Shown in pieces: positions 1 to 64,000 of a stretch of DNA of 64,000 nt. The translations under genes were made by a program, and so were the position numbers. The notes beneath the pieces are model-generated. The model ran no database searches. It was not told where the DNA came from and saw only the letters and a program-made list of their open reading frames with translations. This DNA comes from Flagellimonas oceani (GTDB taxonomy: Bacteria > Bacteroidota > Bacteroidia > Flavobacteriales > Flavobacteriaceae), in NCBI RefSeq assembly GCF_011068285.1, contig NZ_CP049616.1, positions 1,344,501 through 1,408,500 on the forward strand, written 5' to 3'. Every line of letters starts with the position of its first letter. The first letter of the stretch is position 1.

Positions 1-181
1 AAATATCGGACAGGCCAAGGACGGGGAGGAAATCCTTATCAAAAGCTACGAGACCGGAACCATCGATTTTAACGATGTGCTCGATATTCAAGAGCTTCAG
101 CTTAGGTTTCAAATCAATCGAATTGAATCCATCAAGGGCTACTTTGTGCAGTCGGCCATTATCAATTATCTAAGGAGTTAA
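1..181 (+). CDS. TolC-family outer-membrane efflux protein, C-terminal end (partial)
   Basis: The reading frame is open from base 2 and stops with TAA at 179-181, giving about 59 residues. The visible text includes SYETGTIDFNDVLDIQ, followed by a helical stretch ending in INYLRS. This matches the last coiled-coil repeat of TolC/CusC-type efflux channels, where a YxxGxIdfxdvLdaQ signature precedes the final helix. The gene begins upstream of the window, so its length and start are unknown. Its position directly before copper genes suggests it is the outer-membrane channel of a Cus/Czc-type RND pump whose inner-membrane component lies further upstream; that part is inference. Confidence 0.8.
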   Translation, partial: NIGQAKDGEEILIKSYETGTIDFNDVLDIQELQLRFQINRIESIKGYFVQSAIINYLRS

Positions 182-244
182 TGTCCGTATCGATAGGAGT
201 AAGGTATCTCGACTGAATAAAATAAAATATTATAAACCACAAAA

Positions 245-2629
245 ATGAGAATCATGATCAGAAAAATTACAGTGTTGTTGGTACTTCTCATTTCGTGCAA
301 CATTGCCGCACAATTAGTATCCAATGAAAGCGAAGAAAATGTGGATAATTGGCCTGAACGGGTCTATGATTTGACCATTGGTTACGAAACGGTCAACTAT
401 ACCGGAAAAGATGTGAAGGCCATGACGATCAATGGTGGTATTCCTGGACCCAATCTCGAATTCAACGAGGGCGAGTTTGCCATTATCAACGTAACCAATA
501 CGATGGATGTCGAAACCTCGGTACACTGGCATGGGTTGATACTGCCCAACTTCTACGACGGCGTACCTTACCTTACAACGCCACCAATTGAACCCGGCGA
601 GACCCAACAATACAAATTTGCGCTGAAACAGTCGGGCACGTATTGGTACCATTCCCATACGGGTTTACAGGAACAACGTGGTGTTTATGGCTCCATCCAG
701 ATCAATCCCAAAGAAACAAATCTTGAGTATGACAAAGATTTGGTACTGATACTTTCGGATTGGATGGATGAAAATCCCAAGACACAACTGAGAAACCTTA
801 AACGAGGCAATGAGTGGTACCTAATCAAAAAGGACCAGGTTCAAAGTTGGGACAAGGTAATCTCAAAAGGTGCGGTAGGTGCGAAACTAAAAATGATGTG
901 GCAGCGTATGCCCGATATGGCCATATTGGACAATTATTACGACCTGTTTTTTATAAATGGAAAATCTTCTAATGAATACCCTGATTTCAATCCCGGCGAA
1001 CGGGTACGATTGCGCTTCGTAAATGCGGCCGCAGCTTCCTATTTCTGGCTGACATTTGGTGGTAATGACCCTATGTTGGTCTCTGCCGACGGCCTTGATG
1101 TAGTGCCGGTAAAACAGAACAAGACCCTTATCGGTGTGGCCGAGACCTATGATTTTATAGTGACCATACCACAAAGCGGAAAACTTGAAATACGTGCCAC
1201 TTCTCAGGACGGATCTGGTCAGGCTTCCGCCTATCTAGGGACGGGCGATGTTTTGGAAGCCCCCACGGTACCTATACCCGACCTTATCAAACTAATGGAA
1301 AACATGATGTCGATGGACATGAAGATGGGTGCACCCGCGGCCAAATTCAATCCCTCCAAAAACGATTCCATCAAAGTGATGAAAAAATATGCGATGGATA
1401 TGGGCGGTATGAAAATGGACCATTCCAAAATGGATATGCAAAAAGAAGATCAAATGCAGAAGAATGACCAAAAGATGGAAGATGAAGGGGGTAAGATGAA
1501 AATGCCAAAGGATAAGACGGATCATGCCAAAATGGAGATGAAAGACGATAAAATGGATATGAAAATGGGCTATGTGCTGCCCGCCGACAAGGTCATTGGC
1601 GATGCCATGAAAACCGGGGGCAATCCGGAATTTAACTACAACTATCTCAAAGCACCCGGAAAAACGGTATACGAAGACAACAAACCTGTTAGGGAAATGC
1701 TGTTCAACCTTACGGGAAACATGAACCGTTACGTATGGAGCATCAACGGGGTTCCGCTTTCAGAAACCGATAAAATAAAAATTGAACAAGGCGAAGTAGT
1801 GCGCATTACTTTGAACAACCTGACCATGATGCACCACCCGATGCACCTACACGGACACTTTTTCAGGGTACTGAACGAACACGGCGAATATTCGCCCTTA
1901 AAACATACGGTCAACGTGGCCCCGATGCAAAAAGTGGTCATCGAATTCGATGCCAATGAATATGGCGACTGGTTCTTTCATTGCCACGTACTGTACCATA
2001 TCAACAGTGGTATGGCAAGGGTATTCAGCTATGACACCCCAAGGGATGAACGATTGAAAGGGTATCCCTTATCCAACCTGACCACCGAGGCCGACCATAT
2101 GTGGACATGGGGTGAGGTTACGGGTGCCAGCCACATGGGCGAGTTTTTTCTGACCACTACGAACATCCGAAACCAGTTCATATTGCGAGCGGAATATGGA
2201 TGGAACGAGAACTTGGAAGCCGAATTTACCTATGAACGATGGCTGAACAGTTATTTCCGTGTTTTCGGTGGGGTAAATGTCGAAAACGAAATGGAAGATA
2301 GTATGGATGAAATAGGCACCACGGGAGTAGTGGGTATCCGGTACTTCTTGCCATTGTTGATAGATTCTGATCTACGCATCGATAATAAACTACGGCCGAC
2401 GATTTCATTTTCGACGGCTACGATGATCTTTCAGAGACTCGCCCTTTTTGGCGAATACGAATATCAAATGGATTTTGGCTGGGTCAATGATTTTGAACCG
2501 GGAACCGATTTTGAACAAGAGCAGACCTGGCAAGTAGGATTGGAATATGTCCTGAGCAGAGATTTTTCCTTAATGGGCAGTTACGACAACCGTTTCGGTT
2601 GGGGAGGCGGACTTTCAATGCGATTTTAA
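245..2629 (+). CDS. Multicopper oxidase (CopA/PcoA type) fused to a C-terminal CopB-like outer-membrane domain
   Basis: 794 residues with an N-terminal signal peptide. The four copper-binding motifs are visible: HWHG near residue 94, WYHSH near 134, HPMHLHG starting near 531 and HCHVLYH near 579, so the T1, T2 and T3 copper ligands are intact. A Met/His-rich segment, with repeats such as MKMDHSKMDM, lies around residues 355-445 and resembles the Cu(I)-binding loop of CueO/PcoA. After the oxidase fold, residues from about 625 to the end read as alternating beta strands ending in a terminal Phe. The GEVTGASHMGEFF-like text there recalls CopB outer-membrane proteins. A normal CopA is about 600 residues, so this is a natural CopA-CopB fusion. 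The likely role is periplasmic oxidation of toxic Cu(I) to Cu(II). The gap from the TolC stop is 63 bp with no clear promoter, so co-transcription is likely. Confidence 0.92.
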   Translation: MRIMIRKITVLLVLLISCNIAAQLVSNESEENVDNWPERVYDLTIGYETVNYTGKDVKAMTINGGIPGPNLEFNEGEFAIINVTNTMDVETSVHWHGLILPNFYDGVPYLTTPPIEPGETQQYKFALKQSGTYWYHSHTGLQEQRGVYGSIQINPKETNLEYDKDLVLILSDWMDENPKTQLRNLKRGNEWYLIKKDQVQSWDKVISKGAVGAKLKMMWQRMPDMAILDNYYDLFFINGKSSNEYPDFNPGERVRLRFVNAAAASYFWLTFGGNDPMLVSADGLDVVPVKQNKTLIGVAETYDFIVTIPQSGKLEIRATSQDGSGQASAYLGTGDVLEAPTVPIPDLIKLMENMMSMDMKMGAPAAKFNPSKNDSIKVMKKYAMDMGGMKMDHSKMDMQKEDQMQKNDQKMEDEGGKMKMPKDKTDHAKMEMKDDKMDMKMGYVLPADKVIGDAMKTGGNPEFNYNYLKAPGKTVYEDNKPVREMLFNLTGNMNRYVWSINGVPLSETDKIKIEQGEVVRITLNNLTMMHHPMHLHGHFFRVLNEHGEYSPLKHTVNVAPMQKVVIEFDANEYGDWFFHCHVLYHINSGMARVFSYDTPRDERLKGYPLSNLTTEADHMWTWGEVTGASHMGEFFLTTTNIRNQFILRAEYGWNENLEAEFTYERWLNSYFRVFGGVNVENEMEDSMDEIGTTGVVGIRYFLPLLIDSDLRIDNKLRPTISFSTATMIFQRLALFGEYEYQMDFGWVNDFEPGTDFEQEQTWQVGLEYVLSRDFSLMGSYDNRFGWGGGLSMRF

Positions 2630-2632
2630 CAC

Positions 2633-3958
2633 ATGGGACAATACAAAAAAAATAGCCTGAGTTTGACCGGTGCCGTATCTCTAGGAACGGGGGTAATGAT
2701 TGGCGCAGGTATCTTCGCGCTGTTAGGGCAGGTAGCAGAATTGTCTGGTCAGTGGTTTCCCTATGCGTTTTTGCTGGGGGCCATTATCTCGGGTTTTAGT
2801 GCCTATTCGTATGTTAAGATGTCCAATGCCTATCCCTCTGCGGGCGGTATCGCCATGTATCTCAAGAAGATATATGGTAAAAGTGCATTGACAGCTTCCG
2901 GAGCGTTGTTGATGGCCTTGTCAATGGTCATCAACGAGAGTTTGGTTGCACGTACCTTCGGCTCGTACACTCTACAATTGTTCGATGTAGATGATAACAG
3001 TGTTTGGGTGCCCATTTTGGGGGTATTCCTGCTGATTGTCGCCTTTCTTATCAATATTTCGGGCAACAAAGTTATCGGAAAGGCCTCTTTGGTCATGGCC
3101 ATTCTAAAAATAGGTGGGATAGCCATTTTTGCCATAGGCGGTCTATGGGCCGCAGGTTTTTCATTCTCCGAAGTAGTTCCGTCCGAAAGTCTGACGGAAT
3201 ATCCAATCACTAATTATTTGGGAGCATTAGCTCTATCTATTTTGGCTTACAAAGGTTTCACTACAATTACCAATAGTGGCGATGAAATAGTCAAACCCAA
3301 TAAAAATGTTGGGCGTTCAATTGTCATTTCTTTGCTCATCTGTACGGTGGTCTATTTATTGGTCGCTTTTGCGGTCTCTTCCAATCTTTCGATAAACGAA
3401 ATCATAGCAGCGAAAGACTATTCATTGGCAGAAGCTTCCCGCCCCGCTTTTGGCAAGTATGGGCTTTGGTTCACAGTGGGTATCGCCATCATATCGACAA
3501 TTTCTGGTGTGATAGCAAGCATTTTTGCAGTATCCAGAATGACAGCAATGCTGACCGAAAAGGAATTGATTCCCCATGAGCATTTTGGTATGCCGGGCAG
3601 GCTTCAAAAACATATGCTGGTGTATACAGTAATTCTGGCCATAACCTTAACGGTTCTATTTGATCTTACGAGAATCGCTTCATTGGGTGCTATATTTTAT
3701 TTGATTATGGATATAGGAATCCATTGGGGAGTGTTTAAAAATCTTCGTAAGGATGTTAAGGCCAATCCTGCCGTTTTGATTACTGCTATTATTCTAGACG
3801 TAGTGGTTCTTGGGGCTTTTCTTTGGATAAAGGTAAGCAGTGATGTATTGGTCGTACTAGTGGCGGTCCTACTAATGGTCTTGATTTTTTTCGGAGAAAA
3901 ATGGTTTTTGAAAAGAAATGATAGTGATGAAAAAGAAGATTTTAAAAATGATGTATGA
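2633..3958 (+). CDS. APC-superfamily amino-acid permease-like transporter
   Basis: 441 residues and about 12 predicted membrane segments. The N-terminus has the APC hallmark GTGVMIGAGIFALLGQVAELSG, in which the unwound GxG(I/V) helix 1 binds the amino-acid backbone, followed by YVKMSNAYPSAGG, a second family signature. The start is 3 bp after the oxidase stop, so the two genes are surely one operon. The substrate cannot be read from sequence. Its placement inside a metal island could mean import of a metal-chelating amino acid, or may be incidental. Confidence 0.85.
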   Translation: MGQYKKNSLSLTGAVSLGTGVMIGAGIFALLGQVAELSGQWFPYAFLLGAIISGFSAYSYVKMSNAYPSAGGIAMYLKKIYGKSALTASGALLMALSMVINESLVARTFGSYTLQLFDVDDNSVWVPILGVFLLIVAFLINISGNKVIGKASLVMAILKIGGIAIFAIGGLWAAGFSFSEVVPSESLTEYPITNYLGALALSILAYKGFTTITNSGDEIVKPNKNVGRSIVISLLICTVVYLLVAFAVSSNLSINEIIAAKDYSLAEASRPAFGKYGLWFTVGIAIISTISGVIASIFAVSRMTAMLTEKELIPHEHFGMPGRLQKHMLVYTVILAITLTVLFDLTRIASLGAIFYLIMDIGIHWGVFKNLRKDVKANPAVLITAIILDVVVLGAFLWIKVSSDVLVVLVAVLLMVLIFFGEKWFLKRNDSDEKEDFKNDV

Positions 3959-3977
3959 ATCTATAAAAATTAGAAAA

Positions 3978-4535
3978 ATGAAAACAAAAGGAATTTTAAT
4001 GACAATCGGATTAATAGCAACGATGGTTGGCTGTAAATCAACTTTCAATGCCTCCGAGACCATGCAGGTAGATGAAAATAGAAATGCCATCTATCAAGAG
4101 ATTATCTCAAATCCGGTGCAGTTTGCCAATTTTATCAGTGAGGCAAGAAAGAATGAAGAGGCCAAAAAATTATTGATGAAAGCCCATATGGAGCAGATGG
4201 AATCTGGGGATATGAAAATGATGATGGACAAAAATCCCGAAATGAAAGAAAAAATGCAGGCCCATATGCAGAAGATGATGGAGAAGAATCCTGAAATGAA
4301 GGAAAAGATGCAGTCCAAAATGCTCGATAAGATGATGGAGAGTGAAAAGGGCCGTAAGATGTTGATGGAAAAAATGCACAAAAACGAAATGATGAAAAAA
4401 CAGATGAAGGAAAGAATGAAAAATATGATGGATGAGAATCCTGATATGATGGAAGAAATGATGCAGAAAATGATGGAAAAAAATCCAGAGATGATGAAAA
4501 AGATGAAAGAAAAAATGAAAAATAAAGGAGCGTAA
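3978..4535 (+). CDS. Methionine-rich lipoprotein with NPEM repeats, likely Cu(I)/Ag(I) binding
   Basis: 185 residues from the ATG at 3978. The frame is open upstream to 3918, but that would overlap the permease gene, and the signal peptide begins at 3978. A lipobox (TMVGC) gives a mature N-terminal Cys near residue 19. From about residue 75 the protein is a charged helix packed with Met, about 40 in all, with four degenerate repeats of the type MMxKNPEMKEKM, MMEKNPEM and MMDENPDM. Clusters of Met thioethers are classical Cu(I)/Ag(I) ligands. I know no characterised family with this exact repeat. The neighbours (copper oxidase, DUF302, DUF3347) support periplasmic copper buffering, which is inference. 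Confidence 0.8.
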   Translation: MKTKGILMTIGLIATMVGCKSTFNASETMQVDENRNAIYQEIISNPVQFANFISEARKNEEAKKLLMKAHMEQMESGDMKMMMDKNPEMKEKMQAHMQKMMEKNPEMKEKMQSKMLDKMMESEKGRKMLMEKMHKNEMMKKQMKERMKNMMDENPDMMEEMMQKMMEKNPEMMKKMKEKMKNKGA

Positions 4536-4592
4536 GCCTTTGAATACCGAGGTGGATTGAAAACAGAAAATAACTATTGAAATTCTACAATT

Positions 4593-4784
4593 ATGATGAT
4601 GTGGTGGTGGGTATTGATACCGGTCATTTTGGTGTTGGCCTTTTTTATGTATAACGGACGAAATAGCAGAGGTTCCAGGACCAAGGAAAATCCTATGGAA
4701 ATTCTAGACAATCGATTCGCCAAAGGCGAACTATCCAAAGAAGAATACGAAGAACAAAAACGAACTATTAACTCTAAAAATTAA
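4593..4784 (+). CDS. Small membrane protein with SHOCT domain
   Basis: 63 residues. One transmembrane helix at about residues 4-19 (WWVLIPVILVLAFFMY) is followed by a basic linker and a C-terminal SHOCT motif, LDNRFAKGELSKEEYEEQK (residues about 38-57). SHOCT domains are short helical oligomerisation modules, often at the C-terminus of membrane proteins. It lies 57 bp after the Met-rich lipoprotein and 4 bp before a DUF302 gene, in the same operon. No enzymatic role is visible. Confidence 0.8.
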   Translation: MMMWWWVLIPVILVLAFFMYNGRNSRGSRTKENPMEILDNRFAKGELSKEEYEEQKRTINSKN

Positions 4785-4788
4785 AACG

Positions 4789-5175
4789 ATGGAATATTAT
4801 TTCAACAAGACCCTTAACGAAGACTTTGATAAGGTAATCGAGAGAGTAACGGAAGAACTGAAAAAAGAGGGTTTTGGCATCTTGACCGAAATCGATGTCA
4901 AGGAAACCCTGAAAAAGAAACTGGATGTTGATTTTAAAAAGTACAAGATCCTCGGTGCCTGTAATCCGCCCTATGCCCATAAGGCACTGGAAGCCGAAGA
5001 TAAGATAGGTACCATGTTGCCTTGCAATGTAATCGTGCAGGACGTATCGAAAGGGAATGTAGAAGTGGCGGCGGTAAATCCAATGGCTTCAATGCAAGCA
5101 GTCGACAATGAAATATTGGCTGAAATCGCAAATGATATTACCGCCAAATTGGAAAATGTGATCGAGAAACTTTAG
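4789..5175 (+). CDS. DUF302 domain protein
   Basis: 128 residues covering one DUF302 domain. The signatures are YYFNKTLNEDFDKVIERVTEELKKEGFGILTEIDV, read in parts at the N-terminus, then KILGACNPPYAHKALE and the conserved LPCNV of the core strand. No signal peptide is visible, so it is probably cytosolic. The family has no settled function but recurs in metal- and sulfur-stress operons of Bacteroidota and Proteobacteria. It starts 4 bp after the SHOCT gene. Confidence 0.88.
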   Translation: MEYYFNKTLNEDFDKVIERVTEELKKEGFGILTEIDVKETLKKKLDVDFKKYKILGACNPPYAHKALEAEDKIGTMLPCNVIVQDVSKGNVEVAAVNPMASMQAVDNEILAEIANDITAKLENVIEKL

Positions 5176-5186
5176 AAGGGATAAAT

Positions 5187-5660
5187 ATGGAAAATAATAA
5201 GGGTAAAAGCGAATGGGTCTCGCAACAAAATTATTCAGAAAGTCAGAGTACCCCTTATTGCATTACGCGGAGGTACGGTAGTTTGACATTTGAGGAAACC
5301 GTACAAAACGTAAAAAATGGCATTAAAAAGTTAGGTCTTGACCTTGTTGGTGAATTTGACGTGCGCGAGTATCTCAGTTCAGATATGGAAAAGATGCCTC
5401 GGCACCTCATTCTAATGGTATGTGAAAAAGAAACTGCATTAAAACTGATTTCAAATGATATTCAAATGAGCGTTCTTTTTCCGTGCAATGTAACCATTAA
5501 GGAAGTGGAAAATAATACGATTATCGAAGTGTCGATAGAAGATACAGATTCGACTTGGTCTTCCGCAAAGAAGAAAGAAATAATAGAGGTGGCCAAAAAC
5601 ACAAAGAACATCTTGAAAAAATTGCTCGACACTATTGAACAGCAAAATGTAAAACTATAA
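5187..5660 (+). CDS. Second, diverged DUF302 domain protein
   Basis: 157 residues. The pattern matches the preceding gene: a YGSLTFEETVQNVKNGIKK-like start after a polar 27-residue N-terminal extension, LGLDLVGEFDVREYL, then LFPCNVTIKEV in the position of LPCNV. It lacks the conserved CNPPYAHKAL segment, which here reads VCEKETALKLI. This is a tandem duplicate that has diverged, and the two products could form a heterodimer. It starts 11 bp downstream of its partner. Confidence 0.82.
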   Translation: MENNKGKSEWVSQQNYSESQSTPYCITRRYGSLTFEETVQNVKNGIKKLGLDLVGEFDVREYLSSDMEKMPRHLILMVCEKETALKLISNDIQMSVLFPCNVTIKEVENNTIIEVSIEDTDSTWSSAKKKEIIEVAKNTKNILKKLLDTIEQQNVKL

Positions 5661-5681
5661 TTAACATCAAATTCAACAATC

Positions 5682-6311
5682 ATGAGAAAATCAAATGTAA
5701 CAACTGGAATTTTGGCCATGGCAATCATAACCCTATCGGCCACATCTTGCAAAGACAAGAAAAAAGTGCAGGAAAACCAAGAAGGTCACCAAACAGAACA
5801 AATGGAGGACAGCGGCCATATGGATGGCGCTATGGAAGACCATTCGCAAATGGACCATGACAACATGAATCATGGCGAAATGGCAATGATGTCATCTGAA
5901 GTCATCGCTGACTATCTGACGCTAAAGAATGCTCTTGTGTCCGATGACAAAGATGGGGCCGCAAAGGCAGGAGAAAAGCTTGAAGGCAGCCTAAAGAACT
6001 TCGATACGAGCAAATTCAGTGATGAACAGCAGGATGAGCTGAAAGACATTATTGAAGATGCCACCGAACATGCAGAACATATCGCGAAAAGTGACATCGG
6101 GCATCAACGTGAGCACTTTAAAACCTTGAGCAAAGATGTAGTCGATATGGTCGCCATTACTGGTACAGAAAATACTTTGTATGAACAATATTGCCCAATG
6201 TATGATAACAACAAAGGAGGTGCCTGGCTAAGCATGAATGAAGAAATCAAAAATCCATATTTCGGGGATAAGATGCTCACTTGTGGAAAAGTACAAAGGG
6301 AAATCAACTAA
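5682..6311 (+). CDS. DUF3347 lipoprotein (probable periplasmic copper-binding protein)
   Basis: 209 residues. The signal peptide ends in a lipobox (SATSC, Cys near residue 23). A His/Met/Asp-rich linker (repeats such as [14 protein letters not shown], residues about 40-72) precedes a DUF3347 domain. The domain ends in the signature CPM (Cys near 171), GGAWLS, IKNPYFG, then MLTCG. The CPM and MxxC elements look like a soft-metal site. DUF3347 domains commonly sit at the C-terminus of CusB-type adaptors in this phylum, as in the gene at 14383. The stop codon abuts the GTG of the next gene, so the two are translationally coupled. Confidence 0.88.
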
Positions 6312-6767
6312 GTGAAGAAAAGTATAAAAATCATAGCACTAGTGTTTTTGGTCGGGTTTGTGGGGATACAGTTTTTTCCCACTTCCCGAAACCAAAGCGA
6401 CACAATACCAAAAACTGACTTTATGCTTGTGAACGATGTACCGAAACAAGTGGAGAACATCATCAAGACCTCTTGCTACGATTGCCATAGCAACAACACG
6501 GATTATCCTTGGTACAACAAAGTGCAACCCGTTGCCTGGTTTTTGGAGGATCATGTTACCCATGGCAAGGAAGAATTGAATTTTAACGAATGGGCCGATT
6601 ATTCAAACAGAAGAAAGAACAGCAAGTTAAAATCGATCATAAGTCAGATAGAAAATGGAGAAATGCCCCTTTGGTCTTATACACTAATTCATAGGGAAGC
6701 AAAACTTTCGGAGGACAAGAGGAAAACCGTTCTCGATTGGGTTTCAAAATTAAAGGACAGTTTATAA
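6312..6767 (+). CDS. Haem-binding domain protein (single CxxCH)
   Basis: 151 residues from a GTG start placed directly after the preceding TAA. An N-terminal hydrophobic segment (residues about 5-21) acts as signal or anchor. One c-type haem motif, CYDCH, lies at residues 55-59, followed by the family text NNTDYPWYNKVQPVAWFL and a WADYS segment. This is the Bacteroidota haem-binding domain (PF14376 type), usually a small periplasmic electron carrier. It could pass electrons to or from the multicopper oxidase, which is inference from context only. Confidence 0.87.
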   Translation: MKKSIKIIALVFLVGFVGIQFFPTSRNQSDTIPKTDFMLVNDVPKQVENIIKTSCYDCHSNNTDYPWYNKVQPVAWFLEDHVTHGKEELNFNEWADYSNRRKNSKLKSIISQIENGEMPLWSYTLIHREAKLSEDKRKTVLDWVSKLKDSL

Positions 6768-6783
6768 ACTAAAAATCCAATAA

Positions 6784-7305
6784 ATGAAGAATTTAAAACA
6801 TGGTGTAGTAACCCTGCTCATGTTGGGGACTACAATGGGCTACGCACAGCACAAAATAGAACTGAACCATGACCATAGCAAGATGGAGATGAAAGTGGTC
6901 GAGTTGGAATTTAACGACAAGAACATCGCCAATGCCTACGAACATTACGAGCACATTAAAAATGACTTGGTCGGTTCCAATCCGGGCGATACCCAAAAGG
7001 GAGCGGTTATGTTGAACGAAGCGCTAGAAAAAATCGAGGGTTCCGAAGCGGCATTGGCGGCCTCGCAAAAAATCGCTGCTACCGATAATTTAGAGAGACA
7101 GCGAAAGGCTTTTTCCGATTTGAGCAATGAAATGGAACCCTTGTTGAAAGGAACCGTTACATCGGGAAAAATCTATAAGGATTTCTGCCCCATGGCCTTG
7201 AACGGAGGTGCTTATTGGTTATCTGCCATTAAGGACATCCGCAACCCATATTATGGAGCAAAAATGCTAAGCTGTGGAAAAGTGACAGCCATCATCGAAA
7301 AGTAA
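6784..7305 (+). CDS. DUF3347 domain protein, secreted
   Basis: 173 residues. A signal peptide is seen (VVTLLMLGTTMGYAQ, cleavage near residue 21), with no lipobox, so the product is probably soluble in the periplasm. A short His/Met patch (HKIELNHDHSKMEMK) is followed by a DUF3347 domain that ends in CPM (Cys near 135), GGAYWLS, IRNPYYG, MLSCG. It is the second free copy of this domain and lies 16 bp after the haem protein. The CPM and MxxC pairs are retained, which supports a shared metal-binding role. Confidence 0.87.
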   Translation: MKNLKHGVVTLLMLGTTMGYAQHKIELNHDHSKMEMKVVELEFNDKNIANAYEHYEHIKNDLVGSNPGDTQKGAVMLNEALEKIEGSEAALAASQKIAATDNLERQRKAFSDLSNEMEPLLKGTVTSGKIYKDFCPMALNGGAYWLSAIKDIRNPYYGAKMLSCGKVTAIIEK

Positions 7306-7452
7306 AGCTGATTGGGGAGGTTGAATATAGTTAATGATTAGTGTTTAAAATGCTTCCCCTTTTCAGGTAGTAACAATTGATTGTCTCGGTATAGTTATAG
7401 GAGTTTTTAAAAATAACGTGTAGAAAAAGAAAATAACATTCGCAAAATCTAG

Positions 7453-7992
7453 ATGGAAACATTAAGCCTTGACATTTTTGTTGTGCCCACCGTTGCGCTG
7501 ACTTTGGTCATTCTGATGTATATCTATTTTGCCAAACAGGTACGGAACAAAAAAAATTATAGGAACTATATCATCGGTATTGCATTAATAGCGTTTTCGT
7601 TCAATTTTATTTGGGAGCTGGCACAAGGTCCGCTCTATGAAGGTTTTGAATACGATTGGCAACATATTTCGTTTTGTGCCTTGGCATCCATCGCCGATAT
7701 GTTGATGGTGCTTATTCTGCTTTTCGGATTTGGCCTGTTGTATCGCAATGTGTTTTGGATAGATGATTTAACTCCAAAACAGATTTTGGTACTAGTTACA
7801 ATCGGAACGATCGGTGCCATATTGGGAGAAATTTGGCATACCTCAAGAGGCGATTGGAACTATGCAGGGGCTATGCCTATAGTGCCATGGGTAAATGTGG
7901 GGTTGTCGCCGCTATTACAATTTGCGGTATTGCCCTATTTGATTTTTGTGATTGGTAAAAACTATATAAACAAGGGGAATTTGGAAAAGTAA
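7453..7992 (+). CDS. Polytopic membrane protein of unknown function
   Basis: 179 residues with five to six hydrophobic segments (about residues 7-27, 38-55, 68-100, 110-128 and 150-170). Conserved-looking polar residues sit in loops: WELAQGPLYEGFEYDW and EIWHTSRGDWNYAG. I do not recognise the family with confidence. The 147-bp gap to the preceding gene suggests a separate or attenuated transcript, and a long hairpin begins directly after the stop codon. Confidence 0.65.
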   Translation: METLSLDIFVVPTVALTLVILMYIYFAKQVRNKKNYRNYIIGIALIAFSFNFIWELAQGPLYEGFEYDWQHISFCALASIADMLMVLILLFGFGLLYRNVFWIDDLTPKQILVLVTIGTIGAILGEIWHTSRGDWNYAGAMPIVPWVNVGLSPLLQFAVLPYLIFVIGKNYINKGNLEK

Positions 7993-8067
7993 AATCTGGG
8001 CTGGTCGGGAATGTGTTTTTTGATTGGTTAGTTATTTAGTGTATTTCATGACCGCCCAGATTGTTTT
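7993..8067 (+). terminator. Long stem-loop directly after the membrane-protein gene
   Basis: The left arm AATCTGGGC-T-GGTC (7993-8006) pairs with GACCGCCCAGATT (8050-8062): 13 base pairs with one bulged T and a 43-nt loop, followed by GTTTT. It starts at the first base after the stop codon. It may be a terminator or a structured 3' element. The large loop is unusual for a simple terminator. Confidence 0.5.
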
Positions 8068-8081
8068 AATGAAGAAAAAGT

Positions 8082-8139
8082 CCTGTTATGGGAAGGGGAA
8101 CTTCGTTGATGTAGTGTTTAACGCCCTTCCCTTGACAGG
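8082..8139 (+). promoter_or_regulatory. Second nested hairpin upstream of a small membrane protein
   Basis: CCTGT (8082-8086) pairs with ACAGG (8135-8139). Inside this, GGGAAGGG (8090-8097) pairs with CCCTTCCC (8124-8131), leaving symmetrical 3-nt internal loops and a 26-nt apical loop. It ends 21 bases before the ATG at 8161, so it could be a 5' leader structure of the small gene or part of a small RNA. No riboswitch class was recognised. Confidence 0.4.
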
Positions 8140-8160
8140 CACAATATAGATAATGTTGTA

Positions 8161-8301
8161 ATGAAAGATTGTTGTAAAAGGGGGCCGGAAAAGTCAGGGA
8201 AACAAGGTTGGAAAAAGTGGTTCAACTATACCATTTACATCGTTATAGGCGCTATTGTATTAGGTGCGCTTATTGTACAGTTAACGAATAATGCATCATA
8301 A
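8161..8301 (+). CDS. Small single-span membrane protein with CC motif
   Basis: 46 residues starting MKDCCKRGPEKSGKQG and then WKKWFNYTIYIVIGAIVLGALIVQL, one clear membrane span (residues about 20-41). Two adjacent Cys follow the start codon and would face the cytosol by the positive-inside rule. The gene ends 12 bp before the next ATG and is co-directional. It is too short for most gene callers. The adjacent Cys pair in a metal island is suggestive, but no function can be assigned. Confidence 0.6.
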   Translation: MKDCCKRGPEKSGKQGWKKWFNYTIYIVIGAIVLGALIVQLTNNAS

Positions 8302-8313
8302 AAACGATTGATT

Positions 8314-8988
8314 ATGAAAAAAACGGTCTCATTTTTAGTATTACTTCTAAGCCTAATGTCGCTTCATGCAAGTGCACCTAAGTCCATTGAGAACAGTTCA
8401 GGGTATTCGGCGAATAGTTTAGGAACCTTTAATACTGTTGAATTGTCCGAAAAACCACAGCAACATACCGAAACCCACGCCGAAAAGCCCATAAACAAAG
8501 AAGAGGTAGGTTTGGATGAATTCGACAATTTACATCCGTTGGTAGTGCATTTTCCTATCGTACTCCTGTTGTTTGCGGCATTGCTCCAAGGTATTCAGCT
8601 CTTCGTCCTTAAAAGGAACTTGGACTGGGTTATCCTGTTTCTTATCGGTACGGGTTTTATTGGGGCCTACGTAGCGGGAACTTTTGTACACCCGCATACC
8701 CATGGCCTTACGGATGTAGCTCAAAAAATCCTGGACAACCATGATAAATATGCAGATTGGACTATTTGGTCAAGTGCTTTGGCCGCAGTTTTAAAAATTA
8801 TCAGCCTTTTTTGGATAAAACTGAATCGAGGTTTTGAAATTGCCGTTCTCTTTATTATGGCCTTTTCGGCGTTCTCCGTTTCGCAAGCAGGGCATTATGG
8901 CGCTCAGCTCGTTTATATTCAGGGTGTTGGACCACAGGGCCAGTATTTGGAAACTGAAAGGGCAGGGGAAGAAAGCCATTCGCATTGA
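8314..8988 (+). CDS. DUF2231 membrane protein with signal peptide
   Basis: 224 residues from the ATG at 8314; an in-frame TTG at 8308 is less likely. The signal peptide (VSFLVLLLSLMSLHASA) precedes a polar linker. From residue about 70 the DUF2231 pattern appears: NLHPLVVHFPIVLLLFAALLQ, then GAYVAGTFVHPH and further hydrophobic helices, with a His-rich tail (ESHSH). His residues in and near the membrane helices recall cytochrome-like b-type haem sites, but this is unproven. The stop lies 10 bp before the next gene. Confidence 0.82.
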   Translation: MKKTVSFLVLLLSLMSLHASAPKSIENSSGYSANSLGTFNTVELSEKPQQHTETHAEKPINKEEVGLDEFDNLHPLVVHFPIVLLLFAALLQGIQLFVLKRNLDWVILFLIGTGFIGAYVAGTFVHPHTHGLTDVAQKILDNHDKYADWTIWSSALAAVLKIISLFWIKLNRGFEIAVLFIMAFSAFSVSQAGHYGAQLVYIQGVGPQGQYLETERAGEESHSH

Positions 8989-8998
8989 AAAACAAAGC

Positions 8999-10498
8999 AT
9001 GAGAAGAATATTTTTAATATCGTCGATAACGCTTTTAGTGGTACTTGCAGGGCTCATAATGTGGAAGCCTCATTTCTGGTGGCTTGCGCTGTTGATCACA
9101 CCTTTTATGCTTCTCGGCTTAAGAGACTATTTTCAAAAAACCGATAATATCAAAAGAACCTATCCGTTGTTGGGCAGGATTACGAAGCTTCTGGAAAAAC
9201 AACGTCACGTCGTTCAAGAAACGGTTTTATTGAATAGAACAGAGGGAAAACCTTTCAATTGGATACAGAAAGAAATTGTTTATAAACGTGCCGAGGACGC
9301 GGTCAAAAACCAACCCTTTGGAACGCAGATTCCGTATGACGAAGTTGGTCGCGAATGGTTTACCCATTCCACGTATCCTGTTAAGGAAATCAAAGATGAT
9401 TTTAGGGTTGCCATAGGGAGTTCAAAATGCTCAAAACCCTATTCAGCGAGCATTCTAAATCTGGCAGGGATGAGCTATGGTTCCATCAGTAAAAATGCAA
9501 CGCTGGCCCTTAACGGCGGTGCAAAAATTGCTGGCTTTGCGCAAAATACCGGCGAAGGTGGATTTACGCCCTACCATCAGGAATATGGAGCTGATATTAT
9601 CTTTCAGTTCGGTACAGGCTATTTTGGGTGTAGGACAGAAGAAGGGAATTTCGACCCTAAAAAATTTGTGGAAATCGCATCCAATGAAGTGGTCAAAATG
9701 ATTGAAATAAAAGTCTCACAGGGTGCAAAACCCGGTTTTGGGGCCATTCTTCCTGCCAAAAAAAATACCGAGGAAATCGCAAAGTACAGGGACGTAGAAA
9801 AAGGAACCGAAATTCTATCGCCACCACATCACGCTGCATTTGGTACTGATTTGGAAATGGTAGCTTTTATCCAAGAATTACGGAAGCTTTCCGCTGGAAA
9901 GCCCATAGGGATTAAAATGTGCATCGGACAGCAGGATGAATTCGAAAGAATGGTCCGCATTTTCGCCGAAAAGCAAAACTATCCGGATTTTATAGCCATA
10001 GACGGTGCAGAAGGTGGTTCCGGTGCTGCACATATGGAATCGCTGCATTGGGCTGGAATGCCAATAATTGAAGCCGTGCATTTCGCAAACGGCATTCTTA
10101 AAAAGTATGGGTTGCGCGATGAAATAAAAGTAATGGCAGCAGGAAAAATAATTTCAGCTTTTGATATCTATAGAATGTTGGCACTTGGTGCCGATGCTTG
10201 CTATAGTGCCAGAGGGATGATGTTTGCCTTGGGCTGCGTACAATCCTTAAAATGCAATCTGGATACCTGCCCTACGGGAATCACCACAATGGAACCTTCA
10301 AGGGTCGCATCATTGGTAGTAGAAGATAAAAAGACCAAAGTAGCCAACTACCATAAAAACACTATGGAAGCCTTTAAGGAGCTGCTTAAATCAATGGGAA
10401 TTGAAAATAGAAGGGGTATCACCAAAATGTATATAAAGAGAAGAATCAGTGAGAATAAAGCAAAAGGCTATGATGAAATTTTTATAGATAACAAATAA
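8999..10498 (+). CDS. FMN-binding glutamate synthase family protein, membrane-anchored
   Basis: 499 residues from the ATG at 8999; the open frame reaches back to 8834 but that part overlaps the DUF2231 gene. Two N-terminal membrane helices (residues about 5-40) precede the GltB-type FMN barrel. Its signatures are AGMSYGSISKNATLALNGGA, AQNTGEGGFTPYH, FGAILPAKKNTEE, IKMCIGQQDEFER, DGAEGGSGAAHMES, the GADACYSARGMM segment and CNLDTCPTGITT. The two Cys in the last segment correspond to Fe-S ligands of glutamate synthase, where a third is normal. The reaction is unknown for this stand-alone subfamily. Its place among copper genes suggests a redox role, since Fe-S enzymes are copper targets. Confidence 0.85.
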   Translation: MRRIFLISSITLLVVLAGLIMWKPHFWWLALLITPFMLLGLRDYFQKTDNIKRTYPLLGRITKLLEKQRHVVQETVLLNRTEGKPFNWIQKEIVYKRAEDAVKNQPFGTQIPYDEVGREWFTHSTYPVKEIKDDFRVAIGSSKCSKPYSASILNLAGMSYGSISKNATLALNGGAKIAGFAQNTGEGGFTPYHQEYGADIIFQFGTGYFGCRTEEGNFDPKKFVEIASNEVVKMIEIKVSQGAKPGFGAILPAKKNTEEIAKYRDVEKGTEILSPPHHAAFGTDLEMVAFIQELRKLSAGKPIGIKMCIGQQDEFERMVRIFAEKQNYPDFIAIDGAEGGSGAAHMESLHWAGMPIIEAVHFANGILKKYGLRDEIKVMAAGKIISAFDIYRMLALGADACYSARGMMFALGCVQSLKCNLDTCPTGITTMEPSRVASLVVEDKKTKVANYHKNTMEAFKELLKSMGIENRRGITKMYIKRRISENKAKGYDEIFIDNK

Positions 10499-10500
10499 GA

Positions 10501-11049
10501 ATGGATAAAGAAAAAGACATAGAAACCACAGGGGCATTTTATGGACAGCTTTTCAATAGCTCAAAGTATGTTCTATTGGTGATGCTTATTGCTTCAGTAA
10601 TCGAACTGTATGCGCTACCTACTATGGAAGGGTTTTATGCTATGATTATCCTACTGGCCTTAACATTACTAAAGATAGGATTCATTATAGCCTTGTCCTT
10701 TAACCAATTGATGAAGATAATTGGTCAGAGCCATCTATTGAGCCACGTACTGGTGTTGTTCGGATACCTGATTGTGTTGATAGTTTTCTCGTTTGCAATA
10801 GATTACACAGCGTTGCAGTTTGTGGATGCTATTCATTTTAAAATGAACAACAGTATTGGCAAAGATGGACTGTCGGTATTTTTTGATTTATCCTATTTCA
10901 GTTTGATAACATTCTCATCAGTAGGATATGGTGATATAGTCCCAATTTCCTTACCCGCGAAAACCTTGGTGGCGCTTGAAGTGGCACTGCGGTTTTTCGT
11001 CCTGGTCTTTGGTATCGCAAATGTGAATAGAATACGAGTAAATAAATAA
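10501..11049 (+). CDS. Two-pore-type potassium channel-like membrane protein
   Basis: 182 residues with four hydrophobic segments. The last two flank a pore loop FSSVGYGDIVP whose selectivity filter SVGYGD spans residues 140-145, the ion_trans_2 signature. N-terminal helices at about 20-36, 44-65 and 79-101 look like a short sensor-less transmembrane part. No RCK domain follows. It starts 2 bp after the preceding stop, in the same operon. Confidence 0.8.
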   Translation: MDKEKDIETTGAFYGQLFNSSKYVLLVMLIASVIELYALPTMEGFYAMIILLALTLLKIGFIIALSFNQLMKIIGQSHLLSHVLVLFGYLIVLIVFSFAIDYTALQFVDAIHFKMNNSIGKDGLSVFFDLSYFSLITFSSVGYGDIVPISLPAKTLVALEVALRFFVLVFGIANVNRIRVNK

Positions 11050-11067
11050 CCTTTAAAAACTAAAAGT

Positions 11068-11544
11068 ATGCAAACACTAAAATCAACTACAGTAACAATG
11101 TTGCTCATAATAGCGACAAGTCCACTATGTGGTCAAGATGCAAAAACAGAAAAAGAAGCAGTGCTTACAGTAATGAAAAGCTATAAGGATGCCCTACAAA
11201 ACCTAACGACCGATGGTACTTTCGAATTATTTACCGAGGATTCCGAGGTTTTTGAATCGGGAGGCGTCGAGGGTACGTACAGCCACTATATAGAACATCA
11301 TTTAGGACCGGAATTAGGTCATTTTGAAAAATTCGAATTTTCAGATTATGAAATCGATGTAAAGGTAGATGTACCCTATGCCTTTACTACCGAAACGTAC
11401 ATATATACCATTGTCCTCAATCCAGACGACAAGGGAAATAGCCGGACTATAAAGAAAAAAGGGGTAGCAACCTCAATCCTTAAAAAAATAGATGGAAAAT
11501 GGAAAATAATAAAAACCCATTCATCTTCAAGAAATATTAAGTAA
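11068..11544 (+). CDS. Secreted SnoaL/NTF2-like protein
   Basis: 158 residues. A signal peptide (TVTMLLIIATSPLCG) is followed by an NTF2-like fold typical of nuclear transport factor 2/SnoaL proteins: KEAVLTVMKSYKDALQNL, TFELFTEDSEVFESGGVEG, and the C-terminal strand KGVATSILKKIDGKWKIIKTHSS. There is no clear catalytic residue set. It lies 18 bp after the channel gene. Confidence 0.8.
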   Translation: MQTLKSTTVTMLLIIATSPLCGQDAKTEKEAVLTVMKSYKDALQNLTTDGTFELFTEDSEVFESGGVEGTYSHYIEHHLGPELGHFEKFEFSDYEIDVKVDVPYAFTTETYIYTIVLNPDDKGNSRTIKKKGVATSILKKIDGKWKIIKTHSSSRNIK

Positions 11545-11550
11545 CACCCG

Positions 11551-12129
11551 ATGAGTAGATATATTTCAATTAGTATAGTGTTTGGTCTTCTTCTTATTAC
11601 CAGCTGTAAAGAGAAGAAAACGGAGCCAATGCCAGAACCGTCAAAAGAAGCAATCACAGACCAACCGCCAAAAAAAGTGTTAAGCCCTCACACCTCTGCA
11701 ATGGCGACCATTGGTAATGCGCACATCCATATTGATTATTCATCGCCAGGGGTTAGGGACAGGATGATTTTTGGTGGTTTGCTGGCGTATGACGAAGTCT
11801 GGCAAGCTGGGGCACATATGGCTACGTGGATAGAGACGGATACGGATATAGAAATAGATGGTAAGGAACTAAAAGCAGGTAAATATGGATTTTTTACCAT
11901 TCCTTCAAAGGAAGAATGGATCATCATTTTAAATTCCAATTGGAACCAGCACGGTAAGGATGAATATGACGAAAAAGATGATGTAATACGATTTAAGGTG
12001 ACACCGATTATTGCGGATAGCCTAAAGGAACACTTAGAATATAATATCGATAAAATTAGTGATACTGAAGGTGAGATAACATTAGCTTGGGAAAAAGTTA
12101 AAGTAGTAATTCCATTCAAAGTAAAATAA
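11551..12129 (+). CDS. DUF2911 lipoprotein
   Basis: 192 residues. The lipobox (LLITSC, Cys near residue 14) is followed by a charged linker and the DUF2911 domain: IDYSSPGVRDRMIFGGLL, YDEVWQAGAHMATWIE and the GKYGFFTIPSKEEWIIILN core. This family is common in Bacteroidota and has no known activity. It starts 6 bp after the preceding stop. Confidence 0.87.
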   Translation: MSRYISISIVFGLLLITSCKEKKTEPMPEPSKEAITDQPPKKVLSPHTSAMATIGNAHIHIDYSSPGVRDRMIFGGLLAYDEVWQAGAHMATWIETDTDIEIDGKELKAGKYGFFTIPSKEEWIIILNSNWNQHGKDEYDEKDDVIRFKVTPIIADSLKEHLEYNIDKISDTEGEITLAWEKVKVVIPFKVK

Positions 12130-12214
12130 CAAGATAGGGTCAACAAGGGTACGATGATAAAAAAATTAAAAAAACGTGTATCATCAAAGAATAAAAACTA
12201 ATACAGTTTAAACC

Positions 12215-13441
12215 GTGAACGAATTTTTAAAACAATGGGGCGAAGCCGCCTATACGACTACCGGATTTTTCTGGATGGCGCTTTGGGCATTCATTTTGGG
12301 TTATATCATCAGTAGTATGATACAGATTTTCGTGACCGAAAAACGGATGCAAAAAACAATGGGCGAAAACGAAGGCAAAAGTGTGCTGTTGGGCACGTTT
12401 TTCGGCTTTATAAGTAGCTCGTGCAGTTTTTCTGCTTTGGCAGGTACAAAATCCATCTTTAAGAAAGGTGCAAGTTTTGTGTCTTCCATTGCTTTTCTGT
12501 TGGCATCGACCAATCTCGTCATAGAATTGGGGATTATCATTTCCATCTTTTTAGGTTGGCAGTTCGTGGTGGGCGAATATGTAGGTGGTATTCTCTTGAT
12601 TGGTATTTCGTGGATTCTGATACGACTCATCAATCCTAAAAAACTCATCGAAAAAGCCCGCAAAAATATCGAAAATGAAGATGATGATGAGATGGACGGT
12701 TCCAAAGATTGGAAGAAACAAATCAAGAACGAAGACAGTTGGGCGCGCGTTGCCAAAAAATACAAGATGGAATGGCAAATGGTCTGGAAGGATGTAACCG
12801 TAGGTTTTACCGTTGCGGGTATTACAGCGGCTTTTGTGCCAGATTCGTTTTTTCAGACCTTATTTATAAATAGTGGTCAAGGCAATACAGATTTCACTTT
12901 TCTCGAAATTCTGGAACATATTGTTGTTGGTCCAGTTGCCGCATTCTTAACATTTATCGGTTCAATGGGTAACATCCCATTGGCAGCATTACTATTCAGC
13001 AAAGGCGTAAGTTTTGCGGGCGTAATGGCCTTTATTTTTAGCGATTTGGTGGTTTTTCCAGTACTGAGAATCAATGCAAAGTATTATGGTTGGAAAATGT
13101 CACTCTTTATTCTATTCTTACTTTTCACGGCATTGATTGGCACCTCTTTGACCTTGCATTATGGTTTCGATTTGCTGGGAATATTGCCCGACCCTTCGCA
13201 GGTCAAGATTCAGGATAAGGAACATTTTAAGATTGATTATACCTTTTTCTTGAACGTTGCTTTTCTCATCATTTCGGCCTATCTCGTTTATCTGGGTTTT
13301 TTCAAAAAAAAAGATGTAGAACATTCAATGAGCGAGATGGCACCCAAGAGTCCATTGTTGGAAAGTGTTTTAAAATATGCAGCCTTCATCTGTTATATAT
13401 GGCTCGCTGGGGGACTTATTGTAAAATTTTTAGTGAACTAA
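12215..13441 (+). CDS. ArsP/PF03773-type permease
   Basis: 408 residues from a GTG start. About nine membrane segments are split by a charged cytoplasmic loop (residues about 140-190). The family motif SSCSFSALAGTKSIFKKGASF (residues about 69-89) and the second inverted repeat GSMGNIPLAALLFSKGVSF are both present; the two Ser/Cys-rich half-helices form the substrate path. Relatives export organoarsenicals or, in other branches, unknown metal-containing compounds. The SxCxF cysteine in repeat 1 is kept. The substrate here is undetermined. Confidence 0.83.
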   Translation: MNEFLKQWGEAAYTTTGFFWMALWAFILGYIISSMIQIFVTEKRMQKTMGENEGKSVLLGTFFGFISSSCSFSALAGTKSIFKKGASFVSSIAFLLASTNLVIELGIIISIFLGWQFVVGEYVGGILLIGISWILIRLINPKKLIEKARKNIENEDDDEMDGSKDWKKQIKNEDSWARVAKKYKMEWQMVWKDVTVGFTVAGITAAFVPDSFFQTLFINSGQGNTDFTFLEILEHIVVGPVAAFLTFIGSMGNIPLAALLFSKGVSFAGVMAFIFSDLVVFPVLRINAKYYGWKMSLFILFLLFTALIGTSLTLHYGFDLLGILPDPSQVKIQDKEHFKIDYTFFLNVAFLIISAYLVYLGFFKKKDVEHSMSEMAPKSPLLESVLKYAAFICYIWLAGGLIVKFLVN

Positions 13442-13466
13442 AATTCGGATATAGAATAAAACAAAT

Positions 13467-14171
13467 ATGGTCAACAGAAAAACAGCAAAATGGATTCGAA
13501 AAGCCCACCGCTACTTGGGCATCTTCCTAGGTATTCAGTTCCTGATGTGGACGATTAGCGGGATGTATTTTAGCTGGACGGATATCGATGAAATACACGG
13601 CGACCAGTTCAAAAACCAGAAGCCAAAACAGACGGCTTTTTCAGATTTATTGGGTACAGGCCAATTAGATAGTACGCAGCCCATCCAAACGCTTGAATTA
13701 TTGGAAATAGCAGAAGAACCTTACTATTGGATAAACGAAGCAAAGCTTTATAATGCCAAAACAGGAGAGGAAAAGGACGGTATCACTAAAGAAGAAGCCC
13801 AAGAGGTAGCACAAAGATATATACTTCCAGAGCTTAAAATAGCCGCAATAAAAAGGATAGAAGAAGTCGGAGACCACCACGAATATCGAGGACGTCCCCT
13901 ACCGGCTTATGAGATTTCGTATGAAACACCACAAAATTTAAAGGCTTATGTGGCTGTCGAAAATGGGGCGTTTCAAACGGTGCGGCATAGAGATTGGCGC
14001 TGGTTCGACTTTCTGTGGATGACCCATACCATGGACTATGACACAAGAGATAATTTCAACACCCTTTTGTTAAGGTCATTTTCGCTTTTGGGACTAATAA
14101 CCGTGTTGAGCGGCTTTGTCCTATGGTATATATCATCGCCATCTATTCGAAAGATAAAAAAACAGATTTAG
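13467..14171 (+). CDS. PepSY-associated membrane protein
   Basis: 234 residues. An N-terminal membrane helix after a basic patch (KAHRYLGIFLGIQFLMWTISGMYFSW) and a C-terminal helix (RSFSLLGLITVLSGFVLWYI) bracket a periplasmic domain with PepSY-like text (ITKEEAQEVAQRYI, PAYEISY). The His residues in AHRYLG and THTMDYD are typical of the PepSY_TM family, proposed to be haem-linked reductases for iron or copper. It lies 26 bp after the permease gene. Confidence 0.8.
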   Translation: MVNRKTAKWIRKAHRYLGIFLGIQFLMWTISGMYFSWTDIDEIHGDQFKNQKPKQTAFSDLLGTGQLDSTQPIQTLELLEIAEEPYYWINEAKLYNAKTGEEKDGITKEEAQEVAQRYILPELKIAAIKRIEEVGDHHEYRGRPLPAYEISYETPQNLKAYVAVENGAFQTVRHRDWRWFDFLWMTHTMDYDTRDNFNTLLLRSFSLLGLITVLSGFVLWYISSPSIRKIKKQI

Positions 14172-14201
14172 AAAGTAATTTAATGAATGGAGACGTAATT
14201 T

Positions 14202-14345
14202 ATGGAAGAAAAGAACCCGAACGGCGAGATTAGAAAAGTGCCATTTGAAAAGGAAGGCGCCTATATTTTAGCGGGCATTATCATACTTTTTATAGTACAT
14301 ACGCTCATTGTACTGGTTTTGAAAACTATTAGTGAATCCGTATAA
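14202..14345 (+). CDS. Small single-span membrane protein
   Basis: 47 residues, MEEKNPNGEIRKVPFEKEG then a span (AYILAGIIILFIVHTLIVLVL). It begins 31 bp after the PepSY gene and ends 38 bp before the adaptor ATG at 14383. It is probably co-transcribed with both. No family was recognised. Confidence 0.55.
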   Translation: MEEKNPNGEIRKVPFEKEGAYILAGIIILFIVHTLIVLVLKTISESV

Positions 14346-14382
14346 ATTTTTAAGAAACAATAACATTTCAATCTTCAATATC

Positions 14383-16203
14383 ATGAACAAGAACATCATT
14401 TACATTGTAGTAGCCGCCTTAGCGGTCGGTTTATTGGGGGGATATTTTATTTTCTCAAACGCTGAGGCCGATCAATCGGCCATAAAAGATCTTTCGGATA
14501 TGTCCGATAGCCATGACCATTCCGGAGAATCCGAGAATCAGATGTGGACCTGCTCCATGCACCCACAGATTATGCAACCCGAACCGGGAGACTGCCCAAT
14601 CTGCGGTATGGATCTCATTCCTGCTGAAACCGGAGCGACGGGGCTTAGTGCCAATGAAATAAAAATGACGGACAACGCCTTGGCCTTGGCCAATATACGC
14701 ACCTCTACCGTTGGTACAGGTGGTTCGGATGGGAGTTCACTTAAACTCTCAGGAAAGATTCGCGAGAACGAAGAAGCCAATGCTACCCAAGCTACATATT
14801 TTGCGGGTCGCATTGAACGGCTAAATGTGAATTATACCGGAGAGAACGTTGCCAAGGGCAAACTTTTGGCAACCATCTATTCCCCAGAATTGGTAAGCGC
14901 ACAACAAGAGCTGTTGACGGCCGCATCCATGAAGGAATCGCAACCGGCATTATACAATGCCGTTCGCAATAAATTAAAATTATGGAAGCTTTCTGACAAT
15001 CAAATAGATAAGATAGAAGAAGTGGGCAAAGTGCAGGAAAACTTTCCAGTCTATGCCACAGTTTCAGGAACGATTACCGATATCATGGTTGAAGAAGGAG
15101 ATTATGTAAAACAAGGGCAGCCTTTGTACAAAATTGCCAACTTAAATTCCGTTTGGGCGGTATTCGATGCCTATGAAAATCAGATAGCATCGTTGAAGGA
15201 GGGTCAGGAGGTCAAGATAACGACGAATGCCTATCCCAATGAAGAATTTACGGCAAAAATATCCTTTGTAGACCCGTTACTTAATTCTTCTACAAGAACG
15301 GTCATGGTAAGGGCAATACTTAACAATAAGGATAATCTCTTGAAGCCGGGTATGTTCGTGGAAGGTACGATCAAAGCTGCCGAAATGCAGATGGAGAATA
15401 CCGTTATCATACCGGCCAGTGCCGTAATGTGGACGGGGGAACGATCGGTGGTTTATGTAAAGACCAATCCCAATGAGCCTGTCTTTGAAATGCGCGAAGT
15501 TGCCCTTGGAAGTACCAATGGCGATACCTATACAATAATTAGCGGGCTTGAAAAGGGGGATCAAATTGTGACCAACGGAACATTTACCGTTGATGCGGCC
15601 GCACAGTTACAGGGTAAAAAATCGATGATGAACGCAGAGGGAGGCAAAACCATGACCGGGCATGAGGGTCATTTGGGTATGCAGGAAGGAGATAAAATGG
15701 AACCCTCAACAAGTACGGGCACCGACCATTCTAAGATGAAAAAAAGGATTGAAGTATCAAGTGAGTTTCAAGGTCAGTTGAAGCAGGTTTTCGAAGCCTA
15801 TATAGATGTTAAGGATGCTTTGGTAAATGATGATGGGGCGGCCGCACAAAAAGAAGCAAAACAAATGGAAGAAAGTTTGGCCAAAGTCGATATGAAGTTG
15901 CTAAAAGACAAAGAGGCCCATGATCATTGGATGACCATTCAAAAAGAGCTCAAAGCATCGTCAAATGCAGTGGCCAGCACTTCTGAGATCAAGGAGCAAA
16001 GGGACCACTTTAAACATTTATCGGCCCACATGATCAGCGGTGTTCAGCTTTTTGGAGTCAATCAAAAAGTGTACAACAGCTATTGCCCGATGGCAGATAG
16101 CAATAAGGGAGCCAATTGGCTAAGCCTGGAAAAGGAGATTCGAAACCCATACTACGGAGAAGCAATGATGACTTGTGGGGAAATTAGGGGAACGATACAA
16201 TAA
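14383..16203 (+). CDS. CusB-type RND efflux adaptor with N-terminal metal-binding and C-terminal DUF3347 domains
   Basis: 606 residues from the ATG at 14383; the frame extends to a GTG at 14332, which would overlap the preceding small gene. Domains in order are: an N-terminal membrane anchor (residues 5-27); a heavy-metal-binding domain with MWTCSMHP (Cys57) and CPICGMDL (Cys71, Cys74); a HlyD/CusB barrel, hairpin and lipoyl part (residues about 90-420); a Met/His-rich linker; and DUF3347 (about 470-606), ending in CPM (Cys568), GANWLS, IRNPYYG and MMTCG. In CusB the adaptor receives Cu(I) from the chaperone CusF. Here the fused DUF3347 may do that job. No RND or TolC gene adjoins it, so it must pair with a pump encoded elsewhere. 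Confidence 0.92.
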   Translation: MNKNIIYIVVAALAVGLLGGYFIFSNAEADQSAIKDLSDMSDSHDHSGESENQMWTCSMHPQIMQPEPGDCPICGMDLIPAETGATGLSANEIKMTDNALALANIRTSTVGTGGSDGSSLKLSGKIRENEEANATQATYFAGRIERLNVNYTGENVAKGKLLATIYSPELVSAQQELLTAASMKESQPALYNAVRNKLKLWKLSDNQIDKIEEVGKVQENFPVYATVSGTITDIMVEEGDYVKQGQPLYKIANLNSVWAVFDAYENQIASLKEGQEVKITTNAYPNEEFTAKISFVDPLLNSSTRTVMVRAILNNKDNLLKPGMFVEGTIKAAEMQMENTVIIPASAVMWTGERSVVYVKTNPNEPVFEMREVALGSTNGDTYTIISGLEKGDQIVTNGTFTVDAAAQLQGKKSMMNAEGGKTMTGHEGHLGMQEGDKMEPSTSTGTDHSKMKKRIEVSSEFQGQLKQVFEAYIDVKDALVNDDGAAAQKEAKQMEESLAKVDMKLLKDKEAHDHWMTIQKELKASSNAVASTSEIKEQRDHFKHLSAHMISGVQLFGVNQKVYNSYCPMADSNKGANWLSLEKEIRNPYYGEAMMTCGEIRGTIQ

Positions 16204-16282
16204 TTAATTATAAGGCCGATAAAATTATAATAGAGAAAATTGAATGGTGTGAGTAAAAGAAAAATGAAAAGATTTTGGCATC

Positions 16283-16459
16283 ATGAGTCAAAAACGTAGG
16301 GAGAGAAGAAGCCAACAAAGAAAGGAGAGCAAGAAAACAAAAATAGAATCTAACCGAAAAACAAGATTCTATGCTGCATTGGCGATTATCATCTTGTTTA
16401 TAGTCACGGTAGTCTTGGTTTTGTTGAGAGCGATTTGGGAACATCGGTCCCATCTGTGA
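16283..16459 (+). CDS. Small basic single-span membrane protein
   Basis: 58 residues. The first 32 are strongly basic and polar (MSQKRRERRSQQRKESKKTK), followed by one membrane span (FYAALAIIILFIVTVVLVLL) and a short tail with two His. The positive-inside rule puts the N-terminus in the cytosol. It sits between the adaptor and the HMA-AraC regulator in the same direction. No family was recognised; it is the third such small membrane gene in this island. Confidence 0.5.
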   Translation: MSQKRRERRSQQRKESKKTKIESNRKTRFYAALAIIILFIVTVVLVLLRAIWEHRSHL

Positions 16460-16499
16460 TAATGGATAATGTGAGCGCAATGTATTTTAAAACTTTATC

Positions 16500-17066
16500 A
16501 TGAGCCATATGCTGCACATAAAAAACATGGTCTGCCCAAGATGTGTTACGGCGGTATACAATGTTCTGAAAAAGATTGGTATTGATTATTCCAATGTGCA
16601 ACTGGGCCAAGTCACATTGAAGGAAGAACTGACCGCAAAACAAGAAAATCAATTACAAACCGAATTGAATAAGCTGGGTTTTTCTTTGATCGGTAATCGC
16701 AAGTCTCAATTGATCGAGCGTATGAAAAATCTTGTAATAGAAAAAATTTTTCATTCAAGACAAGAATTAAACGTCAAATTGACCGATTATGTTGGTTCAG
16801 AAATAGGTCTGGATTACAAGTACTTAAGTTCCCTTTTCTCTTCCGTGGAGATTATCACTTTTGAACAGTATGTCATTAGCCAAAAAATTGAAAGGGTTAA
16901 GGAATTGCTCATCTATGACGAGCTAAGCTTAAAGGAAATAGCCCATCAGTTAGACTATAGCAGTGTCGCGTATTTAAGCAACCAGTTCAAAAAAATCAAT
17001 GGTATGGCACCTACACAATTTAAGAAAAGTGCCCTTCAAAATAGAAAATCGCTGGATAACATATAA
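16500..17066 (+). CDS. HMA-AraC one-component transcriptional regulator
   Basis: 188 residues. The first about 65 have a heavy-metal-associated ferredoxin-like fold with MVCPRC at residues 10-15, so both metal-binding Cys are present in the same position as in CopZ. The C-terminal part (about 90-178) is an AraC-type double helix-turn-helix: LSLKEIAHQLDYSSVAYLSNQFKK then GMAPTQFKK. This arrangement is widespread in Bacteroidota metal operons and suggests direct Cu(I) sensing. It probably controls the genes downstream, where an inverted repeat lies at 17381-17405. Confidence 0.85.
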   Translation: MSHMLHIKNMVCPRCVTAVYNVLKKIGIDYSNVQLGQVTLKEELTAKQENQLQTELNKLGFSLIGNRKSQLIERMKNLVIEKIFHSRQELNVKLTDYVGSEIGLDYKYLSSLFSSVEIITFEQYVISQKIERVKELLIYDELSLKEIAHQLDYSSVAYLSNQFKKINGMAPTQFKKSALQNRKSLDNI

Positions 17067-17439
17067 TTTATAAGCTTAACCTTCTCTTCGTGGCTTGTGA
17101 TAAGAAGTCGATTCCCATGCATTGAATTTCATTATCATCTTCTTTATGTTCAGGTTTCAATAAAGATGTTTAGAGATTTTTTGGTGCATAGTGATGGGCG
17201 AACTTAAACCTATTGCACTGAATTTTTAGTCATTAATGGCAAAAGCTCGATTACAATAAAACTTTTTAGGTAATCGCATACTTAAATTGATGTAAATAGC
17301 CCTAAATAATCGAATGGGTCAAGGTTTGTTTTTTTTCAAACAACGCCCAGATTTAGTAAATGTTATTTTTCGATAACGTATTTGAATCAACACTTCTGAT
17401 TCAAAAGGTGAAATTGTTAGAATAAAAATTGATCATAAT
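17067..17439. promoter_or_regulatory. 373-bp regulatory gap with inverted repeat TTTGAATC/GATTCAAA
   Basis: No coding sequence is seen. The clearest element is a perfect inverted repeat, TTTGAATC at 17381-17388 and GATTCAAA at 17398-17405 with a 9-bp spacer, located 34 bp before the ATG at 17440. This position fits an operator of the preceding HMA-AraC regulator or a short terminator. A GTTTG/CAAAC pair flanks a T-tract at 17324-17341. No perfect TAnnTTTG promoter was found. Confidence 0.45.
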
Positions 17440-17655
17440 ATGAAAAGAAGATACGAAATAGAAGGAATGACCTGTAACGGCTGTAGAAATCATGTTGAAA
17501 ATGCACTTTTAAACGTCGCAGGAGTGGCCGATGTATCTGTCGATTTGAAGGATGCCGAAGCAACGGTAGAGTCGCAATTTGAAGTGCCTTTGGAAAATTT
17601 GCAAGAGGCCTTAAAAAATGCTGGTAATCAATATAAAATACAACCTGTAAATTGA
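17440..17655 (+). CDS. CopZ-like HMA metallochaperone
   Basis: 71 residues forming one heavy-metal-associated domain with the motif MTCNGC (Cys12, Cys15) and a beta-alpha-beta-beta-alpha-beta pattern. It is cytosolic. It likely carries Cu(I) to the CopA ATPase at 22421 or to the HMA regulator. It follows the regulatory gap and is the first gene of the next group. Confidence 0.9.
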   Translation: MKRRYEIEGMTCNGCRNHVENALLNVAGVADVSVDLKDAEATVESQFEVPLENLQEALKNAGNQYKIQPVN

Positions 17656-17752
17656 GTGGAACATGGCTAAAATAATCCCTTTATAGTTGTCCAGTAATCT
17701 TGATGATGGCCAAAAAGAATGAAATCATATTAACCAATTAAAAGTATATACA

Positions 17753-18313
17753 ATGGAAAATAAAGAAAAGAAAGTCAACAATTACTTAAAGTTCTTCGCA
17801 ATGATCGGTACCTCAATGGTCGCGATGTTCTTTTTAATGTACACACACTCCTATCAGATTATCGATCACTTCTGGTATAGTGAAACCAGGTTCTTTATGA
17901 CGTTGATCATGGGTGGGTCCATGGTTATTATCATGCTGCTGTATATGCTACAGATGTACAAAGACCGCAATAAGAATATTGCCATCTTGGCTTTGGGTGT
18001 TTTGCTGATCGCAGGCGGAATATGGCTGGTCAGGAGCCAGGTTACGGTTTCCGGTGTTGACTATATGGAAGGTATGATTCCCCATCATTCCATCGCTATC
18101 CTAACTAGTGAACGATCTCAAATAAAAGATATTAGGGTAAGAAAACTTGCCGATGAGATCATCAAAGCGCAGCGTCGGGAAATAATGGAAATGCAATGGT
18201 TAATCAACGATATCAAGAAAAATGGGATAGTAGAAACAGAAGAAGAAAAGGAAAAGCGTTCGCTTCCCAAATTTGAAGGATCGCTTACCGAAGAAACAAC
18301 AAACCTTGACTGA
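17753..18313 (+). CDS. DUF305 membrane protein
   Basis: 186 residues with three membrane helices (about 13-31, 43-66 and 74-92), then a DUF305/ferritin-like segment VDYMEGMIPHHSIAILTSERS. His111 and His112, plus Glu and Met residues around them, are the conserved possible metal ligands. The helix KIRRLADEIIKAQRREIMEMQWL-type continuation is typical of the family (here RKLADEIIKAQRREIMEMQW). DUF305 proteins often accompany copper genes. Confidence 0.87.
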   Translation: MENKEKKVNNYLKFFAMIGTSMVAMFFLMYTHSYQIIDHFWYSETRFFMTLIMGGSMVIIMLLYMLQMYKDRNKNIAILALGVLLIAGGIWLVRSQVTVSGVDYMEGMIPHHSIAILTSERSQIKDIRVRKLADEIIKAQRREIMEMQWLINDIKKNGIVETEEEKEKRSLPKFEGSLTEETTNLD

Positions 18314-18432
18314 TACGGAAAAGTGAATGTCAGGAGGTAATAACAGTTTTTACTTTCGAAAGGAAAAAACGAAAATACAGGAGAATAAACGAAGGCATTT
18401 CGGACGTTAAATTATAAACGCATAAAATTTTT

Positions 18433-19770
18433 ATGAAAATACAGCAATTTGAATATGAACCACTTTCCCACTATTCATACGCACTGCTGAGCGAAGGGGA
18501 GATGGCGATAATCGATCCCGATCGCGACCCGATGCAGTATTATAATCTTGCGCATAAAGAAAATGCTGTGATTAGAGCTGTGCTATTGACCCACTCCCAT
18601 GCAGACTTTGTAAGCTCACATTGGCAAATTAGCAAAGAAACAGGTGTCACGATTTATAACAGCAGCAAATTGGAAGCTGAATACCCTTTCGAAAGTTTTG
18701 ATGGGAACAGTGCCATATTCGTGGGCAATACCAAACTAGAAGCCATAAATACTCCTGGGCATTCATACGATAGTATTTCCATTCTTGCCACAGATGAAAA
18801 TGAGGTTGCACTTTTTACGGGGGACACCTTATTGATCGGGGATGTCGGACGCCCGGACCTGCGCGGAAATGAAGATGACAAAGAGCAAAAAAAGCAAGCA
18901 CTGGCCCGTGAAATGTTCAACACAATTCGAACTAAATTCAAAAAAATACCGAATGAGGCCATTATTTACCCCGCCCACGGGGCGGGATCCCTGTGCGGCA
19001 AAAGCATGTCGGCAGATAGCATTAGCACATTAGGTAGGGAGCGAAAGGATAACTGGGCATTTGGCCATCAGAATGAAGACGAGTTTGTCAAAGAACTCCT
19101 TGAAGACCAACCGTTCATACCGGCCTATTTCAAACATGATGTAGCTATGAACAAAAAGAAAGTTGAATCGATTGATATGGTTACCGCTAAAATCCCTATT
19201 CATCTTAATGCCGAAACACCAAAAGATAATATCTTAATTGTCGATAGTCGTGATGAAAACGAGTTTAAACAAGGTCATTGGCCACAGAGTATCAATATTA
19301 TGCAGGGTGGCGAAGCATCCTCTTTTGAAACATGGTTAGGTACTATAATCCAACCAAATGAGGAATTTCATCTGGTTGTCGATTCTCCAAAAAGTGTAAA
19401 GACCATCGCCCGGCGGGTGGCGAAGATTGGATATGAAAATCAACTCAAGGCGATAATTACCCTTTCGAAGAAAAGCTTTGTCGAAAACGAGCGATTGGAT
19501 TTCAAGCATTTTGTGCAAAATCTGGATAATTACACCATTGTCGATGTCAGAAATACGGATGAAGTAAGAAAAAAGAAAATTTTTGACGGTGCCCTGAACC
19601 AACCCCTACACGAACTAAGGGAATCAATTCAGGACATTCCTAACGACAAACCCATTATTGTCCATTGTGGCAGTGGATATAGAAGCGCGATCGGAAGCAG
19701 CATACTTTCAAATGAATTGCAAGACGTAAAAGTATATGACCTAGGGGAAGTTATTGAGAAATTCAAATAA
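18433..19770 (+). CDS. CstB-like persulfide dioxygenase-sulfurtransferase (MBL plus two rhodanese domains)
   Basis: 445 residues, the length of staphylococcal CstB. The N-terminal metallo-beta-lactamase domain holds the THSHADFVSSH motif (His54, His56, Asp58, His63). The non-haem Fe ligands recur in FTGDTLLIGDVGRPDL and YPAHGAGSLCG. Two rhodanese domains follow: the first, around residue 270-340, has no Cys in the active-loop position (VVDSPKS); the second has HCGSGYRSA with catalytic Cys412. In CstB this set oxidises persulfides to thiosulfate. In a copper island it may deal with reactive sulfur or with sulfur released from metal-damaged clusters; that is inference. Confidence 0.88.
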   Translation: MKIQQFEYEPLSHYSYALLSEGEMAIIDPDRDPMQYYNLAHKENAVIRAVLLTHSHADFVSSHWQISKETGVTIYNSSKLEAEYPFESFDGNSAIFVGNTKLEAINTPGHSYDSISILATDENEVALFTGDTLLIGDVGRPDLRGNEDDKEQKKQALAREMFNTIRTKFKKIPNEAIIYPAHGAGSLCGKSMSADSISTLGRERKDNWAFGHQNEDEFVKELLEDQPFIPAYFKHDVAMNKKKVESIDMVTAKIPIHLNAETPKDNILIVDSRDENEFKQGHWPQSINIMQGGEASSFETWLGTIIQPNEEFHLVVDSPKSVKTIARRVAKIGYENQLKAIITLSKKSFVENERLDFKHFVQNLDNYTIVDVRNTDEVRKKKIFDGALNQPLHELRESIQDIPNDKPIIVHCGSGYRSAIGSSILSNELQDVKVYDLGEVIEKFK

Positions 19771-19818
19771 CCAAGATGCTAAGTTTTAATTGGCAGAAGA
19801 TGTAAGACAAAATTTTAA

Positions 19819-21114
19819 ATGGTCATGGGAACACGTTTTTTTACAGGTTTAATCATTTCACTCTTAGTATTGGCAACTACAAATGCGCAGACCGTCGATT
19901 CGCTACCGCCGATATCGGCCTCCAAATCCTATTCCAACTATAGCAATGTCATTGGCTGGAAAAATGGAAGGACCCCCAAAGCCCCGCCCGGTTTTACCGT
20001 TACAAAATATGCTGACGGTTTCAAGAATCCAAGGTGGATGTACGTTACACCGAACGGCGATGTACTTGTGGCGCAAAGCAATTCGAATTATCCGCTCTGG
20101 AAAAAAATCGGGGCATGGTTCATCGGGGCATCAAAGTCGAAAAGCTTTAAGAACAGTGCGGACTTGATAACCTTGCTCCGCGATGTAGACAAGGACGGGT
20201 CTCCCGATGAACGTACCGTATTTCTCGAAAAGGAACTCGATCAACCATTCGGAATGCTTGTGCTAGATGATTGGTTCTATGTGGCCAATACCAACGGATT
20301 GCTACGTTTTCCTTACAAGCCCGGTCAATTGCAAATATCGGGAAAAGCGGAAAAAATTACCACCTTACCCGCAGGAAAGGCCAATCGGCACTGGACACGC
20401 AATATTATTGCCAACAAGGACGGCTCGAAAATATATATAGCGGTCGGTAGTGGCTCGAATGTTGGGGAGAAAGGGGCAGAGGCTGAATTCATGAAGGCGG
20501 CCATTCTTGAGATTGATCCCGATGGCGCAGGACTAAGAATTTTCGCATCAGGACTAAGAAACCCCGTGGGTATGGATTGGAATCCCGTTACCGGAGACTT
20601 ATGGACGGCGGTCAACGAACGCGACGGATTGGGCAACAACCTCGTACCTGATTATTTGACCAGTGTCCGCGAAAACGGATTTTACGGTTGGCCCTACTTG
20701 TATTATGGGCAAAATGAAGATCCTAGGGTAAAATGGGTGCCTTCGGCCCAAGTGGGAAATACACTGATGCCCGATGTGAACGTTGGCCCCCATACCGCAT
20801 CTTTGGGATTGACGTTCTACACGGGCGATTCCTTCCCCGAAAAGTATCGGAACGGGGCCTTTGTCGTACAGCATGGCTCTTGGAACAGACAGGTTTTATC
20901 AGGCTATAAAGTGGTTTTCGTGCCTTTCGAGAACGGAGAACAAACTGGAAAACCTGAAGATTTTTTAACGGGTTTTATTGTTGACGGCAAAAAAGATGAG
21001 GTCTATGGCCGACCCGTGGGTGCCGCCATACTACCCGATGGATCGATGTTGATATCCGATGATGTGACCAATAGGATCTGGAGAATTAGTTGGGACGGTA
21101 AACGCGGTATGTGA
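19819..21114 (+). CDS. Periplasmic PQQ-dependent sugar dehydrogenase-like (sorbosone/glucose dehydrogenase fold)
   Basis: 431 residues. The signal peptide (FFTGLIISLLVLATTNAQ) is cleaved near residue 24; an in-frame ATG at 19825 is an alternative start. The six-bladed propeller signatures of the soluble glucose/sorbosone dehydrogenase family are present: PRWMYVTPNGDVLVAQS, GSGSNVGEKG, GLRNPVGMDWNPVTGDLWTAVNERDGLG, ENGFYGWPY, and AFVVQHGSWNR with SDDVTNRIWRI near the end. The electron acceptor is unknown. Such genes recur near copper oxidases but I cannot assign a substrate. Confidence 0.87.
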   Translation: MVMGTRFFTGLIISLLVLATTNAQTVDSLPPISASKSYSNYSNVIGWKNGRTPKAPPGFTVTKYADGFKNPRWMYVTPNGDVLVAQSNSNYPLWKKIGAWFIGASKSKSFKNSADLITLLRDVDKDGSPDERTVFLEKELDQPFGMLVLDDWFYVANTNGLLRFPYKPGQLQISGKAEKITTLPAGKANRHWTRNIIANKDGSKIYIAVGSGSNVGEKGAEAEFMKAAILEIDPDGAGLRIFASGLRNPVGMDWNPVTGDLWTAVNERDGLGNNLVPDYLTSVRENGFYGWPYLYYGQNEDPRVKWVPSAQVGNTLMPDVNVGPHTASLGLTFYTGDSFPEKYRNGAFVVQHGSWNRQVLSGYKVVFVPFENGEQTGKPEDFLTGFIVDGKKDEVYGRPVGAAILPDGSMLISDDVTNRIWRISWDGKRGM

Positions 21115-21158
21115 GGGATTCTCAGTGGGGGTTTGCCGTTTTATAAGTACTTTTATTT

Positions 21159-22319
21159 ATGGAAGATGCACAACCTCCGATAAATGATTTGAGAAATCTT
21201 TTTGAAGAAGCCAAGGCTAAAAGCGAATTCGATTTTGTACTTAACCTGATTAATTATAGGGGAATCAGTTCATCTAATTTAAACTCTAACCTTCATGAAT
21301 GGTTCGATGCAATCGAGTTTTATAAAAGGTTGTACAATGAATTAGAAGGAAAAGAGAAAACCCGTATGGGTTTACAGATTTACTCCACTTTTTTTGAGAA
21401 CAGCGACTTCTACAACATAATAGGTAATTTGTGCCGTATTAAATTGGGGTACAAAGGTTCATCATATCTTTTTTGGAAAACGAAAAAATATGAGCGCCTT
21501 TTGGGAATTGGCGAAAAACAAGATTTCTTGATGGAGCTCTTGGCCGATTCGGAAAAGCAGCACCTAATCGATTTTTATGAACAGAACCATTTTAAAGAAA
21601 TACGCAACAGTTTCTTTCATTCCGCCTATTCTATAGACGAAGGTCGGTATGTTATGCACGATTCAGACCCTATCAATTTAGATGGCGTTTTGATTCATTC
21701 CTTCGATTTAGATGAATTTTTCTATCCCAAGTTGAACAATGTTATTGACTTATTTGACATTTTCAAGAAATTGTATTTTCAATATTTTAATTCTTATAAA
21801 AAGGATGTGGTTGTAATGGGAATGTTTCCCAATCCTTGCGAGGTTACCATTTTGGGTTCTGAGGAAGGACTGAAAGGTTTCCGCATTAAAAATGCCGTCA
21901 ACTTCTTTGGTAAATGGCACGATTCTGGCATTTGGTTCGATGAAGAGTATGGTTTTTGGGCAGGCCATAATATCAATATGAACTTAGCCAGAATTGAAGA
22001 TATAGAGATTGACGAACAATTAAGACGATACGAAACAAAAGCTAACATTACCAAGAATGACTTAGAGTTTTTCAATTTGGTGGATAAAATCAAAGAACGA
22101 AATAACCCGCAGGAAATACGACGAGCAACACTATTACTGTTGAAATTTGGGGATGTCCGTAAAGACAAAATGGATGTAGAGGAAAATGAGTACAAGAAAA
22201 GGAGCTTTCCCAAAATCATTCTTCCCTATTATCGCAAAGCCATAGAGATAGGGGCACATATCTTCAAGGATTTAGAACAGTTTAAGAAAACAGTCGCTGA
22301 GCTAGAAAAACAACTTTGA
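21159..22319 (+). CDS. Hypothetical protein with HEPN-like R-x4-H motif
   Basis: 386 residues, no signal or membrane segment, so cytosolic. I do not recognise a family over the full length. Within a helical region, residues 149-154 read RNSFFH, the R-N-x3-H pattern of HEPN ribonucleases, preceded by helix KQHLIDFYEQNHFKEI. The C-terminal third (residues about 270-386) is charged and helical. It sits between metal genes but looks unrelated to metals; GC content is lower than in its neighbours, which hints at separate acquisition. Confidence 0.6.
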   Translation: MEDAQPPINDLRNLFEEAKAKSEFDFVLNLINYRGISSSNLNSNLHEWFDAIEFYKRLYNELEGKEKTRMGLQIYSTFFENSDFYNIIGNLCRIKLGYKGSSYLFWKTKKYERLLGIGEKQDFLMELLADSEKQHLIDFYEQNHFKEIRNSFFHSAYSIDEGRYVMHDSDPINLDGVLIHSFDLDEFFYPKLNNVIDLFDIFKKLYFQYFNSYKKDVVVMGMFPNPCEVTILGSEEGLKGFRIKNAVNFFGKWHDSGIWFDEEYGFWAGHNINMNLARIEDIEIDEQLRRYETKANITKNDLEFFNLVDKIKERNNPQEIRRATLLLLKFGDVRKDKMDVEENEYKKRSFPKIILPYYRKAIEIGAHIFKDLEQFKKTVAELEKQL

Positions 22320-22420
22320 CTAGTTGTTTTCCCGAGAATATTACAACTCTTTCAGCAAATTTCGTAACAAGGTTGGCGGTAACGATTCTGAACTTTGCAT
22401 AAAGCAATTCAGGTAAAGCT

Positions 22421-24679
22421 ATGGAAACCACAACTGTTTTGGAGCAAAAGGATAAAACCAAGAAATCAGATATCAAAAAATCCTTTCCGGTAACAGGTAT
22501 GACCTGTGCTGCCTGTGCCAGTAGTATGGAGTCGATTCTTTCCCATATCGATGGTGTAAACAAGGCCACCGTAAATTTTGCCAGCAATTCCGTGTGGGTA
22601 GATTATGATGCAAGTGTTTCCGAAGAAAAACTGCAAAACGTGCTGCGTGAAGTGGGCTATGATATCATTATTGATGTCGAAGACCCAGCCGAAGCGCAAC
22701 AAGAACTTCAGCGGCAACATTACCGAGACATAAAAAACCGTACCATTTGGTCGGCAATTTTAACGTTGCCCATTTTCGTTCTTGGGATGTTCTTTATGGA
22801 ATGGATACCTGGAAAATGGATTTCGTTGGTCTTGACCATACCGGTGCTTTTTTGGTTCGGGCGTAGCTTTTTTATCAATGCCTTTAAGCAAGCAAAGTAC
22901 GCCAAGGCCAATATGGATACTTTGGTCGCGCTCAGTACGGGGATTGCCTTTGTGTTCAGTGTTTTCAATACGCTCTTTCCCGAATTTTGGTTGAGCCGTG
23001 GTATAGAACCTCACGTCTATTACGAAGCGGCCACGGTCATTATTACGTTCATTTCCCTTGGGAAATTGTTGGAGGAAAAAGCAAAGTCGAACACTTCTTC
23101 GGCCATTAAAAAACTGATGGGATTACAGCCCAAAACGTTAAAGATTGTTGAGGACGGTGAAGAAATGGAGATTCCGATTTCCGAAGTCCAAGTTGGGCAG
23201 ACCATCTTGGTACGGCCTGGTGAGAAAATTCCTGTGGATGGTGAAGTTTCAAAAGGCAACTCGTATGTTGATGAAAGTATGATTACAGGTGAACCTGTTC
23301 CCGTAGAAAAATCAGATGGTGGAAAAGTATTTGCGGGTACGGTAAACCAAAAAGGAAGTTTTCAATTTACCGCTGAAAAAGTAGGCGGCGAAACCTTGCT
23401 GTCCCAAATCATTAAAATGGTTCAGGAAGCCCAGGGAAGCAAGGCACCCGTTCAAAAACTGGTCGATAAAATAGCGGGAATATTTGTTCCTATCGTTTTG
23501 GGGATATCTATCATTACGTTTATTGTTTGGATGTCGGTAGGAGACGATAATGCATTTTCGCAGGCCTTATTGACCTCTGTAGCAGTATTGGTTATCGCTT
23601 GTCCCTGTGCATTGGGATTGGCTACACCTACGGCTATAATGGTGGGGATTGGCAAAGGTGCCGAGAACAATATCCTAATAAAAGATGCCGAAAGTTTAGA
23701 ACTAGGACACAAAGTGAACGCAGTCATTCTTGATAAAACGGGTACCATTACCAAAGGAAAACCATTAGTGACGGATATTCATTGGTCTGAGAATAATAAA
23801 GACACGAAAAAATACAAACAAATTCTTTTAGCAATTGAAGCACAATCAGAACACCCTTTGGCGGAAGCGGTGGTCAACCACTTAAAAGATGAAAATATTG
23901 AAAAAGCTGAAATTGCTTCTTTTGAAAGTATTACAGGAAAAGGCGTTCAAGCTGAAATAAAGGACGGTTCACAATACTATGTTGGAAACCATAAACTAAT
24001 GCTTGAGAATAATATTCAAATCGACGCTTCCTTGATGCAAACAGCAGAGAGTCTTGAAGAGCAAGCAAAGACGGTCATATTTTTTGGTAATGAAAAACAA
24101 ATGCTCGCGATACTCGCCATTGCGGATAAGATTAAGGAAACTTCAAAAAAGGCCATAGCAACACTTCAAGAAAGAGACATCGAGGTCTTTATGCTTACTG
24201 GAGATAATAATAAAACCGCATCGGCTGTCGCAAAACAAGTAGGAATAACAAATTATCAAGGAGAAGTAATGCCCTCGGACAAAGCAGCTTTTGTAGAAAA
24301 ACTGCAAGCTGATGGAAAGATCGTAGCTATGGTTGGCGATGGCATCAACGATTCACACGCCTTGGCGCAAGCCAATGTGAGCATTGCCATGGGTAAAGGT
24401 TCTGACATCGCTATGGACATGGCAAAGATGACCTTGATTACCTCAGATTTGCAATCCATTCCCAAAGCGTTGGAACTTTCAAAAAGAACCGTTTTGGGAA
24501 TCCGTCAGAACCTGTTTTGGGCATTCATATATAATATCATTGGAATACCGATTGCGGCGGGCGTTTTGTATCCCATAAATGGGTTCTTATTAGACCCAAT
24601 GATTGCGGGAGCAGCAATGGCATTCAGTAGCGTATCTGTGGTTGCAAATAGCTTAAGACTTAAACGAGCAAAACTTTAA
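22421..24679 (+). CDS. copA: Copper-exporting P1B-type ATPase CopA
   Basis: 752 residues. One N-terminal HMA domain with MTCAACASS (Cys29, Cys32) is followed by eight membrane helices. All catalytic motifs are present: TGEP actuator loop, CPC in helix 6 (Cys394-Pro-Cys396), DKTGT phosphorylation site (Asp438), HPLAEAVV in the N domain and GDGIND hinge (639-644). The CPC motif and the [26 protein letters not shown] helices 7 and 8 point to Cu+ (or Ag+) export from the cytosol. The 101-bp upstream gap probably contains its own promoter, though only partial -7 matches are seen. Confidence 0.96.
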
Positions 24680-24703
24680 TAATTAATTATAAATTCAAAT
24701 ACG

Positions 24704-24922
24704 ATGAAAACTTTAAAATTTAAAACAAATATCAATTGTGGTGGTTGTGTCTCTAAAGTAACCCCATTTTTAAACAAACAAGAAGGCGTTGAAAGTTGGG
24801 AAGTGGATACCGCTAATCCTGATAAAATCTTGACTATAGAAAGTCATGGTGCTTCGGAAGAAGATGTAAAAGCTACTTTGCAGAAAATAGGGTTTAGCGC
24901 GGAAAGTGTTGATGTTCGTTAA
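24704..24922 (+). CDS. Second CopZ-like HMA metallochaperone
   Basis: 72 residues with INCGGC (Cys12, Cys15), in which Met is replaced by Ile and the loop is NCGGC. It lies 24 bp after copA and is probably co-transcribed, so it is the natural donor or acceptor for this ATPase. The missing Met before the first Cys is a common variant in Bacteroidota. Confidence 0.88.
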   Translation: MKTLKFKTNINCGGCVSKVTPFLNKQEGVESWEVDTANPDKILTIESHGASEEDVKATLQKIGFSAESVDVR

Positions 24923-24972
24923 TCACCAAACGCCTATAATAAATTTATATCCAATCTAAAAGATATCGTTCT

Positions 24973-24992
24973 GTCAGTACTGACTTAAGTCA
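24973..24992. promoter_or_regulatory. Two overlapping perfect 12-bp palindromes (operator-like)
   Basis: GTCAGTACTGAC (24973-24984) and TGACTTAAGTCA (24981-24992) are each perfect palindromes and share TGAC. They lie 13 bp before the ATG at 25005. The array of three TGAC/GTCA half-sites looks like a repressor or activator site for the following two genes. No known regulator was matched. Confidence 0.5.
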
Positions 24993-25004
24993 AATGAAAA
25001 GAAA

Positions 25005-25649
25005 ATGAAGGTAGCGGAAAAAAGCAAATTCTATAAAACGAAGTTATTGTGGCACCGAATACGCCATGGATTATTTTTATTCACCCTTAGGAATGCTCTG
25101 ACCCGGATAGGATTGGACATCGCACCCTACTATTGGTATAGGGAAATAAAAAATGGAGCCGAAAAACCTGAGATTCGAGATAGCTTCAAAGACTATGAAT
25201 TATGTTATATAGGTTTGGACGAGATTGGGATAATGAATAACATCATGGGGCTTACAACCAAGGAATTAGAGCAGAATTTAAGTATGGGGCAGATATGTAT
25301 CGGTCTCAAGCGAGGGAAAGAGATTGCCGCCCTATTATTCGTTGATTTGCAGGATTTTGTGTTTAAAGGCCGCTCCTTCAAAATAAAAGATAAGGAAGGT
25401 TACCTTTTGAATGTTTACACGTTTCAGGCGTATAGAGGTAAGAACTTGGCTACCTACTTACGTTATCATTGCTTTGAACTTCTTGAAAACTATAGCGTAG
25501 AAGAACTTTACAGTATTGTCTCCTACTTCAATACGTCATCAATAAAAGTCAATGAAAAATTGAATGCCCAAAAGTTGAAACTCTATTTGTACATAGGATT
25601 GTTAAAAAGATACCATTGGAATTTTCTGTTGAAGGACTATTCCAAATAA
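25005..25649 (+). CDS. GNAT-like N-acetyltransferase
   Basis: 214 residues. The C-terminal half has the GNAT acetyl-CoA signature YLLNVYTFQAYRGKNLATYLRYH, where QAYRGKNLA corresponds to the Q/RxxGxG/A loop, followed by helix alpha-3 and a strand (LYSIVSYFNTSSIKVNEKL). The N-terminal about 55 residues are basic and do not match the fold. The substrate is unknown. Similar proteins occur near capsule or lipid genes, but the context here gives no support for that. Confidence 0.65.
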   Translation: MKVAEKSKFYKTKLLWHRIRHGLFLFTLRNALTRIGLDIAPYYWYREIKNGAEKPEIRDSFKDYELCYIGLDEIGIMNNIMGLTTKELEQNLSMGQICIGLKRGKEIAALLFVDLQDFVFKGRSFKIKDKEGYLLNVYTFQAYRGKNLATYLRYHCFELLENYSVEELYSIVSYFNTSSIKVNEKLNAQKLKLYLYIGLLKRYHWNFLLKDYSK

Positions 25650-25731
25650 TCAAACCGGATAATTTATTATATGGTGGTCATTCTTGGAAAAACTAAAATC
25701 AGATGATATTCCCTTATCCGCTACATCAACT

Positions 25732-26514
25732 ATGATTTATACGATTATATTCGGATTGATGCTTGTCCTTGCCGTTTATTTTGTTTCAAAAATAGGAAGC
25801 AAAAAAGTAAAACCGTTCCCAAAATATTGGCATCCGTTACTGATGGAAAATGTGCTCTTCTACCGCAACCTTCCCAAAGCAAAACAGGTAGTTTTTCAAC
25901 AACGAATGATGCAATTTTTAAGTGAAGTCTATATTGATGGGGTACAACTGGAATTGCAAGAGCTCGACAAGATTTTAATTGCGGCGAGTGCTGTAATTCC
26001 CGTTTTTGGTTTTGACGAATGGCACTATACCAATTTAAGCGGAATCCTATTGTATCCTGATAACTTCAATGAGGATATGCAATTTAGCAGCAAAGATAAA
26101 TCGCGTAATATCGGCGGAATTGTGGGGAATGGACGTTTTGAAAAGCAAATGATTTTATCGAAAAAAGCATTGCATCACGGGTTCAAAAACACAACCGACA
26201 AAAGCAATACTGGCATACACGAGTTTGTGCATCTTATTGATAAATTGGACGATTTCACGGATGGAATTCCGGAAAGGTTGTTGGAGCATCAATATACCAT
26301 CCCGTGGTTAAAGTTGATCCATGCGGAAATGGAAGTTATCAATGCCAATAAATCCGATATAAGAAACTATGGCGGTACCAACGAAGCGGAGTTTTTTGCC
26401 GTAGCTGCCGAGTACTTTTTTGAACGTCCCGATTTATTTAAGAGAAAACATCCAGAACTCTACAAAATGCTGGTAGAATGCTTTAGGCAGGAACCAGGAG
26501 TTTTAGAAAAGTAA
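25732..26514 (+). CDS. MtfA-like zinc peptidase
   Basis: 260 residues from the ATG at 25732; an in-frame TTG at 25684 would add 16 residues. One N-terminal membrane helix (IYTIIFGLMLVLAVYFV) precedes the MtfA/DUF980 domain. The gluzincin motif is HEFVH (in TGIHEFVHLIDKLDD), and the third ligand Glu is expected in NEAEFFAVAAEYFFERP. In Escherichia coli the homologue MtfA titrates the Mlc repressor and has aminopeptidase activity. This version is membrane-anchored, as is usual in Bacteroidota. Confidence 0.85.
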   Translation: MIYTIIFGLMLVLAVYFVSKIGSKKVKPFPKYWHPLLMENVLFYRNLPKAKQVVFQQRMMQFLSEVYIDGVQLELQELDKILIAASAVIPVFGFDEWHYTNLSGILLYPDNFNEDMQFSSKDKSRNIGGIVGNGRFEKQMILSKKALHHGFKNTTDKSNTGIHEFVHLIDKLDDFTDGIPERLLEHQYTIPWLKLIHAEMEVINANKSDIRNYGGTNEAEFFAVAAEYFFERPDLFKRKHPELYKMLVECFRQEPGVLEK

Positions 26515-26636
26515 CGTTTCAAGAAACCGATTTTTTAGTTTTGGGTAGTAAAGCACCACAACGTAATTCCTTATTTAGGTGTTGGTATTACTAGAAGAAC
26601 CTTACGAACCATTTTTAATGTTATACCTGATGGATG

Positions 26637-28175
26637 TTAAAAGATTGAAGCATACATTTTTTCGACATTTTCAATTTCCTCTTGGGATAATTCCTCGAAT
26701 TCTTTTGCCTTTTTAGTTTTTGACAGCTTTCCCTTGTTTTGATTGAGAAGCTTGATTAATAGATCTACTTTGTTATCGGGCAAATTAACCAACGCATTGA
26801 TTTGATGGGTCATTTGGTCATATTTTTCCAGAAAATCCAACTCTTCGGGTATTATCTTTTCAATGGTCTCTTCGACACATTCATAAAGAAACTCTGTCTG
26901 CAATGTGGCGTCAAAATAGCGATAGAGGTCAATGGTGTCGTTCAAGATTTCAACGTTGTGGTCAAGGGTCGGCTTCCATTCGATTAGATTAAGTCTGGGC
27001 GATGAGAAGTGCTCCAGAATATCTTGATACTCTCCTATCCGATTCAGTATAGCTGCCGAAATCGGAAAGATCATATCCCTCTGGGTATAGCCCATGCGAA
27101 CCAAAATATGATGTATGATATATCGATGTATCCTGCCGTTTCCGTCTGAAAGAGGGTGGATGAACACAAAACCAAAAGCGATACTGGCTGCCGCCAAAAC
27201 TGGGTTATAGCCACTGTTTTTCAAGAGGTTGTTAGTGTCAATCAATCCACGTAGCAATGATTCCAAATCTTTTGCCTTGGCCGAGATATGATCAGGCATT
27301 GGAAGTAAGCTTTCGCGGTCATGTTCACCAATAAATCCTTCGCCTTTGCGAATTCCCATGTGCTTCAATTTCTTGGTGCCTATTACAATATCCTGAAGTC
27401 GCTCAATCTCTTCAATCGTCAATGGTTTTTTACCTGCCTGGCCAATGGCCTTGCCCCAATTTCTGGCCCTCATGTTCGGAGGATATTCCCCCTCGATGGC
27501 AAAGGATGCTTTTGAATCTTTCAGCAAAAGGAATGCGGCCGTCCTACGTATCAAGTCCTTATTTCTTCCCATTAATCCTTTTTCCATGATTTCAGGAAAT
27601 TTTGTTGCGGCGTAAGACTCTAATTTTTTGGTCTTGCGTATCATGGGACAGAATTCTCTGGTACCCGGTAGATTATTCTTTACGCGATGCCTGGTACTAT
27701 TTTCAACCGGTCCTACATATTGATGCTTGGGGTTTACAACTTCAACATAATTACCGGTTTTTAAATCGGGGATATCCAGTTTTTTACCAAAGAGCCATTC
27801 ATATAGGAACCAAATCCTTCTGGAATATTGACCAGTGGGCTCGTTCTGCACCATGCTCATTACCGGCGCATCACCCACTGCCAGAAAAAACTCTTTTAAA
27901 ATGAGCAAATCAATACCTTCGTACTTCAGTGCAAAAGTGAGATGGCCACTTGCATTATCCTCGGGGATATACCGTTTTGCAAATACCTGCCATTGTGGGG
28001 TATTGTACCGCTGTTGTTTCTCTGTTACAATGGCAAGTAGCTCTGGTAAAGGTAATCGTCTATTTCTTGTATCCTCGATAAATTGTAGAAGCCAACCATA
28101 CCCAACCAAAATTCCTTCCTCTGGCAAGACCCTATCGTGAAAAGTGCTTATTTTTCGTGCAAATTGATTACTCAT
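26637..28175 (-). CDS. Fic-domain AMP-transferase-like protein, autoinhibited class II
   Basis: 512 residues. The active-site motif HPLSDGNGRIHR begins at His340 and matches HPFxxGNGRxxR, with His, Asp, Asn and Arg all present, so it should be catalytically competent for AMPylation. An inhibitory motif SFAIEG (Ser224 to Gly229) matches (S/T)xxxE(G/N), with Glu228 expected to block ATP; this makes it a class II, self-inhibited Fic protein without a separate antitoxin. The C-terminal about 90 residues are helical and charged. It is transcribed towards the metal island and has two palindromes in its promoter region. Confidence 0.93.
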   Translation of the reverse strand: MSNQFARKISTFHDRVLPEEGILVGYGWLLQFIEDTRNRRLPLPELLAIVTEKQQRYNTPQWQVFAKRYIPEDNASGHLTFALKYEGIDLLILKEFFLAVGDAPVMSMVQNEPTGQYSRRIWFLYEWLFGKKLDIPDLKTGNYVEVVNPKHQYVGPVENSTRHRVKNNLPGTREFCPMIRKTKKLESYAATKFPEIMEKGLMGRNKDLIRRTAAFLLLKDSKASFAIEGEYPPNMRARNWGKAIGQAGKKPLTIEEIERLQDIVIGTKKLKHMGIRKGEGFIGEHDRESLLPMPDHISAKAKDLESLLRGLIDTNNLLKNSGYNPVLAAASIAFGFVFIHPLSDGNGRIHRYIIHHILVRMGYTQRDMIFPISAAILNRIGEYQDILEHFSSPRLNLIEWKPTLDHNVEILNDTIDLYRYFDATLQTEFLYECVEETIEKIIPEELDFLEKYDQMTHQINALVNLPDNKVDLLIKLLNQNKGKLSKTKKAKEFEELSQEEIENVEKMYASIF

Positions 28176-28177
28176 AG

Positions 28178-28237
28178 TTACATTTCATGAAATATAAGTA
28201 CAAATATAATATGAAAAATGGTTACTTTTCATGAAAA
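28178..28237 (-). promoter_or_regulatory. Fic promoter with duplicated TTTCATGAAA operator
   Basis: Two near-identical elements, ATTTCATGAAAT (28183-28194) and TTTTCATGAAAA (28226-28237), each preceded by GTTAC, are spaced 43 bp centre to centre, about four helical turns. Between them, on the - strand, lies TATATTTG (28208-28201), a perfect Bacteroidota -7 box. No good -33 TTTG was found. The layout suggests a dimeric repressor binding both sides of the promoter. Confidence 0.6.
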
Positions 28238-28239
28238 AC

Positions 28240-28612
28240 AGTTATTTATGGGTAAGAGACATGAAAATAAGTTTCTCTTTGCTTAAAAGGAGTTTGACAG
28301 ATACCTTATTTTAATATGTACTCAACCACTGTTGAATTTTAACAAATCATCTACATCAAGATTTCCAGAGCAGACGTAATTCGCCGCGACACAATCGAGA
28401 TCTTTCCGTTCCAGATTTATCAACCTCCTCGGAGCCGCACCTGAACACGTGGAGGCGTAAAAGTGCGCTCCCTGCATTTATCTTGTCAAATTACGCAATT
28501 TAATCTTCCATTTCTTGTTTTAATCTCATTGATAGTTTCTTAATCGACTGGAAGGGTTAAAAAGGTTAGGGATAAAAATTTTATCTTTATAAAGGCGTCT
28601 AAACATTTCGAA
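28240..28612. other. Non-coding gap between the fic promoter and a lipoprotein gene
   Basis: No ORF of note. About 28375-28480 is richer in GC than its surroundings. A TATCTTTA element at about 28582 resembles a -7 box for the lipoprotein gene (one mismatch to TAnnTTTG) without a clear -33 partner. Nothing else was recognised. Confidence 0.4.
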
Positions 28613-29098
28613 ATGAAAATCTACACTAAAGTCTTTTTAGTTTTATTGGTGCTATTAATTTACTCTTGTAATAATGACGACAATGGTGTTTCTGAAGCAG
28701 ATAGGGCAGAAGCCTTGCTTGGTCAATGGGAGTATGAGGCCATTGGTTCCAACATCGCAGTCGATATTAATGGGGATGGCACAGTGAATGATGACTTTTA
28801 TAATACAAACGAAATTCGGCAGTGCCTAAAGGACAATTTGACGTTTTTCAATGATAGGGGACCTGGGGAAAAGGATGTTTTCACCATCAATGAAAATGGA
28901 CTTTCTTGCGGTGATGTTCCGGCATTTCAAAACGTGGAAAGTGATACCTATGAATTAATAAATAACGAGATTATCCGATTTGATACCCGTAGCGATTGGA
29001 CGATCATAGAATTTACCCAAAACCGACTAGTTGTTGAAGAAGAGGACTTTTTAGATGACCGCAATGTGATTGTTACCTATGTATTTAGACGTAGTTAA
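28613..29098 (+). CDS. Lipocalin-like lipoprotein
   Basis: 161 residues. The lipobox (LLIYSC, Cys near residue 19) is followed by NNDDNG and a small beta-rich domain: LLGQWEYEAI, CLKDNLTFF, VFTINENGLSCGD, IIEFTQNRLVVEEE. This pattern is shared by the lipocalin-like family of Bacteroidota outer-membrane lipoproteins. It is flanked by genes on the opposite strand and looks like a stand-alone transcript inside the ICE. No ligand can be inferred. Confidence 0.7.
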   Translation: MKIYTKVFLVLLVLLIYSCNNDDNGVSEADRAEALLGQWEYEAIGSNIAVDINGDGTVNDDFYNTNEIRQCLKDNLTFFNDRGPGEKDVFTINENGLSCGDVPAFQNVESDTYELINNEIIRFDTRSDWTIIEFTQNRLVVEEEDFLDDRNVIVTYVFRRS

Positions 29099-29138
29099 CA
29101 GCCTCAAAAAGGAATCTTTAAACGAAGAGATATTTGTC

Positions 29139-32100
29139 TTATACCCTTATTACTTTACCAAAAGCCACTTCACTCCACTGTCCATTGGTATCCCTGACCC
29201 TGACCTCAAAGTCTTGGTCTAAATAACGTAGTCTGCTTTCTCTGGCCTCCTCCTCTAACAAAAAGTATCGGTCCACACCATTCCCCACAGCCTCATTATA
29301 GTTGAATACCCGGGTATCCCATCGATTATCCCTTCTGTTGTAAATCCTGATCTCTACTCGGTCCAAGGTGGCACCCCCATAGGCCTCGGAACATCCGATA
29401 TCATAACAAGTGTATATCCTTACCTGATAATCGCATCCATTCAAACCGCCACAACTGACATTGTACTTTTCTCCTTTTACAAAAGCTACAGGCCTTCTCA
29501 AGGTATCCACAAATGTGCTTCCGGTTTGCGTTTCCCCCGTTGAGTTCTCCACCTCAAAATCAATGGTGAACGTATCCTGACTGTCGGGATAGAATGTGAG
29601 ATTGGTGCTCCCATAGTTCAATGGAACGGTTTCGCCCTCATCATATCTTGATCCTGAAAGAAGAAAATAACCCGCTCGATTACCCTCAAAGGAAAAGGTC
29701 ATCGTATAGGAAACCGTATTATCATGGGTGCCTATGGCATTGGTGATGACAGTTATATTGAATGCCTCTCCCTCAAGGCGTTCACCAGGAGCCTGACTTA
29801 TGGTTAAATCGAATGGCTCAACATATCGCTCATAATCAATATCCACACTTTCGTTTTTGGTGACATTGGAAGAAGATATGGTGTTGAATACTATGTTGTG
29901 CAAACCCTCCGAAAGGCCGGTGTAGTTACCCGAAAATGAACCAACGGGCACTGGGAATGCCTCTCCTGGGCCATAAGAGTTTCCGTCAAATTCAAAAGTA
30001 CTATTAGCATTGCCGGTAGAATAGTACATGGTATACGTATCTCCCCCCAGGCCGATTTCAGTAATATTAAAGTTAATGGGTATGGCCTCTCCAATAAATG
30101 CGCCAGGCCCCGTAGCATTTACAGTGAGAACATAGTCTTTCGGGCTGACATTGACCGTAATGGGAACAGGTTTTTCCAGCCCTGTCTCATTTTTGGCATA
30201 AAAAGTTATAGTAACCGTTCCCTCGCTGATGCCCTCCAAACTCCAATTGAAATTCCCCTTGGGAACATCGTAACTATTGCCTGGGCTTACGGCGTTTCCA
30301 TTGGTATCCTTCAACAATGCATTGCCGTTCATTGCAAACCGCATGGTATAGTCCGAAGACCCTACGCTTTCTGAAATATTGAAGTTTACCGAGGTCACCT
30401 CCCCAACAGAAATATCCGATTTTTGGATGCCGCCAGTGAAAGAAAAATCAACTTGTTGATATGCTATGGTTATAGGTTCCGTCGCATGGGTTACGCCTGA
30501 TCCCGACTCGACACTAAAGACCAAATTATGCTCACCAGGCTCAAAACCGGTATAAAATATGTTGTTTATGTCTGCGGTCAAGTTAAATTTCTCCCCAGGT
30601 CCATAAGAATTTCCGTTAATACTTACCCCACCACTTTTTCCAGAGGTAAAAAATGCCTCATAGGTGTCATTGGTGCCTTCAGGTTCTTCATCGATATTCA
30701 CAATAGCAGAAACGGGAATATTGGTAAATTCAGATGTTTTTGATGGGGTGAAAGTCGCCTCGAATTCATTTTGCTTGATTTCCAGATCGATGATAACCGG
30801 TTCAGAGGATTGTCCAAAATTATCCGTTACCACAAAGGAAACTCTATGGGTATCAGCCGTCTCTGGGATATAGAACAGTGAAAAATTACCGAAAGCGACT
30901 GGATAATCCGTTGAATTTATGAGTTCTGTACCGTTCACGTTGCGTACAATACCATTTCCCTCCAGAATTTCATAGGAGATGCTGTATTCTATATTGTTCG
31001 TGTTTCCATTGGATTTTATATTGAAGTTGAATTGGGTCCTTTCATTGATGAACACCGAATTACTTTCCGAGTTGCCGGAGAATGTGAACGGAATATTGGC
31101 GACCTCGATTTCGACGCTGTCCCGTTTTTGCTGACCATTACTGTCCCGTACGTCAAAATATATTTTACGCTTTCCCAGATTCGTACTCGTAAATGAAAAA
31201 TTATAAGTGTCAGGGTCAATGGCCCTAAATTGCCCCGGTTCCATAACCCCGCCGTTCTGGTCCCTTACGGTTCCACCACCCTCACTTGAACTGGAAAAGG
31301 AATGGGTTATCTCATAGGTCACATTCGAATTTTCATCCTGTGTTGCAAGGTCTATGGCAATGGCCAGATTCGTATCGAGCTCCACCTGTGAAGAGGAAGC
31401 CGTTGTATTGAGTGTAAAACCAAGATTTAATACAGTCAATAATAGTTCTTGGGTCAAGGTAGCGCCATCAGGGGCTTTGGCAGTAACGATCAGTTTATGT
31501 TCACCCAAATTCTCGGGTAGGTAGGATAGTTCGGAAATGCCTTTTGGCAGGAAAAATGGATTCCCCGCATCAAAGACCTTATCGCCCAAATATAATTTGC
31601 CCGAGCCGTTCTCGATTTGATACGTTATTTCAAAATTCCCTATTGCACTTGGACTTTCAGTTTCCTTATCACGAATAAGTGTAAGATTGACCGGGTTTTT
31701 TGAATTGATGATAAATTCATTAAGTCCCTTGTTGAGCAAGAAACTGAAACTGGCATATTTGGCACGATGAAACAGCTCCAATCTCTTCTCTCGCATGTTG
31801 GAATCCCATGCTAAAAAATTGATCTTATGCATACCGGTATCAATAGCCACGTAATTATAGGCCCAATTTTTATCGGTTATGCGCAATGTGTCGTTCTCAC
31901 GTATCGTATCCCCCTCCATGTTTAAAAAATAGCCTTTTGCATTGGCTGCCGAGTATTTTAGAAAATAATCTACTGTAGAGATTTCCTTTTCCGGAACCAG
32001 GGAAAATGAGGTTCTCGTACGTTCGAATACAAAGCTTTCCTCGGGATGTTCCACCGAGAAGCTGAAATCGAAATCTTCCAAAATGACATCCTCAAAATCC

Positions 32101-32180
32101 TTGCTACAGGCAATAACTAGGATAGAAATGAGGGTCAAAACCCCTATTGTCACTTTTGTAGTAGTTTTTAACTTTTTCAT
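29139..32180 (-). CDS. traQ: TraQ-like giant conjugation lipoprotein with about eight Ig-like repeats
   Basis: 1013 residues. The signal peptide ends in a lipobox (LVIACSKDF, Cys near residue 25). About eight repeats of 95-105 residues follow, each beta-rich and sharing patterns such as NGNSYGPGE and DGNSYGPGEAFPV, GEHNLVFSV and GLHNIVFNT, and SxGDTYTMYYS. A different C-terminal domain (about 95 residues) holds CGGLNGCDYQVRIYTCYDIGC, with four Cys. The first about 110 residues resemble the single-domain TraQ (DUF3872) of Bacteroides conjugative transposons, which is only about 150 residues. It is the last gene of the tra operon, 12 bp after traO. It is probably surface-exposed and may contact recipient cells. 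Confidence 0.8.
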   Translation of the reverse strand: MKKLKTTTKVTIGVLTLISILVIACSKDFEDVILEDFDFSFSVEHPEESFVFERTRTSFSLVPEKEISTVDYFLKYSAANAKGYFLNMEGDTIRENDTLRITDKNWAYNYVAIDTGMHKINFLAWDSNMREKRLELFHRAKYASFSFLLNKGLNEFIINSKNPVNLTLIRDKETESPSAIGNFEITYQIENGSGKLYLGDKVFDAGNPFFLPKGISELSYLPENLGEHKLIVTAKAPDGATLTQELLLTVLNLGFTLNTTASSSQVELDTNLAIAIDLATQDENSNVTYEITHSFSSSSEGGGTVRDQNGGVMEPGQFRAIDPDTYNFSFTSTNLGKRKIYFDVRDSNGQQKRDSVEIEVANIPFTFSGNSESNSVFINERTQFNFNIKSNGNTNNIEYSISYEILEGNGIVRNVNGTELINSTDYPVAFGNFSLFYIPETADTHRVSFVVTDNFGQSSEPVIIDLEIKQNEFEATFTPSKTSEFTNIPVSAIVNIDEEPEGTNDTYEAFFTSGKSGGVSINGNSYGPGEKFNLTADINNIFYTGFEPGEHNLVFSVESGSGVTHATEPITIAYQQVDFSFTGGIQKSDISVGEVTSVNFNISESVGSSDYTMRFAMNGNALLKDTNGNAVSPGNSYDVPKGNFNWSLEGISEGTVTITFYAKNETGLEKPVPITVNVSPKDYVLTVNATGPGAFIGEAIPINFNITEIGLGGDTYTMYYSTGNANSTFEFDGNSYGPGEAFPVPVGSFSGNYTGLSEGLHNIVFNTISSSNVTKNESVDIDYERYVEPFDLTISQAPGERLEGEAFNITVITNAIGTHDNTVSYTMTFSFEGNRAGYFLLSGSRYDEGETVPLNYGSTNLTFYPDSQDTFTIDFEVENSTGETQTGSTFVDTLRRPVAFVKGEKYNVSCGGLNGCDYQVRIYTCYDIGCSEAYGGATLDRVEIRIYNRRDNRWDTRVFNYNEAVGNGVDRYFLLEEEARESRLRYLDQDFEVRVRDTNGQWSEVAFGKVIRV

Positions 32181-32192
32181 TTTCGACTGGTT

Positions 32193-32738
32193 TTAAAACA
32201 GAAAATAACGAAGGCCGATACCTGCATAGGGATAGAAATTGCCCACATCGCTATTTACATGATAATACTCGTTGGCCTTGACCAAGAGGGAAAAATCATT
32301 GCTCAGGGTAAGCTCGCCCTCAAGCCCTACATAGGCTCCGTAGATAAACTGGCTCTTGGCATCGATGACCGCACCCGTTTCCAAGAGGCTATTGCCATTG
32401 TTGATGACCTCGTAACCGATAATGGCACCACCCCCGATATTGAGCGCATAACGTTTAAAGTTTCTTTGTTCCAGAATTTTAAAGAAATAGCCAGGTTGTA
32501 CCGTGAATATGTTGTAGGGAATCGTGAACGTACCTCGGTCTTCCGCTATGGCGGCGAATACGCTCAACTGGGCATACCGATTTCGATTCAAGTGGTAATT
32601 ATAGGTTGCCATAATGCCAAAACCGTCTTCGGCATATCCGCTGCTGACCCCGATTGATGAAGCATAATTGCCTTCCTGGGAATGAATTGAACTGCAAGCT
32701 ATTATTGCGGTTATGAATAATAAATTTTTCATGTTCAA
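32193..32738 (-). CDS. traO: Conjugal transfer protein TraO
   Basis: 181 residues with a signal peptide (LLFITAIIACSSIHSQ). The mature part is an eight-strand-like beta-barrel pattern ending in LRYFLF, an outer-membrane C-terminal signature with a final Phe. Its text (GIMATYNYHLNRNRYAQLSV, IYGAYVGLEGELTL) and its position after TraN match TraO of Bacteroidota ICEs. Its ATG overlaps the traN stop by 4 bp. Confidence 0.88.
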   Translation of the reverse strand: MNMKNLLFITAIIACSSIHSQEGNYASSIGVSSGYAEDGFGIMATYNYHLNRNRYAQLSVFAAIAEDRGTFTIPYNIFTVQPGYFFKILEQRNFKRYALNIGGGAIIGYEVINNGNSLLETGAVIDAKSQFIYGAYVGLEGELTLSNDFSLLVKANEYYHVNSDVGNFYPYAGIGLRYFLF

Positions 32739-33697
32739 AAGTGTATTGGGTTGTTGATTATTTCATGCCCGATTTTCAGGGACAGGTTTCGGTTGCCCGA
32801 TTCTTCGTCCAATTCCACGACCACCTCTTTTTTTTCGTCCAATGCGAATTTTTTAAAGACCACCACGAAATGGTTCTCGCTCTTTCCGGCCACCGTTTTG
32901 GGCTGTTTGTAGGTAAAAAGGGGCTTTAGTTCCATTCGCTGGTTGCTGCTACTGTTCCTGTAATTTGTGGCGATTTGGTGCTTGATGAAATTGATGTCCA
33001 GATCAAGCCCTTCCTTATTCTCGATCCGAAACTGAAAATAGAGTTCGTCCTCGTTGTAATAGACCCCCTTGAGCCAAAGAAAAACATTATCCAACCGTGC
33101 AAAATAGCGACTGATTCTGGCCCTGTCAAACTGCATATAATAGCACCGAAGACGATAGTATTCCATTGGATCTTTTTCGTAAAGCTCTTTGGTTGCCCTG
33201 TCTATGGAATTGTCGGAAGTTTTTGCAGGTTTAGCCGTTGATATGGCTACCGCCTCATTCTCTTTGTTTTCTGATGTAGTACCCTCAGAAGCGTTATTGT
33301 TATTTTGCACATTTCTTGTTGTTCCATCAATATTGGTAATGGCCATTTCGGGCTTGATGTACCAAGTGAACTGTTTTGGTCGCTCGGTCAGTTCAAGAAT
33401 GAAATCATAGACTTGGCCCGATTCTGTAATTACGGTATGGTTCGTAAAGTTTTTTTCCTCCGTGGCAAGTTCATCGTAATATAGCTTTAAGATCCTTCCA
33501 TGAAATTTACTTCCCTCAGCTTTTGGCAGGTCTGCTATAAACCCAAAATCGTTCCCGATAATACTTTCAGAAATATTTTCAGGAAATATCAAAATGGTCT
33601 TGTAGTTTCTAGCCACTTCCAAAGTGTCGCTATAACGCTGTGCGGCACATGCCGAAGCGAAAATAAATGTTGATATGAGTAGTATTTTCTTAGCCAT
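32735..33697 (-). CDS. traN: Conjugal transfer protein TraN (VirB9-like)
   Basis: 320 residues with a signal peptide (FIFASACAAQ). The N-terminal text YSDTLEVARNYKTILIFPENISES is the DUF4138/TraN hallmark. The C-terminal half carries beta strands typical of VirB9-like outer-membrane-complex proteins. A low-complexity linker (NNNNASEGTTSENKENE) lies near residues 125-155. It starts 4 bp after traM and overlaps traO. Confidence 0.9.
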   Translation of the reverse strand: MAKKILLISTFIFASACAAQRYSDTLEVARNYKTILIFPENISESIIGNDFGFIADLPKAEGSKFHGRILKLYYDELATEEKNFTNHTVITESGQVYDFILELTERPKQFTWYIKPEMAITNIDGTTRNVQNNNNASEGTTSENKENEAVAISTAKPAKTSDNSIDRATKELYEKDPMEYYRLRCYYMQFDRARISRYFARLDNVFLWLKGVYYNEDELYFQFRIENKEGLDLDINFIKHQIATNYRNSSSNQRMELKPLFTYKQPKTVAGKSENHFVVVFKKFALDEKKEVVVELDEESGNRNLSLKIGHEIINNPIHF

Positions 33698-33701
33698 TCA
33701 T

Positions 33702-34706
33702 TTAGGTTTTGGGCACCAAAAAAACACGGTCTCCATTGACCAATAAGATTTTATCCTGTTGTTTGTATTTTTTCTTCTGGAAAAAGTTGCCGAAGGAGCG
33801 GACAAGGTTTCGACCGAGTGGTGTTTCAGAAACTTCTCCTGCCGCTTCGGAAAGTTCATTGACTCCTTGTTGTCGGATCTCTGCGTTAAATTCATTCAGC
33901 AGTTCACCTGCCCTTTCGTTGTGTAATCCGACCATTCCATCTTCTTGGTCGATAGCCGTTAGCGGTATCTTTACGTTGTCGATATTGGTTACTTCCAACA
34001 GAACCCGAGATCCTTGCAAGTTCGATTTGGCATACACAAAGGTGTTCTTGGGGAATCGCTTGTTATTATAGTGCACATCTTCCCTTAAAATAAGCACTAC
34101 ACGATTACCGGGCAGTATGAACTGATCGCGATATATTGACGCATCAAATTTTATTGATTCCACGGTAACTGTAGATGGTGATTCCATATAAGGTGCGGAA
34201 TAGTCCTGACTTCGCGAGAGACGTTCGTCACGAGCTTCCATCAGTAACTTCCTGTATTCCAGTTTTTCTTTGGCTACGCTCTTTTTTGTAACATATTCGG
34301 GGGTTGTAGTGTTTTGGTCGAGGGTGTTTTCATCATCGATATCTTGCGAAGCCGTTTCGTCCAATGAAAAATTGTTCAGTTCTTCCAAGAGGCGTTCCAG
34401 TGAATCGTTTTCTTTTTTTGAGTGGAGAATGCTTTTGAAAAGTCCATTATTCTTCTGGGCGTCCAAAGAATCTTGTTGAGCATTTTTATAGATATCGTTT
34501 GGTTCCTCGACCTTAAGTTCCTTCTTTTGGTCCGGCAGGAAATTGTTGTAACCATCCTTATCCAAATCGTTTTTCCCATGGTTCCGCACAGAACTTATAC
34601 TGGTCGTGATAAAAAATACCGTAAGCAACACGATTATGGGTGCAGAAATAGCGAACAGCTTATGCTGCCGTATCCAATGGTTAAACTTTTCAATCATACT
34701 GTTCAT
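33702..34706 (-). CDS. traM: Conjugal transfer protein TraM (VirB10-like)
   Basis: 334 residues. A short cytosolic tail, one membrane helix (LFAISAPIIVLLTVFFI), a long polar periplasmic linker and a C-terminal beta domain are seen, the layout of VirB10/TraM that spans the envelope. The C-terminal domain includes VTVESIKFDASIYRDQFILPG and RFPKNTFVYAKSNLQGSRV. It lies 10 bp after traK. Confidence 0.9.
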   Translation of the reverse strand: MNSMIEKFNHWIRQHKLFAISAPIIVLLTVFFITTSISSVRNHGKNDLDKDGYNNFLPDQKKELKVEEPNDIYKNAQQDSLDAQKNNGLFKSILHSKKENDSLERLLEELNNFSLDETASQDIDDENTLDQNTTTPEYVTKKSVAKEKLEYRKLLMEARDERLSRSQDYSAPYMESPSTVTVESIKFDASIYRDQFILPGNRVVLILREDVHYNNKRFPKNTFVYAKSNLQGSRVLLEVTNIDNVKIPLTAIDQEDGMVGLHNERAGELLNEFNAEIRQQGVNELSEAAGEVSETPLGRNLVRSFGNFFQKKKYKQQDKILLVNGDRVFLVPKT

Positions 34707-34716
34707 AGGTTGGTGG

Positions 34717-35334
34717 TTACAGATCCGTATTGTTCAAAACATCGAACCTGAGGATCTTTAAACCGTTCAAATTGTTCGGTGTCGATTTGGTCTCCTCGAT
34801 AAACCCCGTTGTGATCAAGGTTCGATATTCCGCATTCCCATCTTTTAAGATTCGTTGTTTTCCGACAAACCGAAATGGAAAGGGATAGCGTGAGTAATCC
34901 ACTAAAATCGAATCCTTTTCCACTTCGATGGAATAGCCACTTTTGGCTATATCCTCATAATAACTTTGATCGATCAACCTATTGTACAATCGCTGTACCG
35001 AATGATCGCCCATATAAAGCGCCCTGCCTTCAATATTTCTTTTGATATGGCGCAAATCAGGTTCCAAGGCAAAGAAGAGTTCATGGAAATTTGCAATATG
35101 GCCTTCGCATAAAATATCTACCGCCCGCTTGTAGTCCTTGATTCTGACTACGGCCAATTTCTGGCCTTTATCGAGCAGATAGAAACTGTTCCTGGCACTC
35201 TCGTTCGTTCTGTAGGTATAGTAGATATTGAGGATGGTCGAGACGAACGTAAGAATTAAAGATACATATAGTACCTTGTTGCTATTGCTACGAATCCTAC
35301 TTAAATCGTTGAAAATCCTGTATTTACCGTCCAT
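34717..35334 (-). CDS. traK: Conjugal transfer protein TraK (VirB8-like)
   Basis: 205 residues with an N-terminal membrane helix (VLYVSLILTFVSTILNIYY) and a periplasmic NTF2-like domain. Family text includes FHELFFALEPDLRHIKRNIEGRALYMGD and YPFPFRFVGKQRILK. VirB8-type proteins organise the inner-membrane part of the type IV channel. Position between TraJ and TraM is the canonical order. Confidence 0.9.
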   Translation of the reverse strand: MDGKYRIFNDLSRIRSNSNKVLYVSLILTFVSTILNIYYTYRTNESARNSFYLLDKGQKLAVVRIKDYKRAVDILCEGHIANFHELFFALEPDLRHIKRNIEGRALYMGDHSVQRLYNRLIDQSYYEDIAKSGYSIEVEKDSILVDYSRYPFPFRFVGKQRILKDGNAEYRTLITTGFIEETKSTPNNLNGLKILRFDVLNNTDL

Positions 35335-35380
35335 CTGTTCTTCTGTGTTCGTTTAAATTCTTCTTTGATCGTTGAAAGGA

Positions 35381-36292
35381 TTATTGTATCAAAGTTCTTA
35401 CGCCTTTTGTAGCTCCGCCCGTCTTTGCATCGACCGCTGTCTGTGCGGCTTTTTTGGCATAATGTTTTGTCCTGTCTTTTAGTTGGCTTGCGCTTACGTT
35501 CATGCCCTGCACAATAAAGTTGGACAAGACCGGTGCCTTGAGGTATACGAATACGTTCATTAACATCAATAGGGCACTTGTCAGCACCAGGCCCAAATTG
35601 GCTTCTCCGTCGTATAGCAAAGTTTGTATAAGATTATCGAGAATCTTGAGCATAAAATTGTCGATCAGATATAGCATGGGTATCCATAGGCATACGCTCA
35701 TAAACTTCTGTAGCCAAGCTTTCCACATCCCCGAAAAGACAGGAATGAATGACAGCCCGATATTCAACGGGCCAAATATGATCAGGACGAAAAGGTAGAT
35801 TACCGACATGGCTTTGATGCCGACAAATACAACGGCCGATATGAACGAGGCAATCGACGTGGCCGTAGAGGTAACAAATCCCAAGGCGATGGATGCAAGT
35901 CCTTCCGAATCCAAAGCCAATAAGCTCCATGTGCCGTCCTCGGACTCAAGGGCCTCCATCTGTGCTATAAAAATCTTCGTTTGAAGTACGTCCCACGAAA
36001 TATCGTTGGCTTTAAAAGTTGTTCCGACCGTTTGATAAAACTCGTATATGGTCAGGATAACCACTTCGTAGTTCAAAAGCAATATGGCCAAAGGCACCCA
36101 TTTGAGGTAAGCAAGAATGTTCGCTCTTTTTTCTTCGTTCAGAAACACGCCCAGTGCGATAAGCCCGATACCGATATAGGCGAATTGTTGCCCGATACCT
36201 ATAATGGGATCGACCACCTCAAAAGCGTCAATAATATATTGGTCAAAAAGCTCGTTGACCGTTTCCCGAATTCCTTTGTCCGTAATCTGCAT
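35381..36292 (-). CDS. traJ: Conjugal transfer protein TraJ (VirB6-like)
   Basis: 303 residues with six to seven membrane segments, including QFAYIGIGLIALGVFLN, VPLAILLLNYEVVILTIY and VIYLFVLIIFGPLNIGLSFIPVFSG. The last text, with its Trp-rich continuation MWKAWLQKFMSVCLWIPMLYLID, is diagnostic for TraJ. It forms the inner-membrane pore in T4SS of this type. The C-terminal tail is basic and cytosolic. Confidence 0.92.
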   Translation of the reverse strand: MQITDKGIRETVNELFDQYIIDAFEVVDPIIGIGQQFAYIGIGLIALGVFLNEEKRANILAYLKWVPLAILLLNYEVVILTIYEFYQTVGTTFKANDISWDVLQTKIFIAQMEALESEDGTWSLLALDSEGLASIALGFVTSTATSIASFISAVVFVGIKAMSVIYLFVLIIFGPLNIGLSFIPVFSGMWKAWLQKFMSVCLWIPMLYLIDNFMLKILDNLIQTLLYDGEANLGLVLTSALLMLMNVFVYLKAPVLSNFIVQGMNVSASQLKDRTKHYAKKAAQTAVDAKTGGATKGVRTLIQ

Positions 36293-36301
36293 GGTTTCTT
36301 T

Positions 36302-36919
36302 TTATTCTTTGTTCATATTTATCAGTGTGCTTCTGGACTTTCTGAAGGCATTGGTCCGTGAAAGTTTGTTGTTATAGACTATCAGGTTATCGAGAATACT
36401 TTCCAGTTCACTGTTGATTCCGTTCACTTTCTTTAGGCGTTCCTCGGGTAGGATTATCGCCTTGGTCTTCAGGATATCGTTGCATTGTTTAAAAAGGTTT
36501 TTGGTTTCAAGGATAGCGTTCGCGGCAAAGCCAAAAAACTCCTGCCTTTCTTTTCGATTCAAGTGTTCCAATTGTTGTACGGTCTGTTTGGAAGTGCGAT
36601 ACGCCTCCAAAATCTTGGTTTTTAAGTCGATGGTCCTGCTAACGTCCGTCGATTTGGTCACATAGGCCGGTGCCTGTTTCTTGGCCTCCAGCTCTTCTTT
36701 AAGGATCTTTCTCGATTTTAAGGTTTCATTGTTGTTTTTCTCCATCAGGTTAATAAGGCGGGAAAGATTTTTGTTGACGGCCTTTAGCTGTATGTTGATA
36801 TTCATCAGTTGACTGTTTACCATTCCAACGCTGGCGTTGGTCGCGGCATCGGTAACCGGAATTTGGGAAATGATCGCCAATGGAAAAAGCAAACCCATTA
36901 ATACAAATGTTCTTTTCAT
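36302..36919 (-). CDS. traI: Conjugal transfer protein TraI (DUF4141, VirB5-like)
   Basis: 205 residues from the ATG at 36919, where the signal peptide MKRTFVLMGLLFPLAIIS begins; an upstream ATG at 36946 in the same frame overlaps traG and is less likely. The mature protein is mainly helical (VNSQLMNINIQLKAVNKNLSRLINLME), the pattern of the VirB5-like TraI family. It lies between TraG and TraJ as in CTnDOT-like elements. Confidence 0.82.
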   Translation of the reverse strand: MKRTFVLMGLLFPLAIISQIPVTDAATNASVGMVNSQLMNINIQLKAVNKNLSRLINLMEKNNNETLKSRKILKEELEAKKQAPAYVTKSTDVSRTIDLKTKILEAYRTSKQTVQQLEHLNRKERQEFFGFAANAILETKNLFKQCNDILKTKAIILPEERLKKVNGINSELESILDNLIVYNNKLSRTNAFRKSRSTLINMNKE

Positions 36920-36929
36920 AGTCTTAGTT

Positions 36930-39464
36930 TTATGGAGCATTTTCAAAGGCGTAGGCCTTTGCGGTCAACTCCCAATTTTTATGATTCTTTTTATACAGTT
37001 CCAAAATTTTACCGCTCTCGGTCGGATTGGTTTCGTAAATGCATTTCTCTTCCAAAGAGGTTTCCAAGCCGTAGACCTTTACCTTGTCCATCCAACAGAA
37101 CGCGGCCTCACGGAACTTTCTGTCCTTCGGTAAATCCTTATTGATGGAAAGAATAAGCTGTTTTTGTTTCTCGTTTAAACCCATAACGGTCTGTATCTTA
37201 TCGAAGGATTGGGCAAAGTCCCGCATGTCCAGGAAGACCTTGATGTGCGAGTTGACCACAATGGCATTTTTGATGATTTCGGAGGAGATAAAGTCACTTA
37301 CTTTTTGGGAAATAAAAATAGGCTGGCCTCCCAGTTTTCGCGCCATTCTTGATTGGCTGTTGAAATAGTGTACCAGTTCGGGCCTTACCAAGGCCTTCCA
37401 TGCCTCGTCTACGGCCAATATTTTATTTATGGACAGTTTGGCGAGGTCATGCATCTTCTTGTTAAAGATCTCCATTATCATCAGCGCAGTGATGGGAAAC
37501 AGCAGCTCGTTATCGATCAGTTTGCCCAATTTGAAGTACACCACTTTTTCATCGCTTAGTCTGGTAATCCTATCGTCCTGTTTGTTCAAGAGTTCGCCTC
37601 TCGGCCCGCCTGTGTAATACTTTTCCAGCAGGAAGAGGAACACATTGGCATCGAATTTTTCCTTCGGAATTTCTTTGGTTCCAATAAATGCTATTATATG
37701 ATTCCTGCAATACTCATAGAAAGTGTCAAACCTGAAATTTGTATTACCGCTTTGCCACATTAACTCGTAATAACCCGTAACCAAAAGTTCGATAACGGTA
37801 TTTGCGACTTCCAAACCTGTGACATCCTTACTGTTACCCGTAATCAATTTGAGAAGCGTTACAAGGTGCAGCAGTTTGCTTTCGGCCAAAGTCTTGCTCC
37901 GAGTGCGGTTCTCGACAACATCGTGATTGTCCAGAAGAAAAGGATTGAAGGTAAATGGCCGGTCATCATCATGCTGCAGGATTATGCCACCAAATACCTC
38001 GGTAAGTTTATCGTAGGAATTGCCGTCCTCGATGATAACGGCCTCCCCGCCTTGCCTCAGTTCGGAAGCGATGTAATGGTTGACATAATAGGATTTGCCG
38101 CCGCCCGACCCGGAGGCGACCAACATCCCCCGATTGAATATCCAACCTTTTTCTTCAGGTATTCGATACAAGCTGGCAGTAAGCGGCCGGCCGGAGATTC
38201 TATCCACCGTACGCAGCCCATCAACGGCTTTCGACGAATCTTTATAGCCGCCTTCAAAATAGAGTAGGGAGGAGGCCATATCGCTCGGCATGGGTAGGTA
38301 TAGCTCGAACGGGATGCCAATAGCATTACCAGGGACACCGGCAAAAAACAGATTCTTCCTATCTATACTGTTCCTCTTTGCATTGATCTTCAATTTTTTA
38401 AAGGCGGAAGAAATGGAGTTTTCCATTTGCCCTTGCCTGCTCCGGTCGTCCTCGAACCCGAATACATTGAGATGGTAAAAGACCGTTTCCTTGTGGTTTT
38501 CAAGGATATCTTTGGTATAGTCGAATATTTGATCCGCGTATATCGCGTTACTGTCATCTTTCTTTCCGGTACTGAAGCGCTGGAAGCTTTTCGCTTTTTT
38601 CCGTAGGCTGGAAAGTGCTTTTTCCTGATCCGGTATGTGGATATATTGATTGATGATATGTTCATGGGGCACCTTGAAACCCAAAGAAAACAGATTGCCG
38701 ATAGGGAAACGATTATGACGGGTAGTGAACTTTCCATATAGCTCATGGGTGCCTACATGCTCTTTGGTGAACTGATCCAAATTTTCCAGCGTGAAAAATT
38801 GCCCCTTCTTACTGCCAATATTTATGGAGTTGTTGGCGAAATCCACATCGGTTAGATTGGCGTTTTCTTCACAAATGCCAAAATATTTGGGGTATAGCCC
38901 ATCCGGGGAAAACAAATCGTCATAATCCAATAGTTCGGACTTTATCAGACCGCTCGAATTAATCAAATTGTCGACATTCTCCACTTGATTTTCGAACTCC
39001 TTCAATATTCCGCTATCGATGAATTCTTCGGGAACGGTATGCGACAAATAGAATTCCCGCCTTTTGCCCAAGAACGAGTTCGCCCGTTTGGAACCATAGG
39101 TAATGTAATTTTTGGGAACAACGCTGATATATAGATAATGGCTGCCGACCAAATAAGGGCGGTCCTCAAAATGTTTTTCGTTGGCGCGTTCCAACATATC
39201 GCCTCGTAGCCTTTGGGAATTCGGAGTATAATTTTCCTGAAGAAAGAAATCCTGCCGGTGTAGGAGCCTATTCGGGCCCAAGACATTGATGATGTTGGAA
39301 AACAGCTCTTGAAGCATTCCATATTCCAGAGCATCCAATGTATATACTTCGGGTAATTCAAGTTTTAGGGGAACGGTCAAACAACCCTTCTCTTTGGATA
39401 TCAATGCCCTTCTCTCATAACCGTAAATAGGGAACGCGTCCCAAAGTGCTACTTGTTTTTCCAT
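36930..39464 (-). CDS. traG: Conjugation ATPase TraG (VirB4 family)
   Basis: 844 residues. Walker A is GSGGGKS at residues 452-458. Walker B is near ILAVDEAWKAL, and a QPIFISQKVSDF segment follows. The N-terminal half (about residues 1-430) is the VirB4/CagE domain with YERRALISKEKG near the start. The protein powers substrate and pilin handling at the inner membrane. It overlaps the DUF4133 gene by 16 bp, indicating coupling. Confidence 0.94.
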   Translation of the reverse strand: MEKQVALWDAFPIYGYERRALISKEKGCLTVPLKLELPEVYTLDALEYGMLQELFSNIINVLGPNRLLHRQDFFLQENYTPNSQRLRGDMLERANEKHFEDRPYLVGSHYLYISVVPKNYITYGSKRANSFLGKRREFYLSHTVPEEFIDSGILKEFENQVENVDNLINSSGLIKSELLDYDDLFSPDGLYPKYFGICEENANLTDVDFANNSINIGSKKGQFFTLENLDQFTKEHVGTHELYGKFTTRHNRFPIGNLFSLGFKVPHEHIINQYIHIPDQEKALSSLRKKAKSFQRFSTGKKDDSNAIYADQIFDYTKDILENHKETVFYHLNVFGFEDDRSRQGQMENSISSAFKKLKINAKRNSIDRKNLFFAGVPGNAIGIPFELYLPMPSDMASSLLYFEGGYKDSSKAVDGLRTVDRISGRPLTASLYRIPEEKGWIFNRGMLVASGSGGGKSYYVNHYIASELRQGGEAVIIEDGNSYDKLTEVFGGIILQHDDDRPFTFNPFLLDNHDVVENRTRSKTLAESKLLHLVTLLKLITGNSKDVTGLEVANTVIELLVTGYYELMWQSGNTNFRFDTFYEYCRNHIIAFIGTKEIPKEKFDANVFLFLLEKYYTGGPRGELLNKQDDRITRLSDEKVVYFKLGKLIDNELLFPITALMIMEIFNKKMHDLAKLSINKILAVDEAWKALVRPELVHYFNSQSRMARKLGGQPIFISQKVSDFISSEIIKNAIVVNSHIKVFLDMRDFAQSFDKIQTVMGLNEKQKQLILSINKDLPKDRKFREAAFCWMDKVKVYGLETSLEEKCIYETNPTESGKILELYKKNHKNWELTAKAYAFENAP

Positions 39465-39811
39465 AGCAATAGGTTTTCGTATGTATTGGATATTTTTATG
39501 GAATCGGGTTTGGCGGCATCTGCCATTTTTTTGACAAACCCATTGGCGCCGTAGGTTCGTGAGTAGAACAGAAGGACGAGGAATATGATGGCGATTGCGA
39601 TGACGATCGCTAACATGGCCAATACCATCGGAATAAAAGTGGATAGGACCAGTCCCAGTATAATCGCTGCCAGGCCAAGATAAAGGCAGTACATAATGTA
39701 CTTTGCCTTGAGGCCTCGATATAGGACATCCTTTTGCAGCCCTTTCCTGATCGGGATAAAATTATTCTCCATGACGTAAGGAAATTTAGATGTTGGCAAT
39801 TTCCTCGCCAA
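39449..39811 (-). CDS. traF: Conjugal transfer protein, DUF4133 (TraF, VirB3-like)
   Basis: 120 residues. A basic N-terminus with FIPIRKGLQKDVLYRGLKAKYI, the DUF4133 signature, is followed by two closely spaced membrane helices (YCLYLGLAAIILGLVL and VLAMLAIVIAIAIIFLVLLF). It overlaps traG and the upstream traE by 16 and 26 bp. It probably anchors TraG to the membrane, as VirB3 does for VirB4. Confidence 0.88.
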   Translation of the reverse strand: MARKLPTSKFPYVMENNFIPIRKGLQKDVLYRGLKAKYIMYCLYLGLAAIILGLVLSTFIPMVLAMLAIVIAIAIIFLVLLFYSRTYGANGFVKKMADAAKPDSIKISNTYENLLLWKNK

Positions 39812-40100
39812 TGGCGATCATGGCAAAAAAGATGGCTATCCCAATAATGGCCTTTCCAAGTTTATCCGCAAGATCCGTCTGTTGGTTACGGATATAGATA
39901 TAGGCCAAGGCCATAATACCAAGTGCCGTGCCCGCTATAATCTTGATAATATCTATGATTTCACGGGAAAGGCTTTTGGAGTCGTTCTTGAAATCTTGCG
40001 CCTCTTGCAGGAGTTGGTCAAACTGGCCGTAGAAACATATGGGAATGCAGACCAGAAGTAGGAATAGGATAATGGGATCAGGTTTCGGAATCCGGCCCAT
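39786..40100 (-). CDS. traE: Conjugal transfer protein, DUF4134 (TraE, VirB2-like)
   Basis: 104 residues from the ATG at 40100; the frame is open to 40145, but that part lies inside the preceding gene. A signal-like helix (IILFLLLVCIPICFYGQ) precedes two membrane helices, IIDIIKIIAGTALGIMALAYIYI and KLGKAIIGIAIFFAMIAIG, the pilin-like layout of DUF4134. It is probably the major channel or pilin component. Confidence 0.82.
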   Translation of the reverse strand: MGRIPKPDPIILFLLLVCIPICFYGQFDQLLQEAQDFKNDSKSLSREIIDIIKIIAGTALGIMALAYIYIRNQQTDLADKLGKAIIGIAIFFAMIAIGEEIANI

Positions 40101-40428
40101 TGTTCTCGGCCGTATCCTCATTGCGGATAACTTTGAGTTTTTCATGCTTTTTGCGAGTTAAGGAATTTGCATCATCTTCCAATGAACCCTCTTTAAAAGC
40201 TTCCAGAAGTTCCGAGGTGTTTTCCACTTCGGTCATCTGGTCGAGTACAGCTTCCAAATCAGTTTGTTCATTATCTGACTTATATGCAAATATATTATTT
40301 AAATGCAAAAAAGCAATATTTTTTGAATCTTTTTTCTTTGACGTTTTTTTCTTCTTGAACAGCACCCACAGAACATACCCGTAATAGATTAGGGCCAAAC
40401 CTATCAATATGTACCAGTAGCTGCTCAA
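40078..40428 (-). CDS. Small membrane-anchored protein of the tra operon
   Basis: 116 residues: one N-terminal membrane helix (YWYILIGLALIYYGYVLWVLF), a run of Lys, and an acidic disordered tail (EAVLDQMTEVENTSELLEAFKEG). I do not recognise the family; its place between the DNA-binding and TraE genes suggests a TraD-like accessory. It overlaps traE by 23 bp at its 3' end. Confidence 0.7.
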   Translation of the reverse strand: MSSYWYILIGLALIYYGYVLWVLFKKKKTSKKKDSKNIAFLHLNNIFAYKSDNEQTDLEAVLDQMTEVENTSELLEAFKEGSLEDDANSLTRKKHEKLKVIRNEDTAENNGPDSET

Positions 40429-40434
40429 AGTTTT

Positions 40435-40899
40435 CTATTTTTGTTCTATTATGTTTATCAGTTTTCTATACTTTTTATCTATAAAATCTTCCAAAACCTT
40501 TCTTATCAAGTCATTGCGATGGGTTTTTATGTCCAATTTATAGGATGCCCCCTGTGCCAATTTTTCATATTTTCCCATGCAGTCCTTACTTAAGGAAAGC
40601 ACGAAGGATTCCTTTCTATCGCGAAAGTTTTCCGTGCGTAGGAACAATTTAAATTGTCGAACCGGGTACTCGTCGGTCATTGAAGAATTTTTGGATGTCA
40701 TCCCTTTATGATTCTCAATGACTGCGGTTTCTTTCGTATTCCTAACGGTTTTAGGCTCAAAATGTTGTTTGGACCCACTCGGCGTTTCCTCAATCGAACG
40801 CTCACTTTTCAAGGTCTTCAGCACATTCACGGTTTCTTTGTTCTGTTCCGCCATTTTTTGGATCAGACCTAGTGTATTTACTTTTTTTCCTCTTTTCAT
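40435..40899 (-). CDS. TraB/DUF3408-like accessory DNA-binding protein
   Basis: 154 residues. The first half is polar and disordered. The C-terminal half (about 75-150) includes FVLSLSKDCMGKYEKLAQGA, HRNDLIRKVLEDFIDKK, resembling the ribbon-helix-helix-like DUF3408 domain that follows ParA genes in Bacteroidota ICEs. It lies 9 bp after the ParA gene, so the two are likely a partition or regulation pair. Confidence 0.65.
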   Translation of the reverse strand: MKRGKKVNTLGLIQKMAEQNKETVNVLKTLKSERSIEETPSGSKQHFEPKTVRNTKETAVIENHKGMTSKNSSMTDEYPVRQFKLFLRTENFRDRKESFVLSLSKDCMGKYEKLAQGASYKLDIKTHRNDLIRKVLEDFIDKKYRKLINIIEQK

Positions 40900-40908
40900 A
40901 GTATTGCG

Positions 40909-41589
40909 CTATTTTGTTAGTTGGCTTACTTCCTCAAAGAAATGTTTGATATCTTTTTCGCCCCTTTCTTTATGCTCAGGTATGGGGTACAGTGTATTCC
41001 GATATCTTTCCTTGTAGATGGTCTTGTCCTTGACTACACTGGTCATCATGGGAATACCCGCCTCTTTAAATTGCTGGCGCAGCACCGCAAACTTGTTTCT
41101 TTTGACCAGCTTGTACTTGTTGAAAAAAAGATGGATGCTCTTTAATACACGCTCTTCATTATCAAGGAAATTATTTTTCAACGTGAAATAAAAGTGTGAA
41201 GTGCTGTCTATTTCCAGTTCGTCATGGTCAAAGGGCACAAAAACATGTTCCACATACATTAGCCCTTTGACCATCTCTACATTCAAACTGCCAGGAAGGT
41301 CGAGAATTATATAATCCACTTGGCCATAGTACTTCAGGATGGCATCCTGTAGATTCTGAACGGTTACTGGTTCAATAGGATAAAGTTCCAAACCTGCCCT
41401 TTCTTCGGCATCCAACATTTCCATTTCCCGATTCCGTTTTTTGTAGATGGAGTATTGAGGATTATCGGCATCCAAAAGCACAATTTTTTGCTGCTTTGCA
41501 TAGAAAAGATTTGAAGCTAGAATAATGTTCAATGTCGTTTTTCCGATACCACCTTTTTCGCCTACCACACTAATAATCTTTGTATCCAT
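40909..41589 (-). CDS. traA: ParA/MinD-like ATPase (TraA)
   Basis: 226 residues. The deviant Walker A motif is GEKGGIGKTT (residues 10-19), followed by switch text VDYIILDLPGS (Walker B region) and HVFVPFDHDELEID. It is a partition-type ATPase at the head of the tra operon, as TraA in CTnDOT-like elements. The 813-bp region upstream contains its promoter and probably oriT. Confidence 0.92.
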   Translation of the reverse strand: MDTKIISVVGEKGGIGKTTLNIILASNLFYAKQQKIVLLDADNPQYSIYKKRNREMEMLDAEERAGLELYPIEPVTVQNLQDAILKYYGQVDYIILDLPGSLNVEMVKGLMYVEHVFVPFDHDELEIDSTSHFYFTLKNNFLDNEERVLKSIHLFFNKYKLVKRNKFAVLRQQFKEAGIPMMTSVVKDKTIYKERYRNTLYPIPEHKERGEKDIKHFFEEVSQLTK

Positions 41590-42402
41590 AATCCGTTATT
41601 TAGTTCTTTCAATAATTAGTTAAATGATGAAATAATCAAGGCATTGTTTAATGACCTAAATCCCTAATTAATTATATAATTATTGAGAAATATATAATTA
41701 TAATTTGTTAATAACTAGATGTTTATGAAAAATAATTTGGGCTAAAACCATATGAGGCCAAATGAATCTAAATGGATCCACAACGTGGTTTCATTTGGCT
41801 TAAGGACGAATCTATTTTTATGATATTTCGATGATTTTCTTGAAATGTATAAAGGTCCAATAATGCAAATAGGACCGATTTTTTAAATAATGATCTTGAA
41901 AAAATAGGATGGCTGTATCTAGAGCATTTTTGGGTTCAAACACAGTATGACCGATGGGTAAAATCAAAAGAATGTGTAGCCCTTGTTCCTGTGGAAGCCA
42001 AGAAATGCCTATCGGCCTCCTTGGCATCCTCGGAACCGCTCAAAAGCCCATGGGACAAAAAAGTCCCATGCACTTTTTTTGCCCAGGCACGGTATTTAAG
42101 TTTGCTGTATCGTTTATTATCATTTGAGATGGTGCATATCATAAAATGAATCCGTTATGGGGGCAATAGGTTGTCTTGACAACCCTACTTAAGATGGTAA
42201 AAACAATCGTTCGCTGTTATCCAAGATGTTATAATGTCCATAATTAATTTGATGGTACATTTATACCTTAAATATCCCATTTACTTTCGGTAATAATTTC
42301 GTATATTGAAATTCAGAGAATTTCGCAAGTTATGTTTTAAGTATCTTAAAACTACTACTTCTAACGAAGTGAAAAATGCGGTTATACCGTTAAACCAGAG
42401 AA
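41590..42402. other. Divergent 813-bp non-coding region, oriT candidate
   Basis: No convincing gene lies here. Five inverted repeats are visible. AATTATAT/ATATAATT is at 41670-41699 in an AT-rich tract. GCCAAATGAA/TTCATTTGGC, 10-bp arms, is at 41757-41799. CATGGGAC/GTCCCATG with a 6-A loop and a following T-run is at 42049-42080. GGTTGTC/GACAACC is at 42169-42184. GTTTTAAG/CTTAAAAC is at 42334-42352, close to the mob start. In CTnDOT-type elements oriT sits between mob and tra genes, which fits this location. The nick site was not identified. Confidence 0.55.
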
Positions 42403-42789
42403 ATGGCACGTAAAACAGGCAGAAAACCTTTAGGCAATAAAAAGCGGATACATGGCATAGTGCTCCGCTTTAATGATTCGGAACTGCAAATGGTCAAGGA
42501 GACCATGGGAACCTACAACCTCGATTTTACCAAAAGGGGAGTAGTGGCCCCTTTTTTAAGGCGGCTGATACTTGATAAACAACAGGCCGAGGACACCAAA
42601 AAACTGCCCGGACCTTCGGCAAACCTCATTTATCAAATCAATAGGATCGGCACCAATATAAACCAGCTTACAGCAACTGCACATGCCAAAAATTTGAGAA
42701 GCCCATCCGCAAAGTTGGATGCTGAAATCGAAAAAACGAATACCTTATTGATGCAAATTTTGGAACTGTTAAGTGAAAAATTACCATAA
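42403..42789 (+). CDS. mobA: Relaxosome accessory protein MobA/MobC family
   Basis: 128 residues. The N-terminal basic ribbon-helix-helix-like part (RKPLGNKKRIHGIVLRFNDSEL) is followed by the MobC signature LIYQINRIGTNINQLTATAHA, and a C-terminal helix. It binds oriT and assists the relaxase. The stop codon TAA precedes the relaxase ATG with no gap, so they are coupled. The name follows CTnDOT usage. Confidence 0.88.
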   Translation: MARKTGRKPLGNKKRIHGIVLRFNDSELQMVKETMGTYNLDFTKRGVVAPFLRRLILDKQQAEDTKKLPGPSANLIYQINRIGTNINQLTATAHAKNLRSPSAKLDAEIEKTNTLLMQILELLSEKLP

Positions 42790-45087
42790 ATGATCGGTCG
42801 TATTCTATATCGCGAGACCGTACATGGGGTATTGAACTATGTTTTTGGAAAGAACGGAAGTACCATTTTGGGCTTTCAGAACACGATATCGGAATTTGGC
42901 ACCACCCCTAAATTTTTCGCGAATACATTACATTTTCAGGGCCAACGCCATGATTCGGCCAGTCGATATGCCCATATTACCCTCAACCTGCCCCATGGGG
43001 AGCATCTTGACGACAAAACGTTCTATAAGGTTGCCAAGGATTATATGGATGAAATGGGATACGGGGAACAGCCCTACGTCGTGGTACGCCATAGCGATAC
43101 CATCCATGAGCATGTACACCTTGTATCTACCACCGTGAACGAATCCGGTACGCTCATCAATTTGCGCAACGATTACCATAGAAATGTAGCCACCCAAAGG
43201 TTTTTGGAGAAAAAATACGGTCTCTCTCCTTCGCCGGGCACAAAGGTTCAAAGGGACCTTCCGAAGTACCGTTTGCCCGAACTACAGCTTTCTGTCGATG
43301 AAAATAACGGGACTAAATTCTATATGCAGGATGTAATCAACGGCCTGTTGCAGAAATATAAAGTTCGGGGTTTTGAAGAGCTGGCGCGATTGGCAAAACC
43401 TTACCATATCGTCGTAAGGACGATGACCCATGCCAGCGGAAGGGTAGGGGTGGCCTACGGCATCGACAACCAAAAACAATACAATACCCAGTTCATAAAC
43501 GGCTATGTCGTCCATCCTGAACTGAGTGGGCCAAAACTAAGGACCATCTTTGAAAAATACAGCAAATCAAAGCTTTTACCCATGCACAAAAAACGTTTGG
43601 AAAAGCAACTGCTGACCACATTTAAACTCTTCAATAATATTAAGACCGAGGATTTGCCCGATGTCCTGAAATCTTATCAGAACATCGATTGTCAGCTACT
43701 ATATGGAAGGAATAGGCAATTGGCGGACTTTATTATATATGATAAGTCGGGATATACTTTTAAGGCATCCGAGATAAGCCTGCAACACGATTGGCCCAAT
43801 AATTCCCGATTGAGTGGAGACCAGTCCTCCGAGACCCACATTGATATTGGGAGTAATCAGTTTAGCCTTGAAATCAAAAAACTGATAAAGAACGCTTTCT
43901 ACAAATCGTATCTGGGCACAAATAAAAGCAAGGAGCTATTGTCGGAATTTGTTGTAAACAGAAATCTTAAGGACTTGCTGCCACTTATAGCACGTACTGA
44001 GCACTATTCTTTTTTGAACCACTATCTAGGTGCAAATAACGGAAAAATGTTGCCCAAGACCCTTAAAAATAGGTTTGATGACATTCGAGCCGAATTCGCG
44101 AAGACCGAATCGAAAAGGGAAATCAAAAAACTGGAAATAAGGACGGGGTTGATTAAAAAGGTGCTGGAAAAATCGGTTTTTGACATAACCAACGATACGA
44201 ACATCGCATTTTATCTACTACGGGGGTTAGGTCTAAAATATCATCACGGCAACGTTACCTTTTTGAATTCTGGCACACATTCCATTCCCCTTACATTGCA
44301 AGGAATAATTCCCTCCAATTCCGATGAAGCCTATATTTCCACCGGGTCCATCAACCAAAATGAAAAGGTGTTGGAAATGCTAACAGCGGACGATAGCACA
44401 AAAGCCATGGATTTAAATCCAACATCATTTTTCCTGCCGATATTGATGCCGGAATTATATGGGAGCATGACCAAAACGTTTCGAACGGGTTACGAGAAAA
44501 AGAGTTTAAAGGCCTTTCATAAGGCAATGGAAGGATTCAATATCCTATTTGAAAAATCCCCAACCGATTATATAAGGCTTTTCAATGCCAGAGGTTTCTT
44601 TTTTGAAGCACGGGGAGATAAAATCCATGTAGCATCCATCTATTCCAAATATCCGGTCAGTGTTCCATTACGTAAAAACACTAATGAATATCTCAGTTCC
44701 CTGAAAAATTTGGATGATGTACTGAAAGAACAACGCACGGCCATGGATAGTATAAAAAAGCAGGGACGAGGGCAGCTTAAAAACCTATGGGTCTCTTATT
44801 TAATGGAAAAGCAGTGGTACGGAAAGGTTGCCTACATAATGGTCTATGAAGGTATTCAACCCAATTTACATCCTGAAACGATGGAGTACCATATGGAAAA
44901 CGGCTTACGGGAAAAATTGATCGAGATGTCAAACCGAAAAGTTAGTGCCGAACAGGCCTCATTGCTACGAAAAAGTGTTTATGCATTCAGTTCACTTCTA
45001 GGTGGCGATTATAAAGAAGAAGACGTCTTTAACGGGTTTAAGGACGAGTTTACTGACTACTCGAAATATAAATCTTTATTTATCTAG
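42790..45087 (+). CDS. mobB: Conjugative relaxase MobB
   Basis: 765 residues. The N-terminal relaxase domain contains HITLNLPHGE and the metal-binding His cluster in VVRHSDTIHEHVHLVSTTVNE (His101, 106, 108, 110), typical of the PF03432 relaxase family. The candidate catalytic Tyr is among Tyr7 and Tyr17 but was not settled. The remaining 500 residues are helical and unfamiliar, longer than many MobB proteins. It nicks oriT and leads the strand into the recipient. Confidence 0.92.
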   Translation: MIGRILYRETVHGVLNYVFGKNGSTILGFQNTISEFGTTPKFFANTLHFQGQRHDSASRYAHITLNLPHGEHLDDKTFYKVAKDYMDEMGYGEQPYVVVRHSDTIHEHVHLVSTTVNESGTLINLRNDYHRNVATQRFLEKKYGLSPSPGTKVQRDLPKYRLPELQLSVDENNGTKFYMQDVINGLLQKYKVRGFEELARLAKPYHIVVRTMTHASGRVGVAYGIDNQKQYNTQFINGYVVHPELSGPKLRTIFEKYSKSKLLPMHKKRLEKQLLTTFKLFNNIKTEDLPDVLKSYQNIDCQLLYGRNRQLADFIIYDKSGYTFKASEISLQHDWPNNSRLSGDQSSETHIDIGSNQFSLEIKKLIKNAFYKSYLGTNKSKELLSEFVVNRNLKDLLPLIARTEHYSFLNHYLGANNGKMLPKTLKNRFDDIRAEFAKTESKREIKKLEIRTGLIKKVLEKSVFDITNDTNIAFYLLRGLGLKYHHGNVTFLNSGTHSIPLTLQGIIPSNSDEAYISTGSINQNEKVLEMLTADDSTKAMDLNPTSFFLPILMPELYGSMTKTFRTGYEKKSLKAFHKAMEGFNILFEKSPTDYIRLFNARGFFFEARGDKIHVASIYSKYPVSVPLRKNTNEYLSSLKNLDDVLKEQRTAMDSIKKQGRGQLKNLWVSYLMEKQWYGKVAYIMVYEGIQPNLHPETMEYHMENGLREKLIEMSNRKVSAEQASLLRKSVYAFSSLLGGDYKEEDVFNGFKDEFTDYSKYKSLFI

Positions 45088-45130
45088 GAAAAGACACCTT
45101 ATCGGGATTTGGTTTTGGCGAAACACTTTT

Positions 45131-45418
45131 TCAGACAACAGGCTGGTACCTATAAGTACCACCATCCACCAAAGCTACGACCCGCGACGTGGTCGACTCG
45201 GTAATCTGCGAAACACTGTCGGCATAGAATAGTCTTACGATAACTTTTGGGTTGTTGAAATAGGGTGGTTCCCCTCTCAAGGGCTGCCCTTCGTCAATTC
45301 CGGCTATGAACATGACCTGGCCTATGGATTGCCATGATTTCGCCTTGATGAAGAACCCATATTTCAATTCAGCTTCGTAGTATTGTTCGTAAATATTTAA
45401 AAGACCATCAGAATTCAT
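45131..45418 (-). CDS. Hypothetical protein, 95 residues
   Basis: A small globular-looking product, MNSDGLLNIYEQYYEAEL at the start, then SWQSIGQVMFIAGIDEGQPL, and beta-rich text to the end. No family was recognised. It converges on mobB with a 43-bp gap. It lies opposite no other gene and its composition is protein-like, so I keep it with moderate confidence. Confidence 0.5.
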   Translation of the reverse strand: MNSDGLLNIYEQYYEAELKYGFFIKAKSWQSIGQVMFIAGIDEGQPLRGEPPYFNNPKVIVRLFYADSVSQITESTTSRVVALVDGGTYRYQPVV

Positions 45419-45599
45419 ACCCTGCTTATTTTAAGCTCCTTGTATCACGGAGAATTTTATTAATAAAGTGTTTCAAAAAACATGGCTAGTGTCGTTAATT
45501 TAGAAGTTGAAGCCAATGTCATGATTTTGGGGACGCAATAAAAATTGATTATTTGCGCCTCTTATTTTCAACTAAATATCCCAAATTCTTTAATTATCC

Positions 45600-46034
45600 C
45601 TAAGAGCTTGACTTTTCGAAAAGCCAGTTGGAGTTAACCAAAACTCCATCACTCCATGCCGAGATTTTTATATTTTTTATCGAGGATTTTCTAGTCCGTT
45701 TTAATCTCACATCATAGACATTTGCTCTTTCGTCGTTTAGTTCTCGTATTGAGTGCCATATCTTTTGGACTACGAGTTTTTCTCCCAGCTCTATTTTTGA
45801 TCTAGGGTCCTTTGAAATTACTGTTAGAATATCCCCAGGTCTTGCATTGAACCATAGTCTGGCCTGTTTCAAATTTTCCTCAACTTTGGCTTTTTCCTTA
45901 CTTTTACGCCAATTTGGGTAAAGAAGTCCTGAACTTGATAAGGATTTATATTCCGAATTGGTCAATCCATTTCTACACCAATCGGCGAACTCAAGTAATT
46001 CTTCCATGGTAAACTTTTTTGCGGGACGCTTCAT
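45600..46034 (-). CDS. Hypothetical protein, 144 residues
   Basis: A basic protein with an N-terminal helical segment (FTMEELLEFADWCRNGLTNSEYKSL) that resembles a small helix-turn-helix, followed by a beta-rich half (GDILTVISKDPRSKIELGEKLVVQKI) that may be a Tudor- or SH3-like fold. No family was recognised. It is isolated between two regions on the - strand, 181 bp from the next gene. Confidence 0.5.
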   Translation of the reverse strand: MKRPAKKFTMEELLEFADWCRNGLTNSEYKSLSSSGLLYPNWRKSKEKAKVEENLKQARLWFNARPGDILTVISKDPRSKIELGEKLVVQKIWHSIRELNDERANVYDVRLKRTRKSSIKNIKISAWSDGVLVNSNWLFEKSSS

Positions 46035-46108
46035 TTTATTGGTTTGAAATATAAAGTCATTGAAATATTGAATTGGTACACGAGTTTAAATTTCCCATCG
46101 TAACCTGG

Positions 46109-46606
46109 TTACTTATATCCAATACGTTTTCTGGGCCCGGTCTCTTTGACGATAAGCTTTTTGATCGCGTCAAAGACCACTTTGAACTGCTGGTCGTATT
46201 TCCGTTCCATAGCCAGTATTTGTTTCTCCAGCTCCTTGTTCGATTGAAAAAGCTTTCTGAGTTGGACAAAGGTTCTCATTATAGCGATATTGACATCAAG
46301 TGCCTTTTGGCTTCTAAGTACACTGGAAAGCATAGCCACCCCTTGTTCGGTAAAGGCCATGGGAACGGCCCCACCTAAAATACTTCTGTTGGGTATCACA
46401 TTCTGTGATACCAGTTCATCTATCTCAGGGACGCTGAGCTCGAACATGAAATCCTCCGGAAACCTGTCGAGGTTCCGTTTGACCTGCTGTTTTAACGATC
46501 TTGTTTCCACTTCGTATAATCTTGCCAAATAAAAATCCAAGATTACCTTGTGCCCCCTTAAATAATGGATTGTTTCGGCAATGGTTTCTGATACGATCTT
46601 TGTCAT
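46109..46606 (-). CDS. ORF6N-domain DNA-binding protein
   Basis: 165 residues from the ATG at 46606; the frame extends to a GTG inside a palindrome, which is unlikely as start. The ORF6N domain is seen in VILDFYLARLYEVETRSLKQQVKRNLDRFPEDFMFELS, followed by SQNVIPNRSILGGAVPMAFTEQGVAMLSSVL, then a coiled-coil C-terminus (QSNKELEKQILAMERKYDQQF). Such proteins derive from phage and plasmid regulators. The coding sequence itself carries a palindrome identical in core to one in its promoter region. Confidence 0.9.
   Translation of the reverse strand: MTKIVSETIAETIHYLRGHKVILDFYLARLYEVETRSLKQQVKRNLDRFPEDFMFELSVPEIDELVSQNVIPNRSILGGAVPMAFTEQGVAMLSSVLRSQKALDVNIAIMRTFVQLRKLFQSNKELEKQILAMERKYDQQFKVVFDAIKKLIVKETGPRKRIGYK
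46392..46412. repeat. Palindrome copy inside the ORF6N gene
   Basis: Perfect inverted repeat GGTATCACA (46392-46400), TTC, TGTGATACC (46404-46412). On the coding strand it encodes SQNVI and neighbours. It shares the core GTATCACA-N3-TGTGATAC with the promoter copy at 46621-46645. Confidence 0.85.
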
Positions 46607-46620
46607 ATTTGGTCGGTTTT

Positions 46621-46645
46621 GGGGTATCACAAATTGTGATACCCC
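46621..46645. promoter_or_regulatory. Perfect 25-bp palindrome upstream of the ORF6N gene
   Basis: GGGGTATCACAA (46621-46632), a central A, and TTGTGATACCCC (46634-46645) form a perfect palindrome, 15 bp before the ORF6N ATG and 3 bp after the XRE gene stop. It is not followed by a T-run on the - strand, so it is more likely an operator than a terminator. Confidence 0.75.
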
Positions 46646-46648
46646 TCT

Positions 46649-47047
46649 TTAAATTTTCTTCTTGAAGGTCATTAAGGCATCCACTATAGAGGACTCCAAT
46701 TCCTTATATTCCTCCTGTACATCCGTTTGGTACACCACGTTCTCGCCGATATTGTGCTTTTCGATAAACTCGTTATCGTACGAAAAGATCCACATCATAT
46801 TATAGCCCAACGTATAATAATATAGTGCCAGCTTTATAGTGGTAAGGGAAATGGTTCCCCTTTCGACGTTCGCGATGGTCATGGGATTCATATCAAAACG
46901 CTCCGCAAGTTTTTTCATTGAGAATTGACTCGTAATTTGATTGTCGGTGTCCTTCTTGACCAGTTCTTCGCGTATCATACGCAAACGCTCCCCGATGTAA
47001 GCAAAGTCCTTCTTTGACCCTTTCATGATTTTTTCTATATCTTCCAT
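46649..47047 (-). CDS. XRE-family transcriptional regulator
   Basis: 132 residues. The helix-turn-helix (about residues 43-78) reads MKKLAERFDMNPMTIANVERGTISLTTIKLALYYYTLGY. A C-terminal helical part probably dimerises. It is immediately upstream of the ORF6N gene, so the two are likely a regulatory pair within the ICE control region. Confidence 0.88.
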   Translation of the reverse strand: MEDIEKIMKGSKKDFAYIGERLRMIREELVKKDTDNQITSQFSMKKLAERFDMNPMTIANVERGTISLTTIKLALYYYTLGYNMMWIFSYDNEFIEKHNIGENVVYQTDVQEEYKELESSIVDALMTFKKKI

Positions 47048-47132
47048 ACTATTTAGTTTACTAGTTTATATGACACTTCAGCTATCGGCATTCTTGATTG
47101 GTGAATTTGAGGCTATGCTAAGTTGCTATTCA

Positions 47133-49664
47133 TTATTCTTCTTTGGTTTCGACCGGAAAACTCGAATATAAAGCCTCCAGATCCTCTTGTTCGGCAGCGG
47201 CGAACAAATTCACTTCCTGGCTTGCCGACACCTTTTCGAATGTCGGGATTTGATGGACCTTTAAGAACGCATCTGCCAATTCCCTGCTCGGCTTCTTACG
47301 ATATTCTTTCATGAAATGCGCTGCGATGGCCTCTTCCTTCTCTAGGGATTCCCCGATCTGATCACCCATTTTATTTTTATCGAAAACGGTGGATTCGAGT
47401 TGCTTTCCCGTGCTTATCAAATATTCCTCCTGAACTAAAGTATCGATATCCTTAATGACTTTCAAAAAATTGATATCCAACACATTATCGATTTCCTTGT
47501 CAATGTACATCCGGTCCACTAACTTAAAAATGAAAGCCTTTAGATCTTCTTTTGAAGTTTTCCTTCTTGAAAGCTCTTCCAAACGGGGCAGGTGGTCAAA
47601 AAGTTTCAGTTCACGTACCAATGCTATGAACTGCATACGTTTTATGGTATTGGAATAGTGCTTATGGGCAAACTCCTTTAGATATACATTGTAAAAATCA
47701 ATATAGTCCAATTGCTGGAAATCGATTGCATGGACATTATCGAAAAAATCAAGGGTCCCAATAAGTCGTAGCTTTCCTTCGACCAACTCTTTATGGTTCT
47801 TGCATTTAAAATGGGTATGTACGGGAATATCGTATCTACCTTGAATTTTCTTCGAGGCCATATTAGGTCTTATCTGGCCGAAACATAGTTTTTGTTCAAT
47901 GGGATTTTCAAAGGTGTCGGCAACGATTCCCCCAAAATGACCTGTGGACATGCTCGTAATCTTACTCTTCGGCAGCAGTTCGGAGAGAATGGTACTATAA
48001 TTGACCGTAGTGTCGTTATTGGAAACCGTTTTGCTCTTTTTTTCCTGATGTATCCTACCGAATATTTCACTTATCCGTCTTGCGGTTTCTCCTTTGGCGG
48101 CCCCACTGAAAACGTTCGAGCAATTGTCGAATATAACCTCCGCAAGTTCTCTACCGTAATCCGCGATCAGTTGCGTGACGCTCTGGATGCCCAATATGGT
48201 AGCGATATAGTGCGACCTTCCGGTATCGATTATCTTTCGAAGCCCCATAATAAAGACAGTCGGGACTTCATCGAAAATCAATCCTAACGGTCTTCCCCCG
48301 GGTTTATTGACTACTTGCAAGGTCTTATTGATGTAGAGGCCGATAGGGGCCGCGTAGACTTCCGAACGGTCAGGATTGTTTTGGATACACACGATTTTAG
48401 GTTTTTTGGGATTGTTGATATCCAGGCGAAAATCGTTACCGGTCATGATATAGTAGATTTCCTTGTTGGCCAACATCGATAGTGAAATTTGTGCGCTCGC
48501 GGTCTGCCCTGCCAATTGCTGGCCCGCTTGTCTTTCCATGGCATCCTTAAATGGAATCATCAAGGTGCGTACCTCCAGGTCCTGCATCATGATTTCCAAC
48601 AGGTACTCGATGTTGACCATGGATAAGGTAATGGCGTGGGGAAGCGTACATATGTTCTTGCCCAATTCCTCGGATTTCTTCTTCAAGTACCAAATCAGTC
48701 CCGAAACGAAACTTATGGCGCTCTTCGCGAAGAAATCGCTGCGCTTTATCCAATCCTTGTTCAGGTTTTTCATGATAACGGTGGCCGCATCCGCAGCATC
48801 GGACTGGTTCTTCATCAAATACGGATCGATGGGATTGCAACGGTTCGACTTTTCGATGTTATCAAAACTTATGACGTAGAATTCCGGAATTTTTACGGTT
48901 CGGGGGACCTTGTCATTTTCGGGCCGTTCCCTTTTTCTTCTGAGGTAGTTGTAGGCGATTTTGCTCAGGGTGTCGAATTTAAAATCATAGAGCAGCATGG
49001 TAAAATCCTTTTCTATCATTTGCTCGATAATTTCCTCGATCAAGGCAAAGGACTTTCCGCTACCTGGCGTACCGATAATCAACAAAGCGCGAAAAAGGTT
49101 GACAAAATTTATCCAGCCCTTTCTTAATCTCCCTTTATACCTATATTCATAAGGTATGTTTACCGAATGTTCGGTGTCCACACGTTTTTCCGTTTGCCGA
49201 AACATCTCGTTCCGGTCATTGAAAGGGTCGTCATCGACCATGTTGCCGAAATTCATCGTTTGGAAAATATGAACCGTACCGGACACGGTAAATAGGAACC
49301 CTAAAAAATAGAGACCTGCGGACAACCACAACATACCGATATGGTTCGTTTTAAAATATGCAGATATTAAAAGAAGCATACAGCCCATACCAAAATACGA
49401 AAGGCCACCGGAGAGCGATTTGCCTTCCTGTTTTTTAGGGTTGTATAACAAGACCGCACCAAAAATGCACATCACCAACAATCCCCTGCTTTTCAGGGGG
49501 CTTTGTAAGGGTCCAAATCGCATCAAGAACCGATAAACTATTTCGGAAAGATTGGAATCCAACTGCCGGTCCTGCAGGATGGGATAGTAGCCCGTAAAAC
49601 CTATTACCGTAAATACCAGCACGGATAGTAGCATTGCCGAAAAAGCCAGATTCTTGTCCTTCAT
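47133..49664 (-). CDS. mobC: Type IV coupling protein (VirD4/TraG family, MobC of CTnDOT)
   Basis: 843 residues from the ATG at 49664; the frame extends to 49724 but that would overlap the next gene. Four N-terminal membrane segments (for example FSAMLLSVLVFTVIGFTGYY and GMLWLSAGLYFLGFLFTV) are followed by the ATPase domain. Walker A is TPGSGKS with Lys204, and Walker B is GLIFDEVPTVF. It links the relaxosome to the channel. The long C-terminal region (FKVKDIDTLVQEEYLI-type helices) may recognise cargo. Confidence 0.92.
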   Translation of the reverse strand: MKDKNLAFSAMLLSVLVFTVIGFTGYYPILQDRQLDSNLSEIVYRFLMRFGPLQSPLKSRGLLVMCIFGAVLLYNPKKQEGKSLSGGLSYFGMGCMLLLISAYFKTNHIGMLWLSAGLYFLGFLFTVSGTVHIFQTMNFGNMVDDDPFNDRNEMFRQTEKRVDTEHSVNIPYEYRYKGRLRKGWINFVNLFRALLIIGTPGSGKSFALIEEIIEQMIEKDFTMLLYDFKFDTLSKIAYNYLRRKRERPENDKVPRTVKIPEFYVISFDNIEKSNRCNPIDPYLMKNQSDAADAATVIMKNLNKDWIKRSDFFAKSAISFVSGLIWYLKKKSEELGKNICTLPHAITLSMVNIEYLLEIMMQDLEVRTLMIPFKDAMERQAGQQLAGQTASAQISLSMLANKEIYYIMTGNDFRLDINNPKKPKIVCIQNNPDRSEVYAAPIGLYINKTLQVVNKPGGRPLGLIFDEVPTVFIMGLRKIIDTGRSHYIATILGIQSVTQLIADYGRELAEVIFDNCSNVFSGAAKGETARRISEIFGRIHQEKKSKTVSNNDTTVNYSTILSELLPKSKITSMSTGHFGGIVADTFENPIEQKLCFGQIRPNMASKKIQGRYDIPVHTHFKCKNHKELVEGKLRLIGTLDFFDNVHAIDFQQLDYIDFYNVYLKEFAHKHYSNTIKRMQFIALVRELKLFDHLPRLEELSRRKTSKEDLKAFIFKLVDRMYIDKEIDNVLDINFLKVIKDIDTLVQEEYLISTGKQLESTVFDKNKMGDQIGESLEKEEAIAAHFMKEYRKKPSRELADAFLKVHQIPTFEKVSASQEVNLFAAAEQEDLEALYSSFPVETKEE

Positions 49665-49699
49665 GTTGAAAACTTCAGGGTTGGAATGAAATTGAAGGA

Positions 49700-49957
49700 C
49701 TAATTGAACATACGTTCCTTCCATTGCTCTACCACTATGTTGGACGCAAGGACGAAAGATACTTCATTCGACTTTATGTAGTCTATGGTCTTATCCATCA
49801 ATAGACCGGCCTGATCGTTGATGAATTGGGCATAGGTATCCGCTTTTTGCAGACGGTGCTTTAGTTCGATATCGTTCTCTTCGACGAGTTCGTCCAAGAG
49901 GGCGACATAATATTGGTTGTCCTGTAGTTCTTCCGATAGTGGTTCCATGATATTCAT
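49700..49957 (-). CDS. Small hypothetical protein upstream of the coupling protein
   Basis: 85 residues, almost wholly helical and acidic (NQYYVALLDELVEENDIELKHRLQKADTYAQFINDQAGLL). The ATG overlaps the stop of the next upstream gene by 4 bp, so it belongs to that operon. No family was recognised. Confidence 0.7.
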   Translation of the reverse strand: MNIMEPLSEELQDNQYYVALLDELVEENDIELKHRLQKADTYAQFINDQAGLLMDKTIDYIKSNEVSFVLASNIVVEQWKERMFN

Positions 49958-51510
49958 GCGATATGGTTTTGTAAGTTATCGTTTTTCTTTGTTCTTTCAT
50001 CCTCCCTTTCCCTGGAAAGAAAAGCGGTGTTCTTAAAATGGGAGACAATGGCCAAATAGGGGATGGCATACGTATAGGTCAACCCGAAATCACATTCGAC
50101 GCCATTTGGCTTTATGGACTTGATGGTTCCTTTGTTCGTTGCGCCCTCTGGACCCTTGGGCGATTTCAATTCGATTTGATCGCCAATCCCCAATTCCTTG
50201 GGTACGACTTTTTCCATTTTTATAAATTTTGTTTTTTTCGAAACCATGAGGTCGTCGTTCCAGTCCTTTCCGTTTGATTTATGGATGTTGGCGGTAAAAG
50301 GGAGATACAGGCCGTTAATGGCGTCGAGTAAGGTCTTGAATACATTTTGTTGCCGTATGATATGGGTAGTATTGATTACTTCCTGTAAAGAGAATTCCAA
50401 AAGCAATTTATCGGAGAACCCCACACATCGAACCAAACCAAAAACATGGTTATCCCTACGGAGGTCAGAGGTCAATTTTTCCTCCAAGAGATTTTTGTGG
50501 GATGCAATCCGATTTCGCACTTTTTCAGTATAATGGATGCTCAAACTGACATTGCCATTTTTGAACGAGGCTTCCGCATAGAGGTCCGTATTGTTTTGAT
50601 TGATCAGGGCCGTAAAGATCTTTAGGTCATACTCATGGCCAGATATGTCATTGTCCATGATGGATTTGAGTTCGAGGCCTTTATTTTGTAGCATTGGCGT
50701 AATCAATTGCATGAAGAATTGTAGTTTTTCCCTGTGCACGTTCCCACCGAAGGAAACGTAGAAATCATCCTTTTTGCCATGAAGTTCTTGGTAGGAAAGA
50801 AGGTCTATACCGCTTTCCCCGAAAATAATTCTGGTCGGCCTTGCCATGATTTTGGAATGAAAAAGAAAATGATCTTTTTGATTCAATACAAGACGGAACT
50901 TTTTTACTTTATTGTCGGCCCTTCTGCGGTAGGGCTTGTTATAGAGGATATAGTTTTTTGGGTCGCCCGCCAAATCATATTTGGGAAAGGCGATGTTGGC
51001 GATTCTACCGCCGTTGTCCCTAATGTGATAGGCATTGAAAATGCGGCCCCTAAAGAGCGGACTGTTTATGGTAGCTTTGCAGATTCCCCGATGGATCCGT
51101 AAATAGTTTGAATTCCGTAACGGGACTATATTGTATTTTTCTTCCAACGATTTTAAGAAAGCATTCGATTTTGTGATTTTGATAACGGTGTTCCCTAGAT
51201 CGTAGGTTCGATTGGTTATTTCCAAACCGCTTTCTATGGCTTTGTAGAAATTGGCACTACGTTGCAAAAGGTATTTAAAGAACAGGCCCTTGTCGCAGGA
51301 ATCGTTCCGGTTGAAGTAGGTCATGGGTTTGCGCATCGTCTGCAGTACAATGCGGTCCTCGTCATTTTGAAACTCCATAGACCCGGCACTTTGTTGTACC
51401 AACTTGTATCCGTTCTGATGTAGGTACATCGGAAAATTAGCCTCTTCATTGATCTGGGCAATCAAATTTTTATAGTGTTGCGGGTTATCCCCGTAGTTTG
51501 GACTTTGCAT
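49954..51510 (-). CDS. Toprim-domain protein (primase-like)
   Basis: 518 residues. A Toprim core is seen near residues 230-310: IIFGESGIDLLSYQELHG (Glu in ESG), YVSFGGNV, and IMDNDISGHEYD with the DxD-like DND. The N-terminal part (about 1-130) has NEEANFPMYLHQNGYKLV and KGLFFKYLLQ, the layout of DUF3991-containing ICE primases, but no zinc finger is seen. It may prime the transferred strand in the recipient. Confidence 0.72.
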   Translation of the reverse strand: MQSPNYGDNPQHYKNLIAQINEEANFPMYLHQNGYKLVQQSAGSMEFQNDEDRIVLQTMRKPMTYFNRNDSCDKGLFFKYLLQRSANFYKAIESGLEITNRTYDLGNTVIKITKSNAFLKSLEEKYNIVPLRNSNYLRIHRGICKATINSPLFRGRIFNAYHIRDNGGRIANIAFPKYDLAGDPKNYILYNKPYRRRADNKVKKFRLVLNQKDHFLFHSKIMARPTRIIFGESGIDLLSYQELHGKKDDFYVSFGGNVHREKLQFFMQLITPMLQNKGLELKSIMDNDISGHEYDLKIFTALINQNNTDLYAEASFKNGNVSLSIHYTEKVRNRIASHKNLLEEKLTSDLRRDNHVFGLVRCVGFSDKLLLEFSLQEVINTTHIIRQQNVFKTLLDAINGLYLPFTANIHKSNGKDWNDDLMVSKKTKFIKMEKVVPKELGIGDQIELKSPKGPEGATNKGTIKSIKPNGVECDFGLTYTYAIPYLAIVSHFKNTAFLSREREDERTKKNDNLQNHIA

Positions 51511-51523
51511 GGAAAGGTTTTAA

Positions 51524-51554
51524 AATGGCCGACACACCAAGCATGTCGGCCATT
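51524..51554 (-). terminator. Perfect 11-bp stem-loop between two ICE genes
   Basis: AATGGCCGACA (51524-51534) pairs with TGTCGGCCATT (51544-51554) across a 9-nt loop. Read on the - strand it is followed by TTTTAAAA, so it can act as an intrinsic terminator for the gene ending at 51586. Confidence 0.65.
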
Positions 51555-51585
51555 ACATTGAGTTGGTAATTATTGGATTACATAC

Positions 51586-52407
51586 TTATGGCGTTGCTAG
51601 GCTGTTTCTTTTTTTTTCGCCGCTTACCGTTATCGCATCCTTGGTTTCCATATCCTTGACCTTTGCTTTTTCCAAAGATTTAGTAATAAAGCGCTCGGCT
51701 CTCGGGCTGTAGCTGACCATATAGGTCAAGGGCCCCTTCTTGGTTGCCTTGATCGTTATTTTCGTCTCCTTGCCCTGATTTAAGGAATCCGCCTGTTCTT
51801 GGGTCAATTGTTGCCCATAGAGATAGGTGCTGGACGACAAAGCCGATTTTGTACGGATGTCGTTCAGTTTTGGCTCGTAATAGGCCAGTTTCGTGAACGA
51901 TTCTCCATTGGAGGAACGGCCCTCAAAGGAAACGAACCGGCCCTCATTGACCATTTTGTCAAACTCGGCCTGTGTAAACTGGTGGTTGTATGCCTTGGCC
52001 TGGGCCAAGGTTACCTCCTCCTTGCGCTTGATTTGAACATCCAATCGGGAACCAGAAGTGGGGCTGTATACCATTTGCACCATTTTAACGCTTTCCTTGA
52101 TGACACCATCTTTTGGATACGCGGATTTATGGAGGTATTCTTCCCCTCTTACGATGGCATCCTGCACATTCTCGGGGAGCTTGGCAAAACTGATATACGC
52201 ACCTTCAAGCCGTTCTTTGGCCTCGCCCAACGCAAATCGCTGCGCAGGAGACTTTTGCATTTCGAGATATTCGCTCTGCTTATCGATTTCAAAGGTCAGA
52301 TTGTCGGCCGTCTTCACTTTGTACGTTGTGTCGTTGACGGCGACCGCATCGCCTTTCTGCCATGCCTGATTGAGTTTTACGAACACTTTTTCTACTTGTT
52401 TTTCCAT
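51586..52407 (-). CDS. Hypothetical ICE protein with DUF3945-like segments
   Basis: 273 residues from the ATG at 52407 (MEKQVEKVFVKLNQAW); the frame continues upstream to 52467. Text such as LTQEQADSLNQGKETKITIKATKKGPLTY resembles DUF3945/DUF4099 proteins of Bacteroidota ICEs, which have repeats of LTxeQaxxLxxGkxv. A similar but shorter stretch is FTQAEFDKMVNEGRFVSFEG. No enzyme motif was seen. The assignment is tentative. Confidence 0.55.
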   Translation of the reverse strand: MEKQVEKVFVKLNQAWQKGDAVAVNDTTYKVKTADNLTFEIDKQSEYLEMQKSPAQRFALGEAKERLEGAYISFAKLPENVQDAIVRGEEYLHKSAYPKDGVIKESVKMVQMVYSPTSGSRLDVQIKRKEEVTLAQAKAYNHQFTQAEFDKMVNEGRFVSFEGRSSNGESFTKLAYYEPKLNDIRTKSALSSSTYLYGQQLTQEQADSLNQGKETKITIKATKKGPLTYMVSYSPRAERFITKSLEKAKVKDMETKDAITVSGEKKRNSLATP

Positions 52408-52495
52408 TTTTGAGTGATTTTTAATTGTTAAGGAATTTTTAATTAAGTACTTTTGAGTAACGAGCATTTCAGGAGTGATTTGCTAGTTAAGGAAC

Positions 52496-52532
52496 GGAAA
52501 AGGGGCGGGAGCGCCCTTTTTCCATTTTTTTT
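52496..52532 (+). terminator. 12-bp stem with T-run, bidirectional-type hairpin
   Basis: GGAAAAGGGGCG (52496-52507) pairs with CGCCCTTTTTCC (52512-52523) with one G-T wobble and a GGAG loop, followed on the + strand by ATTTTTTTT. The - strand gene that ends at 52531 runs into it through an A-tract, so it may also stop or slow that transcript. Confidence 0.55.
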
Positions 52533-53757
52533 ATAGTGCGATTCTATATTCTTTCAACTGCACCTCCTTTCCGCTTTTGGATCGATGTTCCATGGTCTCC
52601 CATTCCGAATACCAATTACCGGACTTGGGTTTTAGAATATCTATCGCCTTGTTCAAATAGTTTTTATAGTACGACCAGACCAAAAGTTTAATGGCGTTCG
52701 TCTCCAAGGGCAATCGCACCTTGATACTTTCCTCGTTTTTGGAAACCGAGATTCCGTACCGGTTCAATCGATGCTGGTCGAGTATGTTGTTATATCTTAA
52801 AAAGCTTTGGGCCAGTTCCTTATTGTACCTTTTCGTATGGTCATAAAATCTGGAAAAGGCTTTTTTGTCGCCAATAGGGAATCTTAGTACCATATCCCTG
52901 TCCGTCAACGACAATTTGAATCCGGAATCCTTTATGAAGGTTATGAAATGAAGGTCCCGTAAATAACCTTCTATTTTCTTTTCTCCGGTAAAACTAAGCA
53001 TAATCTTGTCCACTTTAACGGTTTGCCGTATTTGAAAAAGAATATCGGTTGTTTGTGAATTTATTTCTCCCAACGCCATATACACCACGTTTTTCAATTG
53101 GAATTTTTTATGAAAGGCCAAGGCCTCCTTGGGATTCTTGAAAAGAAAGAGTCCGTCAATTTTCTTGGGTATATTGGAATACCATAAGGCATGCTTCGCA
53201 GCTGATTCCCGGTAGGGGGCCACATTTTTGCCCGCGTCGACGAAATACCCGCAAACGGTATTCTGCATATTGAACAGGGGGAAAAGAATCTCCCCTTTTT
53301 CGTTTAGGAACATACGGCCGGTAAAAGAGGGTAAATCGGCAGCATCACCGTACAGGCCTTCGCCATTATTTTGGATGGGAAGTCTATAAGAATCGAAATG
53401 ATTGAAATCCTTGGGCACTTTTTTGAACTCACCCTTCCAATCCCTTGATATGGTCAAAGCGTCAGTCTCCAATACCTTTGTATGGTAGGCCGCTACCTTG
53501 TCCCATAGCATTTCTTTTTGTACGCCCTCAATTTTCGAGACGTGTTCGGTGATCAGATCTGTTGCCGAGAGTTTTTCCTTCGGACGTTGGGCCTTATAGT
53601 ACAAAAAGCCCTCTTCTGTATATATGACTATATAATACAGTCCGGCATTTTCGAAAATGCGATGGGTCTTTTCCGTTCGAATACTTTGGAAACCCAAGTG
53701 TTCAAAAAGTTTGGGGAGATGAATCCTATAGTCTTCCACAAGCCATTTGTTCATCAT
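52531..53757 (-). CDS. Degenerate Toprim-like protein, paralogue of the gene at 49954
   Basis: 408 residues. It mirrors the Toprim gene: LFLFKNPKEALAFHKKF aligns with IIFGESGIDLLSYQEL, VYMALGEINSQ with YVSFGGNV, and IMLSFTGEKKIEGY with IMDNDISGHEYD. Thus the acidic DxD is replaced and the fold is probably catalytically inactive. This alignment was made by eye. Its N-terminal part (WLVEDYRIHLPKLFEHLGF) also resembles the DUF3991 layout. It may bind DNA or the active paralogue. Confidence 0.6.
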   Translation of the reverse strand: MMNKWLVEDYRIHLPKLFEHLGFQSIRTEKTHRIFENAGLYYIVIYTEEGFLYYKAQRPKEKLSATDLITEHVSKIEGVQKEMLWDKVAAYHTKVLETDALTISRDWKGEFKKVPKDFNHFDSYRLPIQNNGEGLYGDAADLPSFTGRMFLNEKGEILFPLFNMQNTVCGYFVDAGKNVAPYRESAAKHALWYSNIPKKIDGLFLFKNPKEALAFHKKFQLKNVVYMALGEINSQTTDILFQIRQTVKVDKIMLSFTGEKKIEGYLRDLHFITFIKDSGFKLSLTDRDMVLRFPIGDKKAFSRFYDHTKRYNKELAQSFLRYNNILDQHRLNRYGISVSKNEESIKVRLPLETNAIKLLVWSYYKNYLNKAIDILKPKSGNWYSEWETMEHRSKSGKEVQLKEYRIAL

Positions 53758-53769
53758 ATCCTATTAATG

Positions 53770-53800
53770 TTTGTGTATTTGCATTAAAATAATATATTTG
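53770..53800 (+). promoter_or_regulatory. Bacteroidota sigma-ABfr promoter of the M23 operon
   Basis: TTTG at 53770-53773, a 19-bp spacer and TATATTTG at 53793-53800 match the consensus TTTG-N19-TAnnTTTG exactly. The ATG of the next gene is at 53818, so the leader is very short. A second TATATTTG occurs on the - strand at 53818-53811 but lacks a -33 partner. Confidence 0.85.
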
Positions 53801-53817
53801 CTTATAAATACAAATAT

Positions 53818-54657
53818 ATGAATTTTTTTGAATTCACAACATTTCGAACAAAAAATATCATCTTGGGCATTTGGGAATGCTTGAAACAATTGGGAAGAAA
53901 GGAGTTGGCCTATCTTCTTTTATTGACGCTTGTATGCCTTGTGTATTTTGTACAGGGAGATCACAAGATGTCGGAAACGAGACTGCATGACGCCACCGTT
54001 GCCATGGCCCAGTATCAAGAACGCCTAAAACTGAATATAAATTCCGATTATGGCGATTCACTGACCGTTCAAAAAGAGCGGGAACAACTACTGATGGCCA
54101 TCGAGGAACGCATCGTGACGTATCTCTATCAAATTCCCGATTATTCCTATATAGGTTCACTGGAAACGTACTTGAAATGTCGCCACGTACTATTGGAGCA
54201 ACTCCCTTCCGCCGTTCCCTTGGAAAAAGGAGATTATATACTTTCGAGCGATTACGGTATTCGGAGCCATCCGATTTCCGGAAAGACAAAAAAACATTTT
54301 GGAATCGATTTGGCCGCATCCAACGGCAAACCCGTCTACGCATCGGCCTCCGGTATCATTACCGATATTTTCTATTCCGATAAGGGCTATGGAACCCATA
54401 TCATAATCAAGCACCGATTCGGTTTTCAGACCCTTTATGGGCATCTGGATAAAGTTTTGGCCCATAAGGGCCAAAAGGTCGAACAGCATGAACTCATCGC
54501 TACCGTGGGAAGTTCGGGAAGTTCCACTGGCTACCACTTACATTACGAGACCATCAAAAATCAAGTAAAGATCGATCCGAGACCCTCACTTGCCTTAAAG
54601 AAGAAGATATATGAACATGTAATCCAAATAAATCCAAATAAAGATGGAGAAGAATAG
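53818..54657 (+). CDS. M23-family metallopeptidase, membrane-anchored
   Basis: 279 residues. One membrane helix (AYLLLLTLVCLVYFV, about residues 40-54), a helical periplasmic linker, then a LytM/M23 domain. The zinc ligands are His160 and Asp164 in HFGIDLA and His242 in HLHYE (HxH with His240). Text such as GYGTHIIIKHRFGFQTLYGHL is classical. It probably opens peptidoglycan for the conjugation channel. It overlaps the next gene by 14 bp. Confidence 0.9.
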   Translation: MNFFEFTTFRTKNIILGIWECLKQLGRKELAYLLLLTLVCLVYFVQGDHKMSETRLHDATVAMAQYQERLKLNINSDYGDSLTVQKEREQLLMAIEERIVTYLYQIPDYSYIGSLETYLKCRHVLLEQLPSAVPLEKGDYILSSDYGIRSHPISGKTKKHFGIDLAASNGKPVYASASGIITDIFYSDKGYGTHIIIKHRFGFQTLYGHLDKVLAHKGQKVEQHELIATVGSSGSSTGYHLHYETIKNQVKIDPRPSLALKKKIYEHVIQINPNKDGEE

Positions 54658-55918
54658 CATAAAACGTTGGCAGAAGGTACTGCGTTCGGCAAGAAGGCTG
54701 TACCATTCCGTAAATAACTATAGGATGAGCGCTAAAGACCCCGATTTCAGGGATTTCAGCCTTCTGGAATACGACAAAGTAACACCTGAAGAGGTAAACG
54801 ATGCGAAACGATTGGGTTTCATGAAACAACTCCAGCTTGCAAAAAGGGGATATGTAGATAAGAACCTTAAATTACAATTGGTAGCCGCAAAACGGAAAGA
54901 ACGTTTTATAGAACAAGACCACAAGATTGTTCCCTTCGGAAATCTTCGGGTCATGGAAGGGGAAAAGCTAGTGGCCATGATGCAATTGGGCTTTGACACC
55001 CTTAACGAAACTTTCTGCGTAGCCTATCGCAATCATGAAAATATTCCCCTATGGAAACCTTATGACACGGTAAGATTGGAACGGTACTTTGGTGCACTGC
55101 ATCCGGAAATGGGCAATAAACTTAAATTAAGCCATATTTTTTTCGATATAGGTGCTCTGAAAGTCGGCCAAGATTACAAATTGGCGATTTGTCGGGTCTA
55201 TAATGATGCCGTTCGGCAAACATTTCATAGCAACACCTATTTTCAAAATAGTATTTCCTCCCCAAAGGAAGACCTATTAGTGAACCCCAAAAACTATTTT
55301 GGCCAGCAATTTTATCTGTCCTTGTCGCAAGGGAAGGAAACCATAATGACATTGACCGAGGCGACCGACCTTTATTTTGTTTTTCAGTCATTTATGGAAA
55401 CGGCACCGAAACAGGAATCCATTTATTTTGAAAAGCAAGAGTTTAAGAAGCGATTTCTCGATAGCGGAATTATAGTATTGGCCCATCTTAAACATGGACT
55501 CCGCCTAGGGGTTCAAAATGGAACGTTACAGATAGGGAAACATGACGGGGCAAATGGAAAGGGGCGTTTACGCTGGGAAAATTTTGAAAGCCGGATGCAA
55601 TCGGGTTCGCTCTCGGCCATTGAAAAGTACTATATATCGAAAGAGGTCATTTCAAAAAAGAACTTTTTGGTCGAAACGGATGCCATTTCCTTGAAATCCG
55701 ACACCAATGAGGCCAGTCTAAAAAAGCACTATGGCACAGGAAAATGGCATTTTTTGGAAGGGAAACATCATCGGTCAGCAATGAATTCCAGACCGGTTGA
55801 CGACTCGGTATTGGAACACATCAACCGAACCTATTCCCGAAGTACTAATTTCCAAACTGCGTTGGCAAAACTTCAAAAAAATCAAACCATACAAACTGCA
55901 CAAATAAAACAACAATAG
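54644..55918 (+). CDS. Hypothetical ICE protein, 424 residues
   Basis: No signal peptide or membrane helix. Basic N-terminus (SIKRWQKVLRSARRLYHSV), then alternating helices and strands, with a C-terminal LPTN-like low-complexity tail (TIQTAQIKQQ). I do not recognise the family. It overlaps the peptidase gene by 14 bp and is followed 1 bp later by another gene, so it is translationally coupled with both. Confidence 0.75.
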   Translation: MEKNSIKRWQKVLRSARRLYHSVNNYRMSAKDPDFRDFSLLEYDKVTPEEVNDAKRLGFMKQLQLAKRGYVDKNLKLQLVAAKRKERFIEQDHKIVPFGNLRVMEGEKLVAMMQLGFDTLNETFCVAYRNHENIPLWKPYDTVRLERYFGALHPEMGNKLKLSHIFFDIGALKVGQDYKLAICRVYNDAVRQTFHSNTYFQNSISSPKEDLLVNPKNYFGQQFYLSLSQGKETIMTLTEATDLYFVFQSFMETAPKQESIYFEKQEFKKRFLDSGIIVLAHLKHGLRLGVQNGTLQIGKHDGANGKGRLRWENFESRMQSGSLSAIEKYYISKEVISKKNFLVETDAISLKSDTNEASLKKHYGTGKWHFLEGKHHRSAMNSRPVDDSVLEHINRTYSRSTNFQTALAKLQKNQTIQTAQIKQQ

Positions 55919-55919
55919 C

Positions 55920-56369
55920 ATGGATCGGAATATGCTTATACATCAGGGCAACACCTTTGAGAAGGTAATGGAAACCATCGATTTTACCTACTACATGGAT
56001 TTTAGCGAAGGGGACGATAACGGCAGTGTTATTCTATTCGATAGGGAAACACAAAAGTTGGTTTCGGATAACTATATGGCGAACCGTGATTTGTACGAAA
56101 ACCTTTTGTACTACAATTACGAATGGATTTGTAAAAGGCTCAGATATGCCAGAAAATGTATGGTCGAAGAACACGGAATCGACCTTGCCAAGGAATATTT
56201 TCTCAAACATGAAAAAGAGTTCCAGGGAATTCTTTGCAGGTCTGAAAATATAACGGACAAATGCAATATGGCTTTACAAAAGGACTTGGGTTTTACGCTC
56301 TCAAGAAATGATCTGCAAGAAGTTCGCAAGCTTCTGAACAGTAACCAAAACAAAGGATTAATTATGTAA
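55920..56369 (+). CDS. Hypothetical ICE protein, 149 residues
   Basis: A mostly helical, cytosolic product (YENLLYYNYEWICKRLRYARKCMVEEHGI). It starts 1 bp after the preceding stop and is separated by 40 bp from the methylase-helicase gene. No family was recognised. Two to three Cys are scattered without a metal-site pattern. Confidence 0.7.
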   Translation: MDRNMLIHQGNTFEKVMETIDFTYYMDFSEGDDNGSVILFDRETQKLVSDNYMANRDLYENLLYYNYEWICKRLRYARKCMVEEHGIDLAKEYFLKHEKEFQGILCRSENITDKCNMALQKDLGFTLSRNDLQEVRKLLNSNQNKGLIM

Positions 56370-56409
56370 CATAACCATCCGATCAAGTTCCTTAACTCAC
56401 TCACTCAAA

Positions 56410-59400
56410 ATGAAATACTCAAAAAAGAAGTACCTGGATTATTTGGTCAGGACGATTGAAGCACTCCACAGTCCTGAAAATCAATCCCATTTTTTCATCA
56501 ACAATCCAGGATTCGGAAATATCTTCGACATTCTAAAAAATGATGCCTACCGGGCACAGCTCATTAGGATATTGGAGAAATATTATGGCGAAGAATACAC
56601 AAACACCATTATCGGTAGCCTAAAAAAAGGATCGCTTAATTCTTTTTACACCCCCGAGCCGATTATCGATGCAATATCCCACTATTTAAAAACCCAAGGG
56701 TCCTTTACTCCTAAAACCATTCTTGAGCCAAGCGCCGGTAACGGGCTGTTCATTCGGGAATTGTTGAGGCGCTATCCCTCCGCGAAGTTTACCGCTTTTG
56801 AAAAGGAGATACTAACCGTACGAATATTGGAGCACAACTTCAGGTTCCGGCAGCGGGTCAAAATCTTCGGCGTTCCCTTTGAAAACCTTTCCCGGACCGA
56901 TGCTGCGAAAAGCTATGACCTGGTCATCAGCAATGTGCCCTTTGGGGACAATAAAATATTCGACAGCGGTCTAATGGGCCATCCGTTACAAACCAAGATT
57001 TCCAGAAATATCCATTCCTATTTTGTCTACAGAAGTCTTGAATGTCTAAAACCTTCAGGTGTTTCCATTTTGATATGCACCAAGAATTTTATGGACAGGA
57101 CCAAATACGTTCCAATTCGGGAGCATATCATCAAGCGAAACAATTTTATGGGTGGGGTGCGTCTGCCCGATACTACGTTTTCCAAAGAGAACACGGCTAT
57201 TGTAACGGATATTCTGGTTTTCCAAAATAACCGGCGTATTGAAACTTCGAACGAACAGAAGAAAATAAACAGCTTGTTTGCCAACAGTTCAGAGCAAACC
57301 GTAGGGAAAAATAATGTTCAGATAAACGACTACTATACCGAATATACCTCCCAAATTATTGGAACTATCGAAGAAGGCGGTCTCTACAACAATGCGGACT
57401 ACACCGTAAAAAGCGATAAAGGCTTGGCGCATATCGCTCTTGAAATCAAAGCGTTGATGGCAGGATTTACCGTGCAACCAAAGGCGCAAAAAAAGGCCAC
57501 AATTCCGGCCATTGCCCCAAAACCTAAAGAAACCTCGCAGGCGGAAGAAACGGCCATCGGTATTTCCGGTGCTGACGATCCCGAACTTAAACCTGGAAAT
57601 CTGACCATCAAGCAACAAAAACTCTATAAAGTAGAAGAGGAAAACGGTTTACGGTTATTGAAAGTAAAGCCCCGGGAGTTCGATAGGCTGTCAAAAATAA
57701 TAGCGCTGCGGGATACCTATTTCAAATTTTTACGGGCACCCGAAGAACAGATCGACAAGGTAAGGGACGAGCTAGACTATCAATACGATGCCTTCAATTT
57801 CCAGTACGGGCGGCTCCATGACAAAGCCAACTATCCCTTTGTGACCTTGGATATTCAGGGGCCTTTGATTTTGGGGCTGGAAACACCGAAAGACGGAAAC
57901 TTTATCAAATCGGAGGTTTTCAATAAATCATTCCGGTCGATTTCAAAAGAAAAGCCGCAAGAGCCGAAGAAAGTGCTCAGCTTGGAAGATGCCATTTATT
58001 ATTCCCTGAACAAATTCAATCGAATAAAATTGGATTCCCTGGTTTCGAACACGGGCATGGAACAGGACGAAATCATAAAAAAGGCTTTGGATCTGCAACT
58101 ATTGTTTTTGGACCCGAAGGAGCAGGGATGGGAACTGGCCCCCAAGTTCCTGTTTTTATCGGGAACCATTTACGAAAAACTGAATGCCTATCGCAAAAAC
58201 GATTTTGGGGAATATCAGTCCTATGTGGACAAATCCTATATCGAACGTACTGTTGTTGCCTTGGAAAAGGTAAAGCCACCGATGACCCCTTACGAGGATC
58301 TGGATATCAAACTCCATGAACCGTGGTTTCCCATTGAATATACCCAAGCCTTCATTTTCGACACCTACCGCTCCTTGGTACATATCGCCTATAACGAGAG
58401 TACCTCCAAGTACATGGTCAAAATCGAAAAGACGGATTATGAGTATATCAAAAAATTCAGCGTGCGTACGGAACATCGCTATTACAATTTCAAAGAGATA
58501 TTGGAAGGCGCATTGAACTCCACCATACCCTACGTCACAAAAGGCTCGAAACAATATAAGCGCACGGACAAGGCGAAAATGCAGGAAATACGCATCAAGT
58601 TCGACCTTATTTACAAGGAGTTTACCGCATACATCTTGGGCAAGCCTGAAATCAAGGCGCAATTGGAGCGTATTTTTTACAATACCTACGATGCCCAGGT
58701 CCATCCGAAATACGACGGTGACTACCTTCATTTTGAAGGGCTGCAATATTTTACCCCGTACAAAAGCCAAATGGATACGGTTGCGGGAATCATCGTAAAC
58801 CAAGGCCTTTTGGTCAACAAGGAAGTCGGTTTTGGAAAAACCTTGGATATTGCCCTTACGACCCAGAAACTAAAGGAGCTGAACCTCTCGGAAAAGACAT
58901 TGGTCATCGGTCTTCGCTCCACCGTGGTGCAATTGGAACGGGAGTTGTTAAATGCATTTCCCACGATGAAACTATTGGTGGCCCATGATAAGGTAGTAAA
59001 CGGGAAGACAAAGCGAGACACCTTTTTTAAGAAAATAAAAAATGGCCGGCATGACGTCGTGCTGATGAGTCATGACACGTTTAAGTTCATACCCCAATCC
59101 CCCGAGATCATCCATGAAATCATAAGCGAGGAGCTGGCAAACCTTGAACGCGACCTTAGCGTAATCAACGAAAATAAATACGATGTAGGCAAAAGGGTGC
59201 TCAAAGGTCTGGAGAAACGAAAGGAAAACCTGAACGTAACCTTGGAGCAGGTCTATTACCAGATCAAAAGCAAACAGAACGATGCCATCGATTTTGAGCA
59301 GATGGGGTTTGAACATATTATGGTAGATGAATCCCACAAGTTCAAGAACCTGATGTACACAACAAGGCACCACAGGGTTGCGGGGCTGAATACCAACAAA

Positions 59401-61314
59401 GGCTCCGAACGCAGTAAAAACCTTTTGGTGGCCATCCGAACACTGCAGAGGGCAAAGACAAGGGATTTTCAGACCACTTTTCTATCGGGTACGCCCATTT
59501 CCAATTCCATTACGGAGGTCTATGTGCTGTTCAAATATCTAATCCCGCATAGAATGGAACAGATGAACATTACATCATTCGACCAATGGGCACAGGTCTT
59601 CGCCAACAAATCCTATGAATTTGAACCTACCGTCTCGGGGGATTATAAAGTTCGCGAACGCTTTCGTTCGTTCAAGAAAATGAAACTGTTGTCCTCACTG
59701 TACAATGAGATTTCCATAATTGTCAACGGAACCACGCACCAAATCGATAGGCCCAAAATGCAGCTCGATGTGCACACGCTAAAACCCACGGCGGCCCAAT
59801 TGGAATATTTTGAACAGATCAAGGAATTTCTAAGAACGGGGGACAGCAGCCTATTATATGGGGATAAGGACTATACGGAAGACCAAAAAAGCGCCCTCTC
59901 ACTGATTGCCTTGCACCACATGAGAAACGCCTCCATAGACCCAAGGATGTTGAACCAGAACCTAGAAGATCCGGGCGATGCCAAACTGCAGAAAATAGCC
60001 TCCGAGGTATATGACACCTATAGGAAAACGGACGCTTTTAAAGGTACACAGGCCATTTTTTCGGACCTGGGCGTACCGAAAGACACATTTAATATTTACG
60101 ATGAACTCAAACGCATTCTGACCGAAGAATTCGATATTCCCAAAGAAGAAGTGGTATTTATCCATGATTTCAAGACCGACAACAAGCGGCTGGAATGCTT
60201 TAAGCAAGTGAACGAAGGCACTTATAGGGTCATCATCGGTTCTACTGAAAAGTTGGGGACCGGTACCAATATCCAAGAAAGATTGGTACGCATCCATCAC
60301 GTGGACATTCCCTATCGTCCGACGGACATCGACCAACGAAACGGTAGGGGAGTCCGTAAAGGCAATATTGGCGCAAAGCAGCATTTTGGGGACAAGGTCG
60401 TTGTTTCCTTTTACATTGTCGAAAACTGTACCGATGCCCTCATGCTCAACAACGTCAACATCAAGAAAAATTTTATCGAGCAATTGACCAATGGCACCAT
60501 ACAGTTCAATCGGCTGGATATGGGCGCGGTAAACGATGAGGGCACCATAGATTACAAAACGCTCTTGGCGGTCGCAAAGAACGACCCGTTGTATCTGGAA
60601 AAAGAGGAATTGGGCAAAGAATTGGACGAACTGGAACTGGAACGATCCATTTTCAAGAAGAACCGTTTGGAGGCCAAGAACAATATCGCCTTTTATGAAA
60701 CCGAACTGACAAGAACGACAAAGAATATTGACAAACTTGAAAAAGACCTGTCCTTGTGGACCACGCTGCAAGAAAAGGACGTTTACTATAGTGCATTGGG
60801 AAAGGCACTTGATAGCCCCGATACCATGGATGCCAATATGTTGGGCCAAATACTTAATTCGAGGTTACAGGCCAAACGGGAAGAAGTTGGCCAGCATACC
60901 ATTATGACTATATCCAATGCAAGACTGGTTCTTGACGTAGAAGACAAATTGCACCACCGCTTATTGGTACTTACCCCGAATGCCTCCTATGGTTATGGTT
61001 CCAAGAGAATCGTGGCCAACTGGCAAAGCCTGACCGACTATGTTTACAATGCCCTATCCAAAATCCCGAAATCCCTCTTGGCACAAAAGGAACATCTGGC
61101 CGAGTACAAAAAATCCATAAAGGCCAACCGGAAAGTATTGGAACTTGAATTCGACAAGACCGAAAAACTGGCATTGGTTCAGAAAAGGCTCGTAGAAATC
61201 AATACCGACCTTGATGAAAAGTACGATGCCGAACCGGAGGAAAAAGAAGAGAAATGTAACTCACAAAGTGCACGGTCACAGAATATAAACATGAACCAAG
61301 AAATTTCAATGTAA
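56410..61314 (+). CDS. Giant N6-adenine methylase-SNF2-like helicase protein
   Basis: 1634 residues. An N-terminal gamma-type methylase domain has motif I EPSAGNGLF (residue 106) and motif IV NVPF (175-178) in place of NPPY/F. After a linker with a low-complexity part (residues about 350-400), a helicase core follows: motif I GFGKT (807-811), motif II DESH (973-976), SGTPISNSITEVY (motif III) and QRNGRGVRKG (motif VI, from 1309). Then come coiled coils (ELDELELERSIFKKNRLEAKNN). The layout resembles phage P1 DarB and similar large anti-restriction proteins carried by ICEs, which modify or protect incoming DNA. Motif IV with Val in place of Pro may alter catalysis. Confidence 0.9.
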   Translation: MKYSKKKYLDYLVRTIEALHSPENQSHFFINNPGFGNIFDILKNDAYRAQLIRILEKYYGEEYTNTIIGSLKKGSLNSFYTPEPIIDAISHYLKTQGSFTPKTILEPSAGNGLFIRELLRRYPSAKFTAFEKEILTVRILEHNFRFRQRVKIFGVPFENLSRTDAAKSYDLVISNVPFGDNKIFDSGLMGHPLQTKISRNIHSYFVYRSLECLKPSGVSILICTKNFMDRTKYVPIREHIIKRNNFMGGVRLPDTTFSKENTAIVTDILVFQNNRRIETSNEQKKINSLFANSSEQTVGKNNVQINDYYTEYTSQIIGTIEEGGLYNNADYTVKSDKGLAHIALEIKALMAGFTVQPKAQKKATIPAIAPKPKETSQAEETAIGISGADDPELKPGNLTIKQQKLYKVEEENGLRLLKVKPREFDRLSKIIALRDTYFKFLRAPEEQIDKVRDELDYQYDAFNFQYGRLHDKANYPFVTLDIQGPLILGLETPKDGNFIKSEVFNKSFRSISKEKPQEPKKVLSLEDAIYYSLNKFNRIKLDSLVSNTGMEQDEIIKKALDLQLLFLDPKEQGWELAPKFLFLSGTIYEKLNAYRKNDFGEYQSYVDKSYIERTVVALEKVKPPMTPYEDLDIKLHEPWFPIEYTQAFIFDTYRSLVHIAYNESTSKYMVKIEKTDYEYIKKFSVRTEHRYYNFKEILEGALNSTIPYVTKGSKQYKRTDKAKMQEIRIKFDLIYKEFTAYILGKPEIKAQLERIFYNTYDAQVHPKYDGDYLHFEGLQYFTPYKSQMDTVAGIIVNQGLLVNKEVGFGKTLDIALTTQKLKELNLSEKTLVIGLRSTVVQLERELLNAFPTMKLLVAHDKVVNGKTKRDTFFKKIKNGRHDVVLMSHDTFKFIPQSPEIIHEIISEELANLERDLSVINENKYDVGKRVLKGLEKRKENLNVTLEQVYYQIKSKQNDAIDFEQMGFEHIMVDESHKFKNLMYTTRHHRVAGLNTNKGSERSKNLLVAIRTLQRAKTRDFQTTFLSGTPISNSITEVYVLFKYLIPHRMEQMNITSFDQWAQVFANKSYEFEPTVSGDYKVRERFRSFKKMKLLSSLYNEISIIVNGTTHQIDRPKMQLDVHTLKPTAAQLEYFEQIKEFLRTGDSSLLYGDKDYTEDQKSALSLIALHHMRNASIDPRMLNQNLEDPGDAKLQKIASEVYDTYRKTDAFKGTQAIFSDLGVPKDTFNIYDELKRILTEEFDIPKEEVVFIHDFKTDNKRLECFKQVNEGTYRVIIGSTEKLGTGTNIQERLVRIHHVDIPYRPTDIDQRNGRGVRKGNIGAKQHFGDKVVVSFYIVENCTDALMLNNVNIKKNFIEQLTNGTIQFNRLDMGAVNDEGTIDYKTLLAVAKNDPLYLEKEELGKELDELELERSIFKKNRLEAKNNIAFYETELTRTTKNIDKLEKDLSLWTTLQEKDVYYSALGKALDSPDTMDANMLGQILNSRLQAKREEVGQHTIMTISNARLVLDVEDKLHHRLLVLTPNASYGYGSKRIVANWQSLTDYVYNALSKIPKSLLAQKEHLAEYKKSIKANRKVLELEFDKTEKLALVQKRLVEINTDLDEKYDAEPEEKEEKCNSQSARSQNINMNQEISM

Positions 61315-61320
61315 GGTTTA

Positions 61321-61460
61321 GGGCGTTGCCCGGGCTATCCGCTATATCGCCCTTGCGGGCCCCAAGGTTTCGTAAGCCCAAAAAGAGCTCCGTTGTCGCT
61401 TTCTTGGGCAACGAACCCTAACGGCCCGCCGCGTTCGATGCCGCTGCTATCCCTAACGCT
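61321..61460. other. GC-rich structured intergenic element
   Basis: A 140-bp stretch, much richer in GC than its flanks, between converging genes. CGTTGCCC (61324-61331) pairs with GGGCAACG (61406-61413). GGGC-GTT-GCCC and GCCC-TTGC-GGGC form small hairpins. The end reads CTATCCCTAACGC, with terminal GCGTT-like inverted ends. I recall similar GGGCGTTGCCCGGGCTATCC-type elements at many Bacteroidota loci, but I could not check this. It may be a repeat element, a structured RNA or a bidirectional terminator. Confidence 0.5.
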
Positions 61461-61466
61461 TGCTTT

Positions 61467-62270
61467 TTACTCCTTGACCATTCTCTCCGTAAAACGCCTT
61501 ATAGGCGATTGATTTTCATTTCGTTCTAACCAATCATTAAATAAATTCAGCTCAGAAGCTCCACAGTTAATTACATATTCAACACCCATAATTACAAGAA
61601 CGAAATAATATATGCCCGGTTCGATGATTAAGAAATCCAATTCGTGAAGTACTTCGTAGGGTTTAGGATTGAATATAGGGTCTACAAACCGCGCCTCTTC
61701 GGAATAAATTCTACGCTGACTATAAATCCATTGTTCTCCTTTTCCAAACCGGGCATATTCACGTAATGGGTCTAATTCGGACATATCAATAACTTCATTC
61801 AGATTTGACTGGTTATGACCTGCTTTTAAAGCAAATAACTCCAGAGCGGTCTTTGCAAGAAAACGGGACATTTGGTAGTTTTTGTTTTCAGGCATATCCA
61901 CCACTTCAAACATTAATTTATTGACCTTCTTGTTGCGTATTAAGTTTATTACTTTAGTATCATCGCCTCTAAAACCCAAACTATCCCCATCCATATACAT
62001 ATCAAACCAGCCACCATCTTTATGCGGAAATAGGGTTTTGTATGGGATGTTACGCTCTTTTTTAGATTTGATATTGTTTCTAAATCTTACATTTTGGAAA
62101 TACTTCATCTCCAATAATGGTTTCTCAATTTTCACGGCAAAATATTGGTTACATTCATCACATACCACACCAGGTCGAAGAATCAATTCTTTATTGCCTA
62201 ACGATTCTGGAATGATATGCTGAATACTTGAAGACCTGCCGGACGATTTCTTGCAGAAAATACAACGCAT
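61467..62270 (-). CDS. HNH endonuclease
   Basis: 267 residues. The N-terminal HNH nuclease has a zinc finger, CIFCKK (Cys3, Cys6) paired with CDECNQYF (Cys37, Cys40), around SSIQHIIPESLGNKE, where His18 is the general base. A long C-terminal helical and beta region (about 60-267) is of unknown fold. It is the last gene of the three-gene operon, 11 bp after the preceding stop. Confidence 0.9.
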   Translation of the reverse strand: MRCIFCKKSSGRSSSIQHIIPESLGNKELILRPGVVCDECNQYFAVKIEKPLLEMKYFQNVRFRNNIKSKKERNIPYKTLFPHKDGGWFDMYMDGDSLGFRGDDTKVINLIRNKKVNKLMFEVVDMPENKNYQMSRFLAKTALELFALKAGHNQSNLNEVIDMSELDPLREYARFGKGEQWIYSQRRIYSEEARFVDPIFNPKPYEVLHELDFLIIEPGIYYFVLVIMGVEYVINCGASELNLFNDWLERNENQSPIRRFTERMVKE

Positions 62271-62281
62271 AATTCAAAAAA

Positions 62282-63103
62282 TTAAAATAAGCTAGTTTGT
62301 ATTTCAATACCCGGTGTGAAAGTTCCAATTATCATAAATGGATTTTTAGAACGATAATGAAATGCCTTGGTTGTGCCCAAATACAAATGCAAATCTTTTT
62401 TCAAAGCAAAATAGTCGAAGTATTTCTGCCTGACTTTCTCAACGGCAACCGCTTCATTTCCTTCTGCTGCCGCAAGTGTGTTTCTAAATAGTGCTCCAAT
62501 TTCCCAATCTTCAATCATCATTGTACTTGACACCCCGTTTTCATCTTCAATTACATAAGAGAATTTATATGGAAGTTTTGCCACAACCTCGAAGGGTTCT
62601 TCTTCCATTTCGAATAAATTCCCTTGTTCTTGTAGCGCTTTTTGTTCATCTAATTTTTTCTTATCCCATTCGGCCGAAACTTTCTCGACTTTGAAATCGG
62701 TTACCTTAGCAGGTTTAAAGACGGCTAGGGATGTGCAGATGTCCTTATCGTGTGCTTCGGCTATAAGTGCCTTGATATCCGTATAAACTTTTCCAAGAAC
62801 AATTTGTTTGCGTTTATACCAATTGCCTTTGGTATCAATTGTATTCAGAAGTGTAATCGGTGTGTCAATAGTGGCCGGTCGAAAACTTTCAGGTCTAAAG
62901 TCCTTGTCGTTATTTACAATATCTAATTCAATCCATTGGTATTTTGTATACTTCTCGTCCTTTTTTAGCTTCCTAAATGGTATAGGATATAGTCTTATCC
63001 AAGAACCGTCTTCTAGAAAACCTGCCGTACACACAAGTTCTCCGTATTTCGCCGAAAGGGAAGGGTAGGTTTTTACAGTGATAAGTACTTTTGTAAGCGC
63101 CAT
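62282..63103 (-). CDS. Two-domain (dual OB-like) protein of unknown function
   Basis: 273 residues, no signal or membrane segment. The N-terminal half is beta-rich (VLITVKTYPSLSAKYGELVCTAGFLEDGSWIRLYPIPFRKL), as expected for an OB fold. The second half, after a charged helix (KKKLDEQKALQEQGNLFEMEEE), is also beta-rich (PYKFSYVIEDENGVSSTMMIEDWE) and ends in KNPFMIIGTFTPGIEIQ. I recall such proteins beside DUF488 genes, and describe them as dual-OB by appearance; this is not confirmed. It lies 4 bp after the DUF488 gene. Confidence 0.75.
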   Translation of the reverse strand: MALTKVLITVKTYPSLSAKYGELVCTAGFLEDGSWIRLYPIPFRKLKKDEKYTKYQWIELDIVNNDKDFRPESFRPATIDTPITLLNTIDTKGNWYKRKQIVLGKVYTDIKALIAEAHDKDICTSLAVFKPAKVTDFKVEKVSAEWDKKKLDEQKALQEQGNLFEMEEEPFEVVAKLPYKFSYVIEDENGVSSTMMIEDWEIGALFRNTLAAAEGNEAVAVEKVRQKYFDYFALKKDLHLYLGTTKAFHYRSKNPFMIIGTFTPGIEIQTSLF

Positions 63104-63107
63104 TTTT

Positions 63108-63992
63108 TTAAATATGCTTCAAATCGTATTTAAAATTAGGAGACTTCTTCAAATTTTCAGCTAGGTGGGTTCTATGGCATTGACAGGTATCGGCCTCAAA
63201 ACAAGTAAGGGCAATACGCCTGTGTTTTTCCAACAAACTGAGTATAAAATTTTGACTTTCAATGGCCTCTTTTAGTACGGTCGCCTTATATTCATCGAAA
63301 AGCAAATCATAGTCTTCTTGCGTATTTAATTCTCGCCTTTTACTAGAATCAATGCCTACATCCGGAATATGGATGTACTCAATTCCCAATCGACTACAAA
63401 AACTACTTAAAGACTTTTTGCTAAAACCGTATTTCTGGCTCAAGGGGTTTCTTCTGACGTCTACAAGAAGATGGACATTGTTTTTTAGTAACCTGTTTAA
63501 GTATTCCTCTAGCGAAATACCTTCATACCCAATAGTAAATAAAACTGTAGATTCATCATTATGACGTGCAGTTACAACTCTTTCAAAAAACTTTTCTGGA
63601 AGAATTCTCTCTGCTATAATGCTATTGGTGGCATAATACGGAAAATTGATATATGTATGTTTTGTAATGACATCCGTTTTCATGCTTCCGTAAAGCTCGA
63701 AAGTTTCGTTGACAAGTTGCTTATCTACTGGGGTAAGTTCTTTATAATATTTCTTCTTTACATTAAGACTATAGGTTTTCTCTGATTCAACTAACCAATC
63801 ATGTTTTACCATAGCCGCCAAATCCGCCTTCAGAGAATACGAATAGCACCCATATCGATAAGGAACGAAATCATAGTTGGGTTCTTTCTGCATTTGGGTC
63901 AACAAAAACATAAGTTTTTGAAGACGAGTGCTTTCCAATCCATCTTCAAACTTTTCCAGTAAAGCAAAAACCAACTTTCTTCGATAAAACAT
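63108..63992 (-). CDS. Panacea-like plus DUF488 protein
   Basis: 294 residues. The N-terminal part (about 1-125) matches a Panacea/DUF4065-like fold: LQKLMFLLTQM, FVPYRYGCYSYSLKADL. The DUF488 domain (about 148-290) has LFTIGYEGISLEEYLNRL, LLVDVRRNPLSQKYGFSKKSL, and ALTCFEADTCQCHRTHLAENL, with the conserved Arg pair and the CxxE...CHR ending. DUF488 is thought to act on nucleic acids or bases, but no activity is settled. The start at 63992 is 9 bp from the window edge; the operon may extend further. Confidence 0.88.
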   Translation of the reverse strand: MFYRRKLVFALLEKFEDGLESTRLQKLMFLLTQMQKEPNYDFVPYRYGCYSYSLKADLAAMVKHDWLVESEKTYSLNVKKKYYKELTPVDKQLVNETFELYGSMKTDVITKHTYINFPYYATNSIIAERILPEKFFERVVTARHNDESTVLFTIGYEGISLEEYLNRLLKNNVHLLVDVRRNPLSQKYGFSKKSLSSFCSRLGIEYIHIPDVGIDSSKRRELNTQEDYDLLFDEYKATVLKEAIESQNFILSLLEKHRRIALTCFEADTCQCHRTHLAENLKKSPNFKYDLKHI

Positions 63993-64000
63993 GATGTAAA

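Follow-up and report, generated by a model that had tools for sequence, protein, structure and literature searches.

In Flagellimonas oceani, the genes for a DUF488 protein and for a predicted dual OB-type protein make up a mobile module of two genes that belongs to the PDC-M19 type, while the HNH nuclease gene that accompanies them looks like a local addition. The pair is a conserved unit of two genes with intact residues, swapped heads and a defence-type neighbourhood. What it does is a matter of interpretation: with a probability of roughly 0.4, we propose that it is an anti-invader module that would sense single-stranded DNA (ssDNA) or DNA ends and process these ends through DUF488.

The locus lies in a window of 64,000 nucleotides (positions 1344501-1408500) on a contig of 4.61 Mb, and a scan of genome contigs for gene 2 places its closest named relatives in Allomuricauda/Muricauda. 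All three genes are on the - strand, as are all the features given below in window coordinates: gene 1 (63108..63992, 294 aa) is separated by 4 bp from gene 2 (62282..63103, 273 aa), which is followed after 11 bp by gene 3 (61467..62270, 267 aa), so that the strand and spacing given in a preliminary description of this DNA agree with the ORF coordinates. The cassette sits within an ICE-like region; a tRNA-Met gene is found about 4.9 kb away with PRTRC genes in between, PRTRC E being the gene on the other side of gene 1. The cassette-bearing stretch, of at least 11.7 kb, is present with 100% identity in two other Allomuricauda genomes, and a third genome, that of Muricauda sp. CP2A, is 99.99% identical to the cassette region over 11.6 kb. 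A 1634-aa gene beside the cassette carries SNF2/methylase domains according to Pfam.

Genes 1 and 2 correspond to a system that is already in a catalogue. Gene 1 matches the PADLOC model PDC-M19A (PDLC04505, E 1.5e-124, 1-294 of 294) and gene 2 matches PDC-M19B (PDLC04508, E 1.1e-122, whole length), so that both models of PDC-M19 are matched full length by two adjacent genes. The gene 3 protein matches no M19 model. According to excerpts of their description, PDCs are unpublished, mostly unvalidated candidates obtained by 'guilt by embedding' (PMC12988326). In the open-licence PMC literature (preprints being outside its scope), no mention of 'PDC-M19' was found, nor any paper in which DUF488 appears together with OB-fold and anti-phage terms, and none of the 25 papers there that name DUF488 has the pair formed with gene 2 in its title or abstract opening. 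The cassette had been put forward as undescribed; this is unsupported, since the pair is catalogued as PDC-M19. Genes 1 and 2 are thus a catalogued but uncharacterised candidate pair, which already bears a name.

The association between the two genes (A and B hereafter for genes 1 and 2 and their relatives) is nearly constant. The scan of genome contigs returned 163 relatives of gene 2, and among the best 80 loci, which were kept, gene 1 is directly upstream of gene 2 in 77, with a median A-B gap of 3 bp (77 loci, mostly Bacteroidota); in the other three, the contig starts at most 31 bases from gene 2 or, in L074, inside it. To these genome-contig loci were added 20 phylum-sample loci, 45 IMG/VR loci (17 + 38, minus 9 duplicate contigs and a locus, L189, in which gene 2 has 100% identity with a Gordonia phage copy) and 17 plasmid/phage loci, from 16 of 23 plasmid records and one of 7 phage records. 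Leaving out five loci whose gene 2 touches a contig edge and one (L110) without a recognisable gene 2, 155 of the 156 readable loci have a DUF488 gene no more than 1.5 kb from gene 2; these adjacency counts were made on the full ORF list and hence include small overlapping DUF488 genes. Sulfolobus pSOG2 is the only readable locus without a DUF488 neighbour. When gene 2 sequences are merged at 98% identity, 171 loci give 149 clusters: 143 with DUF488, five at contig edges and one without. For the pair formed by genes 1 and 2, the co-occurrence anticipated at the outset therefore holds far beyond close relatives.

Gene order varies among the 143 clusters: 110 are A>B, 30 are convergent and three are B>A. 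Convergent pairs, which often overlap, include loci from Proteobacteria, Actinobacteria and the Gordonia phage, and the two Cyanobacteria are among the B>A orders. As the link between DUF488 and gene 2 persists in three arrangements, shared ancestry alone is hard to invoke. The distances within A and within B are correlated (r = 0.90 over 138 pairs, with 1000 permutations peaking at 0.21; 0.60 in 71 genome-contig pairs); these 138 are the loci, out of 162, in which both sequences are long enough, near-identical copies were left unmerged, and shared descent contributes to the value. Several neighbours were discarded as partners during this survey. Gene 44 of the Gordonia phage, an 'immunity repressor', shows no DUF488 in the alignment, the partner being the convergent gene 42, and the 168-aa and 163-aa neighbours in Sulfolobus pSOG2 and S. 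shibatae, respectively, are not DUF488 either. The latter two look nuclease-like by eye only, and a PDB search with the pSOG2 protein was null.

The DUF488 domain of gene 1 (PF04343, Pfam E 1.9e-25, well above the cut-off) spans residues 161-280 (63153..63512). Eight of its residues, D178, R180, G213, C264, E266, C272, H273 and R274, are identical in 138/138 DUF488 partners; the last five form the conserved Cys/CHR set towards the C-terminal end of DUF488, and lie in an active-site-like segment, T263-C264-F265-E266...C272-H273-R274 (63171..63206), formed by a strand end and a helix start. To our knowledge, no activity has been demonstrated for DUF488, and titles and abstract openings in the open-licence PMC literature (without preprints) assign it no function. 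Burroughs and Aravind reportedly predicted in 2023 that a DUF488-containing clade acts as DNA-end processors in conflict systems. With the DUF488/rhodanese-phosphatase superfamily, gene 1 shares PF04343 as well as fold matches, in structure models, to PTP-type phosphatases; its fused head and its fixed dual-OB partner set it apart from the enzymes of this group. For DUF4326, a member of the same superfamily, an action on the terminal phosphates of ADP-ribose products is proposed in excerpts of one study (PMC9503650).

Structure prediction gives gene 2 two OB-type domains (mean pLDDT 85), covering residues 1 to about 100 (62804..63103) and about 101-269 (62297..62803), which bears out the two-domain, beta-rich and OB-like character that had been attributed to it. 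For gene 2, Pfam offers nothing above the cut-off (best E 0.11), and no PDB chain shows sequence similarity at E up to 10. The predicted tandem of OB-type domains is common to gene 2 and to ssDNA-binding proteins of the RPA/TEBP/Teb1/LEF-3 type, although overall TM-scores to the latter are low; these models make gene 2 look like a protein that binds nucleic acids. It has an invariant set of its own in a 13-sequence cross-phylum alignment, namely R37, D68-R70-E72-S73, W95, R98 and D199-W200-E201. An identity as ARPP, a family with an absolutely conserved Cys and Gln (PMC9503650), was considered and rejected: in the same 13-sequence alignment, C25 is at least 90% conserved and no Gln is so conserved. 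In a 50-sequence alignment, C25 is invariant and Q160 and Q269 are at least 90% conserved.

The region of gene 1 that precedes DUF488 had been described as Panacea-like, and this holds in part. Profile comparison by hhalign of this N-terminal domain with four Panacea proteins, taken from four of the five loci given by a six-frame PF13274 search, yields a probability of 84.8 (E 6.5e-6), where two controls reach 0.1 and 0.2. Neither a PF13274 match nor the Panacea motif accompanies this similarity: Pfam does not report PF13274 (Panacea) for gene 1 at E up to 1, a six-frame search at E up to 0.001 finds it nowhere in this genome, and the stretch aligned with GPV, a conserved motif of Panacea (PMC8832971), reads Y-G-C-Y-S, its G48 being invariant in a 51-sequence alignment. 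By predicted fold, the N-terminal domain also aligns with the C-terminal domain of DarG. DarTG systems consist of a macrodomain antitoxin and an adjacent DarT toxin, whereas gene 1 has no macrodomain match at E up to 1 in Pfam and a DarT match is absent in genes 2 and 3. The C-terminal domain of DarG is said to mimic negatively charged ssDNA (PMC11481870); in contrast, the gene 1 N-terminal domain is net positive in all 51 homologues (mean net charge +7.1, range +2 to +13), and ssDNA mimicry by this domain is thereby weakened as a candidate role.

Both likenesses, to Panacea by profile and to the C-terminal domain of DarG by fold, would suit a toxin-antitoxin system of the Panacea type, in which the N-terminal domain of gene 1 would neutralise gene 2 or the HNH protein as a toxin, much as Panacea antitoxins neutralise adjacent toxins (PMC8832971). 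We regard this as quite improbable: beyond Bacteroidota the pair persists without a Panacea-like domain, with DUF488 proteins that are short or headed by HTH or ParB domains, G-C-Y stands in place of GPV, PF13274 is not matched, and the toxin would be a gene 2 product that looks like a nucleic-acid binder.

Other heads indeed precede DUF488 elsewhere. A Cro/C1-type HTH is found on two Streptomyces plasmids and HTH_59 on a viral contig, while on the archaeal plasmid pBEU9E1 of S. shibatae, ParB_N and HTH_ParB precede DUF488, next to gene 2. An archaeal DUF488-HTH fusion of the ParB-CTPase fold is reported to bind CTP, according to excerpts of PMC12704722; the pBEU9E1 protein has a like domain set and may be another protein than the CTP binder. 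With such DNA-binding-type heads, or a Panacea-like one, gene 1 could chiefly serve to regulate transcription or copy number, and gene 2 could be its co-regulator. This seems very unlikely, given that many DUF488 partners are headless (fewer than 45 residues before DUF488 in 24/43 IMG/VR and 11/16 plasmid/phage loci with a partner) and that the invariant part consists of the active-site-like residues of DUF488.

Gene 3 matches HNH_5 (PF14279, E 4.4e-12, Pfam), and its zinc-finger/HNH motif (C3, C6, H18, C37, C40, N41) lies at 62109..62264. The Cys4 zinc finger and the His of this nuclease were said to be intact, and C3, C6, H18, C37 and C40 are indeed invariant in 26/26 aligned family members. 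In PADLOC, gene 3 gives only a weak PtuB match (E 0.0026) and neither gene 1 nor gene 2 matches a PtuA model, and Septu (PtuAB) was set aside on these grounds. The HNH family comprises 1109 proteins at E <= 0.001 in the protein database, where an Aequorivita protein with 72% identity is among the closest of the 120 best; own genome included, the HNH gene is found in 2/395 order-sample genomes at E <= 1e-20 and in 2/395 phylum-sample genomes at E <= 1e-10, and the HNH profile in 1/395 class-sample genomes at E <= 1e-30.

The preliminary description saw in the HNH nuclease a possible effector of the cassette, and a three-gene defence system with this nuclease as effector would account for two observations. 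First, an HNH family match occurs in 8 of the 69 genomes of the genus sample, and the six with the close form all carry gene 2 as well (split in G040); the two distant forms occur where gene 2 is absent, and a single genome (G020) carries gene 2 but no HNH. Second, only a block of about 2.9 kb with all three genes aligns between L013 and this region, and hence the three genes moved together there. Nevertheless, only 7 of the best 80 of the 163 relatives have HNH near gene 2, as opposed to 77/80 for DUF488; five of these seven, from Allomuricauda/Muricauda, share the 11 bp gap, and in the two from Mucilaginibacter HNH is on the opposite strand. In addition, directly downstream of gene 2, L030 (E 1.9e-10), L016 (E 2.8e-7) and, weakly, L015 (E 0.002) show only N-terminal HNH traces, and the ORFs of genes 1 and 2 beside them are still full length. 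Finally, HNH relatives outside the genus have other neighbours: neither DUF488 nor gene 2 is present in any of 12 loci read (six viral, some with short flanks, two genomic with flanks of about 1.5 kb, and four of eight plasmid matches). With HNH near gene 2 in 7/80 and in other company in 12/12, the co-occurrence of all three genes fails as a general rule; HNH was rejected as a core part, the three-gene system appears improbable, and we favour the view of HNH as a local accessory gene, restricted to this lineage.

The pair itself travels on mobile elements. It is seen on conjugative plasmids of Rhizobium, Pseudomonas, Burkholderia and Arthrobacter; in Sulfitobacter it adjoins SSB and RadC genes, in Pseudochrobactrum it is near RecT/PD-(D/E)XK genes, and in a temperate Gordonia phage it sits between the repressor and integrase genes. 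Since many copies are near SSB, RadC, RecT, ParB and integrase genes, the main rival to the anti-invader reading is a housekeeping role for mobile elements, in which an ssDNA- or end-binding gene 2 and a DUF488 enzyme repairing DNA ends or nucleotides would aid the establishment or maintenance of plasmids, prophages or ICEs. The ParB fusion on the Sulfolobales plasmid and the ICE-like region here fit this role too, which we nonetheless hold to be somewhat unlikely in view of the presence and neighbourhood of the pair. Its presence is patchy, with 20/395 genomes in the phylum sample and 7/99 relatives (own genome counted in both), and 5 of the 20 phylum-sample genomes have a split or truncated gene 2; two of these five share the same gene 2, and assembly errors are possible.

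The neighbourhood was assessed on the genome-contig loci, mostly from Bacteroidota, by taking up to two genes of at least 90 aa on each side of the pair, without L011-L013 (near-identical or related) and without genes cut by contig ends. This gave 137 downstream and 126 upstream genes; two long ones were omitted because of their size, and the scan covered 135 and 126. At E <= 1e-10, these match 276 and 202 PADLOC families, respectively, versus 60 for 125 control genes (out of 303, from 20 fixed stretches of 19 other genomes), the statistic counting families matched rather than genes. The best control match is SngC (E 6.9e-68), followed by helicase-type models such as BrxHI and HamB. Among the 25 families listed per side are restriction I, IIG and III, Cas1, Cas12a, DRT, AbiD, AbiLi, KwaB and ZorD, and in L036 a Type ISP restriction enzyme gene is 9 bp upstream of the pair. 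The defence-type setting suggested earlier is thus borne out, and this enrichment for restriction, CRISPR, retron/DRT and Abi families speaks against housekeeping.

In the anti-invader module that we propose, gene 2 would bind ssDNA or DNA ends arising as foreign DNA enters or replicates, as its predicted OB-type domains suggest, and, with the N-terminal head of gene 1, would bring gene 1 to the same DNA. There, a catalytic cysteine of DUF488, most likely C264, would act with E266 and C272-H273-R274 on a phosphate, a sugar-phosphate or a modified base at the DNA end, and this processing would block the replication or repair of the invader. In Allomuricauda, the accompanying HNH nuclease may add DNA cutting. 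A broader version of this proposal, more tentative and in our view doubtful, would see in the pair a DNA-end surveillance system that crosses domains of life, with a dual-OB sensor of ssDNA or DNA ends and a DUF488 cysteine enzyme that alters them, in which swapped heads would re-aim the system and nucleases such as HNH would be added locally.

The wide, order-independent linkage and the swapped heads make the pair a good target for study. The PDC-M19 label is turned into a refutable mechanism, in which the candidate effector shifts from HNH to DUF488. A near-obligate partner that stays beside DUF488 in three arrangements, in different bacterial phyla, in phages and on an archaeal plasmid, offers a handle on the function of this family, and the surveillance reading, if true, would give DUF488 a defined biochemical system.

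The first two genes of the cassette, encoding a DUF488 protein (gene 1) and a dual OB-type protein (gene 2), together match the PADLOC candidate PDC-M19, and their relatives are found in several other arrangements. At locus L036, a gene for a Type ISP restriction-modification enzyme of 1638 aa (1103-6019 within that locus) lies 9 bp upstream of the pair, and the three look like a single operon. On a Saccharolobus shibatae plasmid (L163), ParB_N, HTH_ParB and DUF488 are joined in one chain, whose gene (2933-3982) lies 76 bp before a gene 2 homologue. The pair is also present in a Gordonia phage (L155, 3971-5397), where gene 2 is gp43 and the DUF488 gene, gp42, converges on it; both are annotated as hypothetical and are located between an immunity repressor and the integrase. 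Six more Gordonia phage records match gene 2. Elsewhere, gene 2 is split or truncated, in L110 and in L013, L056, L086, L095, L105, L106 and L108, with a full-length gene 1 ORF beside the broken copy in the latter seven.

Gene 1 (window 63108-63992) is additionally matched by the PDC-M45B and PDC-M45C models of another PADLOC candidate system, as are the DUF488 proteins of L158, L159, L161 and L162; PDC-M45 is possibly a sister system. Regarding gene 3, the HNH_5 nuclease, relatives include a tandem pair of HNH_5-type genes on a viral contig (L211, 5001-6589) and, on a Rhizobium plasmid (L217, 2194-4801), one adjoining a DUF262-HNH gene.

In its own genome, the cassette is convergent with a gene on the + strand (window 56410-61314) for a 1634-aa protein with an Eco57I and MTS N6-methylase-like part and SNF2/helicase parts; at the equivalent position L020 carries a 1620-aa gene whose DNA is related. 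Beyond window position 64000, in the extended locus L002, PRTRC system genes E, B and ThiF adjoin the cassette (6808-10073; the B match is below the model's own cut-off), followed by a tRNA-Met gene (11430-11504), a plausible insertion site of the cassette-bearing element. Finally, three other Allomuricauda/Muricauda genomes (L010, L011, L012) share at least 11.6-11.7 kb, cassette included, with the window at 99.99-100% identity, which suggests very recent transfer.
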